Shown: piece after piece, positions 1 to 39,684 of the stretch
Layout of the letters: every line of letters starts with the position of its first letter
Numbering within the stretch: the first letter of the stretch is position 1
From: a virus
IMG/VR virus record: IMGVR_UViG_3300032893_000149
Location: 1-39,684 of that record
Direction: 5' to 3' (one strand)
DNA: 39,684 nt
Notes under the pieces: generated by a model
Told to the model about the DNA's origin: nothing
The model's database searches: none
The model's input: only the letters and a program-made list of their open reading frames with translations
Position numbers and translations under genes: made by a program

Positions 1-132
1 GGATAGTTTGCCAGGCCGCCCATCAGAAAGCTGCCGGCCGCGGCCGAAAGGCACGTGGCCGCGGTCACCGCGGCCAGCGGCATGCCGGTCTCGTGCAGGA
101 TGGCCGGGTTCACGAAAATGATGTAGATCATC
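1..132 (-). pseudogene. NCS2-family purine permease, 3' fragment interrupted by prophage
   Basis: On the minus strand this GC-rich stretch reads as one open frame beginning MIYIIFVNPAIL and continuing through an Ala/Gly-rich membrane segment to GGLANYP, where the window ends. These are recognisable N-terminal motifs of NCS2 nucleobase permeases (AzgA/PbuG-type guanine-hypoxanthine transporters of the inner membrane). The missing N-terminus lies at the far right of the window, and joining the two halves at the CATC core gives an uninterrupted TTFMTMIYIIFVNPA reading. The fragment has its own Met codon at 129..131, but translation from it would lack about 33 residues. The family call is from motif recognition; the exact substrate cannot be told. 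Confidence 0.8.
129..132. other. attL core (CATC) of the prophage
   Basis: CATC here and at 39571..39574 are the only short identity needed to rebuild the host permease in frame. The slightly longer context TAGxxCATC is also shared (124..132 and 39566..39574, differing at two positions). A very short core is what is known for large serine integrases, and such an integrase gene abuts attR. The exact crossover dinucleotide cannot be told. Confidence 0.75.
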
Positions 133-170
133 CTTCATATTTGGAACGGCATAAACCCCAATAAAACCGC

Positions 171-210
171 AAAAAAGCCGCCTTGAGTCGAGTGCTCTTG
201 GCGGCTTTTT
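171..210 (-). terminator. Rho-independent terminator ending the late operon
   Basis: A GCCGCC/GGCGGC stem is flanked by A6 on one side and T5 on the other. Read on the minus strand the stem is followed by six T residues, just downstream of the last leftward phage gene and before the host permease fragment. It would stop late transcription entering the host gene. It can also work in the other direction. Confidence 0.8.
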
Positions 211-218
211 CTTTGACG

Positions 219-650
219 CTACTTCGCCCGGTAAATCTCATCTGCCTTTGCGCTGATCTGGTCCTTCTGTTGGTCGGTCAGCTTCTCGTTACGCTTTGAT
301 GCGACCAATCCAGCACGATCCAGAGCAGCGTTGACGGCGACCTTCTTTGCTTTGCTCTGCTCCTTCATCTCTCGTAGCAGTCGAGTCGCACTGGTCATCA
401 CGATTGCGTCGAGTGATCTTGGTCCACGTTTCCCACCACGACCACCACGAGCACGTTTGACTGGAACATCAACGGCGAAACCAGACTGACGCTGATATTC
501 ACCCATCAGTTTTGTCACTGCTTCATCTGCTTCGATTGCGGCTTTCTCCAGGGGTGCCAGTGCTGCTTTTGCTTCTTCCAATGCTTTGTGCGCTCTCTCG
601 GCGTCGGCTAGAGCGCTTGTGAGGGATGCTGCAAGATCTGAGAGTGTCAT
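219..650 (-). CDS. Hypothetical protein, coiled coil with basic Gly/Arg patch
   Basis: This 143-residue protein is the last leftward gene before the terminator and the attachment site. The first ~55 residues are Ala/Glu/Lys-rich and read as a coiled coil; a basic Arg/Gly patch lies at ~66-78 and a second charged helical region follows. I do not recognise a family. No lysozyme, amidase or peptidase motif is visible, although an endolysin might be expected near here. No clear Shine-Dalgarno sequence precedes the start. A CTCTCAG heptamer lies just upstream (665..671), matching repeats found elsewhere in the phage. A DNA-binding or late accessory role is possible but not shown. Confidence 0.65.
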   Translation of the reverse strand: MTLSDLAASLTSALADAERAHKALEEAKAALAPLEKAAIEADEAVTKLMGEYQRQSGFAVDVPVKRARGGRGGKRGPRSLDAIVMTSATRLLREMKEQSKAKKVAVNAALDRAGLVASKRNEKLTDQQKDQISAKADEIYRAK

Positions 651-694
651 ACATCGAGTATAGCTCTCAGAAGGATTGCGAGATACCAGTCAGC

Positions 695-886
695 TTAATT
701 TTGATCGGGTGTCTTCGGGTGTCTGAGATTGAGAAACAGTTTCAGCGAATCCCTAATCCAAGTCCAAGCCCATTGAGGAAACATGCAGAGAGATGGTAAG
801 CGCTCTGGCATCGTTGCAATTAGAGCCGAGACCAACAAGCCAAAGAGAAGCTGATGACGCTCAACTAATGCACTGATGTCTATCAT
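695..886 (-). CDS. Small membrane protein, candidate holin component
   Basis: This 63-residue protein starts at the Met at 886. Its ATG overlaps the TGA of the preceding gene (ATGA), which indicates translational coupling. One clear hydrophobic segment (about residues 11-26, LLFGLLVSALIATM) is followed by an aromatic stretch containing WAWTWI and a charged tail. Small size, membrane segment and position at the end of the late operon beside an XhlA-like protein suggest a holin or holin partner. That is inference from context; no family was recognised. A longer reading from an upstream Met at 946 is unlikely because it overlaps the neighbour further. Confidence 0.55.
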   Translation of the reverse strand: MIDISALVERHQLLFGLLVSALIATMPERLPSLCMFPQWAWTWIRDSLKLFLNLRHPKTPDQN

Positions 887-1260
887 TTGTGTGTGACCAG
901 ATCGAGCAGATATTTTCCGACGACAGCGACCAATCCACCGACGCAAGCATACACACCAGCCATGATCGCTTTGACTGTTCTTTGATGTTCTGCTCTAGTC
1001 GCCATCTCAATCTGTATTTTTGAGATGTCAGATTTGATCGGCGTAAGCAAGGGACAAGTATCAGTACGCTCTGCTAATTGTCGATCATGCTGCTGAATTC
1101 GCTCTGACAATGCGAAAACCCGCCCGTTCTGCTGCTTCTGATATTCGACAATGGCATCTAGTCTCTCAATCACGTTGTCAAATCGTTCATCGTGTGTGGC
1201 TAGTTTTGGCAGAATTTCAAGAAGTAGATCTCTCTCTGTCATTTCATGCTTGCGATCCAT
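883..1260 (-). CDS. XhlA/hemolysin-like coiled coil with C-terminal membrane anchor
   Basis: The protein has 125 residues. Residues ~10-75 are charged and heptad-like (DNVIERLDAIVEYQKQQNG, then SERIQQHDRQ). Near the C-terminus (about 99-121) is a single membrane segment (GVYACVGGLVAVVGKYLLDLV) followed by a short charged tail. This is the architecture of XhlA-type proteins, which act with a holin in phage and phage-derived lysis cassettes. It is followed by an ATGA-coupled small membrane protein. Assignment rests on architecture and position, not on sequence identity I can verify. A second Met six codons in could be the true start. Confidence 0.55.
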   Translation of the reverse strand: MDRKHEMTERDLLLEILPKLATHDERFDNVIERLDAIVEYQKQQNGRVFALSERIQQHDRQLAERTDTCPLLTPIKSDISKIQIEMATRAEHQRTVKAIMAGVYACVGGLVAVVGKYLLDLVTHK

Positions 1261-1275
1261 ACTGCTACTACCTTG

Positions 1276-1431
1276 CTATTGAGATGGTGGTGGTGTCGGC
1301 GGAAAAACTTTTGCTTCGAGCGCAGTTAAATCATCAACTGTCTTTGCCGCATCGAGCATCATCCGAAAACGTACCTCTAATCCAGTACGCTTATTCCAGA
1401 ATTCGAGTGTGTTTGTTTGTGTGTCGGGCAT
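1276..1431 (-). CDS. Small hypothetical protein (51 aa)
   Basis: This short frame starts ATG at 1431 and ends TAG at 1276..1278. It encodes MPDTQTNTLEFWNKRTG... and ends in a proline run, FPPTPPPSQ. It begins 3 nt after the stop of the upstream gene (stop codon 1434..1436), is preceded by a purine-rich AGAGAA stretch, and fills the otherwise empty gap between two tightly packed genes. No family is recognised. It is included because spacing and codon use fit the operon. Confidence 0.6.
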   Translation of the reverse strand: MPDTQTNTLEFWNKRTGLEVRFRMMLDAAKTVDDLTALEAKVFPPTPPPSQ

Positions 1432-1433
1432 TG

Positions 1434-1625
1434 TTAGTTCTCTTTTGGCGGCTCTGACTCTGGCTTAACCAACTTATTACCCTGTAGCTGCCAATTACCG
1501 TCGAGATCATTTTGCTTTCCGATCATTTTGATTGCACCCTCTAGCTGTTGCTGGATGCCCTGCATGGCGCTCAAATACTCGCTGATGAGTGCGTATTCTT
1601 TGTCGGTAAGTGGATGTTCTTGCAT
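1434..1625 (-). CDS. Hypothetical late protein (63 aa)
   Basis: A small, charged, mainly helical protein (MQEHPLTDKEYALISEYLSA...) with a Lys/Pro/Glu-rich tail. It lies 1 nt downstream of the 86-residue gene and 3 nt upstream of the 51-residue gene, so it is clearly part of the same operon. There is no membrane segment and no recognised domain. Small proteins in this slot, between the fibre and lysis genes, are often fibre-assembly or accessory proteins, but nothing here proves it. Confidence 0.6.
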   Translation of the reverse strand: MQEHPLTDKEYALISEYLSAMQGIQQQLEGAIKMIGKQNDLDGNWQLQGNKLVKPESEPPKEN

Positions 1626-1626
1626 A

Positions 1627-1887
1627 CTATTGCACTACCTGAAAATTCATCGCTGCTAACGTCGCTGCCCGAACTTGTGCCTGTAGTGTTGCGATCTGAT
1701 TCACATTGGCGGCTTGCGATGTCAGCACAACGGTAGGAAAGAGACCGGACATATAAGTGATGATCGCCGACGAAATATATGCGAGTACATCATCATCAGA
1801 CGGATCAGCGTTGATTGGGTACATCGTCTTGATGAATGCTTTCGCTGCCGCAAGATGTTCGTCTGGAACTGTAAATTGGATTTTCAT
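1627..1887 (-). CDS. Hypothetical late protein (86 aa)
   Basis: The sequence starts MKIQFTVPDEHLAAAKAFIK and contains a mildly hydrophobic middle (DVLAYISSAIITYMSGLF). No signal peptide or catalytic motif is evident. There is no Shine-Dalgarno sequence; instead an ATAAATAA box ends 5 nt before the ATG, so the mRNA from that box would start at or near the ATG. It lies just downstream of the large fibre gene, where small accessory or chaperone proteins are common. Function unknown. Confidence 0.6.
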   Translation of the reverse strand: MKIQFTVPDEHLAAAKAFIKTMYPINADPSDDDVLAYISSAIITYMSGLFPTVVLTSQAANVNQIATLQAQVRAATLAAMNFQVVQ

Positions 1888-1892
1888 ATTAG

Positions 1893-1900
1893 TTATTTAT
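1893..1900 (-). promoter_or_regulatory. Putative late promoter box ATAAATAA (86-aa gene)
   Basis: It lies in the short gap between the fibre gene stop and the next ATG at 1887. It matches the TATAAATA-type box of T4 late promoters at 7 of 8 positions when aligned one base upstream. The predicted start site coincides with or is adjacent to the ATG, and no Shine-Dalgarno sequence is present. It partly overlaps the fibre stop codon. Confidence 0.5.
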
Positions 1901-4900
1901 CCCCAATATCCGACTAAAATACCGCCCTGGTAGTTGGCGTAATGATAAGGTCCACTCTGTCCGCCGCCAGCAGGAGTAAAATAGAAACCATCTGGGATGT
2001 ACATCTGACCGTTGAGCGCTGTATACCCGCCCACTAATACTGAGGTTGCACTAAGAGTTAATGATGCACACGTAACAGGACCCGTTGTATTGACACCACC
2101 AGCACCGACAAATTGAGGAACTGTTGCGTAAGGGAATGTACTTTGCGTGGTTGTATTGATCGCAACCTTATTGGCGATTTGCAAAGCATTTGGCACTAAC
2201 AAGCTGTATTGACCGCTGCCCTGTATTTGCAATGCCCCGCCAGTTAGATTCGCTTGGTACGCTCCATAATTGATCTGCAATCCAGAGTACGCACTTCCAA
2301 TTTGAGTTGTACCGCCGTCAAGACCAATAATAGATATCGACCCACCAATGATTCTTGGAGCAGACATAGTGACGATTGCACTGATTGTCCCACCATTAAT
2401 CTGATCGCCAATGAGAGTTCCGGTGTAGATTACATCAGTAGGTAACGACCCAGTGCCAATCTGTTTTACGTTCAGTGTCCCGGTGATATTAGCCGATTTG
2501 CCTTGTATGTCACCACTAATGATGGAACCAGGAACGACGATGTTGCCGTAAATATCTGTCGCAATTTGGTGAGTGACATCAGTGACAGACGAACCACCGA
2601 GTCTTACACGCTTGAACCATGCACCGACCCAACCAGAATTAGCTGAGTCATCGCCAATAAAACCAATTAAGTTGCCTGACGTGTCAAAGTTCTTACTCTG
2701 TGACACCATGCCAGGACCGCCAACCTGAAAAGCACCTGTCTTAATCACGGACGCATCTATGTTGACAATTTTTTGAACTTGCGCCGAACTGTCCCAAGCA
2801 AACTGTGAACTGAGCTTAGTTGCTTTACTCATATCCACATTTGTCATCACCAGATTGCCGTTTGAATCGAAACTGAATTCAGAGTTAGTGGGCAGAATGA
2901 TCTGAACTCCACCGTTGCCATCTGGACCTGTACCATTTCCAGTTGATGTTTGCGGTTTGAGAAGAACGCTGTCACATACTGCGTAAGATCCAGTGGTCAT
3001 ATTCGAGCAATACACACTCACTCGACAGTATGACGCACCAGTAGGAGCAGTTGCCGTCAGAGATACTTTCGTCCATGCATTTTGCGTCACCGTATAATGA
3101 CTTGGACCAGACGCAGGAGACATGTAGGTGTTATTGTGGTCGTACCAGTAAATGTAAATTCCTGCTCCACCTGGACAACCGTTAGGCAAAAATATCCAAG
3201 CCTCGGCGTAGAAAGAATCTCCTGGTTTGCAAGAGTGGCTGTTGAGTTCGAACAACTCACCGACACTACCCGACCCACCACTCAGCACCGCATAAAAGTT
3301 GCCCGAATAACAACCACCAGGAGCAAATTGTGCATAACAAGAGCCTTGGTTGTCGATCCATCCTGTCAAGTCGCCAGTCTCCCAACCAGGATTGAGCACT
3401 AAGTTGCTTAAGTTATTCGTTGGCAGACCAGCACCACCGTTGCTATCCGGGAAAATATTTGGACCTGTCAGTTGCGGTTTGATGGTAACATCATCCACCA
3501 TTATTGTTCCTGCTGTCTGTGTGTACGTCTGTATTTGCGGACGCATCCACGTGACACCAGATAATGATGTTGGAATGGTCAGGTTAAACGAATATTTTGT
3601 CCAAACGCCAGCATAACCAGATGCGACAGCGTAAGTATAAGGACCGTAAGACCAGTTACCGTCTATTTCGTTTTTGTTTTTGTCACCATACGCAACCGCA
3701 AACACAAACACACCATTGTTACCGCTTTGCCCCATGACCCACGTTTCGCAGTAATAATTTTCTCCGGGCTTACACGCAATCCAGTCACCATACATTAGTT
3801 GATCCGATGATGACTGAAAAACATTTTTGCCAGTGCGTGCTGATGACGATGCAACAATAGGTGGTGTTGCTCCGTTGCTTAAAATCCAGTGAGAGACGCC
3901 ATCTTCGAACGATGGGTTGAGCACTAAGTTGCTGGTGTTGTCATTCCCGGATTTGACGCCGCCGTCGCCGTCTGGTGTTAGTCCGGGTCCCACACTCGTC
4001 GCTGGACTTAGCCATGTGGAGTCAACGTACCAACTCTTACCATTTGTCTCTGACCAGACTCCCCATCCTACGACTAATTTGGACGCATTAGATGGGACAG
4101 TGATAGTCAGGGATAATTTCTGCCAGACCTGTGCGCTGCCGTTGCCGTGAAGTGCCTGTGTATCGGCGGAAAGGTACGTCCCGTCATTTTGATAATAAAA
4201 AACGTTCAAGGAAAGAGCGCCTGTTGTTCCCGCACCTGCACTACCCCATCCTTCGACGTAATATTGTTCTCCTGGTTTGACGATGTGAAAATTGGTCTCA
4301 ACTACTGACGCAAGACCACCACTGTTGGCTGTGAGCGAGAGAAAGTTACTGCCTGTGTGTGCATGGGTAGGTTGATTTGCGACTAACGAGACGGTGCCTT
4401 GTTGTATCGTCCATGCTGGTATCGGATTTGCTGCCGTTGGTGCAGCCTCATAATCTCCGTTGATTATCATGTTGGAGATATTGGTCGATGGCAGAGTAAC
4501 ATTGTTGTTGGGGTCGGTGTAGAGTGGCAACACCGACGGTGTCTGCAATCTCAATACAGCATCGTCAAAATACCAGGAGTCATTAACATTGGGTACTCCA
4601 TTAGTCCCGACAAAAATCCTAACAGAGTAGGTATTAGCAGGAGCTTGCGACGTTGAGCCTGATAGTTTGACCCATGACACCGACGCACCTGACGATGACA
4701 GCGACCCGTTTGATAGCATGTTACCGGAACTGTCCATGAACCAATACGAGAGACATCCTACACTAGCTGCATTAGCCGACGATTGCACATAGACTTCTGC
4801 GTAAAAAGTATCACCAACCTTACACGGTATTTCCTGGTAGACCCAACTGTTCTGTCCTTGAGTCGGAGCAGTAAATGATGCACTATGACCGCCTGAATGA

Positions 4901-6267
4901 GCAACTGTACTCGTGCCCATGTTGCCATATGTCGTGTATCCAGGGAGTGTGTTGATGTTGATCCAAGTTGATAAACCGCTCTCAAATCCAGCATTGTCGA
5001 GTAAGTTAGTAGGACCAGTATCAGTGTTGGTGCTTGTTGGAAATGGACCAAAGTACACGTCGTAATGATCTGCTCCACCACTCCAGCAATGTTGCAACAC
5101 AGCACACGTCGAATCCTGAAAACTATTAGTGCTCATGTTTTGCCTATTACATGAGTAAACACGAAACCGCATCGTCGTGTATGGAGAGCCAGTCGGGTTG
5201 TAGTCAAACATCAATCCGTCTGTATTATCGAGATGTGTGCTGCCAGTTACCTGTGTACCGCCGTGAGCAACCTCTGTACCACCTTGATTTGCAGGAGCAG
5301 GGTTACCACTACTATCGACGCATTGACAAGTTGTACGAATGAAAAACGCATTAGGATCGTTGCTTGGGTCGGTGTAAGTAATCGGGGGAATGTAGACGTA
5401 CTGTGATCCATCTGGTCTGACTTGGTTGTACGGATTGTTGCCGCCAGAACCAGCAGGAATTGATGCATTGGTCACACCATTCGCAGAGGGCAACTGCAAA
5501 CCCGCCACAGAAAATCCTGCACTGATGACCACATTAGATGGAAGTGCACTACTTGGGATCGTCGCACCACCTGTACCGCCGACTGTCTGAGGAGCAACGG
5601 CTACTTTCCACGTCTGTTGGGAAGCTGGAACCAAGCGACTGAACGAGACAGAAGCTCCCACCGAGGTATACATTGACCAACCGATATAAGTCCATTTGGT
5701 CTGATCGTCATAACTCGATACCCAATAGCTGACATTTTGTGGCACGATATTTCCAGCGAACGTCGGAATGAAAGACACCGTTGTGCTAACCAGTCTCGTA
5801 TTTTGGTCAACACTCAGTCCGCTTGCGCTTGCTGTTACCGCCGTAATTGCCGATGCCTGCACAGTAAGACCAGTGATCTGATACGGACCACTTGCGGCGA
5901 CACTTGCATCATCCAACGCAAGGAACGTCAGCGCCCATGTCTGCGTTGTAGGCGGCATTGGCTGTGAAATGCCAGTGAAGCTGACAGTAGAGCCATTCCA
6001 GGGACCAAACAGTCTGCAAACCTCTAAGCCCTGTTGATTAGTTCCTGTTGTTGCAATGACAGAAATGGATTTGAGGGAACTATATTTACTGTCGCCTGTA
6101 GGTAAAGTGATTACGCCAGAGAAATAGAAACTGCTCTGATCTGAGACTACGCAGTAATTCACCGTCGCCGTCGCAGAAGTGATATTCGGTGCTTGTCCCG
6201 TTGCCCCGCCACCAGAAGTAATCGGCTGTGAGCCACCTGTGATAGAGATTACGTCGATAATTGCCAT
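1897..6267 (-). CDS. Large tail fibre/receptor-binding protein with four CBM-like repeats
   Basis: A 1456-residue beta-rich protein. Residues ~1-410 are Ser/Thr-rich repeats likely to form Ig/FN3-like domains. Four tandem modules of ~178 residues start near residues 418, 597, 777 and 954. Each opens with a variant of NLVLNPSFEDG...W and carries KPGExYYxExW and a closing W.VDDV-type strand, as in CBM_4_9-like galactose-binding jelly-roll domains. The C-terminal ~320 residues (TGTLIGDQINGGTISA..., ending in a Gly/Tyr-rich tail) resemble phage fibre tip regions. It sits directly after the tail hub gene, as host-recognition fibres do in lambda-like tails. Sugar binding at the cell surface is the likely role; the ligand is unknown. 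Confidence 0.8.
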   Translation of the reverse strand: MAIIDVISITGGSQPITSGGGATGQAPNITSATATVNYCVVSDQSSFYFSGVITLPTGDSKYSSLKSISVIATTGTNQQGLEVCRLFGPWNGSTVSFTGISQPMPPTTQTWALTFLALDDASVAASGPYQITGLTVQASAITAVTASASGLSVDQNTRLVSTTVSFIPTFAGNIVPQNVSYWVSSYDDQTKWTYIGWSMYTSVGASVSFSRLVPASQQTWKVAVAPQTVGGTGGATIPSSALPSNVVISAGFSVAGLQLPSANGVTNASIPAGSGGNNPYNQVRPDGSQYVYIPPITYTDPSNDPNAFFIRTTCQCVDSSGNPAPANQGGTEVAHGGTQVTGSTHLDNTDGLMFDYNPTGSPYTTMRFRVYSCNRQNMSTNSFQDSTCAVLQHCWSGGADHYDVYFGPFPTSTNTDTGPTNLLDNAGFESGLSTWININTLPGYTTYGNMGTSTVAHSGGHSASFTAPTQGQNSWVYQEIPCKVGDTFYAEVYVQSSANAASVGCLSYWFMDSSGNMLSNGSLSSSGASVSWVKLSGSTSQAPANTYSVRIFVGTNGVPNVNDSWYFDDAVLRLQTPSVLPLYTDPNNNVTLPSTNISNMIINGDYEAAPTAANPIPAWTIQQGTVSLVANQPTHAHTGSNFLSLTANSGGLASVVETNFHIVKPGEQYYVEGWGSAGAGTTGALSLNVFYYQNDGTYLSADTQALHGNGSAQVWQKLSLTITVPSNASKLVVGWGVWSETNGKSWYVDSTWLSPATSVGPGLTPDGDGGVKSGNDNTSNLVLNPSFEDGVSHWILSNGATPPIVASSSARTGKNVFQSSSDQLMYGDWIACKPGENYYCETWVMGQSGNNGVFVFAVAYGDKNKNEIDGNWSYGPYTYAVASGYAGVWTKYSFNLTIPTSLSGVTWMRPQIQTYTQTAGTIMVDDVTIKPQLTGPNIFPDSNGGAGLPTNNLSNLVLNPGWETGDLTGWIDNQGSCYAQFAPGGCYSGNFYAVLSGGSGSVGELFELNSHSCKPGDSFYAEAWIFLPNGCPGGAGIYIYWYDHNNTYMSPASGPSHYTVTQNAWTKVSLTATAPTGASYCRVSVYCSNMTTGSYAVCDSVLLKPQTSTGNGTGPDGNGGVQIILPTNSEFSFDSNGNLVMTNVDMSKATKLSSQFAWDSSAQVQKIVNIDASVIKTGAFQVGGPGMVSQSKNFDTSGNLIGFIGDDSANSGWVGAWFKRVRLGGSSVTDVTHQIATDIYGNIVVPGSIISGDIQGKSANITGTLNVKQIGTGSLPTDVIYTGTLIGDQINGGTISAIVTMSAPRIIGGSISIIGLDGGTTQIGSAYSGLQINYGAYQANLTGGALQIQGSGQYSLLVPNALQIANKVAINTTTQSTFPYATVPQFVGAGGVNTTGPVTCASLTLSATSVLVGGYTALNGQMYIPDGFYFTPAGGGQSGPYHYANYQGGILVGYWG

Positions 6268-6270
6268 ATA

Positions 6271-9200
6271 TTAGAACCTGAGAGTGATGCATTTTCCTTG
6301 GTCGCTGAGAGTGAGCGTCGTTGCTCCTGGTGGATCACGGAAAGTGTCGCTGTTGACGGTATTTGTCGCAATCGTAACAGTGTTGGTTGAAGAGTCGGTT
6401 TTGGTGATGACAAGCTCTTGGTCTTTCATCGCCGAGGTATCCGCCAGCAAGTTAACGGTGATGTTGCCGTGGGTTGCGTCACAGAGAAGACGACCATCAT
6501 TTACCGTCTGATTACCAGAGTTTGCTGCGGTGTAATTTGGATCGGCTGTTGGAAGAACAATTCGTGTACCCATGGCTCCGAAGATGTAAATGTCTCTCCA
6601 CGGTGAAAGGTTCGTTACACATACTTGACCAGTAGGATCGACAGTATCAACTCTGACAACGACTGTAGAGCCTGATTCATTTGCAACATCCATGGTCATT
6701 GGCATTGACTTTGAGTCTTGCGAATCATAGACAGTTGGCTCTGTAATGATCCAAGATGACGTTGAATCTGGTTTAATCGTAAACTCGCCGTTGATGCTGA
6801 TTGTGTCGCCTGTATTCGATGCGATGATGTACGTCTGCCCTGCTCCTTTACCTTCGGTGATCCACAACAGCTTTCCCGCTTCAGAGTTTGTGTCAAATTG
6901 AGTCGCACCGTCCAAAGCGTTATCCGTCACGCTGTTGTTTGTCGAGGATGAAACACCGAATCGAACCACAAACAGGTCACCATCAGTCACACCTGCCGCT
7001 TGCGGATTTCCTGCGACTGTGAGGGTATCAGAAGTATTCGATGTAATTTTGAAATTAATGACAGGTAAAAGACCAGAGCCGTATTTGCCGATGATACTTA
7101 CGACTCGATTTGCAAAGCAGTTGGTCGCCCATGTACTACCAGCGGCTTTGATGGTCGAGGTTGTTACGCCACTCGCCGTGATCTGAGCGCCGATGCTGCC
7201 TGTGTGACGACCTTGGAATATCTTGGCATTGAACTTGTCGTACTGCGGGTCAAACAAACCGATACCATTTGTCGAATATGAGGTCAGGGTCAGTGTGTCA
7301 TCAAGGCTCGTATTGCTTGCTTGTAGGGTCATATTGTTATTGTTGGTCCCCATCCAGATGCCATAACCAGATGGAGTAACAGGCGAACCAGCAATAACAC
7401 GCTCTTGCCAGTTGAAACCTGTCAGCTTGATTGTGTAGTTGTTCAAACCCGCTGGAATTTGGACATTAGAAACATTGGATGGTGCTGACCAATTGCCGTT
7501 TGCGTCGTAGGTACAGACTGCGAGAGCGTAATTGTAGCCGCCCTGAATCGTCCCGCCACCAGAAGTGAAGGTTGGAACCATATCGAATAGCGGAGGGACC
7601 ACTTGTGATGACATCTGACCTGACTGTACGGCTCCGTTGATGACGATCTGTGGCTGCACGTCTCCGTTCTGATTCTTGTAGGTCTGCGACAAGTCAAAAG
7701 TCTTATTCTGTCCAAAGGGGTCAGCAGTATTAACAGGAGTCGCCTGATTGGGAATCCACGGAAGCGGAGGTCTGACAAGTGACGCCGCAATGACTGGAGC
7801 CAATGAGAATGACGCTGTGCCGTACGTGTCGAGATACCATTCGTCCAGGTGCCATGTCGCAGAAATACTAAGCGTCTCAAAATTCGTTGATGTTACAATC
7901 TCGGTGACTCGTGCAAGAACGTTAGAAATGCCATCATGCACAGAATTGACCATGATGATGTCACCAATTCTCAGATGAATCGCTCTGAAGCTGGTGTCAA
8001 ACTTGAACGTCCAAGTCCCGCCTGAATCTCCTCGTGGATTACCTTCGAGCTTGGAAGCGATGAACCAGGAGCCAACTCTCTGAGCCATGTCATATGTGTT
8101 GCAACCAAGCACAGGTAGGTTGTACGAAACCTCTTGGCCGACATTGTTGATCGCTTGTGAGTCACGCACTGTAATAGCATCCTCGACAAACGAATTTTGT
8201 GAATCCATAAACGAGAACGAGACGCTGTTGTATGACTGGTTGATCGGCTGTTGTACGGTTTGAAAGCTGGACTTCTTGCCTTTTCTCAGAATCGTTCCGT
8301 CGTCATCCGAAAATCTATATGCGACATATCCACTCTTCAGGTTGCCGCCATAATCTACCGATGACACTGCTGTGTGATAGTTGGATTCCGGGATGTCTGT
8401 TGGCTGCTGGTCTCCTAGTGTCCCGTCGATCTGCACACCAAGTAATGCTCCATTGCTCTTTGCTGGAGCTAGAGTTGCACGACATGATAGACGGAGACCT
8501 CGCACAATCTCTGATACAGATTTGGGATCTTTCAACACGAGCGATGTGGAGAACAATGGACCTGTCGAACCGTCTGACCTTGTGATTTGGCGGTCACAAA
8601 TGTTTGCTGCTGCGATCCAATCTGGAATGTAAAAGTCGGTATAATTCCAACCAGCACGAATCATTACATCCATCAGCACCCAAATAGGATTTGCACCGAA
8701 ACCTGAAATGAACTGCTGAGTGACGTTGCTGTTGTCACTGTTGGCTAGTCCTGTCGGGGTGGTGCCAAGATTCTGGTTGCGGTCAATTGTTGAGCCGCCG
8801 AAGTAGCCAGGACCAGATGATTCCGTCGTCCCAACTAAGTCAAAACCTGTGTTGTTGTTGTTGAGCGTCTTAAAGGTCTTACCATCGAGGTTGGCATTAC
8901 CTGTACCAAGAATAGTGACATCAGTACCTTCTCCCCACAGCAAATTGTTCGATAGGCTGAGATGTCCACTGCTGATGCCAGTGAAAGCACAGAACGATGG
9001 CACCTTATTACCGCCAACAACCATTCGGATTGTCGGAGGAGAAGCAGAGCTACCTTCAGCAGCAAAGATGACCCATTCGACCAAACACATTCCTCCGTGT
9101 GGATCTGGATCACCATTCGCCCCATTAAAGCCAGCATCATTGATAAGATTCCCTGTGCGGTCTCCTGTGGTGATGAGCGAGAAACGATGAAGAGGATCTA

Positions 9201-10302
9201 CACCCGGCGTTGCACCGAGGCTGCTACCGTCAAAAGAGATTCCTCCGCTTTGTGGTAAGTCGTGGTCATTGACGTTGACGTTGTAGATCGCCAACAGAGG
9301 ACCGTAACTGACAACTGCTTCTCCTCTCGTGCTGTTTGCTTCGCCAACGCAATTAAGCACAGGTGGATAGACCATTACCGTGCCGTAGACGATTGGAAGA
9401 TATTGGTTATAGACTGTATCGTTATTCCAGTTCGGGTTCCAGTTACTTGCCTTGTTTGAACCGTAGGGTGTGCCGCTCCAACTGGTTGGGACTTGCCAAC
9501 TGATACCACCGAATCTAGCTGTGCGACGATTGGAACCATCTTTGGTGATGTCGTTTCCGTTGCCAAGTCTAGCGAGACATGATGCACGAGACTTATCACA
9601 TGTTGTGTATGGCTTGCCGTTTGCGTCGAGGTTGCCTCTTGCGTTGCCGCCTGTCGCTGTTGGACTGTAACCACAATTCCAGCAAGACGAAGATTTGTCA
9701 TCAGCAGCCGCTTGGAATCTTGCTGCTGCTTCATTCGCACATGCCGTACTCAGATAGTTGCCGCTGGAATCAACCAGATCAGATGTGTCAGGGTAGTTCC
9801 ATCCGCAGTTGCGTTGGAACTTACACCAAGGCAATGAGGTCTTTGCCATGTTCATCTTGCTGGTGACCTTGATTGTTAGCGTCTCGTCATCATTGGATGG
9901 AGCTTCGCAGATACCGACAAATGGAATCCTCGAATCACTGCTGAACTGGTTAGCTACTACGTCGAAGAAGACAAAGCGGCAGACACACAGAGCACCAGTG
10001 AAACCCTTGGTCTTTTCATACTGTTGCCATAAGGTACGATCAGGATCAGCCAACTTCAACGTAATGGAAGGGATGACATCAGCACCGAGCGACGAAAGAG
10101 CCTGAGTAGCCGCAGTGTCACTATTGACGATCCGTGGCATGTAGTCGAAGCCGTTGTACTGAATGCCTGTTGTGCTATTGCGGAGGTCATGAGAGGAAAG
10201 ACGAAGTACGGAGCCGTCACTAAAGTTGATCTCGACAAGCATTAGCGGCTGTGCTGTCTGTGACTGCTCTTTGTAAGTTGAAATGTTAATGAGACTTGGC
10301 AT
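6271..10302 (-). CDS. Tail tip/central hub protein with gpL-like cysteine cluster
   Basis: A 1343-residue protein. The N-terminal ~250 residues contain a tail-tip region with a cysteine cluster (C160, C166, C188, C207, C210, C235, C242) ending CDKSRASCLARLGN followed by RFGGI. This resembles the C-terminal cysteine motif of lambda gpL-like minor tail proteins, where it binds an iron-sulfur cluster. The middle region is hub-like. An FN3-like segment lies near ~920-1010, and the C-terminal ~80 residues form a beta-rich TVTIATNTV-type domain often found at the end of phage fibres. The gene therefore looks like a fusion of gpL-like and gpJ-like functions. It is led by an ATAAATAT box and a GGGCA/TGCCC hairpin. 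Confidence 0.75.
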   Translation of the reverse strand: MPSLINISTYKEQSQTAQPLMLVEINFSDGSVLRLSSHDLRNSTTGIQYNGFDYMPRIVNSDTAATQALSSLGADVIPSITLKLADPDRTLWQQYEKTKGFTGALCVCRFVFFDVVANQFSSDSRIPFVGICEAPSNDDETLTIKVTSKMNMAKTSLPWCKFQRNCGWNYPDTSDLVDSSGNYLSTACANEAAARFQAAADDKSSSCWNCGYSPTATGGNARGNLDANGKPYTTCDKSRASCLARLGNGNDITKDGSNRRTARFGGISWQVPTSWSGTPYGSNKASNWNPNWNNDTVYNQYLPIVYGTVMVYPPVLNCVGEANSTRGEAVVSYGPLLAIYNVNVNDHDLPQSGGISFDGSSLGATPGVDPLHRFSLITTGDRTGNLINDAGFNGANGDPDPHGGMCLVEWVIFAAEGSSASPPTIRMVVGGNKVPSFCAFTGISSGHLSLSNNLLWGEGTDVTILGTGNANLDGKTFKTLNNNNTGFDLVGTTESSGPGYFGGSTIDRNQNLGTTPTGLANSDNSNVTQQFISGFGANPIWVLMDVMIRAGWNYTDFYIPDWIAAANICDRQITRSDGSTGPLFSTSLVLKDPKSVSEIVRGLRLSCRATLAPAKSNGALLGVQIDGTLGDQQPTDIPESNYHTAVSSVDYGGNLKSGYVAYRFSDDDGTILRKGKKSSFQTVQQPINQSYNSVSFSFMDSQNSFVEDAITVRDSQAINNVGQEVSYNLPVLGCNTYDMAQRVGSWFIASKLEGNPRGDSGGTWTFKFDTSFRAIHLRIGDIIMVNSVHDGISNVLARVTEIVTSTNFETLSISATWHLDEWYLDTYGTASFSLAPVIAASLVRPPLPWIPNQATPVNTADPFGQNKTFDLSQTYKNQNGDVQPQIVINGAVQSGQMSSQVVPPLFDMVPTFTSGGGTIQGGYNYALAVCTYDANGNWSAPSNVSNVQIPAGLNNYTIKLTGFNWQERVIAGSPVTPSGYGIWMGTNNNNMTLQASNTSLDDTLTLTSYSTNGIGLFDPQYDKFNAKIFQGRHTGSIGAQITASGVTTSTIKAAGSTWATNCFANRVVSIIGKYGSGLLPVINFKITSNTSDTLTVAGNPQAAGVTDGDLFVVRFGVSSSTNNSVTDNALDGATQFDTNSEAGKLLWITEGKGAGQTYIIASNTGDTISINGEFTIKPDSTSSWIITEPTVYDSQDSKSMPMTMDVANESGSTVVVRVDTVDPTGQVCVTNLSPWRDIYIFGAMGTRIVLPTADPNYTAANSGNQTVNDGRLLCDATHGNITVNLLADTSAMKDQELVITKTDSSTNTVTIATNTVNSDTFRDPPGATTLTLSDQGKCITLRF

Positions 10303-10312
10303 GAGACACGGT

Positions 10313-10328
10313 GGGCAAAGAAATGCCC
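10313..10328 (-). promoter_or_regulatory. Leader hairpin upstream of the tail hub gene
   Basis: A perfect 5-bp GGGCA/TGCCC stem with a 6-nt loop lies between the putative late promoter (10340..10347) and the hub start codon at 10302. It is one of several late leaders here that carry a short stem-loop. Confidence 0.4.
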
Positions 10329-10339
10329 TGCTGACAAAG

Positions 10340-10347
10340 ATATTTAT
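10340..10347 (-). promoter_or_regulatory. Putative late promoter box ATAAATAT (tail hub gene)
   Basis: An intergenic TATAAATA-class box lies ~38 nt upstream of the hub start codon, in the gap between the gpL/M-like gene and the hub gene. It is followed by a leader hairpin. Confidence 0.55.
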
Positions 10348-10358
10348 GAAACGAGCCG

Positions 10359-11087
10359 CTACTGTGCGAATTCAGTGAGCTTCAAGCTGACAGAATTCTG
10401 CTTGATACCGACATACTTGACCTGGAAGGAGTCTTGATCGAACCGAACGGAGGGATGATAACCGTACCCTTCAGGCGACTTGGAATAGGCAAAAGGACCG
10501 TTAGTAGGAGTGCAGCTAAAACCAAACATCGGACATGACGGACCATCGACAGTCGCAGAGATCGCACCAGAACCGCTTACGACGCCGCTGTGGAAGATCC
10601 TTGTCCATGTACCACCAGGAGCCTGTACGGTGCCTATAGAGCCTGAGAAGCCGATTGTGAACACACTTGTTGACGATGGCTGAACCCAAATAGACGTACA
10701 GAGCGTAATACCAGATGCACCACCAGCCGGAAGAACAACAGCACTGAGGTCGCTCACGATTCCTGCTCTGGTCCCACCAAACGGATCGGCTTGACCACTG
10801 GCGAAGCTTTCGGACTGTGGTACGAGATTTCCAGAGGGATCGAGAAAGACGAACGTGCCGAATCTCCCACACATCGAAATGAAGAAATCTTCCAGCACCT
10901 TTGCCTCTGTGCTGGTGATTGACGGATACTCCAGCGTCCAGGAGTAAAGCGGATTCGTGCGCCAACTGTAATTCCAACGGACGCCGCACTCCATATCTGT
11001 TTTGGAATTTAAGAAGGCAGCAGTAGACGAGAATCCAGTCTGTGTGATGATGCCGTTGCTAATCGAGGGGAAGTATGTGACTGACAT
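10359..11087 (-). CDS. Minor tail protein (tail tip)
   Basis: A 242-residue protein whose ATG directly follows the stop of the previous gene (TAGATG). An early GVRWNYSWRTNPLYSWTLEYPS region and a following FFISMCGRFGTFVFLDPSGN stretch resemble DUF2460-type tail-tip proteins, which join the tape-measure end of the tube to the hub. The second half is Gly/Ser/Thr-rich and beta. Order (tape measure, 123-aa protein, this protein, hub) matches the H-M-L-J block of lambda-like tails. The exact lambda counterpart is uncertain, because the gpL-like cysteine motif is in the next gene. Confidence 0.6.
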   Translation of the reverse strand: MSVTYFPSISNGIITQTGFSSTAAFLNSKTDMECGVRWNYSWRTNPLYSWTLEYPSITSTEAKVLEDFFISMCGRFGTFVFLDPSGNLVPQSESFASGQADPFGGTRAGIVSDLSAVVLPAGGASGITLCTSIWVQPSSTSVFTIGFSGSIGTVQAPGGTWTRIFHSGVVSGSGAISATVDGPSCPMFGFSCTPTNGPFAYSKSPEGYGYHPSVRFDQDSFQVKYVGIKQNSVSLKLTEFAQ

Positions 11088-11459
11088 CTATCTCACCTGT
11101 CGAACCTTCATTGAGACGTTGAAGAGATTTGCTTTTGCGTGTGTGACTGCAATATCATCATCAACGAACACAAGGTTATCCCAATGCTGATTCACTCCAG
11201 TCTCGGGGTCGATTCCGAGGTCAAGACTGAAAGTGTTCGAGGTTGCTCCACCAATCGAATTGAAGAACTCACGAATGACCGACACAGAGTAGCCGTCGAT
11301 CTGTGTGTACGTCAAATTGAATTCCTGTTTGGGAAGCTGAGACACCCAACGCTGCTCCTTGTCATTTGTTGCTTGCTGGACTCTTACTATCCATTTGTTC
11401 GTTCGCTCCAAAGGATAGAGCATCGCACGTCGAGAGGAGATTTGAGGAAAGTTCGCCAT
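11088..11459 (-). CDS. Minor tail protein, gpM-like position
   Basis: A 123-residue protein whose ATG overlaps the tape-measure stop by one base (TAATG), indicating coupling. The sequence (NKWIVRVQQATNDKEQRW, then FFNSIGG...NTFSLDLGIDPETG) looks like a compact beta tail-tip protein. The slot immediately downstream of the tape measure is the gpM position in lambda-like phages. Function by position; no catalytic motif. Confidence 0.6.
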   Translation of the reverse strand: MANFPQISSRRAMLYPLERTNKWIVRVQQATNDKEQRWVSQLPKQEFNLTYTQIDGYSVSVIREFFNSIGGATSNTFSLDLGIDPETGVNQHWDNLVFVDDDIAVTHAKANLFNVSMKVRQVR

Positions 11460-14086
11460 TATCGTCTCGTTGTTACTTGCTGGATCGAATCTACAACGCT
11501 GTGATTGTGGTCTACGCCGATCTGGACTGCCGATGAGATATCAGACCAACGATCAACAATCGATTTTGCATCTAGAGCATTGAGATTCACATTGCTGTTG
11601 TAGTTGTTGATGACCGTGCCAGCTTTACCAGGACCAGTAATGTTGCTCGTGTATCCTGAAATGTCGAACTCTTTTGTTTGTTGCTGCGGTAAACGATCCC
11701 AACTGCCTGAGATAATATTCTGGATTTGGTTTTCTCGCTTCTCTACCGAATTACCGAACAGAGACGAGATGAAACCAAGACCAATGCCAGCGATCATGCC
11801 GACAGGTCCGAGGAAGTTAAGACTCTTGGAAACCATCGACAGCGCACTCGTCACACCACCGATCAGAGATGCAGCACCAGACAGATCGCCCTGAGTACCA
11901 CCACGTCTGAATCCTGCATATGCGCCAAGAGCACCACCAGCGAGAGCAGCACCAGCACCAAGATAGTTTGCTTTGAAGGCCGATCCTGAACCACCACCAA
12001 AGATCGTTGAGAATCCTCCACCAGCATTCGGCCCTGTTTCGACGTTGTTCAGCATTGCAACTGTGGACGAATCAACACCAGCAGCCGCAAGCTCCGAACT
12101 AGATGGAGAGCCGCCGAGACCGCTGATGTTGATGCCACTGAAGCCGCCGACGCCACTGAAACCACCAGTCGCAGCAGAGAATCCGCCAGATGCACGAGAA
12201 GCAGCCAGGGCATTTGTCAGAGCAACTGTAGCCGCTGTGTTCTGGACGGTTGCAGATGTGTTAGCGTTGGTCGCCAGCTTCGCAGGATCGACACCAAGCG
12301 GAGTGCCACGTAGGATCTTGCCAAGCGTTGTGTATTGTGTATTGCCGTTTGCGTCGGTGGTAGTCTGTCCACCGATCATATCCCCCATGTGTATCTTCTT
12401 CAGATCTTCACGAATGATATCGGCTATATTGACGAACATCTGCCTCTCAATGATCGTCCCTTGACCTTTCAGAAAGCCGCCGATCCCACCACCATGACGA
12501 GCAGTCAAAGCATCGAAGACCTGTCCTGCCATCTCTTCGTACTTCTTGCGCTCTTGCTCTCGAAGTTCTGCAATCTTCTCTTCGTAGCTGTAGCCTTCTT
12601 TCTTGAGAGCGAGTTCCTTTTGGTCCTGTAGTTCTTTCGCTTTTTCTAAATCTGGAGCAGTACGAATTAAACGATCAAAGACTGTACTGATCTCTTGTAA
12701 GTTGATGTTATGCTCTGCTGAGGATGAAGCGTACTCCATACCTGGACCAGCCGTCAGACCGATCATTCGAGCCTGATGTTGCATCCGTGCTTGGTATGCG
12801 TCAATAGATTCGTACCCGGCGCTGTCAAATGGGATTGCAGCACCCATACCCATCAAACCAAGACGATGAGAAAGATCACCAGCAAATTCGTGAAACTCCT
12901 TACCGTAGATTCTGGCGTCTGCTCTTTCGTCTGCATTACTACCTGAGACGAGTTGTGCAAGCTCACGGTCCAACTTAGTTCCTGCTTGCTTGTCTTCACG
13001 CTCTGACCAACGTGCGTTACCTTCAGCAAATTTCGTCTTACTTGCGTTCTTCCACCGATAAAAACCGGATTCCTTAAGACCCGCTAAACCAGCTTCTTCA
13101 GTCAGACCTTTCTGTTTCAACAGGTCTAGGTCGAGTTGATTCTGAGCCATCTCCCAACCGACACTGAGAGCCTGTTGTAGTCCCTTGGCTGCTTCAATCT
13201 GTGCAGGAGTCACGATGCCGCCTTCTGTCATCGAAGCGACTGTATCAAGAGTTCTCTGAAGTGCAGGGTCGATCTTGACACCGATGTTGGCGAACTCTGC
13301 CTTTGCTCTGTTAGCGAGACTCAGACCATTGATTCCACCAACACCACCGACAAATGTGTCAGGGTTATTGCTGTCCGAGTACACAGGAAGCATCTTGCTG
13401 CCCGACGTGGCGATTGGGTCTAGAATAGTAGAAAGGTCATTGAATCTTGTCGTCGCTGCCCTGTCGAGACTGATAGTATCCTTGTAATCTCGTGCTTCCC
13501 GTTGTAAACGTGCCGCACGTCCATGCTCTCTCTCGAACTCATCAAGCATTAGCTGATGAGCCATCTTATTGATTTTGGCGTACTGTTCTGCTTCTTGGTT
13601 CAGCAGACCGACGATGGTTTTGTGCGACTGAATTACAGGATCGTGAGCGTCTTTCCACGACTTCACTTTTTCAATGATGTCGTCAAAGGTTTTAATCAAT
13701 ACGCCAGCACCACCGATGAAGAAGATCGTTTGCAAGACTGGAGCGATTGCGTTGAGTTGTGCGAGAAAGGCACCAGCAGCACGAATCGGGAAAGAACCAT
13801 CCATCATGCGAAGATCGGTAGTAGCTGCTCGAACCGATCCACCGAACTGACCTACACCACCAGCCGCACCACGAGCAGCCGAACCGACCTCATTGAAGGC
13901 AGTAGTATTTGCTTGGACTGCTGCTGTGTTGGCTTTGATCGTGGCTTCGAGAGACTTGATAGTGTCGTTAAACAGCTTGAAGTTTACGTCGCAACCTTTG
14001 ATTATATTTTCGAGTTGCTTCGTTTCTTCGATGCCACTTACTTTTGCCCGGAGAAGAATGTCTACAGAGTCGGAGGGACTGAACAT
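11459..14086 (-). CDS. Tail tape measure protein
   Basis: An 875-residue protein beginning MFSPSDSVDILLRAKVSGIE. It has long Ala/Gln/Glu-rich helical segments, a hydrophobic stretch near residues 105-130 (FLAQLNAIAPVLQTIFFIGG), and a Gly/Ala-rich hydrophobic region near the C-terminus (about 700-780, LGAGAALAGGALGAYAGFRR and FLGPVGMIAGIGLGFISSLF). This pattern is typical of tape measures, which set tail length and help DNA entry. At about 0.15 nm per residue the tail would be near 130 nm. It directly follows the G/GT chaperone pair, as expected. No peptidoglycan hydrolase motif was recognised in it. Confidence 0.9.
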   Translation of the reverse strand: MFSPSDSVDILLRAKVSGIEETKQLENIIKGCDVNFKLFNDTIKSLEATIKANTAAVQANTTAFNEVGSAARGAAGGVGQFGGSVRAATTDLRMMDGSFPIRAAGAFLAQLNAIAPVLQTIFFIGGAGVLIKTFDDIIEKVKSWKDAHDPVIQSHKTIVGLLNQEAEQYAKINKMAHQLMLDEFEREHGRAARLQREARDYKDTISLDRAATTRFNDLSTILDPIATSGSKMLPVYSDSNNPDTFVGGVGGINGLSLANRAKAEFANIGVKIDPALQRTLDTVASMTEGGIVTPAQIEAAKGLQQALSVGWEMAQNQLDLDLLKQKGLTEEAGLAGLKESGFYRWKNASKTKFAEGNARWSEREDKQAGTKLDRELAQLVSGSNADERADARIYGKEFHEFAGDLSHRLGLMGMGAAIPFDSAGYESIDAYQARMQHQARMIGLTAGPGMEYASSSAEHNINLQEISTVFDRLIRTAPDLEKAKELQDQKELALKKEGYSYEEKIAELREQERKKYEEMAGQVFDALTARHGGGIGGFLKGQGTIIERQMFVNIADIIREDLKKIHMGDMIGGQTTTDANGNTQYTTLGKILRGTPLGVDPAKLATNANTSATVQNTAATVALTNALAASRASGGFSAATGGFSGVGGFSGINISGLGGSPSSSELAAAGVDSSTVAMLNNVETGPNAGGGFSTIFGGGSGSAFKANYLGAGAALAGGALGAYAGFRRGGTQGDLSGAASLIGGVTSALSMVSKSLNFLGPVGMIAGIGLGFISSLFGNSVEKRENQIQNIISGSWDRLPQQQTKEFDISGYTSNITGPGKAGTVINNYNSNVNLNALDAKSIVDRWSDISSAVQIGVDHNHSVVDSIQQVTTRR

Positions 14087-14103
14087 AGAGGTTGATACCT
14101 GAC

Positions 14104-14111
14104 TTATTTAT
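14104..14111 (-). promoter_or_regulatory. Putative late promoter box ATAAATAA (tape measure)
   Basis: It lies in the gap between the GT chaperone stop and the tape-measure ATG at 14086, with 17 nt between box and start codon. Confidence 0.55.
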
Positions 14112-14124
14112 GAAAAACTCGAAG

Positions 14125-14966
14125 CTATTCCTCACGCTCTGCTTCGATTCGTGCGTTCTCTACTCGATTGTGCTCATACTGGAGCACAGTGAGAGCTTCG
14201 ACCTCACGAGACGGCCATTTCGACAGATCAGGCCCGTACAAGGATGCCCCTGTCGCATCCTTCGCCAGCTTTGCCATTGCGTCTATCTGGATCAGTTGTT
14301 GTGTGTCACCTGTGATGTACGACACTGGACACTCATCGCAGGATACATCGTCTACAAAGAACGGGACTCCTTTGGCTGTCTCGTATGTTGGCTCCCACTT
14401 ATACTTCGGGTTATTGTGATCGGGGAAGTATCTGCAATTTCGGCCAGCGTACAGACCGTGTTGCTTGCAGTGGTCGCAATTGTAAGCGTCTTTGTTCCAG
14501 CCGCCAGTACGACCAAAATGAAAGCCTACTGAGAGTTTTTTGATTCTTCGAGTGTGAGTTCAGCCATTTTCTGAATTAACTGGATGCACTCTTGATACAT
14601 GTCGGCAGGAGCATCGCTGAGGAATGTCTCAACTGTGGCTGGAGCGTCGTCAAACTCCAACCCTTCGATGGATTTGAGATAGTGCTTGATCCACTTCGGG
14701 TTGATCTCTTGACCAACAAGCATATTAATCTCGTCGCTAAGGTTGTTAAACTTTAGAAGGTCTTCTCCTTTAGCTTCTTGTCCTGGTGCTGGCTCTAATG
14801 ATTGAAGCTCTTTGACCATCTTACGGAGCCTGAAACGAGCTTCTGCGGTGTCTTTCTGAAAATTGAGATGTCTCGCTTGGGAGAACTTGCGGAAGGTATA
14901 CTTTACGTCTGGATACAATGTGGATGGAACTACTTCGCTTGTTAGGATTTTCATAGTCAGAAACAT
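14125..14966 (-). CDS. Tail assembly chaperone GT fusion made by -1 frameshifting
   Basis: The upstream frame (14526..14966) can shift -1 at the slippery heptamer A AAA AAC (14535..14541) and continue in an open frame to 14125. The added T-like part has ~139 residues and starts KKLSVGFHFGRTGGWNKDAY. It contains two CxxC motifs (CDHC and CDEC) plus single Cys residues, consistent with a zinc ribbon, and ends in a charged helix. G and GT chaperones prepare the tape measure for tube assembly, and frameshifted G/GT pairs immediately before the tape measure are conserved in lambda-like tails. The heptamer and the open frame are seen directly; the frameshift itself is inferred. Confidence 0.8.
14526..14966 (-). 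CDS. Tail assembly chaperone G
   Basis: A 146-residue, mostly helical acidic protein (MFLTMKILTSEVVPSTLYPD...). It lies between the major tail protein and the tape measure, the standard place for gpG-like chaperones. Its last codons before the stop carry the heptamer A AAA AAC, so a minority of ribosomes would make the longer GT protein. A second Met at codon 5 (MKILTSEV) is a credible alternative start. The assignment is from position and frameshift signal. Confidence 0.75.
   Translation of the reverse strand: MFLTMKILTSEVVPSTLYPDVKYTFRKFSQARHLNFQKDTAEARFRLRKMVKELQSLEPAPGQEAKGEDLLKFNNLSDEINMLVGQEINPKWIKHYLKSIEGLEFDDAPATVETFLSDAPADMYQECIQLIQKMAELTLEESKNSQ
14535..14541 (-). promoter_or_regulatory. 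Programmed -1 frameshift slippery site A AAA AAC
   Basis: On the minus strand the G frame reads TCA AAA AAC TCT CAG TAG. The heptamer A AAA AAC is in the correct phase for simultaneous P/A-site slippage, three codons before the G stop. A CAGTA/TACTG pairing begins ~4 nt downstream and might give a weak stimulatory stem. Confidence 0.8.
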
Positions 14967-15019
14967 TTAGGCTCCATAGATCGGTAAACCTGTGGAGCCT
15001 TGTGTGAGTTAAGTTGCGT

Positions 15020-16033
15020 TTAGGTCCAGAGCATTGCGAGAGCATCATTACTGGACGCAGCAGGGTTAGTGCCGTGTGCAATCGAGCCATCGAAGCTCAC
15101 CTGGAGTCTGCGAGAGCCTTCCAAGTATTTGAACTGAGAAAGTTGAACACCCTTGAGCGTCAGCAAACATGTCGAACCTGCAATTGTCCCAATCTGCAAG
15201 TCGCATTCAATCGTGCTGCCCAGAAAACTCTTTGATTTGAGATCAGCCAGGGCAGTGCCGTTATCGTCGTCCAGAGTCAGACTCATGCTGATGCTTCTCA
15301 TGTCAGACTCCCAATCGTTTGGAATGTACCCGCCGAAACTGTACACCATCGCTTTGCCAGTATTGATCGTGACACCAGCCGACTTGAGAGATACCTGCGT
15401 TTGGCTGTCCAGTGTGATGCTGCCAGTGAAGCCGACGATTGCAACCGAGCTTTGCGACGGCGTTGACGGTTCAGCCGGGAAGCTGGCGAGACCGCCCTTC
15501 ATGGACGTGTCGAGATTTCCCCATACGTCGTTCTCGATCACAAACAAGCAATCACCAGAAGCACTGACCTTGGCGAGATCCTGTCCCAACGAGAAAGACA
15601 CGGTGCGAGGAACAGCGCCAAAACCGATCTGAGCCGTTGTTGGCGTACCGTCGCTGGATCTGACGTACTTGTAAAGGGTGAAGGATTTGGCATCGTCGCA
15701 CAGGCTGTATGCAACGCTGGTTCCTGCGTTTACCGTCGCCGTTTGACCAAAGAGCGATGCGTACAACGGATCGAGAGACGGAGGTGTGCCAGCAGCGCCG
15801 CTACCTGTCAGGTCGGCGTCAATGCTCCATGTGCCGCTGCGTCTGCCAATGATTCCCGGCAAATCAGTCAGAGACCCGGTAATATCCTCACGACGGATCA
15901 TCTGCGTGACTGTTTCAAGAGAAAGTTTATTGCAAAGGAAATAGTTGCTTCCTGTTACTGTTGCTGCCGCTGTGTGACTCGTCTGCGGTGCCATGTAACC
16001 CCGCACAAGTCGATTCAGTGAGTATTTTGCCAT
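15020..16033 (-). CDS. Major tail (tube) protein
   Basis: A 337-residue protein starting MAKYSLNRLVRGYMAPQ, rich in Gly/Thr/Ser with alternating beta pattern. It includes DDDNGTALADLKSKSFLGST and an Ig-like stretch (VAIVGFTGSITLDSQTQVSL). It lies between the tail-completion genes and the G/GT chaperones, the position of the tail tube protein in long-tailed phages. It has its own CTAAATAA box and a leader stem-loop, in keeping with high late expression. The start is supported by the leader; a second Met 13 codons in is less likely. Confidence 0.75.
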   Translation of the reverse strand: MAKYSLNRLVRGYMAPQTSHTAAATVTGSNYFLCNKLSLETVTQMIRREDITGSLTDLPGIIGRRSGTWSIDADLTGSGAAGTPPSLDPLYASLFGQTATVNAGTSVAYSLCDDAKSFTLYKYVRSSDGTPTTAQIGFGAVPRTVSFSLGQDLAKVSASGDCLFVIENDVWGNLDTSMKGGLASFPAEPSTPSQSSVAIVGFTGSITLDSQTQVSLKSAGVTINTGKAMVYSFGGYIPNDWESDMRSISMSLTLDDDNGTALADLKSKSFLGSTIECDLQIGTIAGSTCLLTLKGVQLSQFKYLEGSRRLQVSFDGSIAHGTNPAASSNDALAMLWT

Positions 16034-16047
16034 CTAAAGCCTCTATG

Positions 16048-16066
16048 ACTGCCGACAAGCGACAGT
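16048..16066 (-). promoter_or_regulatory. Leader hairpin upstream of the major tail protein
   Basis: The RNA can form a 7-bp stem ACTGTCG/CGGCAGT (one G-U pair) with loop CTTGT, between the CTAAATAA box and the tail protein ATG at 16033. Confidence 0.45.
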
Positions 16067-16078
16067 GAATTCCATGAG

Positions 16079-16086
16079 TTATTTAG
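16079..16086 (-). promoter_or_regulatory. Putative late promoter box CTAAATAA (major tail protein)
   Basis: The box overlaps the stop codon of the preceding gene and lies 45 nt upstream of the major tail protein start. The same CTAAATAA variant stands before the major capsid gene. Confidence 0.45.
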
Positions 16087-16619
16087 CTGGCAAAAAAGTC
16101 CACCGTAAAACGTACTTGGAGAGCCTGCAACCAGTTGTAAGCGTCTTTTGTTAGAGATGATCTGGTGACGCTGATATCACCGTTATATTCGAGGTCGCCT
16201 GATGCAGCACTGTAGAAGCCGTAATTCGCTTCTGAGTTGAACACATTGTATATCGTGTCTTCGACGGCATCAGCTAACAGATCTGTGTTGCCAAATGCTG
16301 ACGACTTACCATATGACAGATACACATCAATGCCGAGCAGAATTGTACCAGAGAAGACCTGAAACTTTTGCTGATTGGTGTTCGTTGACTTGATGGTGTA
16401 AAGGCAGATCAACGGAAACTTTGTGTTAGTAGTCTCCATAATCGCCTTTGCGCCATAATAGCCTGCAAAGAAGTTCCTGGAATTGTTTGAAAAGTCGATT
16501 AAAAACGGCTGAACGTTGTAATCGTTGCACACCTTCACAAGTGTCGGATTGAAACCAACTGAGGGATCGGCGACAAGTGATGTGATACTGTCCCGAACTG
16601 TTTTTGTTACACTAACCAT
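16083..16619 (-). CDS. Tail terminator/minor tail protein (by position)
   Basis: A 178-residue protein (MVSVTKTVRDSITSLVADPS...). It lies between the Mu gpG-like tail completion protein and the major tail protein, overlapping the former by 8 nt. Mixed alpha/beta composition with a central beta stretch (FQVFSGTILLGIDVYLSYGK) fits tail terminator proteins that cap the tube at the head-proximal end. The call rests on synteny; I do not recognise a specific family. Confidence 0.55.
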   Translation of the reverse strand: MVSVTKTVRDSITSLVADPSVGFNPTLVKVCNDYNVQPFLIDFSNNSRNFFAGYYGAKAIMETTNTKFPLICLYTIKSTNTNQQKFQVFSGTILLGIDVYLSYGKSSAFGNTDLLADAVEDTIYNVFNSEANYGFYSAASGDLEYNGDISVTRSSLTKDAYNWLQALQVRFTVDFFAS

Positions 16620-17031
16620 TTTTTACTCGGTTGAAGATTTGCTCCCGAATGTCTGAAACAATCTCCTCTCTATCTGCTAATGACACACCGAAAAAGTCTC
16701 GCTTCGGCATCTTCGAGGTTCCTGATTTGTGATATCTTGCCTTCTGTTCACCATCAGGATCAGCAAAGAAGATGTGTGCCTCTGTGTCAGTTGATTCCTG
16801 CGTTATGCTGCCCAACATCTGACCACTCTTGAATAGATCAACTGGTGGAGACTTCTTCGTTGCTGGTGCATAATCGGCGAACGGTTGACCATCGACGCCA
16901 ATACCTGTTGATGTTCGGGACTTGATCCTCTCAATCTGTTTTGTAGCAGCCATCGCAAGCTCTCCCTGTGTTGGTTGCAGCTTGTCAGGGAGAGATTCCA
17001 GCCATTGAGAGAGGTCTACGAGTTGAGCCAT
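16612..17031 (-). CDS. Tail completion / virion morphogenesis protein (Mu gpG / HK97 gp10-like)
   Basis: A 139-residue protein. The motif pattern RIKSRTSTGIGVDGQPFADY, then LFKSGQML.SI, then RYHKSGTSKMPKRDFFG is characteristic of phage virion morphogenesis proteins of the Mu gpG / tail-completion type. They act at the head-tail joint. It lies next to the connector-like protein and the terminator-like protein, as expected. The start at 17031 follows the upstream stop by 1 nt. Confidence 0.75.
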   Translation of the reverse strand: MAQLVDLSQWLESLPDKLQPTQGELAMAATKQIERIKSRTSTGIGVDGQPFADYAPATKKSPPVDLFKSGQMLGSITQESTDTEAHIFFADPDGEQKARYHKSGTSKMPKRDFFGVSLADREEIVSDIREQIFNRVKNG

Positions 17032-17032
17032 T

Positions 17033-17914
17033 TTACGCCCGATTGAAGAGATTGATAAACGTCAGATTTGCGTCTCTTGGCTGACCACGACCAATAATCT
17101 CGCCACGCAGCACAGGAGAAGAAGGTAAAGTGACACTGCTTATACCGTTACTGGTGATCTCTTGTAAGAACATCGTATTGCCAGTTTTTCCAGCAAAGAG
17201 TTTCCACGCCATTGTTCCTTGTGGTTGATTGAGAGAGCTAATATCAACGGCAATCACACTGTTATCTGGCACCGTGAGAGTGATTGTCTCGGACGGTCCT
17301 GATTCACCTACGTTTGTGACCCATGTAATAGCAACGTCGTATGTGTCTCCTGTTGTCGATCCACCTGAAACCGCTGTGACGTTTGAGTCGTCCCATATGC
17401 CTTGGTTGAGTTCATACTTCGCACCAGGACAGGGAATTGGATAGTTGACAACAGGTAAGCCAGATGCACGAAAATTGCGAAGGTACTTGTTCTTGATGTC
17501 CTTGTCCAACTGGTTCATCTTCGCCTGATACTTGTCGTCTAGCTTACGATTCGATGCGACGTTGTAGAAGTTGCGGAGAGCCAGAAAGGTCACATACCGC
17601 TTTAATGGCGATGCGTACAGGTTATCGGCGGAATCAACTACGACCATTCCGAGCTTGATTCGTGGGAATGGTGTGGCGTCATATCCCAGAGCGCCGTAGA
17701 AACCAGCCTGAATAGCGAAGTTGTGTGGGTCGAAGTTGTAAGAGAAGTTCTGAAACTCAGCAATTAACTGCGATCCACACTCTTCAACGGCTTGGTGAAT
17801 AAAACTGTTGTCGCCTTCTGTTGGAATGTTCTCAGCCGTGGCAACTTCGAGTACGTCTGGATCAATTGCGACTACATCCTGAATTGTGAGGCAGTCACGG
17901 TCTGTGTAGAGCAT
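17033..17914 (-). CDS. Head-tail connector/adaptor-like protein
   Basis: A 293-residue protein. The N-terminal ~150 residues are helical (QAVEECGSQLIAEFQNFSYN, later KYVTFLALRNFYNVASNRKL-like helices), as in gp6-type connector/adaptor proteins that dock under the portal. The C-terminal ~120 residues form a beta Ig/FN3-like domain (WVTNVGESGPSETITLTVPD). Position after the major capsid protein and before tail completion supports head-tail joining. The C-terminal domain is an unusual extra and may be surface-exposed. The family was not identified by name. Confidence 0.6.
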   Translation of the reverse strand: MLYTDRDCLTIQDVVAIDPDVLEVATAENIPTEGDNSFIHQAVEECGSQLIAEFQNFSYNFDPHNFAIQAGFYGALGYDATPFPRIKLGMVVVDSADNLYASPLKRYVTFLALRNFYNVASNRKLDDKYQAKMNQLDKDIKNKYLRNFRASGLPVVNYPIPCPGAKYELNQGIWDDSNVTAVSGGSTTGDTYDVAITWVTNVGESGPSETITLTVPDNSVIAVDISSLNQPQGTMAWKLFAGKTGNTMFLQEITSNGISSVTLPSSPVLRGEIIGRGQPRDANLTFINLFNRA

Positions 17915-18328
17915 TTATTTACCCTTCTTCTGTTCTGATTTTTCTTCCGTCAACTTCTGCGCCATTGCAACAAGGATCTGCAACAGTTCAGGGTCTTGCT
18001 GGATCTTGACGTTCATTGCCAACTTGCGGGCTTGCTCTGCTTTGATGAGATCTTCACGCCGAGCCGCTTCTTCGACAAGGAATCTCTCGACCTCTGCTGG
18101 TGTGGCAACTCTGTGAGTCTTCTTGGCGATTGCTTCTGCTGCGGCTCCTACGTTACCGCCCTGTGCGCCGATACCAACCTTTGCTTCGACCATCAAACCT
18201 GCTGGCATCTCATATTCCTCGTTCTCGATGGAAATGAGCCACACAGTCTTGTTCGGATCGTTCTCTGGATTGAGTTGGCGTGCAATGGCGGATTTCTTCT
18301 GATTTTCGATCTGGATTTTGTTTTGCAT
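17915..18328 (-). CDS. Hypothetical head-region protein, charged and helical
   Basis: A 137-residue protein (MQNKIQIENQKKSAIARQLN...). It has a beta-like middle (KTVWLISIENEEYEMPAGLM), then Ala/Glu/Arg-rich helices and a Lys-rich tail ending KGK. An AAGGGA Shine-Dalgarno sequence stands ~10 nt before the ATG and an ATAAATAA box 33 nt upstream. Position between the major capsid and connector genes suggests a structural or assembly accessory role. No family recognised. Confidence 0.6.
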   Translation of the reverse strand: MQNKIQIENQKKSAIARQLNPENDPNKTVWLISIENEEYEMPAGLMVEAKVGIGAQGGNVGAAAEAIAKKTHRVATPAEVERFLVEEAARREDLIKAEQARKLAMNVKIQQDPELLQILVAMAQKLTEEKSEQKKGK

Positions 18329-18361
18329 TTTGTGTTGTCCCTTGTATCTTCGGACCTAAGA

Positions 18362-18369
18362 TTATTTAT
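18362..18369 (-). promoter_or_regulatory. Putative late promoter box ATAAATAA (137-aa gene)
   Basis: An intergenic box lies between the major capsid stop and the next ATG at 18328, with 33 nt of leader that includes an AAGGGA ribosome site. Confidence 0.55.
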
Positions 18370-18437
18370 CACCTAAACAGAAATGCCGCATGATCCTTGA
18401 GAGACCATGCGGCAAAGTCTTTTTTGCTGGCTAGAAA

Positions 18438-19346
18438 CTAGCTCTTCACTTGCAGACCAAAGGTCGGACGAAGCACCTGGACGCCGTACAGGGCGTGCAG
18501 AGTCCACTGTTGAGCGAGGTATGGAGCGTTGTACGACCACACCAGACGCATTCCGAATCCACCTGGACTTACGATGTCAGCCGACACAGCGCCGATACCC
18601 GGAGGAATTGCGCCGAACGGACGAGACACCAGAGTCATAGCATCCGGGGTGAATGCGATGTTGTAGTGTGTCGTTGCAATCGGCACCAACTGGCTACGGA
18701 AGACATTAAAGCCCTTGATGTTTCCGAGCACACCCATTGCGAGAGCTTGAGAAACCATCGTATCAGAGCCGATCTGGTACACATTGCTGAATTCCGGCAA
18801 CGCACGAACAACGTCGTAGTCAGCAGGAGTCAGAGCAAGATACTTGTCTCCATATGCCTTGGCACTGTACAGAGCAGTTTCAGCCGAGCCAATAACAGCA
18901 CTCGTCAGAGCCGTACCCTGTGCGCCGACTGCGGGAGTAGTCAGCCCTGTGTAAAGACCGAAGATGTCACTCTCGATCTGTTCTGCCATTGCAATCACAT
19001 GCGGTCTCACATAGGTGTCAAACAGAGACACGTTGGTGAGCAACTGAGACACATCCGGGATCGTGAAGCTGGATTCCTTGTGCTTATTCACCGTGATTGC
19101 GACGGTGCTAATAGCGGTCTGTTGGAACTGAACGGCGTTGCCTTCAGAGATGTCGTTAGCCACGACAGTTGTTGGAGGGACAGCAACGTTAACAGTGTCG
19201 CCCACTGCTCCCGGCTGGTTATCCCACTTGCGATTGATGATAGAACCCATCTTCAGGGTTTTCTGAAGAGGTTCGAGTGCCTGTGCCGCAAATAGTTTTA
19301 CAACCTGTGATGCAAACTCTGCGGAAGTATTGAAGCCTGTAGTCAT
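18438..19346 (-). CDS. Major capsid protein (P22 coat-like, HK97 fold)
   Basis: A 302-residue protein. It starts with a helical arm (EFASQVVKLFAAQALEPL), then a beta region (GDTVNVAVPPTTVVANDI). The VAITVNKHKESSFTIPDVSQ...AMAEQIESDIFGLYTGL pattern is typical of P22 coat / gp5-type HK97-fold capsid proteins. It is preceded by the scaffold gene and a long structured leader with its own late-type box, fitting very high expression. Length is in the normal range without a protease-cleaved delta domain, which agrees with the separate scaffold gene and the lack of a visible prohead protease. Confidence 0.85.
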   Translation of the reverse strand: MTTGFNTSAEFASQVVKLFAAQALEPLQKTLKMGSIINRKWDNQPGAVGDTVNVAVPPTTVVANDISEGNAVQFQQTAISTVAITVNKHKESSFTIPDVSQLLTNVSLFDTYVRPHVIAMAEQIESDIFGLYTGLTTPAVGAQGTALTSAVIGSAETALYSAKAYGDKYLALTPADYDVVRALPEFSNVYQIGSDTMVSQALAMGVLGNIKGFNVFRSQLVPIATTHYNIAFTPDAMTLVSRPFGAIPPGIGAVSADIVSPGGFGMRLVWSYNAPYLAQQWTLHALYGVQVLRPTFGLQVKS

Positions 19347-19383
19347 TGTTTTTGTTACCTGTTGTCGTTTTGTCCGTACTTCC

Positions 19384-19404
19384 CCTGTGTTTTATGTCCA
19401 CAGG
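19384..19404 (-). promoter_or_regulatory. Conserved leader hairpin, capsid copy
   Basis: In the RNA sense this is stem CCTGTG/CACAGG with the 9-nt loop GACATAAAA. The same loop, on a different stem, stands in the scaffold leader (20092..20112). Identical loop with compensating stem changes points to a selected RNA element. Confidence 0.6.
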
Positions 19405-19419
19405 CACGACTGTCGAATA

Positions 19420-19427
19420 TTATTTAG
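19420..19427 (-). promoter_or_regulatory. Putative late promoter box CTAAATAA (major capsid)
   Basis: An intergenic box lies just after the scaffold stop and 73 nt before the capsid ATG. The leader length is nearly the same as for the scaffold gene (77 nt). Confidence 0.5.
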
Positions 19428-19429
19428 TC

Positions 19430-20044
19430 CTACGCCATCTTGAGTAATTCATTTGCCACAATCTGCATCTCTTCTCTTGTCATCCCTGCTTTAATCTCCG
19501 GGATACCAGATGAAGGTGTTGAGACCGTCTTTGATGCTCCACTGCCTGTAATCGGCTGCGGAGCTAGTAAGCCCTTCAAATCACCCATGCGAACCTTTAC
19601 AGCATCTTCGAGCGGTTGGTCACCGATTGCGTACTTGCCGTCTTCGAGCTTCTGCATCTCGTCGCCGAATACCTTGAACGCCGTTGTACGAGACGCTTCA
19701 TTGGCAAACTGATAACCAGCCAAAGCACGATTGAGAGCGGTGTCTCGATCAGCTAGTTCTGCTTTCTTTGTGGCTGCTTCGTTAGATGCTGTCAATTCCT
19801 TGATCTGTCGTTCTAGGACTGCAATTCTTGGATCAGGTGCCGCTGTGCCTTCTGTTTTTTGCTCCGTCGTCGGCTGCGGTTTGAAACTTTCGATTGCTGT
19901 GCTGATTGATCCTACCTGTTCACGCAGTTTTGCAATATCAGTCTTCGATGAATGAACGAAGTTATTAATTCTGCCGTCCACGATCTTGGCGATATCTTCT
20001 GCTGTGAGTGGTGTTGCTTGGGTGTTGTTTTCGTTGTCTGCCAT
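19430..20044 (-). CDS. Scaffold protein
   Basis: A 204-residue acidic protein from the Met at 20044 (MADNENNTQATPLTAEDIAK). I chose this start over the Met five codons upstream because GGGG stands at proper distance before it. A coiled coil (residues ~35-55 and ~75-110), a Pro/Thr/Gln linker, and a short C-terminal helix after a Ser/Gly-rich linker are typical of phage scaffolds, whose C-terminal helix contacts the coat protein. It lies immediately upstream of the major capsid gene. No protease motif is seen. Confidence 0.75.
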   Translation of the reverse strand: MADNENNTQATPLTAEDIAKIVDGRINNFVHSSKTDIAKLREQVGSISTAIESFKPQPTTEQKTEGTAAPDPRIAVLERQIKELTASNEAATKKAELADRDTALNRALAGYQFANEASRTTAFKVFGDEMQKLEDGKYAIGDQPLEDAVKVRMGDLKGLLAPQPITGSGASKTVSTPSSGIPEIKAGMTREEMQIVANELLKMA

Positions 20045-20091
20045 TTGTTTCCCCGTCATTATCGGTGACGGCTCCGTTATGTTTTACTGCC

Positions 20092-20112
20092 CTTGAGTTT
20101 TATGTCTTCAAG
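20092..20112 (-). promoter_or_regulatory. Conserved leader hairpin, scaffold copy
   Basis: In the RNA sense this is stem CTTGA/TCAAG plus a closing A-C or G-T type pair, around the same 9-nt loop GACATAAAA found before the capsid gene. Confidence 0.6.
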
Positions 20113-20121
20113 CCGACAATC

Positions 20122-20129
20122 TTATTTAT
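20122..20129 (-). promoter_or_regulatory. Putative late promoter box ATAAATAA (scaffold)
   Basis: An intergenic box lies between the head-fibre-like gene stop and the scaffold start, 77 nt before the chosen ATG at 20044. Confidence 0.55.
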
Positions 20130-20548
20130 TTCCCCTGAATAACAAGCTCAAAGGAACGCTCGTCAATTCGCCCAACAGCAGTCGTGATAGTGCATGTGAG
20201 CTTGTAGGTGCGTCCAGCAACACCAGCAGACAAGAGCGCCGTTGCCAGTGTAGTCGTGTGCGTTGAGTTTGGTTGGAGGTTTGATAGTGTCTTAATTCCT
20301 GCCGGGATGGTCCAATTGACGCTTGCAATTGTATCCGTCTCCAGCCACGCCGACCAGTCGTAGGTGTAATCTAGTGTTGCGCTTGGATCTTTATAAAACC
20401 GTGGTAAAGGTGGAAACACGTTAACGCCGCTGGTTTCCTCATCCACTCTGATGGTTCGCCCTTTTGCGGCGACCCAAGTGTTAGATGTTCCGTCCCATGT
20501 ATCCGTGTCCGAATCCCATGTCTGATTAAGTTGATCCCATGTAGGCAT
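20126..20548 (-). CDS. Head-fibre/decoration-like protein
   Basis: A 140-residue protein. An unusual Trp/Asp/Thr-rich start (TWDQLNQTWDSDTDTWDG) is followed by an Ig-like domain with the pattern KDPSATLDYTYDWSAWL, GIKTLSNLQPN, AGRTYKLTCTITTAVGRIDERSF. That pattern occurs in many tailed phages beside head genes and is usually annotated as fibre or decoration protein. It lies between the secreted-looking proteins and the scaffold. A surface decoration role is likely but not proven. Confidence 0.6.
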   Translation of the reverse strand: MPTWDQLNQTWDSDTDTWDGTSNTWVAAKGRTIRVDEETSGVNVFPPLPRFYKDPSATLDYTYDWSAWLETDTIASVNWTIPAGIKTLSNLQPNSTHTTTLATALLSAGVAGRTYKLTCTITTAVGRIDERSFELVIQGK

Positions 20549-20552
20549 TAGA

Positions 20553-22052
20553 TTAGTACCCTCTTAGACCCATACACAGATAGGTCACCTTGTCTGATGC
20601 GCCAAATGCTGATGCGCCTGTAATTGTCAGCGTTGTTGTCGTCGCTGTTGCTCGAACTTGCAATCCTGTCGTCTCATCATTAGCGACACATGCTGGTGCT
20701 GTATTCTGCCATGTTCCACCAAATGTGATTACGCCTGATGTTGCTGATCCGCCAGAACCAATCGTGATGCGTCCTGCGTTGTCAGTGCTAGCAGAATCGA
20801 GAGTTGGCGATGTGCCAAAACCAGATGTGATACTTGGCGTTACTCCACCATCGTCGCCAGAAACGTGAAATGCAAAAAAGCTCTGTGCGTCGGCTCCGTG
20901 ACCACCAATGTTTGCTGTGTTACTTCCATTCCAGCAGCCAGCATTCTTACCAATGAATGTGCAATTACTCGGCTGTGTGCTAGACGGTAAACCAGCGCAA
21001 AAACCAATACCAATGTTGTAATTGCCAGTTGTTACGTCGTGATTGAGAGCGCAGCTTCCAGGTTGACCAGGATTGATGCCACCATAGATCGTGCTGGACG
21101 TTGCATTGCTGTAGTCGCCAATAAAGGTGTTTTCGTATCCAGCATTGCTTCCCGGCAAGCCAAAGCCAGCAGCAAAACCAATGAGTGTATTTCCGCCGTA
21201 ACTATGATCGGCGTGAGACATGGAGTAACCAGCGAAAGTTCCAATAGCTGTGGTGCGAGAGTAGTTGTTGCCTGCTCTTAGCGTATGTCCACCAACAGCT
21301 ACGTCATATCCACCGTAAGTCAGACCAGCACATGCAACAACACCCATGCATGTATGAGCGTTGCCCCATACATCGTAAGCAGGTTGCAGCGATGACAGTG
21401 GACCATGACCGACCGCTGTGGAATAAAGTGTGTTTGCACTGCCAGTCAAGTTGCCAAGGAAAAGGTTATATCCACCGAGTTGATTTACACTCTTTACCTG
21501 TTGTGCCGCATCAGCAGCACCAATACCAATTCCGATGTCAGCATTTTGAGCGATGTAGACAACAGGCGTGCCACCCCAAGAAATAATGCCACCAGTGGTG
21601 TTGTGCCAAGTCGGAACTGTCGCTGTGTCTGGACTGTTTTTGTTATCCAGATATATCGTTGTCGTATTGTCGGCGATTGTTGTGCTAACTGTAAGCCGAT
21701 AATATGCACTGCCGTTGGTCGATCTGTAGATGTTGCGACCAATGACCCTTACATCACTCGATACAGGCACGTTTGTCAGTGTTACTTGCTGACTTGAAGC
21801 TGTCGTCGATGCTGCTGTCGCATATGGTTGTGTCTCACCAGATGCAGTGACAAAACTCACCAGATACGCAACACCGCCATTAACACTACCAGCAGAGCCA
21901 GCCGTAGCAGTTGGCGCTGACGATGGAGCCAACACCATATGCATACTAAGAAAGTCTGAGCTAATGGTGCCAACAAAATTATGACCACCATTAGTCGTCA
22001 TCTGACCAACGGCAAGCGAGACCAGAAGGAAAAAGAGAATCAGTTTCTTCAT
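20553..22052 (-). CDS. Beta-rich adhesin/fibre-like protein with N-terminal signal peptide
   Basis: A 499-residue protein. Residues 1-17 (MKKLILFFLLVSLAVGQ) form a textbook Sec signal peptide. The body holds an FN3-like segment, then repeats of the form NTFIGDYSNA, NYNIGIGFCAG, CTFIGKNAG, like the stacked NxxxGxxAG turns of trimeric fibre or autotransporter heads. The C-terminal ~80 residues (TPTLD..., then GGTWQNTAPACVANDETTG and TTTLTITGASAFGASDKVTY) match the common C-terminal domain of phage fibres. A signal peptide on a fibre-like protein in the head gene cluster is unusual. It might be exported in lysogens or during infection, or be hydrophobically anchored in the virion. Confidence 0.7.
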   Translation of the reverse strand: MKKLILFFLLVSLAVGQMTTNGGHNFVGTISSDFLSMHMVLAPSSAPTATAGSAGSVNGGVAYLVSFVTASGETQPYATAASTTASSQQVTLTNVPVSSDVRVIGRNIYRSTNGSAYYRLTVSTTIADNTTTIYLDNKNSPDTATVPTWHNTTGGIISWGGTPVVYIAQNADIGIGIGAADAAQQVKSVNQLGGYNLFLGNLTGSANTLYSTAVGHGPLSSLQPAYDVWGNAHTCMGVVACAGLTYGGYDVAVGGHTLRAGNNYSRTTAIGTFAGYSMSHADHSYGGNTLIGFAAGFGLPGSNAGYENTFIGDYSNATSSTIYGGINPGQPGSCALNHDVTTGNYNIGIGFCAGLPSSTQPSNCTFIGKNAGCWNGSNTANIGGHGADAQSFFAFHVSGDDGGVTPSITSGFGTSPTLDSASTDNAGRITIGSGGSATSGVITFGGTWQNTAPACVANDETTGLQVRATATTTTLTITGASAFGASDKVTYLCMGLRGY

Positions 22053-22053
22053 T

Positions 22054-22803
22054 TTATTGTCTTACCACCTTATGTTTTACGGGGAGTATTACTGGTGCGT
22101 CGGGTTGGTACGCTGTGATTGCAGTGCTGATGTTACTCATAGAATCATTTTGTGCAATGGTCCAAGAGAGTGAATTAGCTCCAACGCTCACAGGACCAGC
22201 ATAAGCAAGATCACCTGCAACTACAGGCGATGACGTACACAAATTACATTTATAGGCTTGGGTCTGTCCATTGTTTTCATTGAACAAAAGCATGTTATTC
22301 GACATCCATCCGCCAACCAACCAGTCATTGCTTTTTGTGGCGGTAATTGTTGGTGAACTAAACGTCGCAAAAGCCGCAGCACCACCAATGACCGCAATGC
22401 TGTGTGCGTCAATTGGATTTGTCTGGTTAACTCCTTTCAGGGTCACCGCAGCACACCAGAAACCCTCAAAAGCGTTGTTTAATGGTGCTGCAAATGTGAC
22501 TTGAATGTTATGTGCGCCTGTAGCTGGAGCAGTCATGTAAAATTGTGCCAAGCGACGATTACCACTTCCCGAAGTCTGGTCAAGCTGAGTAAGCGAAACT
22601 CCGTTGTAACTGATACTCGATAGACTAGTGTCACCTGAGTACCAGCCACACTCGACATGCATCACTAGCTTGGTGCCAGTCGTTGTGTGAGACCATGTGT
22701 ATACTTGATTGCCAGAACCAGCCGTGTAGCTCGTATTGTCGTAACCAATAGCAGCAGACAACAAAACAGGAATCAAGAAGAGTAAAAAGAGTCGTTTTAG
22801 CAT
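22054..22803 (-). CDS. Exported beta-sandwich protein in head gene cluster
   Basis: A 249-residue protein. Residues 1-18 (MLKRLFLLFLIPVLLSAA) are a signal peptide. The rest is a beta sandwich with the pattern GNQVYTWSHTTTGTKLVMHV, ISYNGVSLTQL, RLAQFYMTAPATGAHNIQVT and AVTLKGVNQTNPIDA, a domain type seen in secreted bacterial and phage structural proteins. Two Cys near residue ~190 (CNLC) could form a disulfide outside the cytoplasm. Its stop lies 1 nt from the next start and its ATG overlaps the previous stop by one base, so it is co-transcribed. Precise function unknown. Confidence 0.65.
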   Translation of the reverse strand: MLKRLFLLFLIPVLLSAAIGYDNTSYTAGSGNQVYTWSHTTTGTKLVMHVECGWYSGDTSLSSISYNGVSLTQLDQTSGSGNRRLAQFYMTAPATGAHNIQVTFAAPLNNAFEGFWCAAVTLKGVNQTNPIDAHSIAVIGGAAAFATFSSPTITATKSNDWLVGGWMSNNMLLFNENNGQTQAYKCNLCTSSPVVAGDLAYAGPVSVGANSLSWTIAQNDSMSNISTAITAYQPDAPVILPVKHKVVRQ

Positions 22804-24290
22804 TAGAGTGTCAAGGTAAACCGCATGACCACATATTTTGCAGTGCCGTCAACAGTTGCAAAATTAGCGTCGATACTGGCGTTGTTTATCAGCGTTGGTG
22901 TGCCGTTGAGTGTGCCAGATGCAAATGAATTAGTGCCACAAGTCAGAGCGCCTGTGAGTAACGATGTCGAAGAGCCAGAGGTAATGATTGGGAGTACTGT
23001 TGGAGCACCTGCATTAGCAAAACACTCGACAGCCGTTACAGTCATTGTTTGTCCGCTCTTATTGCCACACACCGATGGAGAGTTGTTATCACTTGCGAGA
23101 AATGGAGAGCCAGCACCAGGGTCACCGATAGTTACTTCACACACTCTGACTTTTTGCGCTGCCGTCAACGTGCCCATACTTCCTTGCGCTCCGACACCAC
23201 CATTCACAATTGCAAATCCGGTTTGTGGTGTACTAAAAGTCGCTACAACGTCATAAGTGGTTGGGTTGATTGTGAGCGTGTTTGGGTAAATTACATTGCG
23301 TGGTGTGGAGTTGTCTTGGAAAGTCACCGTCAAAGCTGCTGTCTGATATCCATGTGTAGCTCCAGTCACCGTCACAGTAGTTGCAGATGTGAATGAACCA
23401 ATGTAAGGCGATGATGTGCTCGTGGATGGAAGCTGATTAGCCGGGACTTTGCCATCGCTGCCCAAACTCGGATAACCGTTAGCCTGTCCTTTATTGGATG
23501 TTGATTCTGCCCCGATGCTCGACGGTGTAATTGGGTCGCTACCGTTAGCTGCGTGGCTGCTTGCGTGTGCAGATGGGTTGAAACTGGTCGGCCACGCACC
23601 AGGAGCACCAGTAATAGGATTCTGGTACATGCCCGAAAGTGCCGCTTGCGCTCTGGCATTTGAAAAGTACAGGTTGCCATTTTCAGGAACAATTGAGGTA
23701 TCCAATGTCTGCCATGTCTTGTCACCACGCCAATACTGAGTTGAGCTACCCGCACTAATGACAGGCTCGTACACTCCGCTGTGATTGTGATTGCCAAGCG
23801 CTACTGTCGAAGACGTTGTGCCTGTCGGGATTCTGCCAATTGCGAAGATACCTGTAGCGATCTGCGAAGCATCGAGCGAGATAGGATCACTGCCAGCGTT
23901 ACCATGAGTGCTTGCATGTGTGGATGGGACAAAACTAGACGGCCACGAACTTGGAGCACCAGTAATAGGAATCTGGTACATTCCAGCCAAAGCCGCTTGC
24001 GCTCTCGCAGCCGTGAAGTAGAGATTGGTCCCTTCGCCAACGTTGGAGGTTGTAATCGTCGGTAGATCACCAAGCTGCAATGACGCACAGACAATACCGC
24101 CAACTTGAGTCTGCACGGCAAATTTATGAGCGTCGCACTGACCAAGACCAGCTTTATGTTGATCCAAATATGAGAAGTTGTTGTTGATTGTGGTGCGAGA
24201 TCCAGCAATCGTATCAGAGCCTTGGATTGATGTGATCTGTGCATGAGAGGCATACACAGCCACCAGAAGGAGTAATAATGTCTTAATCAT
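22803..24290 (-). CDS. Tail-fibre-like protein with signal peptide and internal duplication
   Basis: A 495-residue protein. Residues 1-18 (MIKTLLLLLVAVYASHAQ) are a signal peptide. Two repeats, about residues 80-135 and 205-260, share LYFTAARAQAALAGMYQ and HASTHGNAGSDPI-type motifs common in phage tail fibres. A later segment (ANGYPSLGSDGKVPANQLPS) is also typical of fibres. The C-terminal ~180 residues form another beta domain. It lies immediately after the portal gene in the same operon. As with its two neighbours, a fibre-like protein carrying a Sec signal is odd and raises a role in surface display or superinfection blocking. Confidence 0.7.
   Translation of the reverse strand: MIKTLLLLLVAVYASHAQITSIQGSDTIAGSRTTINNNFSYLDQHKAGLGQCDAHKFAVQTQVGGIVCASLQLGDLPTITTSNVGEGTNLYFTAARAQAALAGMYQIPITGAPSSWPSSFVPSTHASTHGNAGSDPISLDASQIATGIFAIGRIPTGTTSSTVALGNHNHSGVYEPVISAGSSTQYWRGDKTWQTLDTSIVPENGNLYFSNARAQAALSGMYQNPITGAPGAWPTSFNPSAHASSHAANGSDPITPSSIGAESTSNKGQANGYPSLGSDGKVPANQLPSTSTSSPYIGSFTSATTVTVTGATHGYQTAALTVTFQDNSTPRNVIYPNTLTINPTTYDVVATFSTPQTGFAIVNGGVGAQGSMGTLTAAQKVRVCEVTIGDPGAGSPFLASDNNSPSVCGNKSGQTMTVTAVECFANAGAPTVLPIITSGSSTSLLTGALTCGTNSFASGTLNGTPTLINNASIDANFATVDGTAKYVVMRFTLTL
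23595..24015. repeat. Internal direct duplication within the fibre-like gene
   Basis: Two stretches (about 23600..23660 and 23955..24010) share the runs ACCAGTAATAGGA, TCTGGTACAT and GCCGCTTGCGCTCT in the same order. They encode the two copies of the ARAQAALAGMYQ motif of the fibre-like protein. Confidence 0.7.
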
Positions 24291-24294
24291 TGCG

Positions 24295-25800
24295 TTACTG
24301 CGTTGAGCCTCTTTCTGTCACATTCATTGCGAGTGTCGGTGGTGTAACTGTTGTTTGTGTTTGTGGTGCGGTCTCGATCTCGTCAATACACTGCTGAATA
24401 AGATCGGAATTGGCGTCCTTCAGATACGCACGCACGAGCTTCTTTCTGGTTTCCTTGATGAATGTCTCTGAGGGAATATTCAGCGAGTCAACCAGGGCAT
24501 TCAGTTCGGCAAGCGCTTGTGCAACATCCTCGCTGAAGATCATTCCACGCACGTCAACCGCTGTGTTGTCGTTGCGAATCTCTGCGATGTCCTCAAGTGC
24601 GTCCTGTATGGCTGTGCGAATCAAAGTGCCGAATACATTGAGTACGTCGGCTGCTGGTTGCATGTCGATCTCTTTGCTAACTGCGGATTGCACCGTTGCA
24701 GAGGCTCGACTAGATCTGCCTTGTGCTACCAAATGGCAAAGTCTGTAAATGTTCTCACGAAGAGATTCCAGATAAGCCTGTGTGGACTTCCAGCTTTCGC
24801 CCTTTGGTTCGACGTACTCAAATTTGCTGTCAGGTGCCGGGAGAGTAATTGCTGCGTACTCTGCCACTGTGACGTTTGCGGAAACCTCAGTGTCTTTACC
24901 GTTAGTGAAAACAGGCAGAGGATTATTCGCCAACCAAAGCGACCAACCGTAAGAGTTCTCCGTGTTCAGATGGTCAAGACACGGAAGGAACACTCTATTA
25001 CCGAGCCAGAGTTTATCACCAGTCTCAACACAAGTCAGCGGGACCTCTTGTAATCCTGCCATGGCGTGTAATCCGAGATCGACAAGTGTTGCTTTCGTCG
25101 GCTTGTTTGCGTTTGGCTCCCACTCAGCCTGATACACTGCATAGGTCGTCTTGTCGTAATAGCTCCACCGTTCAACATTTTTCGGAGTGCCAAGAAAGCT
25201 CTGAACCACATCGAGAGAATGCAGTACGACCCATTCGAACTTGCCGTATTTGTCTTTCTGGTAATTGATGACTGACCAAGGATCGACATGCACAAAATAT
25301 GGAGAATTGCCGCCTAATGCCTCTTGTTCGGCGAGGGATACTGGTGTTACGGCCAGCTTCGGCAGATCGATCAGAAAGTACGAGCGCCCATATACCAGAC
25401 TTTCGACGGCGACATTCTCAAAAAAGCGTGCCAGAGATGTCCCTGAGTTGTCGCAATCTTCGAGTAGTTCTTTGTAGTATTTCGCCGTATCTGCCGGGAG
25501 AGCAGCTACACCATCAACCTTCCAATCGTACTCAAGGTTGTTCTCGAAAAGTTTGCTCGTGTAATAGCTGACAATCGAGGAAATAATGTTAGTGTATGTG
25601 AGCTTGCTGAGACGCTGTACGTACGATGTTCCAAGCTCCTTCTGCCGCTTAACAAGAAATCGTGATCCGTTGTCCTTGAGTTGCTTACCGCCGACGAAAA
25701 GCAATCTCAACTGTGCGAGAAGATCGGCATTGGCTGTTACATCTGGATGAGTCTGATTGATTGCCAGGATGTCTACTTCTGGCGGAAATTGGTTTGTCAC
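24295..25800 (-). CDS. Portal protein
   Basis: A 501-residue protein starting at GTG. It is helical and charged with aromatic patches (KLTYTNIISSIVSYYTSKLF, then SLVYGRSYFLIDLPKL and SVINYQKDKYGKFEWVVLHS). These patterns are characteristic of portal proteins of the DUF4055/SPP1 gp6 type, which form the dodecameric DNA channel at one capsid vertex. It follows the large terminase directly. There is no Shine-Dalgarno sequence; an ATAAATAA box ends 5 nt before the GTG, so a leaderless message is predicted. Confidence 0.8.
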   Translation of the reverse strand: MTNQFPPEVDILAINQTHPDVTANADLLAQLRLLFVGGKQLKDNGSRFLVKRQKELGTSYVQRLSKLTYTNIISSIVSYYTSKLFENNLEYDWKVDGVAALPADTAKYYKELLEDCDNSGTSLARFFENVAVESLVYGRSYFLIDLPKLAVTPVSLAEQEALGGNSPYFVHVDPWSVINYQKDKYGKFEWVVLHSLDVVQSFLGTPKNVERWSYYDKTTYAVYQAEWEPNANKPTKATLVDLGLHAMAGLQEVPLTCVETGDKLWLGNRVFLPCLDHLNTENSYGWSLWLANNPLPVFTNGKDTEVSANVTVAEYAAITLPAPDSKFEYVEPKGESWKSTQAYLESLRENIYRLCHLVAQGRSSRASATVQSAVSKEIDMQPAADVLNVFGTLIRTAIQDALEDIAEIRNDNTAVDVRGMIFSEDVAQALAELNALVDSLNIPSETFIKETRKKLVRAYLKDANSDLIQQCIDEIETAPQTQTTVTPPTLAMNVTERGSTQ

Positions 25801-25805
25801 GTAGG

Positions 25806-25813
25806 TTATTTAT
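25806..25813 (-). promoter_or_regulatory. Putative late promoter box ATAAATAA (portal)
   Basis: It lies in the 16-nt gap between the large terminase stop and the portal GTG. Distance to the start codon equals that at the 86-aa gene (box at 1893..1900). Confidence 0.55.
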
Positions 25814-25816
25814 CTT

Positions 25817-27274
25817 CTACATTATGCTGGTAGTAATAAACTGGATCGTTCGCTTGCGGCATTTCTCCATCTTCAAAAGTGCTTGCGTCATAGCATCAAC
25901 AACGTCATCATTCTTCGCTCTCGGAAATAACATAACCTCTTTGAGAAAGTCTTCCTTCCACGTTGCCTTTTCCGGGATGTACACGTTTCCTGCTTCGATC
26001 ATCGGCGATACAGCAGATAGACGGCTCTCTTTGGAGTTCTTGCCGGGATCTACTGCGATGATGCCACTGACTACCTTACGCAACATACTGATAATCGCTG
26101 GTCCGTTGGCTTTATCCTCGATCAGCTTGGTTGTCACATGCGGATATTTTGCACAGAACATCTGAAAGGCATCGACGGTCTGAACAAAATCCATCTGCTT
26201 ACGGTACTGATCGATCAAATAGAACTCTGCTTTGCTCCGTGCCCAATATTGAAACACCACATAATCGTTTTGCTTACCACCTTTAAAACTGAGATCACAA
26301 CTGATTACGTGTTCGTCCCATTCGGTTGGTAGATTGTGTTGATTCCACTCTCTGAACCAATCAGGATTCACCATGCCGCCTGTTTTTGCGACTGGTTGCT
26401 GTTGATATTGACCTTGGTATGCGAGAGAACCGAGACTCAGCTTGCGCTCCTCAGTCGCTTTCTCATCGAAGATCTGCGGCCAGAGAAGTGCGCCATCACC
26501 TTGTTCGGCTCGTGGATCAGACCAGCCAATTGATGTGACCTTGTGCGTGAAACTGTCATACTCGTTGGGCAATACTAGATGGTCGAATCCAAGGTTGCGC
26601 TCAAGTAGATGCCCTGTGAGATCGTCCTGGTGAAGCCGCTGACAGACGAGTATGATTGAGGCTCCCGCTGAGATACGGTTCGAGAGTCCTTGGTCGTATA
26701 TCTGAAGGTCTTTTGCTCGTACTTCGTCTGAGAGAACTTCAGAGACATTGTGTGGGTCGTCCAGAATCAGAGCGCCATGACCAGAAGCTCCGAATCCCAT
26801 AGCGTTTTGATAGGCACAGCAGCGACGGGAGCCTGATCTTGTGTTGTCGAAAACCTCTATAGTCTCTCGATCTAACTGAATAATATCACCCCAATTCTGC
26901 TGATACCACTCACTCTTGATGACTTTCTGAGCCTTAATTGAGAAGTCCCATGCGAGGTTTGTTGAGAAGGATGTACAGAGAAAGCGAGACTCCGGGTATC
27001 TGATCCACACCCACATCGGCCAGAAAATCGAGACTATGATGCTCTTGCCGAATCGTGGTGGTGTGTTGATGATGAGCTTGCGTATCTGCCCATCTGTGAC
27101 CGCTTGAAGGTGCTCACACATCGCTGCATGGTGGATGCCCTCGACGTATGGTGTGGTAGGTTCGAGGATCGGCCATGCTTGCTGCACGAAATATCTGAAG
27201 TTACGAGCAGCAAGTTCTCCTTTTGCGGCTTGTTCTTCTAGGATTGCTTTACGGAGTTTATCTTGTTGTGTCAC
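25817..27274 (-). CDS. Terminase large subunit
   Basis: A 485-residue protein starting at GTG. The ATPase part has Walker A TPPRFGKS (71-78) and Walker B ALILDD (168-173) followed by PHN. The C-terminal RNase-H-like nuclease shows SCDLSFKGG near 330, a later EDKANG, and KNDDVVDAMTQALL near the end, supplying the acidic metal ligands. This is the TIGR01630-type large terminase that pumps DNA into the prohead and cuts it. A serine recombinase on the opposite strand separates it from the small subunit. A weak GTAAATAC box is 4 nt before the GTG. Confidence 0.9.
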   Translation of the reverse strand: MTQQDKLRKAILEEQAAKGELAARNFRYFVQQAWPILEPTTPYVEGIHHAAMCEHLQAVTDGQIRKLIINTPPRFGKSIIVSIFWPMWVWIRYPESRFLCTSFSTNLAWDFSIKAQKVIKSEWYQQNWGDIIQLDRETIEVFDNTRSGSRRCCAYQNAMGFGASGHGALILDDPHNVSEVLSDEVRAKDLQIYDQGLSNRISAGASIILVCQRLHQDDLTGHLLERNLGFDHLVLPNEYDSFTHKVTSIGWSDPRAEQGDGALLWPQIFDEKATEERKLSLGSLAYQGQYQQQPVAKTGGMVNPDWFREWNQHNLPTEWDEHVISCDLSFKGGKQNDYVVFQYWARSKAEFYLIDQYRKQMDFVQTVDAFQMFCAKYPHVTTKLIEDKANGPAIISMLRKVVSGIIAVDPGKNSKESRLSAVSPMIEAGNVYIPEKATWKEDFLKEVMLFPRAKNDDVVDAMTQALLKMEKCRKRTIQFITTSIM

Positions 27275-27278
27275 TTAT

Positions 27279-27286
27279 GTATTTAC
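27279..27286 (-). promoter_or_regulatory. Weak late-type box GTAAATAC (large terminase)
   Basis: A degenerate member of the box family stands 4 nt before the GTG start. No Shine-Dalgarno sequence is present. Included because spacing matches the better boxes at the portal and HTH genes. Confidence 0.3.
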
Positions 27287-27478
27287 TGTCGAGCCGAACC
27301 ACGAAATTGAGATTTTGTTTATAAAATTCCGTGCTTACCTGAAAACGCCGCCCTCCGAAAATAATCGAGATCGACTTACGGTGCCGGATGGTGAGTAACC
27401 CCAAGTATCTTTGTTACCTGTTACTTACAGCCAAAAGCATCGTCTAATGGTAATAGATAGTTTGCAGGAGACAATGAG

Positions 27479-28162
27479 ATGAAGGCATTCGGTTACATCA
27501 GAGTCAGCGGCAAGGGTCAGATCAACGGAGACGGTCCTGAGAGACAAGAGCAGGCTATCAGAGACTACGCAGCCGCAAATGGACATGAGATTGTCACCAT
27601 TTACTTTGAGAAGGGTGTTTGTGGTGACATTGAGACTATGGATCGGCCAGCATTCGTTGAGATGATGACTGCTTTAATGTCCAATGGTGTTCGCACTGTC
27701 GTGGTGGAGAAGCTAGACCGCTTATCTCGCCATCTCATCACCCAAGAGACCTGTATTCAAGACTTTGCGAAGCAGGGAATCACACTGTTATCTGCCGATC
27801 CCGCTGAGGTAGACTTAATGGCTAACGATCCAGGGCGTATCTTTGTCAGACAGGTCTTTGGTGCGTTGGCTCAATACGACAAGGCAATGCTCGTCGCCAA
27901 GCTGAGAGCCGCCAGAATGCGTAATAAGGCTGCTGGTAAGCGTATGGAGGGTCAGAAGCCATATGGGAGCCGTCCTGGTGAGCAAGCGATTGTAGAGCGT
28001 ATTAATGCCATGTATGCCCAATCTATCTCGTGTCAAACCATCGCCGACACTTTGAACGCTGAAAGTATCGCCCCACGCAAAGGCAAATGGCACGCTAAGA
28101 CGGTCTCTCGAATCGTCTCTAGGACAGATTCCGTAGAAACTGTCAAATCTCTCGCTGCATAG
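27479..28162 (+). CDS. Serine recombinase (resolvase/invertase-like)
   Basis: A 227-residue protein. The resolvase catalytic domain begins MKAFGYIRVSGKG with nucleophile Ser10, followed by ERQEQAIRDYA and VVVEKLDRLSR with the conserved active-site arginines. The C-terminal part (QTIADTLNAESIAPRKGKWH) is a short helix-turn-helix recombinase domain. A strong AGGAGA ribosome site precedes the ATG. It is oriented against the terminase genes and sits between them, so it looks like an inserted module. It could resolve genome multimers, invert DNA or move itself. The prophage integrase is a separate, larger serine recombinase near attR. Confidence 0.85.
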   Translation: MKAFGYIRVSGKGQINGDGPERQEQAIRDYAAANGHEIVTIYFEKGVCGDIETMDRPAFVEMMTALMSNGVRTVVVEKLDRLSRHLITQETCIQDFAKQGITLLSADPAEVDLMANDPGRIFVRQVFGALAQYDKAMLVAKLRAARMRNKAAGKRMEGQKPYGSRPGEQAIVERINAMYAQSISCQTIADTLNAESIAPRKGKWHAKTVSRIVSRTDSVETVKSLAA

Positions 28163-28294
28163 TGTCAGATACCCTCTCAGATATGCTCTCAGACACCCTC
28201 TCAATCGCTCACAGAAGCCCTCAGTTGCATCGGCGCACTCTCAGCGATACTCAGAGACCCCCGACGACTCCAAATCGCTCTCAGAAGCCATCAG
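28162..28294. repeat. Helically phased YTCAG/CTCTCAG repeat array
   Basis: Ten TCAG-type heptamers begin at 28162, 28174, 28186, 28198, 28208, 28218, 28238, 28248, 28278 and 28288. Spacing is 12 bp at first and then exact multiples of 10 bp, so all sites face one side of the helix. Most match CTCTCAG or differ at one or two bases. The array lies between the convergent 3' ends of the resolvase and the small terminase. Confidence 0.65.
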
Positions 28295-28467
28295 AAAAGA
28301 ACCGAGCGAGGAGCGCAGCGACGAAGCGAGGACATAACAAGGTTAGTAACATCCACATAACATTTCCCCTGAGACGAGACAACATTAGAAAAACGACAAT
28401 TTCCTATTTTGTCGTTAAGCTGGCTGTCAATTTGCTATACACTATTGGCGGTTCTTAGTGGTGGGAG
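28295..28467. other. Rest of the non-coding gap between resolvase and small terminase
   Basis: The gene-free interval 28163..28467 holds the phased TCAG array and then, at about 28302..28331, a purine-rich block of GAGCG/AGCGA units (GAGCGAGGAGCGCAGCGACG). The remainder is AT-rich with no convincing gene. A GTG-initiated frame across it mostly translates the repeats and is not accepted as a gene. Confidence 0.5.
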
Positions 28468-28974
28468 TTACTGCAAACGCTCAGAAGGAACGTCAATCGT
28501 TGTGCCTTCTAGCAGTCTACGATTGGTCTCAGCGTTCTCAATGTACTGCTGAAGCTGCACGTCGGACAGTTTGCTCAGATCGGGCTTATTGAGGTTGTGA
28601 TCGATCTGCCCTGTAACATTGATCTCTTTAACCTCACCCCAATTACTCTTAAAACGTCGCTCCAAAAAAGCTGCAACCGCTCTGTGATTTTTGGTGCTCG
28701 TCGCAAGCTCTTTGAAACGTCCGACCATCTCAAGCTCAAGCTCTGCGTCGGCATCAAGCACTTTCAAAAAGAAATCGTGGTACGGAGACTGCTCGTCCTG
28801 TCCCTCATGCAGCCAGCTTTGCACAACCTCTGGAGACACACCTTGCTTGCGTGATGCCGTAGAGATGTGAAGACCTCGGCGTACAAGATCACAAAAGTCA
28901 CTGACCCACTTCTTGTCTTGGAGTTTTATTGGTAGATCGTTGCTGATAGGGATTAGTTTTTGCAGTCTTTGCAT
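28468..28974 (-). CDS. Terminase small subunit
   Basis: A 168-residue protein. An N-terminal helix-turn-helix (FCDLVRRGLHISTASRKQGV, then SPEVVQSWLHEG) is followed by a long helix (LDADAELELEMVGRFKEL) and an Ala/Leu-rich helical region containing HRAVAAFLERRFKSNWG. Both are typical of small terminases that recognise the packaging site and form rings. It overlaps the upstream HTH gene by 22 nt. The phased repeat array lies just past its 3' end. The assignment rests on fold pattern and context with the large subunit. Confidence 0.75.
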   Translation of the reverse strand: MQRLQKLIPISNDLPIKLQDKKWVSDFCDLVRRGLHISTASRKQGVSPEVVQSWLHEGQDEQSPYHDFFLKVLDADAELELEMVGRFKELATSTKNHRAVAAFLERRFKSNWGEVKEINVTGQIDHNLNKPDLSKLSDVQLQQYIENAETNRRLLEGTTIDVPSERLQ

Positions 28975-29141
28975 GGGATAAAGTCTTTCAGGAATTTTCG
29001 GAGAGCCACATCTGTAACGAACCAGTTGCGACCACCAGGAAGTTTATGAGCGGTGATTTTATTCCGACGTATCCACTCGCAGACAGTGTACTCTCTTACG
29101 TGACACAGTTGAGCGATTTGGCGTACATCATAGAGGACCAT
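28953..29141 (-). CDS. Small MerR/excisionase-type HTH protein
   Basis: A 62-residue protein: VRQIAQLCHVREYTVCEWIR (residues 6-25), then KITAHKLPGGRNWFVTDVAL and an FLK helix. This is the winged HTH pattern of HTH_17/excisionase-like DNA-binding proteins. It ends CKDCKN. It overlaps the small terminase start and has an ATAAATAT box 4 nt before its ATG with no ribosome site. It may regulate packaging or late genes, or recognise DNA with the terminase; this is inferred from position. Confidence 0.65.
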   Translation of the reverse strand: MVLYDVRQIAQLCHVREYTVCEWIRRNKITAHKLPGGRNWFVTDVALRKFLKDFIPCKDCKN

Positions 29142-29145
29142 GATT

Positions 29146-29153
29146 ATATTTAT
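29146..29153 (-). promoter_or_regulatory. Putative late promoter box ATAAATAT (HTH protein and small terminase)
   Basis: It lies 4 nt before the ATG at 29141, again with no Shine-Dalgarno sequence. It stands downstream of the terminator at 29166..29200, so it would restart transcription. Confidence 0.5.
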
Positions 29154-29165
29154 TCACCGAAACAC

Positions 29166-29200
29166 AAAGGGCGGCAAGATATTTAACCTCACCGCCCTTT
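29166..29200 (-). terminator. Hairpin terminator between small genes and terminase operon
   Basis: A 9-bp perfect stem AAAGGGCGG/CCGCCCTTT with a 17-nt loop follows the 61-aa gene. The T tract is short, so termination may be partial or bidirectional. Confidence 0.6.
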
Positions 29201-29213
29201 GATTGTATGATTG

Positions 29214-29399
29214 CTAGACTTTTTCGAGATCAGAAAGCCACTTCTCTTTACAGTCCCGAAAGTGTTTACTCATCGTCAACATCTCAACAAACAGCATTGC
29301 CTCAAACTTAGTCGGAAAAAGTTCTGGTCGGCATTTGCCGTCAAAAGTGATCCGCCAGCCTTTGCTAGTCATGCGGATGTTATTGGTTAGTTTTCTCAT
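29214..29399 (-). CDS. Small hypothetical protein (61 aa)
   Basis: A small basic/aromatic protein (MRKLTNNIRMTSKGWRITFD...) with TKFEAMLFVEMLTMSKHFRD as its main helix. A clear AAGGAG ribosome site precedes the ATG. It is 5 nt downstream of the 63-aa gene and followed by a terminator. No family recognised. Confidence 0.6.
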   Translation of the reverse strand: MRKLTNNIRMTSKGWRITFDGKCRPELFPTKFEAMLFVEMLTMSKHFRDCKEKWLSDLEKV

Positions 29400-29404
29400 C
29401 GTCG

Positions 29405-29596
29405 TTATCTCCTTGCCGCTGCTGCTGCGCTTACAGGTGGTAGTTCGTCGTCCATCGGTAATGATTTAAAATTCCGGATATAGCGATACGAAGCGTTCAG
29501 CAGCCTCGGGATAAACTCATCCTCATACTTCGCTTGTTCCATGTGTTCGCAGATCGCTATTACTTCTTTCGAAAATGTATGTAAAGCTTGTCTCAT
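29405..29596 (-). CDS. Small hypothetical protein (63 aa)
   Basis: MRQALHTFSKEVIAICEHME begins this small helical protein, which ends in an Ala/Arg-rich tail (VSAAAAARR). An AAGGAG site is properly spaced before the ATG. It is operonic with the neighbours on either side. Function unknown. Confidence 0.6.
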   Translation of the reverse strand: MRQALHTFSKEVIAICEHMEQAKYEDEFIPRLLNASYRYIRNFKSLPMDDELPPVSAAAAARR

Positions 29597-29610
29597 GTTC
29601 TTCTCTCCTT

Positions 29611-30330
29611 TTAGAAAATCTCTTCATTACTGGTACTCATTACACACAGCGGGTATGGCATCAAGCGATAGTCGGTGGTATTTTTCCATTTACCCGACGC
29701 TCCATTACACTGTTCGCATAACGGCTGAATGTTTGTGATCCAGTTCGAACCACCTTTACACAGCGGTATTACATGATCTTGTTCAATGGGTGATGACAGT
29801 TCTGACTCGTGTCGTCCGCAACAAAGACACCTGTTGTGATACTTCGCTTTTAGTGCCAACCATTCGTCTGATGTGTGACTGCCTTCAGCTTGTTTGCGTC
29901 TGGCATTTGCTTTTTGTATGCTGGTTCGATGAACTGCTTTGCCTTTTTCGGTAGTTCGATACCACTTCATGTATTCACAATCTTTGGCTCTTTTCTCTGG
30001 GTTGTTGCGACGGTATTCACGCAGGTATTCACGCCTTTTGACTTTGACTTCTGGGTCTTCGTAGTATTTACGGTTGTATTCACGCCGTTTCGCTTTGAAT
30101 TCTGGGGTCTGTTTGTATTCACGTAGTTTCGCTTTACGCTCCGGGTTGTTATAGTATTCACGCTGTTTAGTCTTAGACTCTGGTTTTTGACGGTATTCAC
30201 GAGTCTTTTCTGCATGGCACACTATACAACCGCCATTTCTTACAAACTTAAGCGTCCCGCCACAGTTCTTGCAGGGTTTGCCGTGATAATGTTTAGGATT
30301 GTCTGGTGATAAATGCTTTGTAGATTTCAT
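29611..30330 (-). CDS. HNH endonuclease with zinc ribbon and tandem REY repeats
   Basis: A 239-residue protein. A zinc ribbon (C20, C23, C35, C38) is followed by tandem charged repeats of ~13-15 residues (REYRQKPESKTKQ, REYYNNPERKAKL, REYKQTPEFKAKR and further copies) from ~44 to ~125. The C-terminal HNH nuclease has C168/C171, D185-H186, a central Asn and C205/C208 (QDHVIPLCKGGSNWITNIQP). HNH proteins beside terminase genes assist genome packaging in many long-tailed phages; homing nuclease is the alternative. It has a consensus TATAAATA box, a 7-bp leader hairpin and an AGGAG ribosome site. Confidence 0.85.
   Translation of the reverse strand: MKSTKHLSPDNPKHYHGKPCKNCGGTLKFVRNGGCIVCHAEKTREYRQKPESKTKQREYYNNPERKAKLREYKQTPEFKAKRREYNRKYYEDPEVKVKRREYLREYRRNNPEKRAKDCEYMKWYRTTEKGKAVHRTSIQKANARRKQAEGSHTSDEWLALKAKYHNRCLCCGRHESELSSPIEQDHVIPLCKGGSNWITNIQPLCEQCNGASGKWKNTTDYRLMPYPLCVMSTSNEEIF
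29990..30205. repeat. Tandem ~45-bp repeats coding for the REY units
   Basis: GTATTCACG (or GTATTTACG) recurs at about 30013, 30026, 30064, 30077, 30116, 30151 and 30192, within repeats of about 36-45 bp inside the HNH gene. Confidence 0.7.
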
Positions 30331-30357
30331 GACGACTCCTACTCGTTGTGAGATTCA

Positions 30358-30391
30358 GGCTGGTTGCGGCGTTCATAGCGTCACACCAGCC
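30358..30391 (-). promoter_or_regulatory. Leader hairpin of the HNH mRNA
   Basis: Stem GGCTGGT/ACCAGCC (7 bp) with a 20-nt loop. The first G is 5 nt downstream of the TATAAATA box, so the predicted transcript starts with this hairpin. Confidence 0.5.
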
Positions 30392-30396
30392 GTTTT

Positions 30397-30404
30397 TATT
30401 TATA
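30397..30404 (-). promoter_or_regulatory. Putative late promoter box TATAAATA (HNH gene)
   Basis: An exact match to the T4 late consensus box, intergenic, 66 nt before the HNH start codon. Confidence 0.6.
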
Positions 30405-30429
30405 GGAATCGTGTATTTGAGAGTTGGAG

Positions 30430-30606
30430 CTACTTCAGAACTGGGTAAACTGTGACGGTAGTTGCTTTGGTCTTCGCTGGCTTGTTGACGTAGTTCTTGA
30501 GGGATTCTAATGCTGCAAAGATGTCAGCTTCTTCTGCGAGATTTTCGAGCCATCCGTACAACACCGTGAATTCGCTGTTTATGAAGTTTCTGTCGTCTTG
30601 AGACAT
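30430..30606 (-). CDS. Small acidic helical protein (58 aa)
   Basis: From the Met at 30606 it encodes MSQDDRNFINSEFTVLYGWL and then a helical AALESLKNYVN region and a Lys/Thr-rich tail. GTG codons at 30616..30621 could extend it by a few residues. It overlaps the next entry in another frame by 83 nt, so either two overlapping genes or one gene with a frame change is present. No ribosome site is obvious. No family recognised. Confidence 0.45.
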   Translation of the reverse strand: MSQDDRNFINSEFTVLYGWLENLAEEADIFAALESLKNYVNKPAKTKATTVTVYPVLK

Positions 30607-30703
30607 ATGCCGGGACACCACTCAGGTCAACAAGGTTCCAATCCGTGTCTTCCTGGAATTCCGAATCGAGCCAATCATTGAGTCGAGACACATTGGTCGT
30701 CAT
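30524..30703 (-). CDS. Small overlapping ORF (59 aa)
   Basis: ATG at 30703 begins MTTNVSRLNDWLDSEFQEDT, 8 nt after an exact TATAAATA box. The first ~35 residues look protein-like (acidic, Trp-containing). The last ~25 are Arg-rich and overlap the neighbouring frame, which looks more natural there. This suggests that only the first part is real and that a +/-1 shift near 30600-30620 joins the two frames, or that two small genes overlap. Confidence 0.35.
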   Translation of the reverse strand: MTTNVSRLNDWLDSEFQEDTDWNLVDLSGVPAYVSRRQKLHKQRIHGVVRMARKSRRRS

Positions 30704-30711
30704 CAGATCAT

Positions 30712-30719
30712 TATTTATA
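30712..30719 (-). promoter_or_regulatory. Putative late promoter box TATAAATA
   Basis: An exact TATAAATA, intergenic, between the sigma-like gene and the small overlapping ORFs. Confidence 0.6.
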
Positions 30720-30828
30720 GCTGCGTCACCACCAAAACAAAAAAGGTCGGAGCCAAGACGATGACTCCGACCAGCAAAGAAGAGACGAAAAACTATAACA
30801 CTCTAGAAACAATACAATACACCATTAC

Positions 30829-31542
30829 TTAGGCTGCTGCTAACGCCACTAACGCTCTCTTCTTTCTCACTTCTGGCGGTTTAATTTTGCCATCACGAGC
30901 ATTCTGGGCGAGTTGCAGCGCTTCTTCGAGTGTTTTGCGACTACCATAATATCTCCGACCAATGCTGACCAAGTAACGTTGACGCCGAAAATACACGTTA
31001 GGTGCGACTGTTACACTTTTGTTTGTCTCCGTTGCTTTTTTCTTCCGGGACACTTTGCGAATCTTTTTACGGGTCACAATCTTACTCACCCGCTGTCGCC
31101 ACTCCTGATACCCTTCGTGATCCTGATTGACCTTGCGTTGTTGCCTTGTGTAGTTTTCGTGGCTGCATTCGAGGTTTTCACTAATAAACATCGAATGGTA
31201 AGACTTTTTTTGCATGTCTCGTATCATTCTCAAAAACACTCGATAGATGATCTGAGTAATATAAGCAAAGGCATTGTGGGTCTTCTGTGGGTTGTAGTTG
31301 TGCAGATACCGAATACACGCTAGACAACCCTCAGAAATCATATCCTCGATCATGGTGTAGCTGGCGAAATTTGGACGCTTGGCTAAATTTTGGGAGATCT
31401 TCAGAATCGATTCAGCGACGTACTCAGGCAGTTGCGGTATAGGTTGGTCGGCTGCGAGAGCTTCTTTTCGGGCGGTGATCCATGCTGTCAATTCGGTGTG
31501 CAGTCGGCTGTTGTCTACGTACAAGTTTTTGCGTTGGGGCAT
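30829..31542 (-). CDS. T4 gp55-like late sigma factor with AP2-like C-terminal domain
   Basis: A 237-residue protein. Residues ~7-115 follow the T4 gp55 pattern in order: YVDNSRLHTELTAW, then LAKRPNFASYTMIEDMISEG, then LHNYNPQKTHNAFAYITQII and FLRMIRDMQKK. In T4, gp55 binds the host RNA polymerase core and recognises TATAAATA late promoters. A very basic linker (~150-175) leads to residues ~180-218 (NVYFRRQRYLVSIGRRYYGS, then TLEEALQLAQNARDG), which resemble an AP2-type DNA-binding domain. The gp55 C-terminal clamp-binding motif is absent. It probably switches on the late operons. A CTCTCAG cluster lies 30-60 nt upstream. Confidence 0.75.
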   Translation of the reverse strand: MPQRKNLYVDNSRLHTELTAWITARKEALAADQPIPQLPEYVAESILKISQNLAKRPNFASYTMIEDMISEGCLACIRYLHNYNPQKTHNAFAYITQIIYRVFLRMIRDMQKKSYHSMFISENLECSHENYTRQQRKVNQDHEGYQEWRQRVSKIVTRKKIRKVSRKKKATETNKSVTVAPNVYFRRQRYLVSIGRRYYGSRKTLEEALQLAQNARDGKIKPPEVRKKRALVALAAA

Positions 31543-31571
31543 GTCGATATGTATATGAGCGATATCGGGGT

Positions 31572-31601
31572 CTGAGAGGGCGGCTGAGGGTTGGCTGAGA
31601 G
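31572..31601 (-). repeat. CTCTCAG cluster upstream of the sigma-like gene
   Basis: Three heptamers (CTCTCAG, CCCTCAG, CTCTCAG on the minus strand) lie at 31595..31601, 31584..31590 and 31572..31578, spaced 11-12 bp. They stand where an operator or activator site for the gene starting at 31542 would lie. A CATATACATA stretch between cluster and ATG could serve as a -10 region. Confidence 0.5.
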
Positions 31602-31649
31602 AAAGCTGTAACTACCCGAACTTTTGATCGGATATACACATCAATAAAA

Positions 31650-31909
31650 AGTCCGCCGCTACGCCTTATAGAGCGTAGAGGTTCGGCGGACTCTATTTAA
31701 GTCTTTTAACTCCAATGGAATGCGGGGAATAAGGACCTTTTCAAAAAAATCACTTCGGCGGACTCTTTTGTATATCTCTTTGGCTCTTCAGAGTCCGCCG
31801 AGCCAAAAAGTTTGTATAGTGCTGTTTTTCGCTGTAACTTATAGAACCAACGACACTTAACTAGAGTCCGCCGGGAATAAACGCATATAGTAAGGATTCG
31901 GCGGACTCT
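31650..31909. repeat. Six-copy AGAGTCCGCCGA inverted-repeat array
   Basis: Copies start at 31650 (+), 31683 (-), 31755 (-), 31790 (+), 31863 (+) and 31898 (-). Start-to-start distances are 33, 72, 35, 73 and 35 bp. The first and last copies are slightly altered; the core GTCCGCCG is invariant. The first pair forms a hairpin with an extra CTACGC/GCGTAG stem. The motif was not noticed elsewhere in the window. Confidence 0.85.
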
Positions 31910-31961
31910 TGTTGGGAGTATAAAGCTGTAACTATCCTGAGTAGTTGTAACTGACCCTGAC

Positions 31962-31991
31962 TTGACAGATTTGAAAGTCGTGTTGTGATAG
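31962..31991 (+). promoter_or_regulatory. Sigma70-type promoter candidate for the early operon
   Basis: TTGACA (31962..31967) is followed at 18 bp by TGATAG (31986..31991). The -35 is perfect and the -10 is weak. It points towards the excisionase-like gene and lies just after the GTTGTAACT repeat. Confidence 0.4.
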
Positions 31992-32036
31992 ATAGTGACA
32001 TGTGATGAGATTTAATGACAGAGAAAAACAAGCGTG

Positions 32037-32044
32037 TATAAATA
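32037..32044 (+). promoter_or_regulatory. Plus-strand TATAAATA box before the excisionase-like gene
   Basis: An exact match 18 nt before the ATG at 32063, leaving room for the AGAGGA ribosome site. It would place the rightward operon partly under late control. Confidence 0.5.
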
Positions 32045-32062
32045 GAAATAGAGGATACGACA

Positions 32063-32245
32063 ATGACGATTCCGAACAACGAACGCTTTTGGTCGCCGGA
32101 AGAACTTGCTCAGGAGTTTGGGCTTAAGCTGGTCACGGTTAGAAGCTGGATTAGGTCCGGTCAACTTCAGACGATCAGGATAGGAGACAGACACAGAGTA
32201 TACGAGAGCTATTGGCAACAGTTTCTCGACAAGTGCAACAAATAA
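32063..32245 (+). CDS. Excisionase-like HTH DNA-binding protein
   Basis: A 60-residue protein with the HTH_17/MerR-type pattern: FWSPEELAQEFGLKLVTVRS (9-28), then WIRSGQLQTIRIGDRHRVYE. It is preceded by AGAGGA. This fold is used by phage excisionases and small regulators. It is the first gene of the rightward operon, and it could direct excision with the large serine integrase or control the divergent region. Confidence 0.7.
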   Translation: MTIPNNERFWSPEELAQEFGLKLVTVRSWIRSGQLQTIRIGDRHRVYESYWQQFLDKCNK

Positions 32246-32248
32246 AAA

Positions 32249-32280
32249 TGCCGCCGACAGTAAGAGACTGTGCGACGGCA
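32249..32280 (+). promoter_or_regulatory. Intercistronic hairpin between excisionase-like and primase genes
   Basis: TGCCGCCGACAGT pairs with ACTGTGCGACGGCA across a 5-nt loop, with one small internal mismatch. It begins 3 nt after the stop codon and ends just before the AGGAAAAACGAG ribosome region of the next gene. It lacks a T tract, so mRNA processing or attenuation is likelier than full termination. Confidence 0.5.
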
Positions 32281-32292
32281 GGAAAAACGAGA

Positions 32293-34401
32293 ATGAATGA
32301 CAATATTTACACACCAGATGAAGCAAGACAATTTGTAGAAGCTGCCAATAAGCTATACGACACAGCACAGCAGCAACTCAATCCAGCCAAAGTAAAAGCA
32401 ACTGCATCTTGGCTACGTGCCCACAAGCTGCATTTTGTGGTCGCAGAAGCCACCAAGAACAAAATCGAAGACGCTAATGGTAAGGTCTACGAATACCCTG
32501 CTGTTGGTAAGAAGACACAGACGAAAGGTTGGCCTGATCTCGCTCTCAAGGATGCAATCGCTGTAGATGACATTCCGCCAACCGCCAATATTGGAGTGCA
32601 AACCGGGACGCCAGTCGAGCGTGATGGTGTCACTTACACTTTTGCCGAGCTTGATTTTGACGTAATTCGTTTTATTCCAATTTGGCAGAAGGTCGTCAAG
32701 TATTGCGGACTGCCCAACACAATCAGATGGGGTAGAGAGGGTAAGCGTGATAGTCACTGTGGGTGGTTGATTGATCGGGCAATACCAAGCGTGGCACAGG
32801 ATGTTGAGATTAGATGTCAATCGTCTAACGGTGAGTATGCGCCTTACGGTAAGCAGACAATATGTTGGGGTTCCGTATGGGCAAAGGACGGCAAAGTAGA
32901 AGACATCACGCTTGAGGATGATTCCGCTGATGATTTTGCGACCATCAAGACGGATGATCTGCTCTTTGCGTATGACCTGATGTACGCCGTAGATGCGCTT
33001 GCTCCAGTGTTTCCAGAGCATCCAAGACACTCTCTCTATCCAGCGATCTTATACACAGCAGCAAGACGTGGTATGCCGAAAGAGCGTGCATTGGCTGTGT
33101 GCCTTACGCTTAACGATTGCAGCGTTAATCCAGAGCGCAACAAAAGTCTATTTCACCAATGGACTAATACGGCATACGATGACATCGCCAATAATCGCCA
33201 CAACAAGCAATGGGTAGACAAACAAGGAAAGACCCACGAGCCTGTACACTATCTTGGTATTCCATTTTTGCTGGCAAAGATCGCCAACGGCGACAAAGAA
33301 ATTGAGAAGAAGGTCAACTACTTTTTGACTGTGTTGGGTCTTGCTGATACAAAAACAAAAGATGCTGCACAGTCTGATCCAAACGTCTTCACACTCAAGG
33401 ATCATCGCAAAGTTGATGTCGCCAAAACATTTCAGCAGTTGTTGACAAAGAATCTCCGCACGATGGTTGTCCCACCAATCGAGTACCTGTGCGACCCATA
33501 CATCCCAATGTACAGTGTCACAGCGATATGTGGTGAGGCTGGTAGCGGCAAGTCAACATGGTTGCATCGGGCATTGCATGTGGCTGCGAATAAGAATAAG
33601 AAGCTGCGTGTCATCTATGCAGACCGTGACAATGCGATCTCATTTGTCAAGCCTAGATCGGAAACCTTAAGCGTTGGGCTTGAAGATCGTATCAGTTATT
33701 GGAGTGGCGGTAATCTTGATGAGTCTGGCAAGATTGACGAGCCATGGGACATCGAAGAAGCTGCGTGGATGGGATTGATCGAGCAAATCAAGGCTGCTGG
33801 TGAAGAGCCAGTTCTTGTTTTTGACACGCTGAATTCTTTTCTAAATGGTCAAAACGAGAATGACAATAGCGTTGTCGGCGCATTGCTCACATTCACTCGC
33901 AAGATGGCACATGCTGGTGCGACTGTGATAATTGTCCATCACACAGGTAAGAGCGCAACCAGCAAAGAAGCTCGTGGTGCCAGCGTCTTCAAGGGTTCAG
34001 TTGATGCACTCTGGGTAGTCGATTCTGATTTCGAAGAAGACCGTCCGTCGATGATTAAAGAGATGCGTCTCACACCCAAAAAGTCAAGACTAGGTGACGG
34101 AGTAGTGTTTCGTTACAGCATGGTTGATGGGGTTCCTACTCTCAAAGATCAAGAGCCAAGTGATGAGGATTTGCTTGAATTCATCGAGCAAAATGAGGGT
34201 AAGTCAAAAGAGCAAATTATCGCAGCGTCAAAAGGCAAATTCCGAAGACAGACTCTCCGGGATGCATTCGACAAATTCCTGGTTGGCAAAAAACTCAAGC
34301 TGGTCAAAATGAAGGTGTACATGTACGGCACAGAGGTTCAAGGCGACAAGAAGCCGACAAAAAGCAAGTTAGCAATGATTAAGCAGGAGATTTCACAATG
34401 A
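32293..34401 (+). CDS. Primase-helicase (Prim-Pol-like plus RepA-type ATPase)
   Basis: A 702-residue protein from the Met at 32293 (MNDNIYTPDEARQFVEAANK), chosen because it follows a hairpin and a ribosome-site-like AGGAAAAA. Residues ~115-180 resemble a primase-polymerase active site (FAELDFDVIRF, then NTIRWGREGKRDSHCGWLID). The RecA-like ATPase starts near 410 with Walker A CGEAGSGKST, followed by Walker B VLVFDTLNSF and sensor IIVHHTGK and GSVDALWVVD. The C-terminus is a winged-helix-like tail. It would open and prime the phage origin. The gene overlaps its successor by ATGA. Confidence 0.8.
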   Translation: MNDNIYTPDEARQFVEAANKLYDTAQQQLNPAKVKATASWLRAHKLHFVVAEATKNKIEDANGKVYEYPAVGKKTQTKGWPDLALKDAIAVDDIPPTANIGVQTGTPVERDGVTYTFAELDFDVIRFIPIWQKVVKYCGLPNTIRWGREGKRDSHCGWLIDRAIPSVAQDVEIRCQSSNGEYAPYGKQTICWGSVWAKDGKVEDITLEDDSADDFATIKTDDLLFAYDLMYAVDALAPVFPEHPRHSLYPAILYTAARRGMPKERALAVCLTLNDCSVNPERNKSLFHQWTNTAYDDIANNRHNKQWVDKQGKTHEPVHYLGIPFLLAKIANGDKEIEKKVNYFLTVLGLADTKTKDAAQSDPNVFTLKDHRKVDVAKTFQQLLTKNLRTMVVPPIEYLCDPYIPMYSVTAICGEAGSGKSTWLHRALHVAANKNKKLRVIYADRDNAISFVKPRSETLSVGLEDRISYWSGGNLDESGKIDEPWDIEEAAWMGLIEQIKAAGEEPVLVFDTLNSFLNGQNENDNSVVGALLTFTRKMAHAGATVIIVHHTGKSATSKEARGASVFKGSVDALWVVDSDFEEDRPSMIKEMRLTPKKSRLGDGVVFRYSMVDGVPTLKDQEPSDEDLLEFIEQNEGKSKEQIIAASKGKFRRQTLRDAFDKFLVGKKLKLVKMKVYMYGTEVQGDKKPTKSKLAMIKQEISQ

Positions 34402-34763
34402 TAAGGCATTGTAGTTTTTGCGATGTTGATATTTCAGGCGACACAAAGCCAACACTTATACCAGGAGACGGCATTCGCTACTTCTGTCCGGGAACGATAT
34501 GTGTATCAGAGTACTGCTGGCAACAGTGGCAAGCAAAGGCTGGCTCGACAGAATGGCGGACAGCACGTACTGGCAACTGGTTTAGACAGAGTGGTGAGTT
34601 ACTGTGTGTGGTGTTTAAGCGCAAGGACGGCAAGTTTGGCGGCATGATCTCGGAAAAAGTAGAAGACGGAGAAGTCGCCAATGAACCACCTGTGTTTTTG
34701 AATGATGCCTATTCCGACCCCGAGGAAGCACGCATGGCTGTTGATGATTTACTGGAGGGCTGA
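34398..34763 (+). CDS. Hypothetical Cys-rich protein (121 aa)
   Basis: MIRHCSFCDVDISGDTKPTL begins a short zinc-finger-like segment (CSFC, with CPGTIC and further Cys to ~41). An alpha/beta segment (RQSGELLCVVFKRKDGKFGG) and an acidic tail follow. Its ATG overlaps the primase stop, so it is translationally coupled. No family recognised; the zinc-binding idea is from the Cys spacing only. Confidence 0.65.
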   Translation: MIRHCSFCDVDISGDTKPTLIPGDGIRYFCPGTICVSEYCWQQWQAKAGSTEWRTARTGNWFRQSGELLCVVFKRKDGKFGGMISEKVEDGEVANEPPVFLNDAYSDPEEARMAVDDLLEG

Positions 34764-34766
34764 GTT

Positions 34767-35960
34767 ATGGAGTTCGCAAACAAAGACGGTGCTCGTATAA
34801 AGGCAACACCACACCAAACTGCTACATGTCCTTGCTGTCATGCTGATGTAATTTCCAAGTGTGGCGAGTTGAAGAGATGGCATTGGTCTCACATTAATTT
34901 AAGCGATTGTGATACTTTTGCCGAGCCAGAAACTATGTGGCATCGCAGTTGGAAAGCACGGTTTGTCGAGCCGTGTCAAGAAGTTGTGATGGGTCCACAC
35001 CGCTCTGATATTAAGACAACATTATCAGGTCATGGCGTGTTTCCAGATAACGAGATTGTGATAGAGTTTCAAAACAGTCCTTTGTCTGTAAAAGATGTAT
35101 TAGAGCGTGAAAGTTTCTACGGCAGAATGGTCTGGGTTGTTAATGCAGCCGAATTTAAAGATCATTTTAGACATTCACAAAACAATCGTGTCAGATGGAA
35201 GTGGTCACACACACATTGGACGCACGCCAAGTGTCCTGTGTACCTCGATATGGGCAGCGGTTTGTACTTGATTGAGAGATTCATTAATGGCGGCAAGCTG
35301 TTTGAGTACTCATTTGTCGAGTATGACACGTTTTTGTCTATGTTCAACGGTGTTATTACGCCAACTGATTTCGGTTTTGACACAATAGATCACTATAACA
35401 GCATTGCCAGTCAGATCAATGCACCGATGGGAGTGCATAATCTCAAACAGATATGGATAGATGCTGACACTACACATCCCCCATATGTCCAATTGTACCG
35501 TGGTAGGTTTACTATTTGTGACGGCGACAATGATGGATACGATACAACCATTGATGATGGTGATGATAAAAAAGTGTCTGGACATTTTAACTGTCAATGG
35601 GATGCTGTCATGCACATTGAGCAGTTATTATCGACACCAGAAGGCATATTGCTGTTGACCGGAACTCCAGAACAACAAAGACAGGATGCAGAGAAGAGAA
35701 GGCTTGCAGAAGAGTTCATGCGCCGAATTCGAGAGCAACACTTCTTAAAATGGAAGCCTACTTACAAAGGCAACGAAAGCTCTGAGTTTTGCGGCTTTCG
35801 TGTTGTGGTGAAGCAACTGAATTTTGGCAAGTACACATTCAGCACTCTATATGGTGGTGAATGGCATATGTCTCGTCTTCTTTTTGCGACCGCAGCCGAA
35901 TGTAAGGAATATGTTAGGCAGATGGCAGTAAGATTTTATAACAAACAGAAAGCAGCATAA
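34767..35960 (+). CDS. CoiA-like nuclease protein
   Basis: A 397-residue protein. A CPCC...HWSH zinc-ribbon-like segment (~21-45) is followed by WHRSWKARFVEPCQEVVMG, then HRSDIKTTLSGHG, then EIVIEFQNSPLSVKDVLER and a Tyr-containing helix. This is the order of motifs in CoiA-family nucleases (competence protein CoiA), where the D...ExQ residues form a PD-(D/E)XK-type site. The C-terminal half is less typical. A GGAGGG ribosome site is present. In phage early regions such proteins may process DNA during replication or recombination; the role here is inferred. Confidence 0.65.
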   Translation: MEFANKDGARIKATPHQTATCPCCHADVISKCGELKRWHWSHINLSDCDTFAEPETMWHRSWKARFVEPCQEVVMGPHRSDIKTTLSGHGVFPDNEIVIEFQNSPLSVKDVLERESFYGRMVWVVNAAEFKDHFRHSQNNRVRWKWSHTHWTHAKCPVYLDMGSGLYLIERFINGGKLFEYSFVEYDTFLSMFNGVITPTDFGFDTIDHYNSIASQINAPMGVHNLKQIWIDADTTHPPYVQLYRGRFTICDGDNDGYDTTIDDGDDKKVSGHFNCQWDAVMHIEQLLSTPEGILLLTGTPEQQRQDAEKRRLAEEFMRRIREQHFLKWKPTYKGNESSEFCGFRVVVKQLNFGKYTFSTLYGGEWHMSRLLFATAAECKEYVRQMAVRFYNKQKAA

Positions 35961-35975
35961 AGTGAGGAACCAAAA

Positions 35976-36410
35976 ATGACAAACTATTTAACTTGCAACT
36001 ATTGTGGACTCGACATTGACACCGATCAAGAGTCCTATGTTATCACCGTAGCAAACGCATATCACGACAGATGTGTAGGAGCTTTGATGCCGACGACTCC
36101 GAGGATTTACATTGCGCCGGGGTTTGACACCACGACGGACACACAGCCTGAGTATGACACCTGGACAATCGGCGAGATATCAGCGGACCAAATCACGGCA
36201 GGCACATTGACGCTCGACTCTATGACGTTTGCTGATGATTACACAGCGGACCAAATCAATGCAGCACTCGAAGCACAACAAGAAACTGAGTTCGAAGAGA
36301 TTAGCAGACAGGACGAGTTGTGTTGCTCGTACAAGGACTTTCTCAATCAGCACAACTCACCAGACCATATCTCCAGTGATGAGTGTCCGGTATGCAATGG
36401 TGAACTGTGA
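35976..36410 (+). CDS. Hypothetical zinc-finger-like acidic protein (144 aa)
   Basis: CNYCGLDIDTDQESYVITVA and a nearby HDRC form a possible zinc-binding N-terminus. The middle carries two ADQI repeats (SADQITAGTLTLDSMTFADD and TADQINAALEAQ). A second CxxC (CPVC) stands five residues from the end. The ribosome site is GAGGA. A GTG start overlaps its TGA, giving a coupled small gene. No known family. Confidence 0.6.
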   Translation: MTNYLTCNYCGLDIDTDQESYVITVANAYHDRCVGALMPTTPRIYIAPGFDTTTDTQPEYDTWTIGEISADQITAGTLTLDSMTFADDYTADQINAALEAQQETEFEEISRQDELCCSYKDFLNQHNSPDHISSDECPVCNGEL

Positions 36411-36583
36411 TTATTTTTCAACTGCATGACAACATATACGAAGCTGACGACAGTATACCGCCAGAGTTTTTTGCCGCTATCGACGCCATAATAATCCGCC
36501 GCACAAAAAATATTACTGTAGAAGTGCCAAATGACATAATCGCACGTATAAATACCAGTAACGGTGAGTCAAGGAGCCAGTAG
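36407..36583 (+). CDS. Small GTG-initiated protein (58 aa), translationally coupled
   Basis: The sequence GTGA joins this start to the stop of the previous gene. The frame runs 58 residues, beginning (V/M)IIFQLHDNIYEADDSIPPE and containing AIDAIIIRRTKNITVEVPND. Composition looks like a real small protein. The plus-strand TATAAATA box at 36547 lies inside its 3' part. No family recognised. Confidence 0.5.
   Translation: MIIFQLHDNIYEADDSIPPEFFAAIDAIIIRRTKNITVEVPNDIIARINTSNGESRSQ
36547..36554 (+). promoter_or_regulatory. Plus-strand TATAAATA box upstream of a structured non-coding stretch
   Basis: An exact match to the late box. Downstream lie three hairpins and a terminator but no gene. Confidence 0.5.
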
Positions 36584-36707
36584 GGTTGAGCGATAATCTG
36601 ACGCACCACTGACAACATCGTCAGGCATAACCGCCTTACCTTCCCATTGTTTTGGCGGTATCTCCTAGGCTCCCGGTTTCTCAGTTCCGGGAGCCTTCTC
36701 CTTTTTT
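36560..36707 (+). ncRNA. Candidate late small RNA of ~150 nt
   Basis: If transcription starts ~6 nt after the TATAAATA box it would end at the terminator, giving an RNA with hairpins CTGAC/GTCAG (36609..36624), ACCGCC/GGCGGT (36630..36659) and GGCTCCCGG/CCGGGAGCC (36668..36695). No coding frame fills it beyond the end of the 58-aa gene. Expression is inferred. Confidence 0.4.
36668..36707 (+). terminator. Rho-independent terminator of the primase operon
   Basis: A 9-bp perfect stem GGCTCCCGG/CCGGGAGCC with a 10-nt loop, followed by a pyrimidine run with six T residues (36702..36707). Confidence 0.85.
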
Positions 36708-36733
36708 GGTCGGTAGATGTAAATAAAATAGAT

Positions 36734-36994
36734 ATGACTACTCGACCATACCACTCAGCAATCCTCTCAGCATCCTCTCAGACTCGCACAGACACCCCGA
36801 CTTGGCGCACATCTCAGCGTGGCAATAGGTATCTCATGATCTCGGGCAAGCCAGCTACCGTGATTGAGACGCCAAGAGGATGGTCTTATGTGTATGGTGG
36901 AGAGTTTCAGAATTGCAAATCAGAATTGTTGGCGAGGTTGGCTGTTGAGAGTCTATGGCGGCAGTCTCAGATCCAAGTAGATATAACAAAGTAG
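36734..36994 (+). CDS. Small hypothetical protein (86 aa)
   Basis: Start taken at the Met at 36734 (MTTRPYHSAILSASSQTRTD) because the frame upstream runs back through the terminator. The body (RGNRYLMISGKPATVIETPR, then GWSYVYGGEFQN and a Leu/Ala helix) looks like a small alpha/beta protein. There is no clear ribosome site. The first codons coincide with three CTCAG-type heptamers spaced 11 bp, so the N-terminus and a DNA signal overlap. Function unknown. Confidence 0.5.
   Translation: MTTRPYHSAILSASSQTRTDTPTWRTSQRGNRYLMISGKPATVIETPRGWSYVYGGEFQNCKSELLARLAVESLWRQSQIQVDITK
36752..36781. repeat. CTCTCAG cluster at the start of the 86-aa gene
   Basis: CACTCAG (36752..36758), CTCTCAG (36764..36770) and CTCTCAG (36775..36781), spaced 11-12 bp. 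They match the heptamers beside the small terminase and upstream of the sigma-like gene. Confidence 0.5.
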
Positions 36995-37012
36995 ATGTAT
37001 CTTGTACTAAAC

Positions 37013-37040
37013 TTGACACTTGGGAGACATGCGCTATAAT
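37013..37040 (+). promoter_or_regulatory. Consensus sigma70 promoter
   Basis: TTGACA (37013..37018), a 16-bp spacer and TATAAT (37035..37040) form a perfect-consensus pair with near-optimal spacing. It drives the two small genes at 37211 and 37447 through a 165-nt leader holding an ATATTTTGC direct repeat (about 37083..37108). Good expression in the lysogen is likely unless repressed. Confidence 0.8.
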
Positions 37041-37210
37041 GTAAGTGATGAGAGAGCCGGAGACATCAGCGAGACAAGAAAATATTTTGCAACTATATTT
37101 TGCTTGTTTTCAATGTTATGCGGATGTTGACTCAAAAATGGGCAAAAACTCCGTTTGATCGATGTCTATATATTATTGGCTGATTGAGAAAGCCAAGGAG
37201 AGAAACTGAG

Positions 37211-37435
37211 ATGACCACAGCAGAACGAATCAAATCAGAGCTTATGCAAGGACGCAGCACAACCGCCGTGATATGTGCTGCTACAGGACTATCGCACACA
37301 GCAGTCGAGTCAGCGCTACGTCGGATGCTGCGTATCGGAGTGGTGCGGAGAGTGGGTTGGGGATTGTACGAGTTGTCTGAGCTATCCGTATCAGGCAAAA
37401 CAACAATGACCGATATAATGTTGAGAGATGAGTAG
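37211..37435 (+). CDS. Small winged-helix DNA-binding protein
   Basis: A 74-residue protein from the Met at 37211, chosen for its AAGGAGA ribosome site. MTTAERIKSELMQGRSTTAV, then CAATGLSHTAVESALRRMLR (helix-turn-helix) and GVVRRVGWGLYEL (wing) form a compact winged helix. It is the first gene behind the strongest promoter in the phage, so it is a plausible lysogeny regulator or repressor, though no CI-like homology is seen. It is separated from the next gene by 11 nt. Confidence 0.65.
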   Translation: MTTAERIKSELMQGRSTTAVICAATGLSHTAVESALRRMLRIGVVRRVGWGLYELSELSVSGKTTMTDIMLRDE

Positions 37436-37446
37436 GAGAGACGAAA

Positions 37447-37644
37447 ATGAGAAATAAACAATGGCAGAAAGTGACAGTGATGGGTGGTGAGATCGTTGAC
37501 AACTGCGGACACATGCATGATGCGGTAGACGACGCTGCCCAATGCGATGGTATAGCAGACAGATGGGACAATACCGGACCAGCGTTTGAGCGTGTTGTGG
37601 TGGACCAGGACGGCAGAATGTTTGGACGGTTTAATCCCGAATAA
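37447..37644 (+). CDS. Small hypothetical protein (65 aa)
   Basis: The sequence starts MRNKQWQKVTVMGGEIVDNC and contains HMHDAVDDAAQCDGIADRWD, an acidic helix, and an RVVVDQDGRMFGRF strand. An AGGAGA site precedes the ATG, and the gene is co-transcribed with the winged-helix gene and ended by a terminator. No known family. Confidence 0.6.
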   Translation: MRNKQWQKVTVMGGEIVDNCGHMHDAVDDAAQCDGIADRWDNTGPAFERVVVDQDGRMFGRFNPE

Positions 37645-37673
37645 GCAGCATTTCTAAATTCAAATTTTTCTTG

Positions 37674-37713
37674 AGACCCTGTTGGCGCAAGCTGGCAGGG
37701 TCTTTCTGTTTTT
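37674..37713 (+). terminator. Rho-independent terminator before the integrase gene
   Basis: Stem AGACCCTG/CAGGGTCT with a 14-nt loop followed by a T-rich run. It isolates the integrase from the upstream promoter. Confidence 0.8.
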
Positions 37714-37767
37714 GCCCCATCTCAGCAGAACCACATCTCATCTCATCATCATCTCTTCCACAGGCGG

Positions 37768-37796
37768 TTGCATTCGTCCTCTACAAGTGGAACAAT
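37768..37796 (+). promoter_or_regulatory. Weak promoter candidate for the integrase
   Basis: TTGCAT (37768..37773), a 17-bp spacer and AACAAT (37791..37796) lie directly before the ATG at 37803, leaving almost no leader. The match is modest. Confidence 0.25.
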
Positions 37797-37802
37797 TGGG
37801 GT

Positions 37803-39581
37803 ATGCCTATTGAACGAATCGTCGCTGCGCTGTACCGAGTCTCCACCGAAAAGCAGAAGCGGGATGAAGACCTCGATTATCAGCGCAGCCAAGTACAATT
37901 CTGCGTTGACTATTTCCGCCGAGAGCACGACATCATGCTCAAGGTCGGAAGGATTTTTCGACTTGTTGATATCAGCGGTCTCGACGTGAGCGACGCCGAT
38001 GAGTACAAACAGTTGAGACAATATGTTGCCCAACAGAGCGTAGCTGGACTGATAATCCCTGCAATTGACCGCCTTGCCAGAACAACAGATTACGAGACGG
38101 TTGCTGAATTGACGAAGCCATTCAAAACGATCTTGGGTGGTGAGAATCAGAAACGCATCTGGTCTTTCAAAAGCGAATACGACATCACAAAGGGGGAGCA
38201 TCGTGTCCGACTCTTCGCCGCATTAGAGAAGGCTGAGAATGAGAGAGAGATGACCAAATGGCGCACAAGCACGCAGAAGGATGTGCTACGGTACAAGGAC
38301 TACAGCAAGGTAGATAAGACTCCGCACTGGATTGGATGGGATGTCATCGGGAAGAAGGGCAAGGTCTTGATGCATCGTTTTTATTATAAAGATGGATGGA
38401 AGAAGAAGATTGCTGATGCTGCTCAACGGTTGCTCAATGATGACTCTCTTGCGGATATTGCGTCTGATCTTGACTACGAGTCTGTTAATGGTGTACGTGA
38501 GGCGTTGCGTAGTGAATGGTGCATAGGGTACAAATCACGCACAAAGAAGCGAAACGAGCGGAAGTGGGACAAACAAAAACAGCGGTATAAAGTCGGAGGA
38601 AGATTCGATCATGAGACACCAATTAGAGTGAAGGTGATAGACGATCCTGCTATGACCGAAGAAACCTGGAGGGCAGTATTGGCAAAACTTGCTGAGAACA
38701 GTGATAGGCATCGTCGCCGTCGAAAGCAGAGCAAGAATTTTATGGCTAGTAGTATTTTGCACTGTGGTGTGTGTGGAGAGCCGATGTACCACAAGTTACA
38801 GGATGGTCGTAATCACGCTGGTTATTTCTGGTGCGCTTCGAAAGCCAAAGAGTATCGAAAGCCAAAGACGGACAGGAAACCGGATTGTGGAATCGGTTTG
38901 ATCCGTGCCGACACGATAGAGGATGCAATTAATCTCGCTATCATCGCTTATCTGACTGACCCTGATTACATCAAAGCACGTCTCGATGCAATGTCGAATG
39001 ATGAGGTGACGGCAGAGAAACAAGCGAAGATCGGCAGGATGGAGCAGGACGTTGAATCTTTGGAGGGGGAAAAGTCAAGAATTCTGACTGCATGGAGGAA
39101 GGGTCTTGCATCGGAGGATGACTTCGCTTCGGATATAAAAGAGATCAATGAAAAGTTGGCATCACTCGTCATGAAGATCAGGATTACCAAGGACGACATC
39201 ACCAGAACCATGAGCAAAGAGACGAGAGACCAGAAGGCACAGAGTCTCGCTTGGCACTTCGCCGACTTTGCTGCTTGGGATCAGGAGAAAAAAATTGAAG
39301 AGTTGCACCGTCACGTAAAAAAGATCGTAGTTGAGAGGTCTCCTGGAATGGAGGACGACATCAGGTTGCATTTTGAAATGAAACCAGGAGTGCTTGACAT
39401 GCAGTACCAGCCTGATGCGGACGATCTGCCGAAGGCGCACAAGCCTATCAAGAAGGTGGAGGGACCTACACAGCCGATACGTGTGATGCGTGGTGGAACG
39501 ATTGGTGGTGGTCGAAGTCTTGTGGATGAGGTCGAAAAACAGCGTTCCAAAGTCAAACGACAGCCTAGGCCATCGTCATGA
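37803..39581 (+). CDS. Large serine integrase
   Basis: A 592-residue protein from the Met at 37803; longer readings would run back into the terminator. The N-terminal catalytic domain begins MPIERIVAALYRVSTEKQ with nucleophile Ser14, and PAIDRLART carries conserved active-site residues. A recombinase domain follows. A zinc ribbon starts near 321 (CGVCGEPMYHKL, later FWCASK and DCGIGL), then a coiled coil (~405-470) and a basic C-terminus. This domain order is that of phage large serine integrases. It ends inside attR, and its last codons and stop lie in host DNA. Confidence 0.9.
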   Translation: MPIERIVAALYRVSTEKQKRDEDLDYQRSQVQFCVDYFRREHDIMLKVGRIFRLVDISGLDVSDADEYKQLRQYVAQQSVAGLIIPAIDRLARTTDYETVAELTKPFKTILGGENQKRIWSFKSEYDITKGEHRVRLFAALEKAENEREMTKWRTSTQKDVLRYKDYSKVDKTPHWIGWDVIGKKGKVLMHRFYYKDGWKKKIADAAQRLLNDDSLADIASDLDYESVNGVREALRSEWCIGYKSRTKKRNERKWDKQKQRYKVGGRFDHETPIRVKVIDDPAMTEETWRAVLAKLAENSDRHRRRRKQSKNFMASSILHCGVCGEPMYHKLQDGRNHAGYFWCASKAKEYRKPKTDRKPDCGIGLIRADTIEDAINLAIIAYLTDPDYIKARLDAMSNDEVTAEKQAKIGRMEQDVESLEGEKSRILTAWRKGLASEDDFASDIKEINEKLASLVMKIRITKDDITRTMSKETRDQKAQSLAWHFADFAAWDQEKKIEELHRHVKKIVVERSPGMEDDIRLHFEMKPGVLDMQYQPDADDLPKAHKPIKKVEGPTQPIRVMRGGTIGGGRSLVDEVEKQRSKVKRQPRPSS

Positions 39582-39672
39582 ACGTGGTGAATCCGGCCAG
39601 AATCTCGGTCCGCCATCGGGCCCCGAGCGGTTGGAATTGGAAGTAATGCTCCAGGCGGGAGCGCAGGGACAT
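39565..39672 (-). pseudogene. NCS2-family purine permease, 5' fragment
   Basis: ATG at 39672 starts MSLRSRLEHYFQFQPLGARW and reaches TEILAGFTTFMTM at the core, the typical N-terminus of NCS2 nucleobase permeases. An AGGA site stands before the ATG. Past the core, phage DNA adds one codon and a TAG stop, leaving a 35-residue peptide. The remaining host gene is at the left edge of the window. Confidence 0.8.
39571..39574. other. attR core (CATC) of the prophage
   Basis: The second copy of the attachment core lies inside the last codons of the integrase. Joining the bases before the left copy to those after this one restores the permease reading frame. Confidence 0.75.
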
Positions 39673-39684
39673 GTGCAATCCTAC

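Follow-up and report, generated by a model that had tools for sequence, protein, structure and literature searches.

A gp55-family late sigma factor and a matching late-promoter motif in a temperate siphovirus-type prophage without recognisable gp33 or sliding clamp genes

Late transcription in bacteriophage T4 is the textbook case in which a replication clamp acts as a transcription activator, and the gene of the late sigma factor gp55 is counted among the core genes of T4-like phages. A gp55-type gene on the minus strand (30829-31542) of IMG/VR record IMGVR_UViG_3300032893_000149, whose 39,684 nucleotides were analysed over their full length and are referred to here as the window, raises the question of how such a sigma factor might operate in a genome of a different kind. 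A preliminary description of the sequence had placed the gene in a temperate siphovirus-like prophage with a serine integrase, lambda-like tail genes and no visible gp33 or clamp, and had suggested that an AP2-like domain at the C-terminus of its product supplies DNA contacts instead.

The gene starts with ATG and encodes a protein of 237 amino acids, in which sigma region 2 and a helix-loop-helix (HLH) occupy about residues 1-170, a basic linker spans about residues 150-175, and the C-terminal segment of about 60 amino acids carries no assignment. The PHROGs profile phrog_234 ('late sigma transcription factor') matched residues 3-170 of 237 to profile positions 5-171 of 181 (E=2.6e-42), the Pfam profile Sigma70_r2 matched the 237-amino-acid protein with a score exceeding the gathering score (2.9e-8), and T4 gp55 (7d7c_F) was the top PDB match by sequence (6.9e-11). 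Only region 2 was matched, sigma region 4 giving no match in the Pfam, PHROG and NCBIfam searches. The three N-terminal blocks that had initially been likened to T4 gp55 (YVDN, KRPNFASYT..DMISEG and HNYNPQK..NAFAYITQ..FLR) aligned in order with T4 gp55 and eight other gp55s. An AlphaFold model of the protein, computed with 34 gp55 sequences from viral contigs as input, reached a pLDDT of 93-98 for residues 11-130 and contained helices at 65-82, 91-137 and 144-173, the latter two forming the long H4/H5 hairpin; the HLH was modelled less confidently (pLDDT 63-94 across residues 121-170). The top PDB fold match of this model was again T4 gp55 (7d7c_F; probability 1.00, rmsd 1.8 Å, 109 columns). 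The comparison of profile and structure with T4 gp55 that had been proposed as a check therefore gave gp55 as the family, with no reassignment of the N-terminal domain, and the protein genuinely belongs to the gp55 sigma family.

The residues that read the late promoter are largely maintained. In T4 gp55 the pockets for late-promoter A-12, A-9 and A-8 are lined by N13, L54, R57, F86, H95, Y97 and T99 (PMC7892883), to which N11, L53, R56, Y83, F92, Y94 and T96 of the prophage protein correspond by alignment. Five of these residues (T4 N13, L54, R57, Y97 and T99) are identical, and the two changes are aromatic, F86 being replaced by Tyr and H95 by Phe, the Phe (F92) being common to cyanophages. 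Among the acidic residues that bind the RNA polymerase clamp helices (T4 E70, D74 and E77), the first two are still acidic (D67 and E71), while E77, a core-binding residue, and R114, which contacts the template strand, are not kept (L74 and Q111).

The sigma gene lies in a prophage of about 39.4 kb that is integrated and complete, since both ends of the window hold halves of one host gene. The left flank (1-126, minus strand) continues an interrupted NCS2/xanthine-uracil permease gene (..MIYIIFVNPAILHETGMPLAAVTAATC..), and the right flank (39569-39684, minus strand) holds its first codons (MSLRSRLEHYFQFQPLGARWRTEILAGFTTFMTM). Both halves run in one direction, and the joined peptide matched Pfam Xan_ur_permease (8.6e-5) without reaching the curated cut-off; G+C content is 0.65 in the first 126 bases and 0.61 in the last 116 bases. 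At these attL/attR-like junctions the NCS2-type permease is split after about 34 codons. The late arm (219-30703, minus strand) comprises terminase, portal, capsid, tail and fibre genes, and no sheath gene was seen in it. It is interrupted between the small and large terminase genes by an insert that opposes its direction (27479-28458, plus strand) and consists of a second, short serine recombinase and a small downstream ORF. The early arm (32063-39581, plus strand) runs to the right from an excisionase/MerR-like gene through a replicative ATPase/primase-helicase and small genes to a large serine integrase (37671-39581, plus strand), whose gene ends at the right junction. Also in the early arm is a gene (34767-35960, plus strand) whose product matches the CoiA N-terminal domain (Pfam 7.3e-9) and, weakly, the CoiA nuclease. 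Scans of the window for Rfam families and tRNA genes gave no hits. The serine integrase and the lambda-type head and tail genes are thus real, and the temperate siphovirus-type context is firmer than could be known at first, both host junctions lying inside the window.

The gp55 gene is the first leftward gene, separated from the early arm by a divergent control region of 520 bp (31543-32062) with three inverted-repeat pairs of AGAGTCCGCCGA. Six copies of this repeat occur at 31646-31913 in both orientations, spaced by about 36/72/34/73/36 nt, and the region has a fold z-score of -4.7 (as DNA); the pairs may act as operators for a repressor, as replication iterons or as terminators.

Promoter sequences were approached by an unbiased count of all 6-, 7- and 8-mers in late-arm noncoding DNA against a first-order Markov expectation, with no motif assumed. 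The top words were TAAATA, TAAATAA and ATAAATA (p 1e-9 to 1e-12), and TAAATA/ATAAATA forms the core of the late promoter (N)ATAAATA of T4 and cyanophages. TAAATA occurred at 13 sites on the sense strand compared to 0 on the antisense strand of late-arm noncoding DNA; its observed count was attained in 0 of 20,000 per-segment shuffles, and it stayed at rank 1 among all 6-mers with automatic gene calls. The exact sequence TATAAATA, the late promoter of T4 and KVP40 (PMC2984593), was found 4 times, compared to 0.32 expected, and in cyanophage S-PM2 the late promoter has been published as NATAAATA (PMC2984593). Beyond the six core bases, which are invariant by construction since the sites were picked by their core, A stands at position -12 in 9 of 13 sites and at -5 in 9 of 13.

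TAAATA is present in 12 of the 16 late-arm gaps, including those of the terminase subunits, portal, capsid, tail, tape-measure and tail-tip genes. Late-promoter-like GATAAATA lies on the minus strand upstream of 1627-1887 (at 1894-1901), of 17915-18328 (18363-18370) and of the portal gene at 24295-25800 (25807-25814); CATAAATA lies upstream of the tail-tip gene at 6271-10302 (10341-10348, minus strand) and of the tape-measure gene at 11459-14086 (14105-14112, minus strand). AATAAATA precedes 19430-20059 (20123-20130, minus strand) and, at 29147-29154, forms with a TAAATA core at 29180-29185 a pair (29147-29185, minus strand) upstream of the small terminase gene (28468-28974). Single TAAATA cores on the minus strand precede the tail protein gene at 15020-16033 (16080-16085), the major capsid gene at 18438-19346 (19421-19426) and the large terminase gene at 25817-27274 (27280-27285). 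Exact TATAAATA stands upstream of the HNH endonuclease gene at 29611-30330 (30397-30404, minus strand), of 30524-30703 (30712-30719, minus strand) and, on the plus strand, of the excisionase/MerR-like gene at 32063-32245 (32037-32044). At three TAAATA sites the motif shares bases with the TAA stop codon of the gene before it. Ahead of 1627-1887, 24295-25800, 25817-27274 and 30524-30703 the core lies 6-9 nt before the start codon, a spacing that implies either leaderless transcripts or starts annotated too early. Together with profile, fold and promoter-pocket residues, this genome-wide motif bears out the gp55-type late sigma factor that had been proposed.

The two partners on which full-strength late transcription depends in T4 were not found. 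The sliding-clamp profiles PF02916 and PF00712 had no match in the window, gp45 of T4 and P-HM2 had none at E<0.1, and T4 gp33 had none at E<=10 with filters off, a search that a very divergent gp33 could escape. Similarity to gp33, gp45 or clamp-loader proteins was nil in the window at E<=0.1 with filters off, and other T4-like genes were lacking at E<=10. Since the prophage is complete, such absences are informative. The earlier remark that no gp33 or clamp is visible holds, in that no gp45, beta-clamp or recognisable gp33 is present in the window. If gp33 and gp45 are taken to define the clamp-coupled T4 system, the prophage gp55 falls outside it.

We consider it very probable that gp55 drives a late regulon in this temperate siphovirus-type prophage, acting either on its own or together with a partner that comes from the host or has gone unrecognised. 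The protein would bind the core of the host RNA polymerase and direct it to single (N)ATAAATA promoters ahead of the head, packaging and tail genes, and plausibly serves as the lytic-phase late switch, a job held in lambda by the Q antiterminator. Because the prophage encodes neither a clamp nor a recognisable gp33, the protein would have to work in a gp33-independent, gp55-only mode or else with such a partner. In T4, gp33 and the clamp are dispensable for accurate initiation at late promoters by gp55 and core polymerase, although this activity is weak and greatest on supercoiled DNA; on relaxed DNA T4 gp55 alone is weak and salt-sensitive (PMC2988020). Moreover, gp33 represses the basal activity of T4 gp55, and the C-terminal tail of gp55 is dispensable for basal transcription (PMC2988020, PMC7892883); a phage without gp33 would therefore need no clamp to lift this repression. 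The most economical reading is a late switch operated by gp55 alone. Since T4 gp55 alone is weak and salt-sensitive, a partner may nevertheless exist, and a poorly conserved gp33 could be missed.

A more specific version of this switch assigns a role to the C-terminus of the sigma factor. The prophage gp55 ends in ..EVRKKRALVALAAA, which differs from the acidic-hydrophobic clamp-binding tail, and no C-terminal sliding-clamp-binding motif was found in it. The basic linker that had been described is present, but an AP2 domain supplanting the clamp contacts was not established: Pfam gave no AP2 match, and a single-sequence model of the isolated C-terminus was helical, of poor confidence (pLDDT 64) and unlike AP2. 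The segment shares 39% identity over 54 amino acids with a Herelleviridae protein annotated as 'ERF', itself without a Pfam AP2 match. Pfam, PHROGs, PDB sequence searches and modelling all failed to confirm an AP2 domain, and PDB matches of the C-terminus to designed PPR proteins were discarded as repeat artefacts, leaving the AP2 call as a weak lead. The basic stretch and the C-terminal 60 amino acids may add DNA affinity, as the clamp does in T4. It is possible, though on balance doubtful, that this amounts to a clamp-independent, replication-uncoupled late switch in which the extension replaces gp33 and gp45 as a tether; in such a case it would bind DNA and hold RNA polymerase at the single-element promoters. 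Several cyanophage gp55s (L003, L004, L005 and L010) end shortly past the HLH and by eye show no obvious T4-type clamp-binding tail, and the cyanophages with such short gp55s nonetheless carry g33 and g45. Because these aligned proteins are also short, loss of the T4-type tail is not peculiar to the prophage; the unusual feature is the total absence of gp33 and gp45.

The strongest alternative to this clamp-free reading, though an unlikely one, is that the sigma factor depends on a clamp after all, with the host beta clamp, or else a small phage protein that escaped recognition, taking the place of gp33/gp45. The weakness of T4 gp55 as an initiator on its own speaks for it, as do the several small unassigned ORFs that adjoin the sigma gene and the poor conservation of gp33 homologues, while the nil result for gp33, gp45 and clamp-loader similarity at E<=0.1 and a C-terminus unlike a clamp-binding tail speak against it.

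Much less probable is a reading in which the TAAATA boxes serve as the -10 elements of ordinary host promoters, with the gp55-like gene as incidental cargo. TATAAA does resemble a -10 box, and lambda shows a modest genome-wide TAAATA excess (10 compared to 2.8 expected); however, the word is absent from the coding (sense) strand of lambda at 1-22 kb, and four other control phages showed no TAAATA enrichment. In addition, no -35 signal accompanied the TAAATA sites (mean match 3.15, compared to 3.15 in the null), the top word was TAAATA and not TATAAT, and the pocket residues for the motif are retained in the sigma factor.

The prophage locus, for which we favour a gp55-only or partner-assisted late switch, has no counterpart among the gp55 loci fetched from elsewhere. 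Other gp55 loci adjoin T4-like genes in 120 of the 122 that were fetched, and none resembles this prophage. Aligned gp55s used as a query on viral contigs retrieved 80 loci, and genome contigs yielded 42; at least two T4-like marker matches accompanied all 80 of the former and 40 of the latter. The two exceptions (L132 and L134, contigs of 22 and 254 kb) have divergent short gp55s and no genes like those of the window. Their gp55-like ORFs (L134:9797-10216 and L132:9836-10198) match phrog_234 at 1e-16 and 4e-12 on contigs with no or one T4 marker, and possibly belong to an additional gp55 branch of large phages. When about 1,440 genomes from four phyla were searched with profiles, strong gp55 matches were confined to the seed genomes. 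A phage collection gave 2,167 gp55 matches, and among the about 95 matches listed all came from records larger than 100 kb except one 4.9-kb fragment, although a small genome may stand among the remaining matches. In the open-access literature we found no description of gp55 in an integrating siphovirus-type phage.

Searches of viral contigs for relatives of the sigma factor, the large terminase and the primase returned only L002 (IMGVR_UViG_3300032897_000119), a contig of 10,225 nt that is 100% identical to 18913-29137 and stops short of the sigma gene; no second member of the system, and hence no conservation of its architecture, was seen in these searches. In a gp55 tree the prophage protein sits on a long branch with no close sister, a position uninformative about its origin. 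That L002 covers 18913-29137 only, without the sigma gene, would fit a chimeric contig in which a T4-like fragment was joined to a siphovirus prophage, yet this is highly improbable given that no further T4-like gene occurs at E<=10, G+C content is even across the join (0.45-0.49), the gp55-type motif spans the siphovirus late genes from 1.9 to 30.7 kb, and the sigma gene lies on its own long branch with no T4-like contig close to it. Least credible of all is a generic alternative sigma factor of the FliA or ECF type merely resembling gp55, as the weak general sigma-70 profile matches (4e-7) are below the curated cut-off, gp55 scores at least 30 orders of magnitude better and is the top fold match, region 4 was not found in the Pfam, PHROG or NCBIfam searches, and the N-terminal YVDN block and the Y/T pocket are gp55-specific.

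The prophage system thus resembles that of T4 in a sigma factor with region 2, the helix-loop-helix and most promoter-pocket residues, and in TATAAATA-type promoters that lack a -35 element and have structural genes as their predicted targets. It differs in being housed in a complete 39-kb integrated siphovirus-type genome without gp33, gp45 or any other T4-like gene, and in a gp55 that carries an extra basic linker and a C-terminal segment of about 60 amino acids in place of the acidic-hydrophobic tail. The closest cultured relatives among the matches listed were gp55s of cyanophages (Kyanoviridae; 36-43% identity, 105-140 amino acids), which share the NATAAATA promoter consensus and the Phe in place of T4 His95; however, these proteins are shorter and lack the C-terminal extension, and cyanophages are large lytic myoviruses encoding g33 and g45 (PMC2984593). 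With lambda Q, which acts in late antitermination, and Mu C the prophage gp55 would share the early-to-late switch position in a temperate life cycle, but Q is an antiterminator and Mu C an activator of the host holoenzyme, whereas gp55 is neither and would act as a promoter-specificity sigma factor at many dispersed promoters. Sigma genes are also carried by temperate Bacillus phages; those are sporulation-like, resemble host sigF/sigG, have no homology to gp55 and are held to be nonessential for core phage functions (PMC9429907).

In summary, a gp55 sigma factor with a matching late regulon stands in a kind of genome for which it had not been anticipated. Its dispersed regulon belongs to a small integrating phage that encodes neither a clamp nor a recognisable gp33, which means that the sigma factor is separable from the clamp/gp33 machinery. 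The prophage offers a natural minimal system in which the roles of gp33 and the clamp, and the need to couple late transcription to replication, can be examined. To antitermination by lambda Q and the activators P2 Ogr and Mu C it would add a further type of late control among temperate phages.
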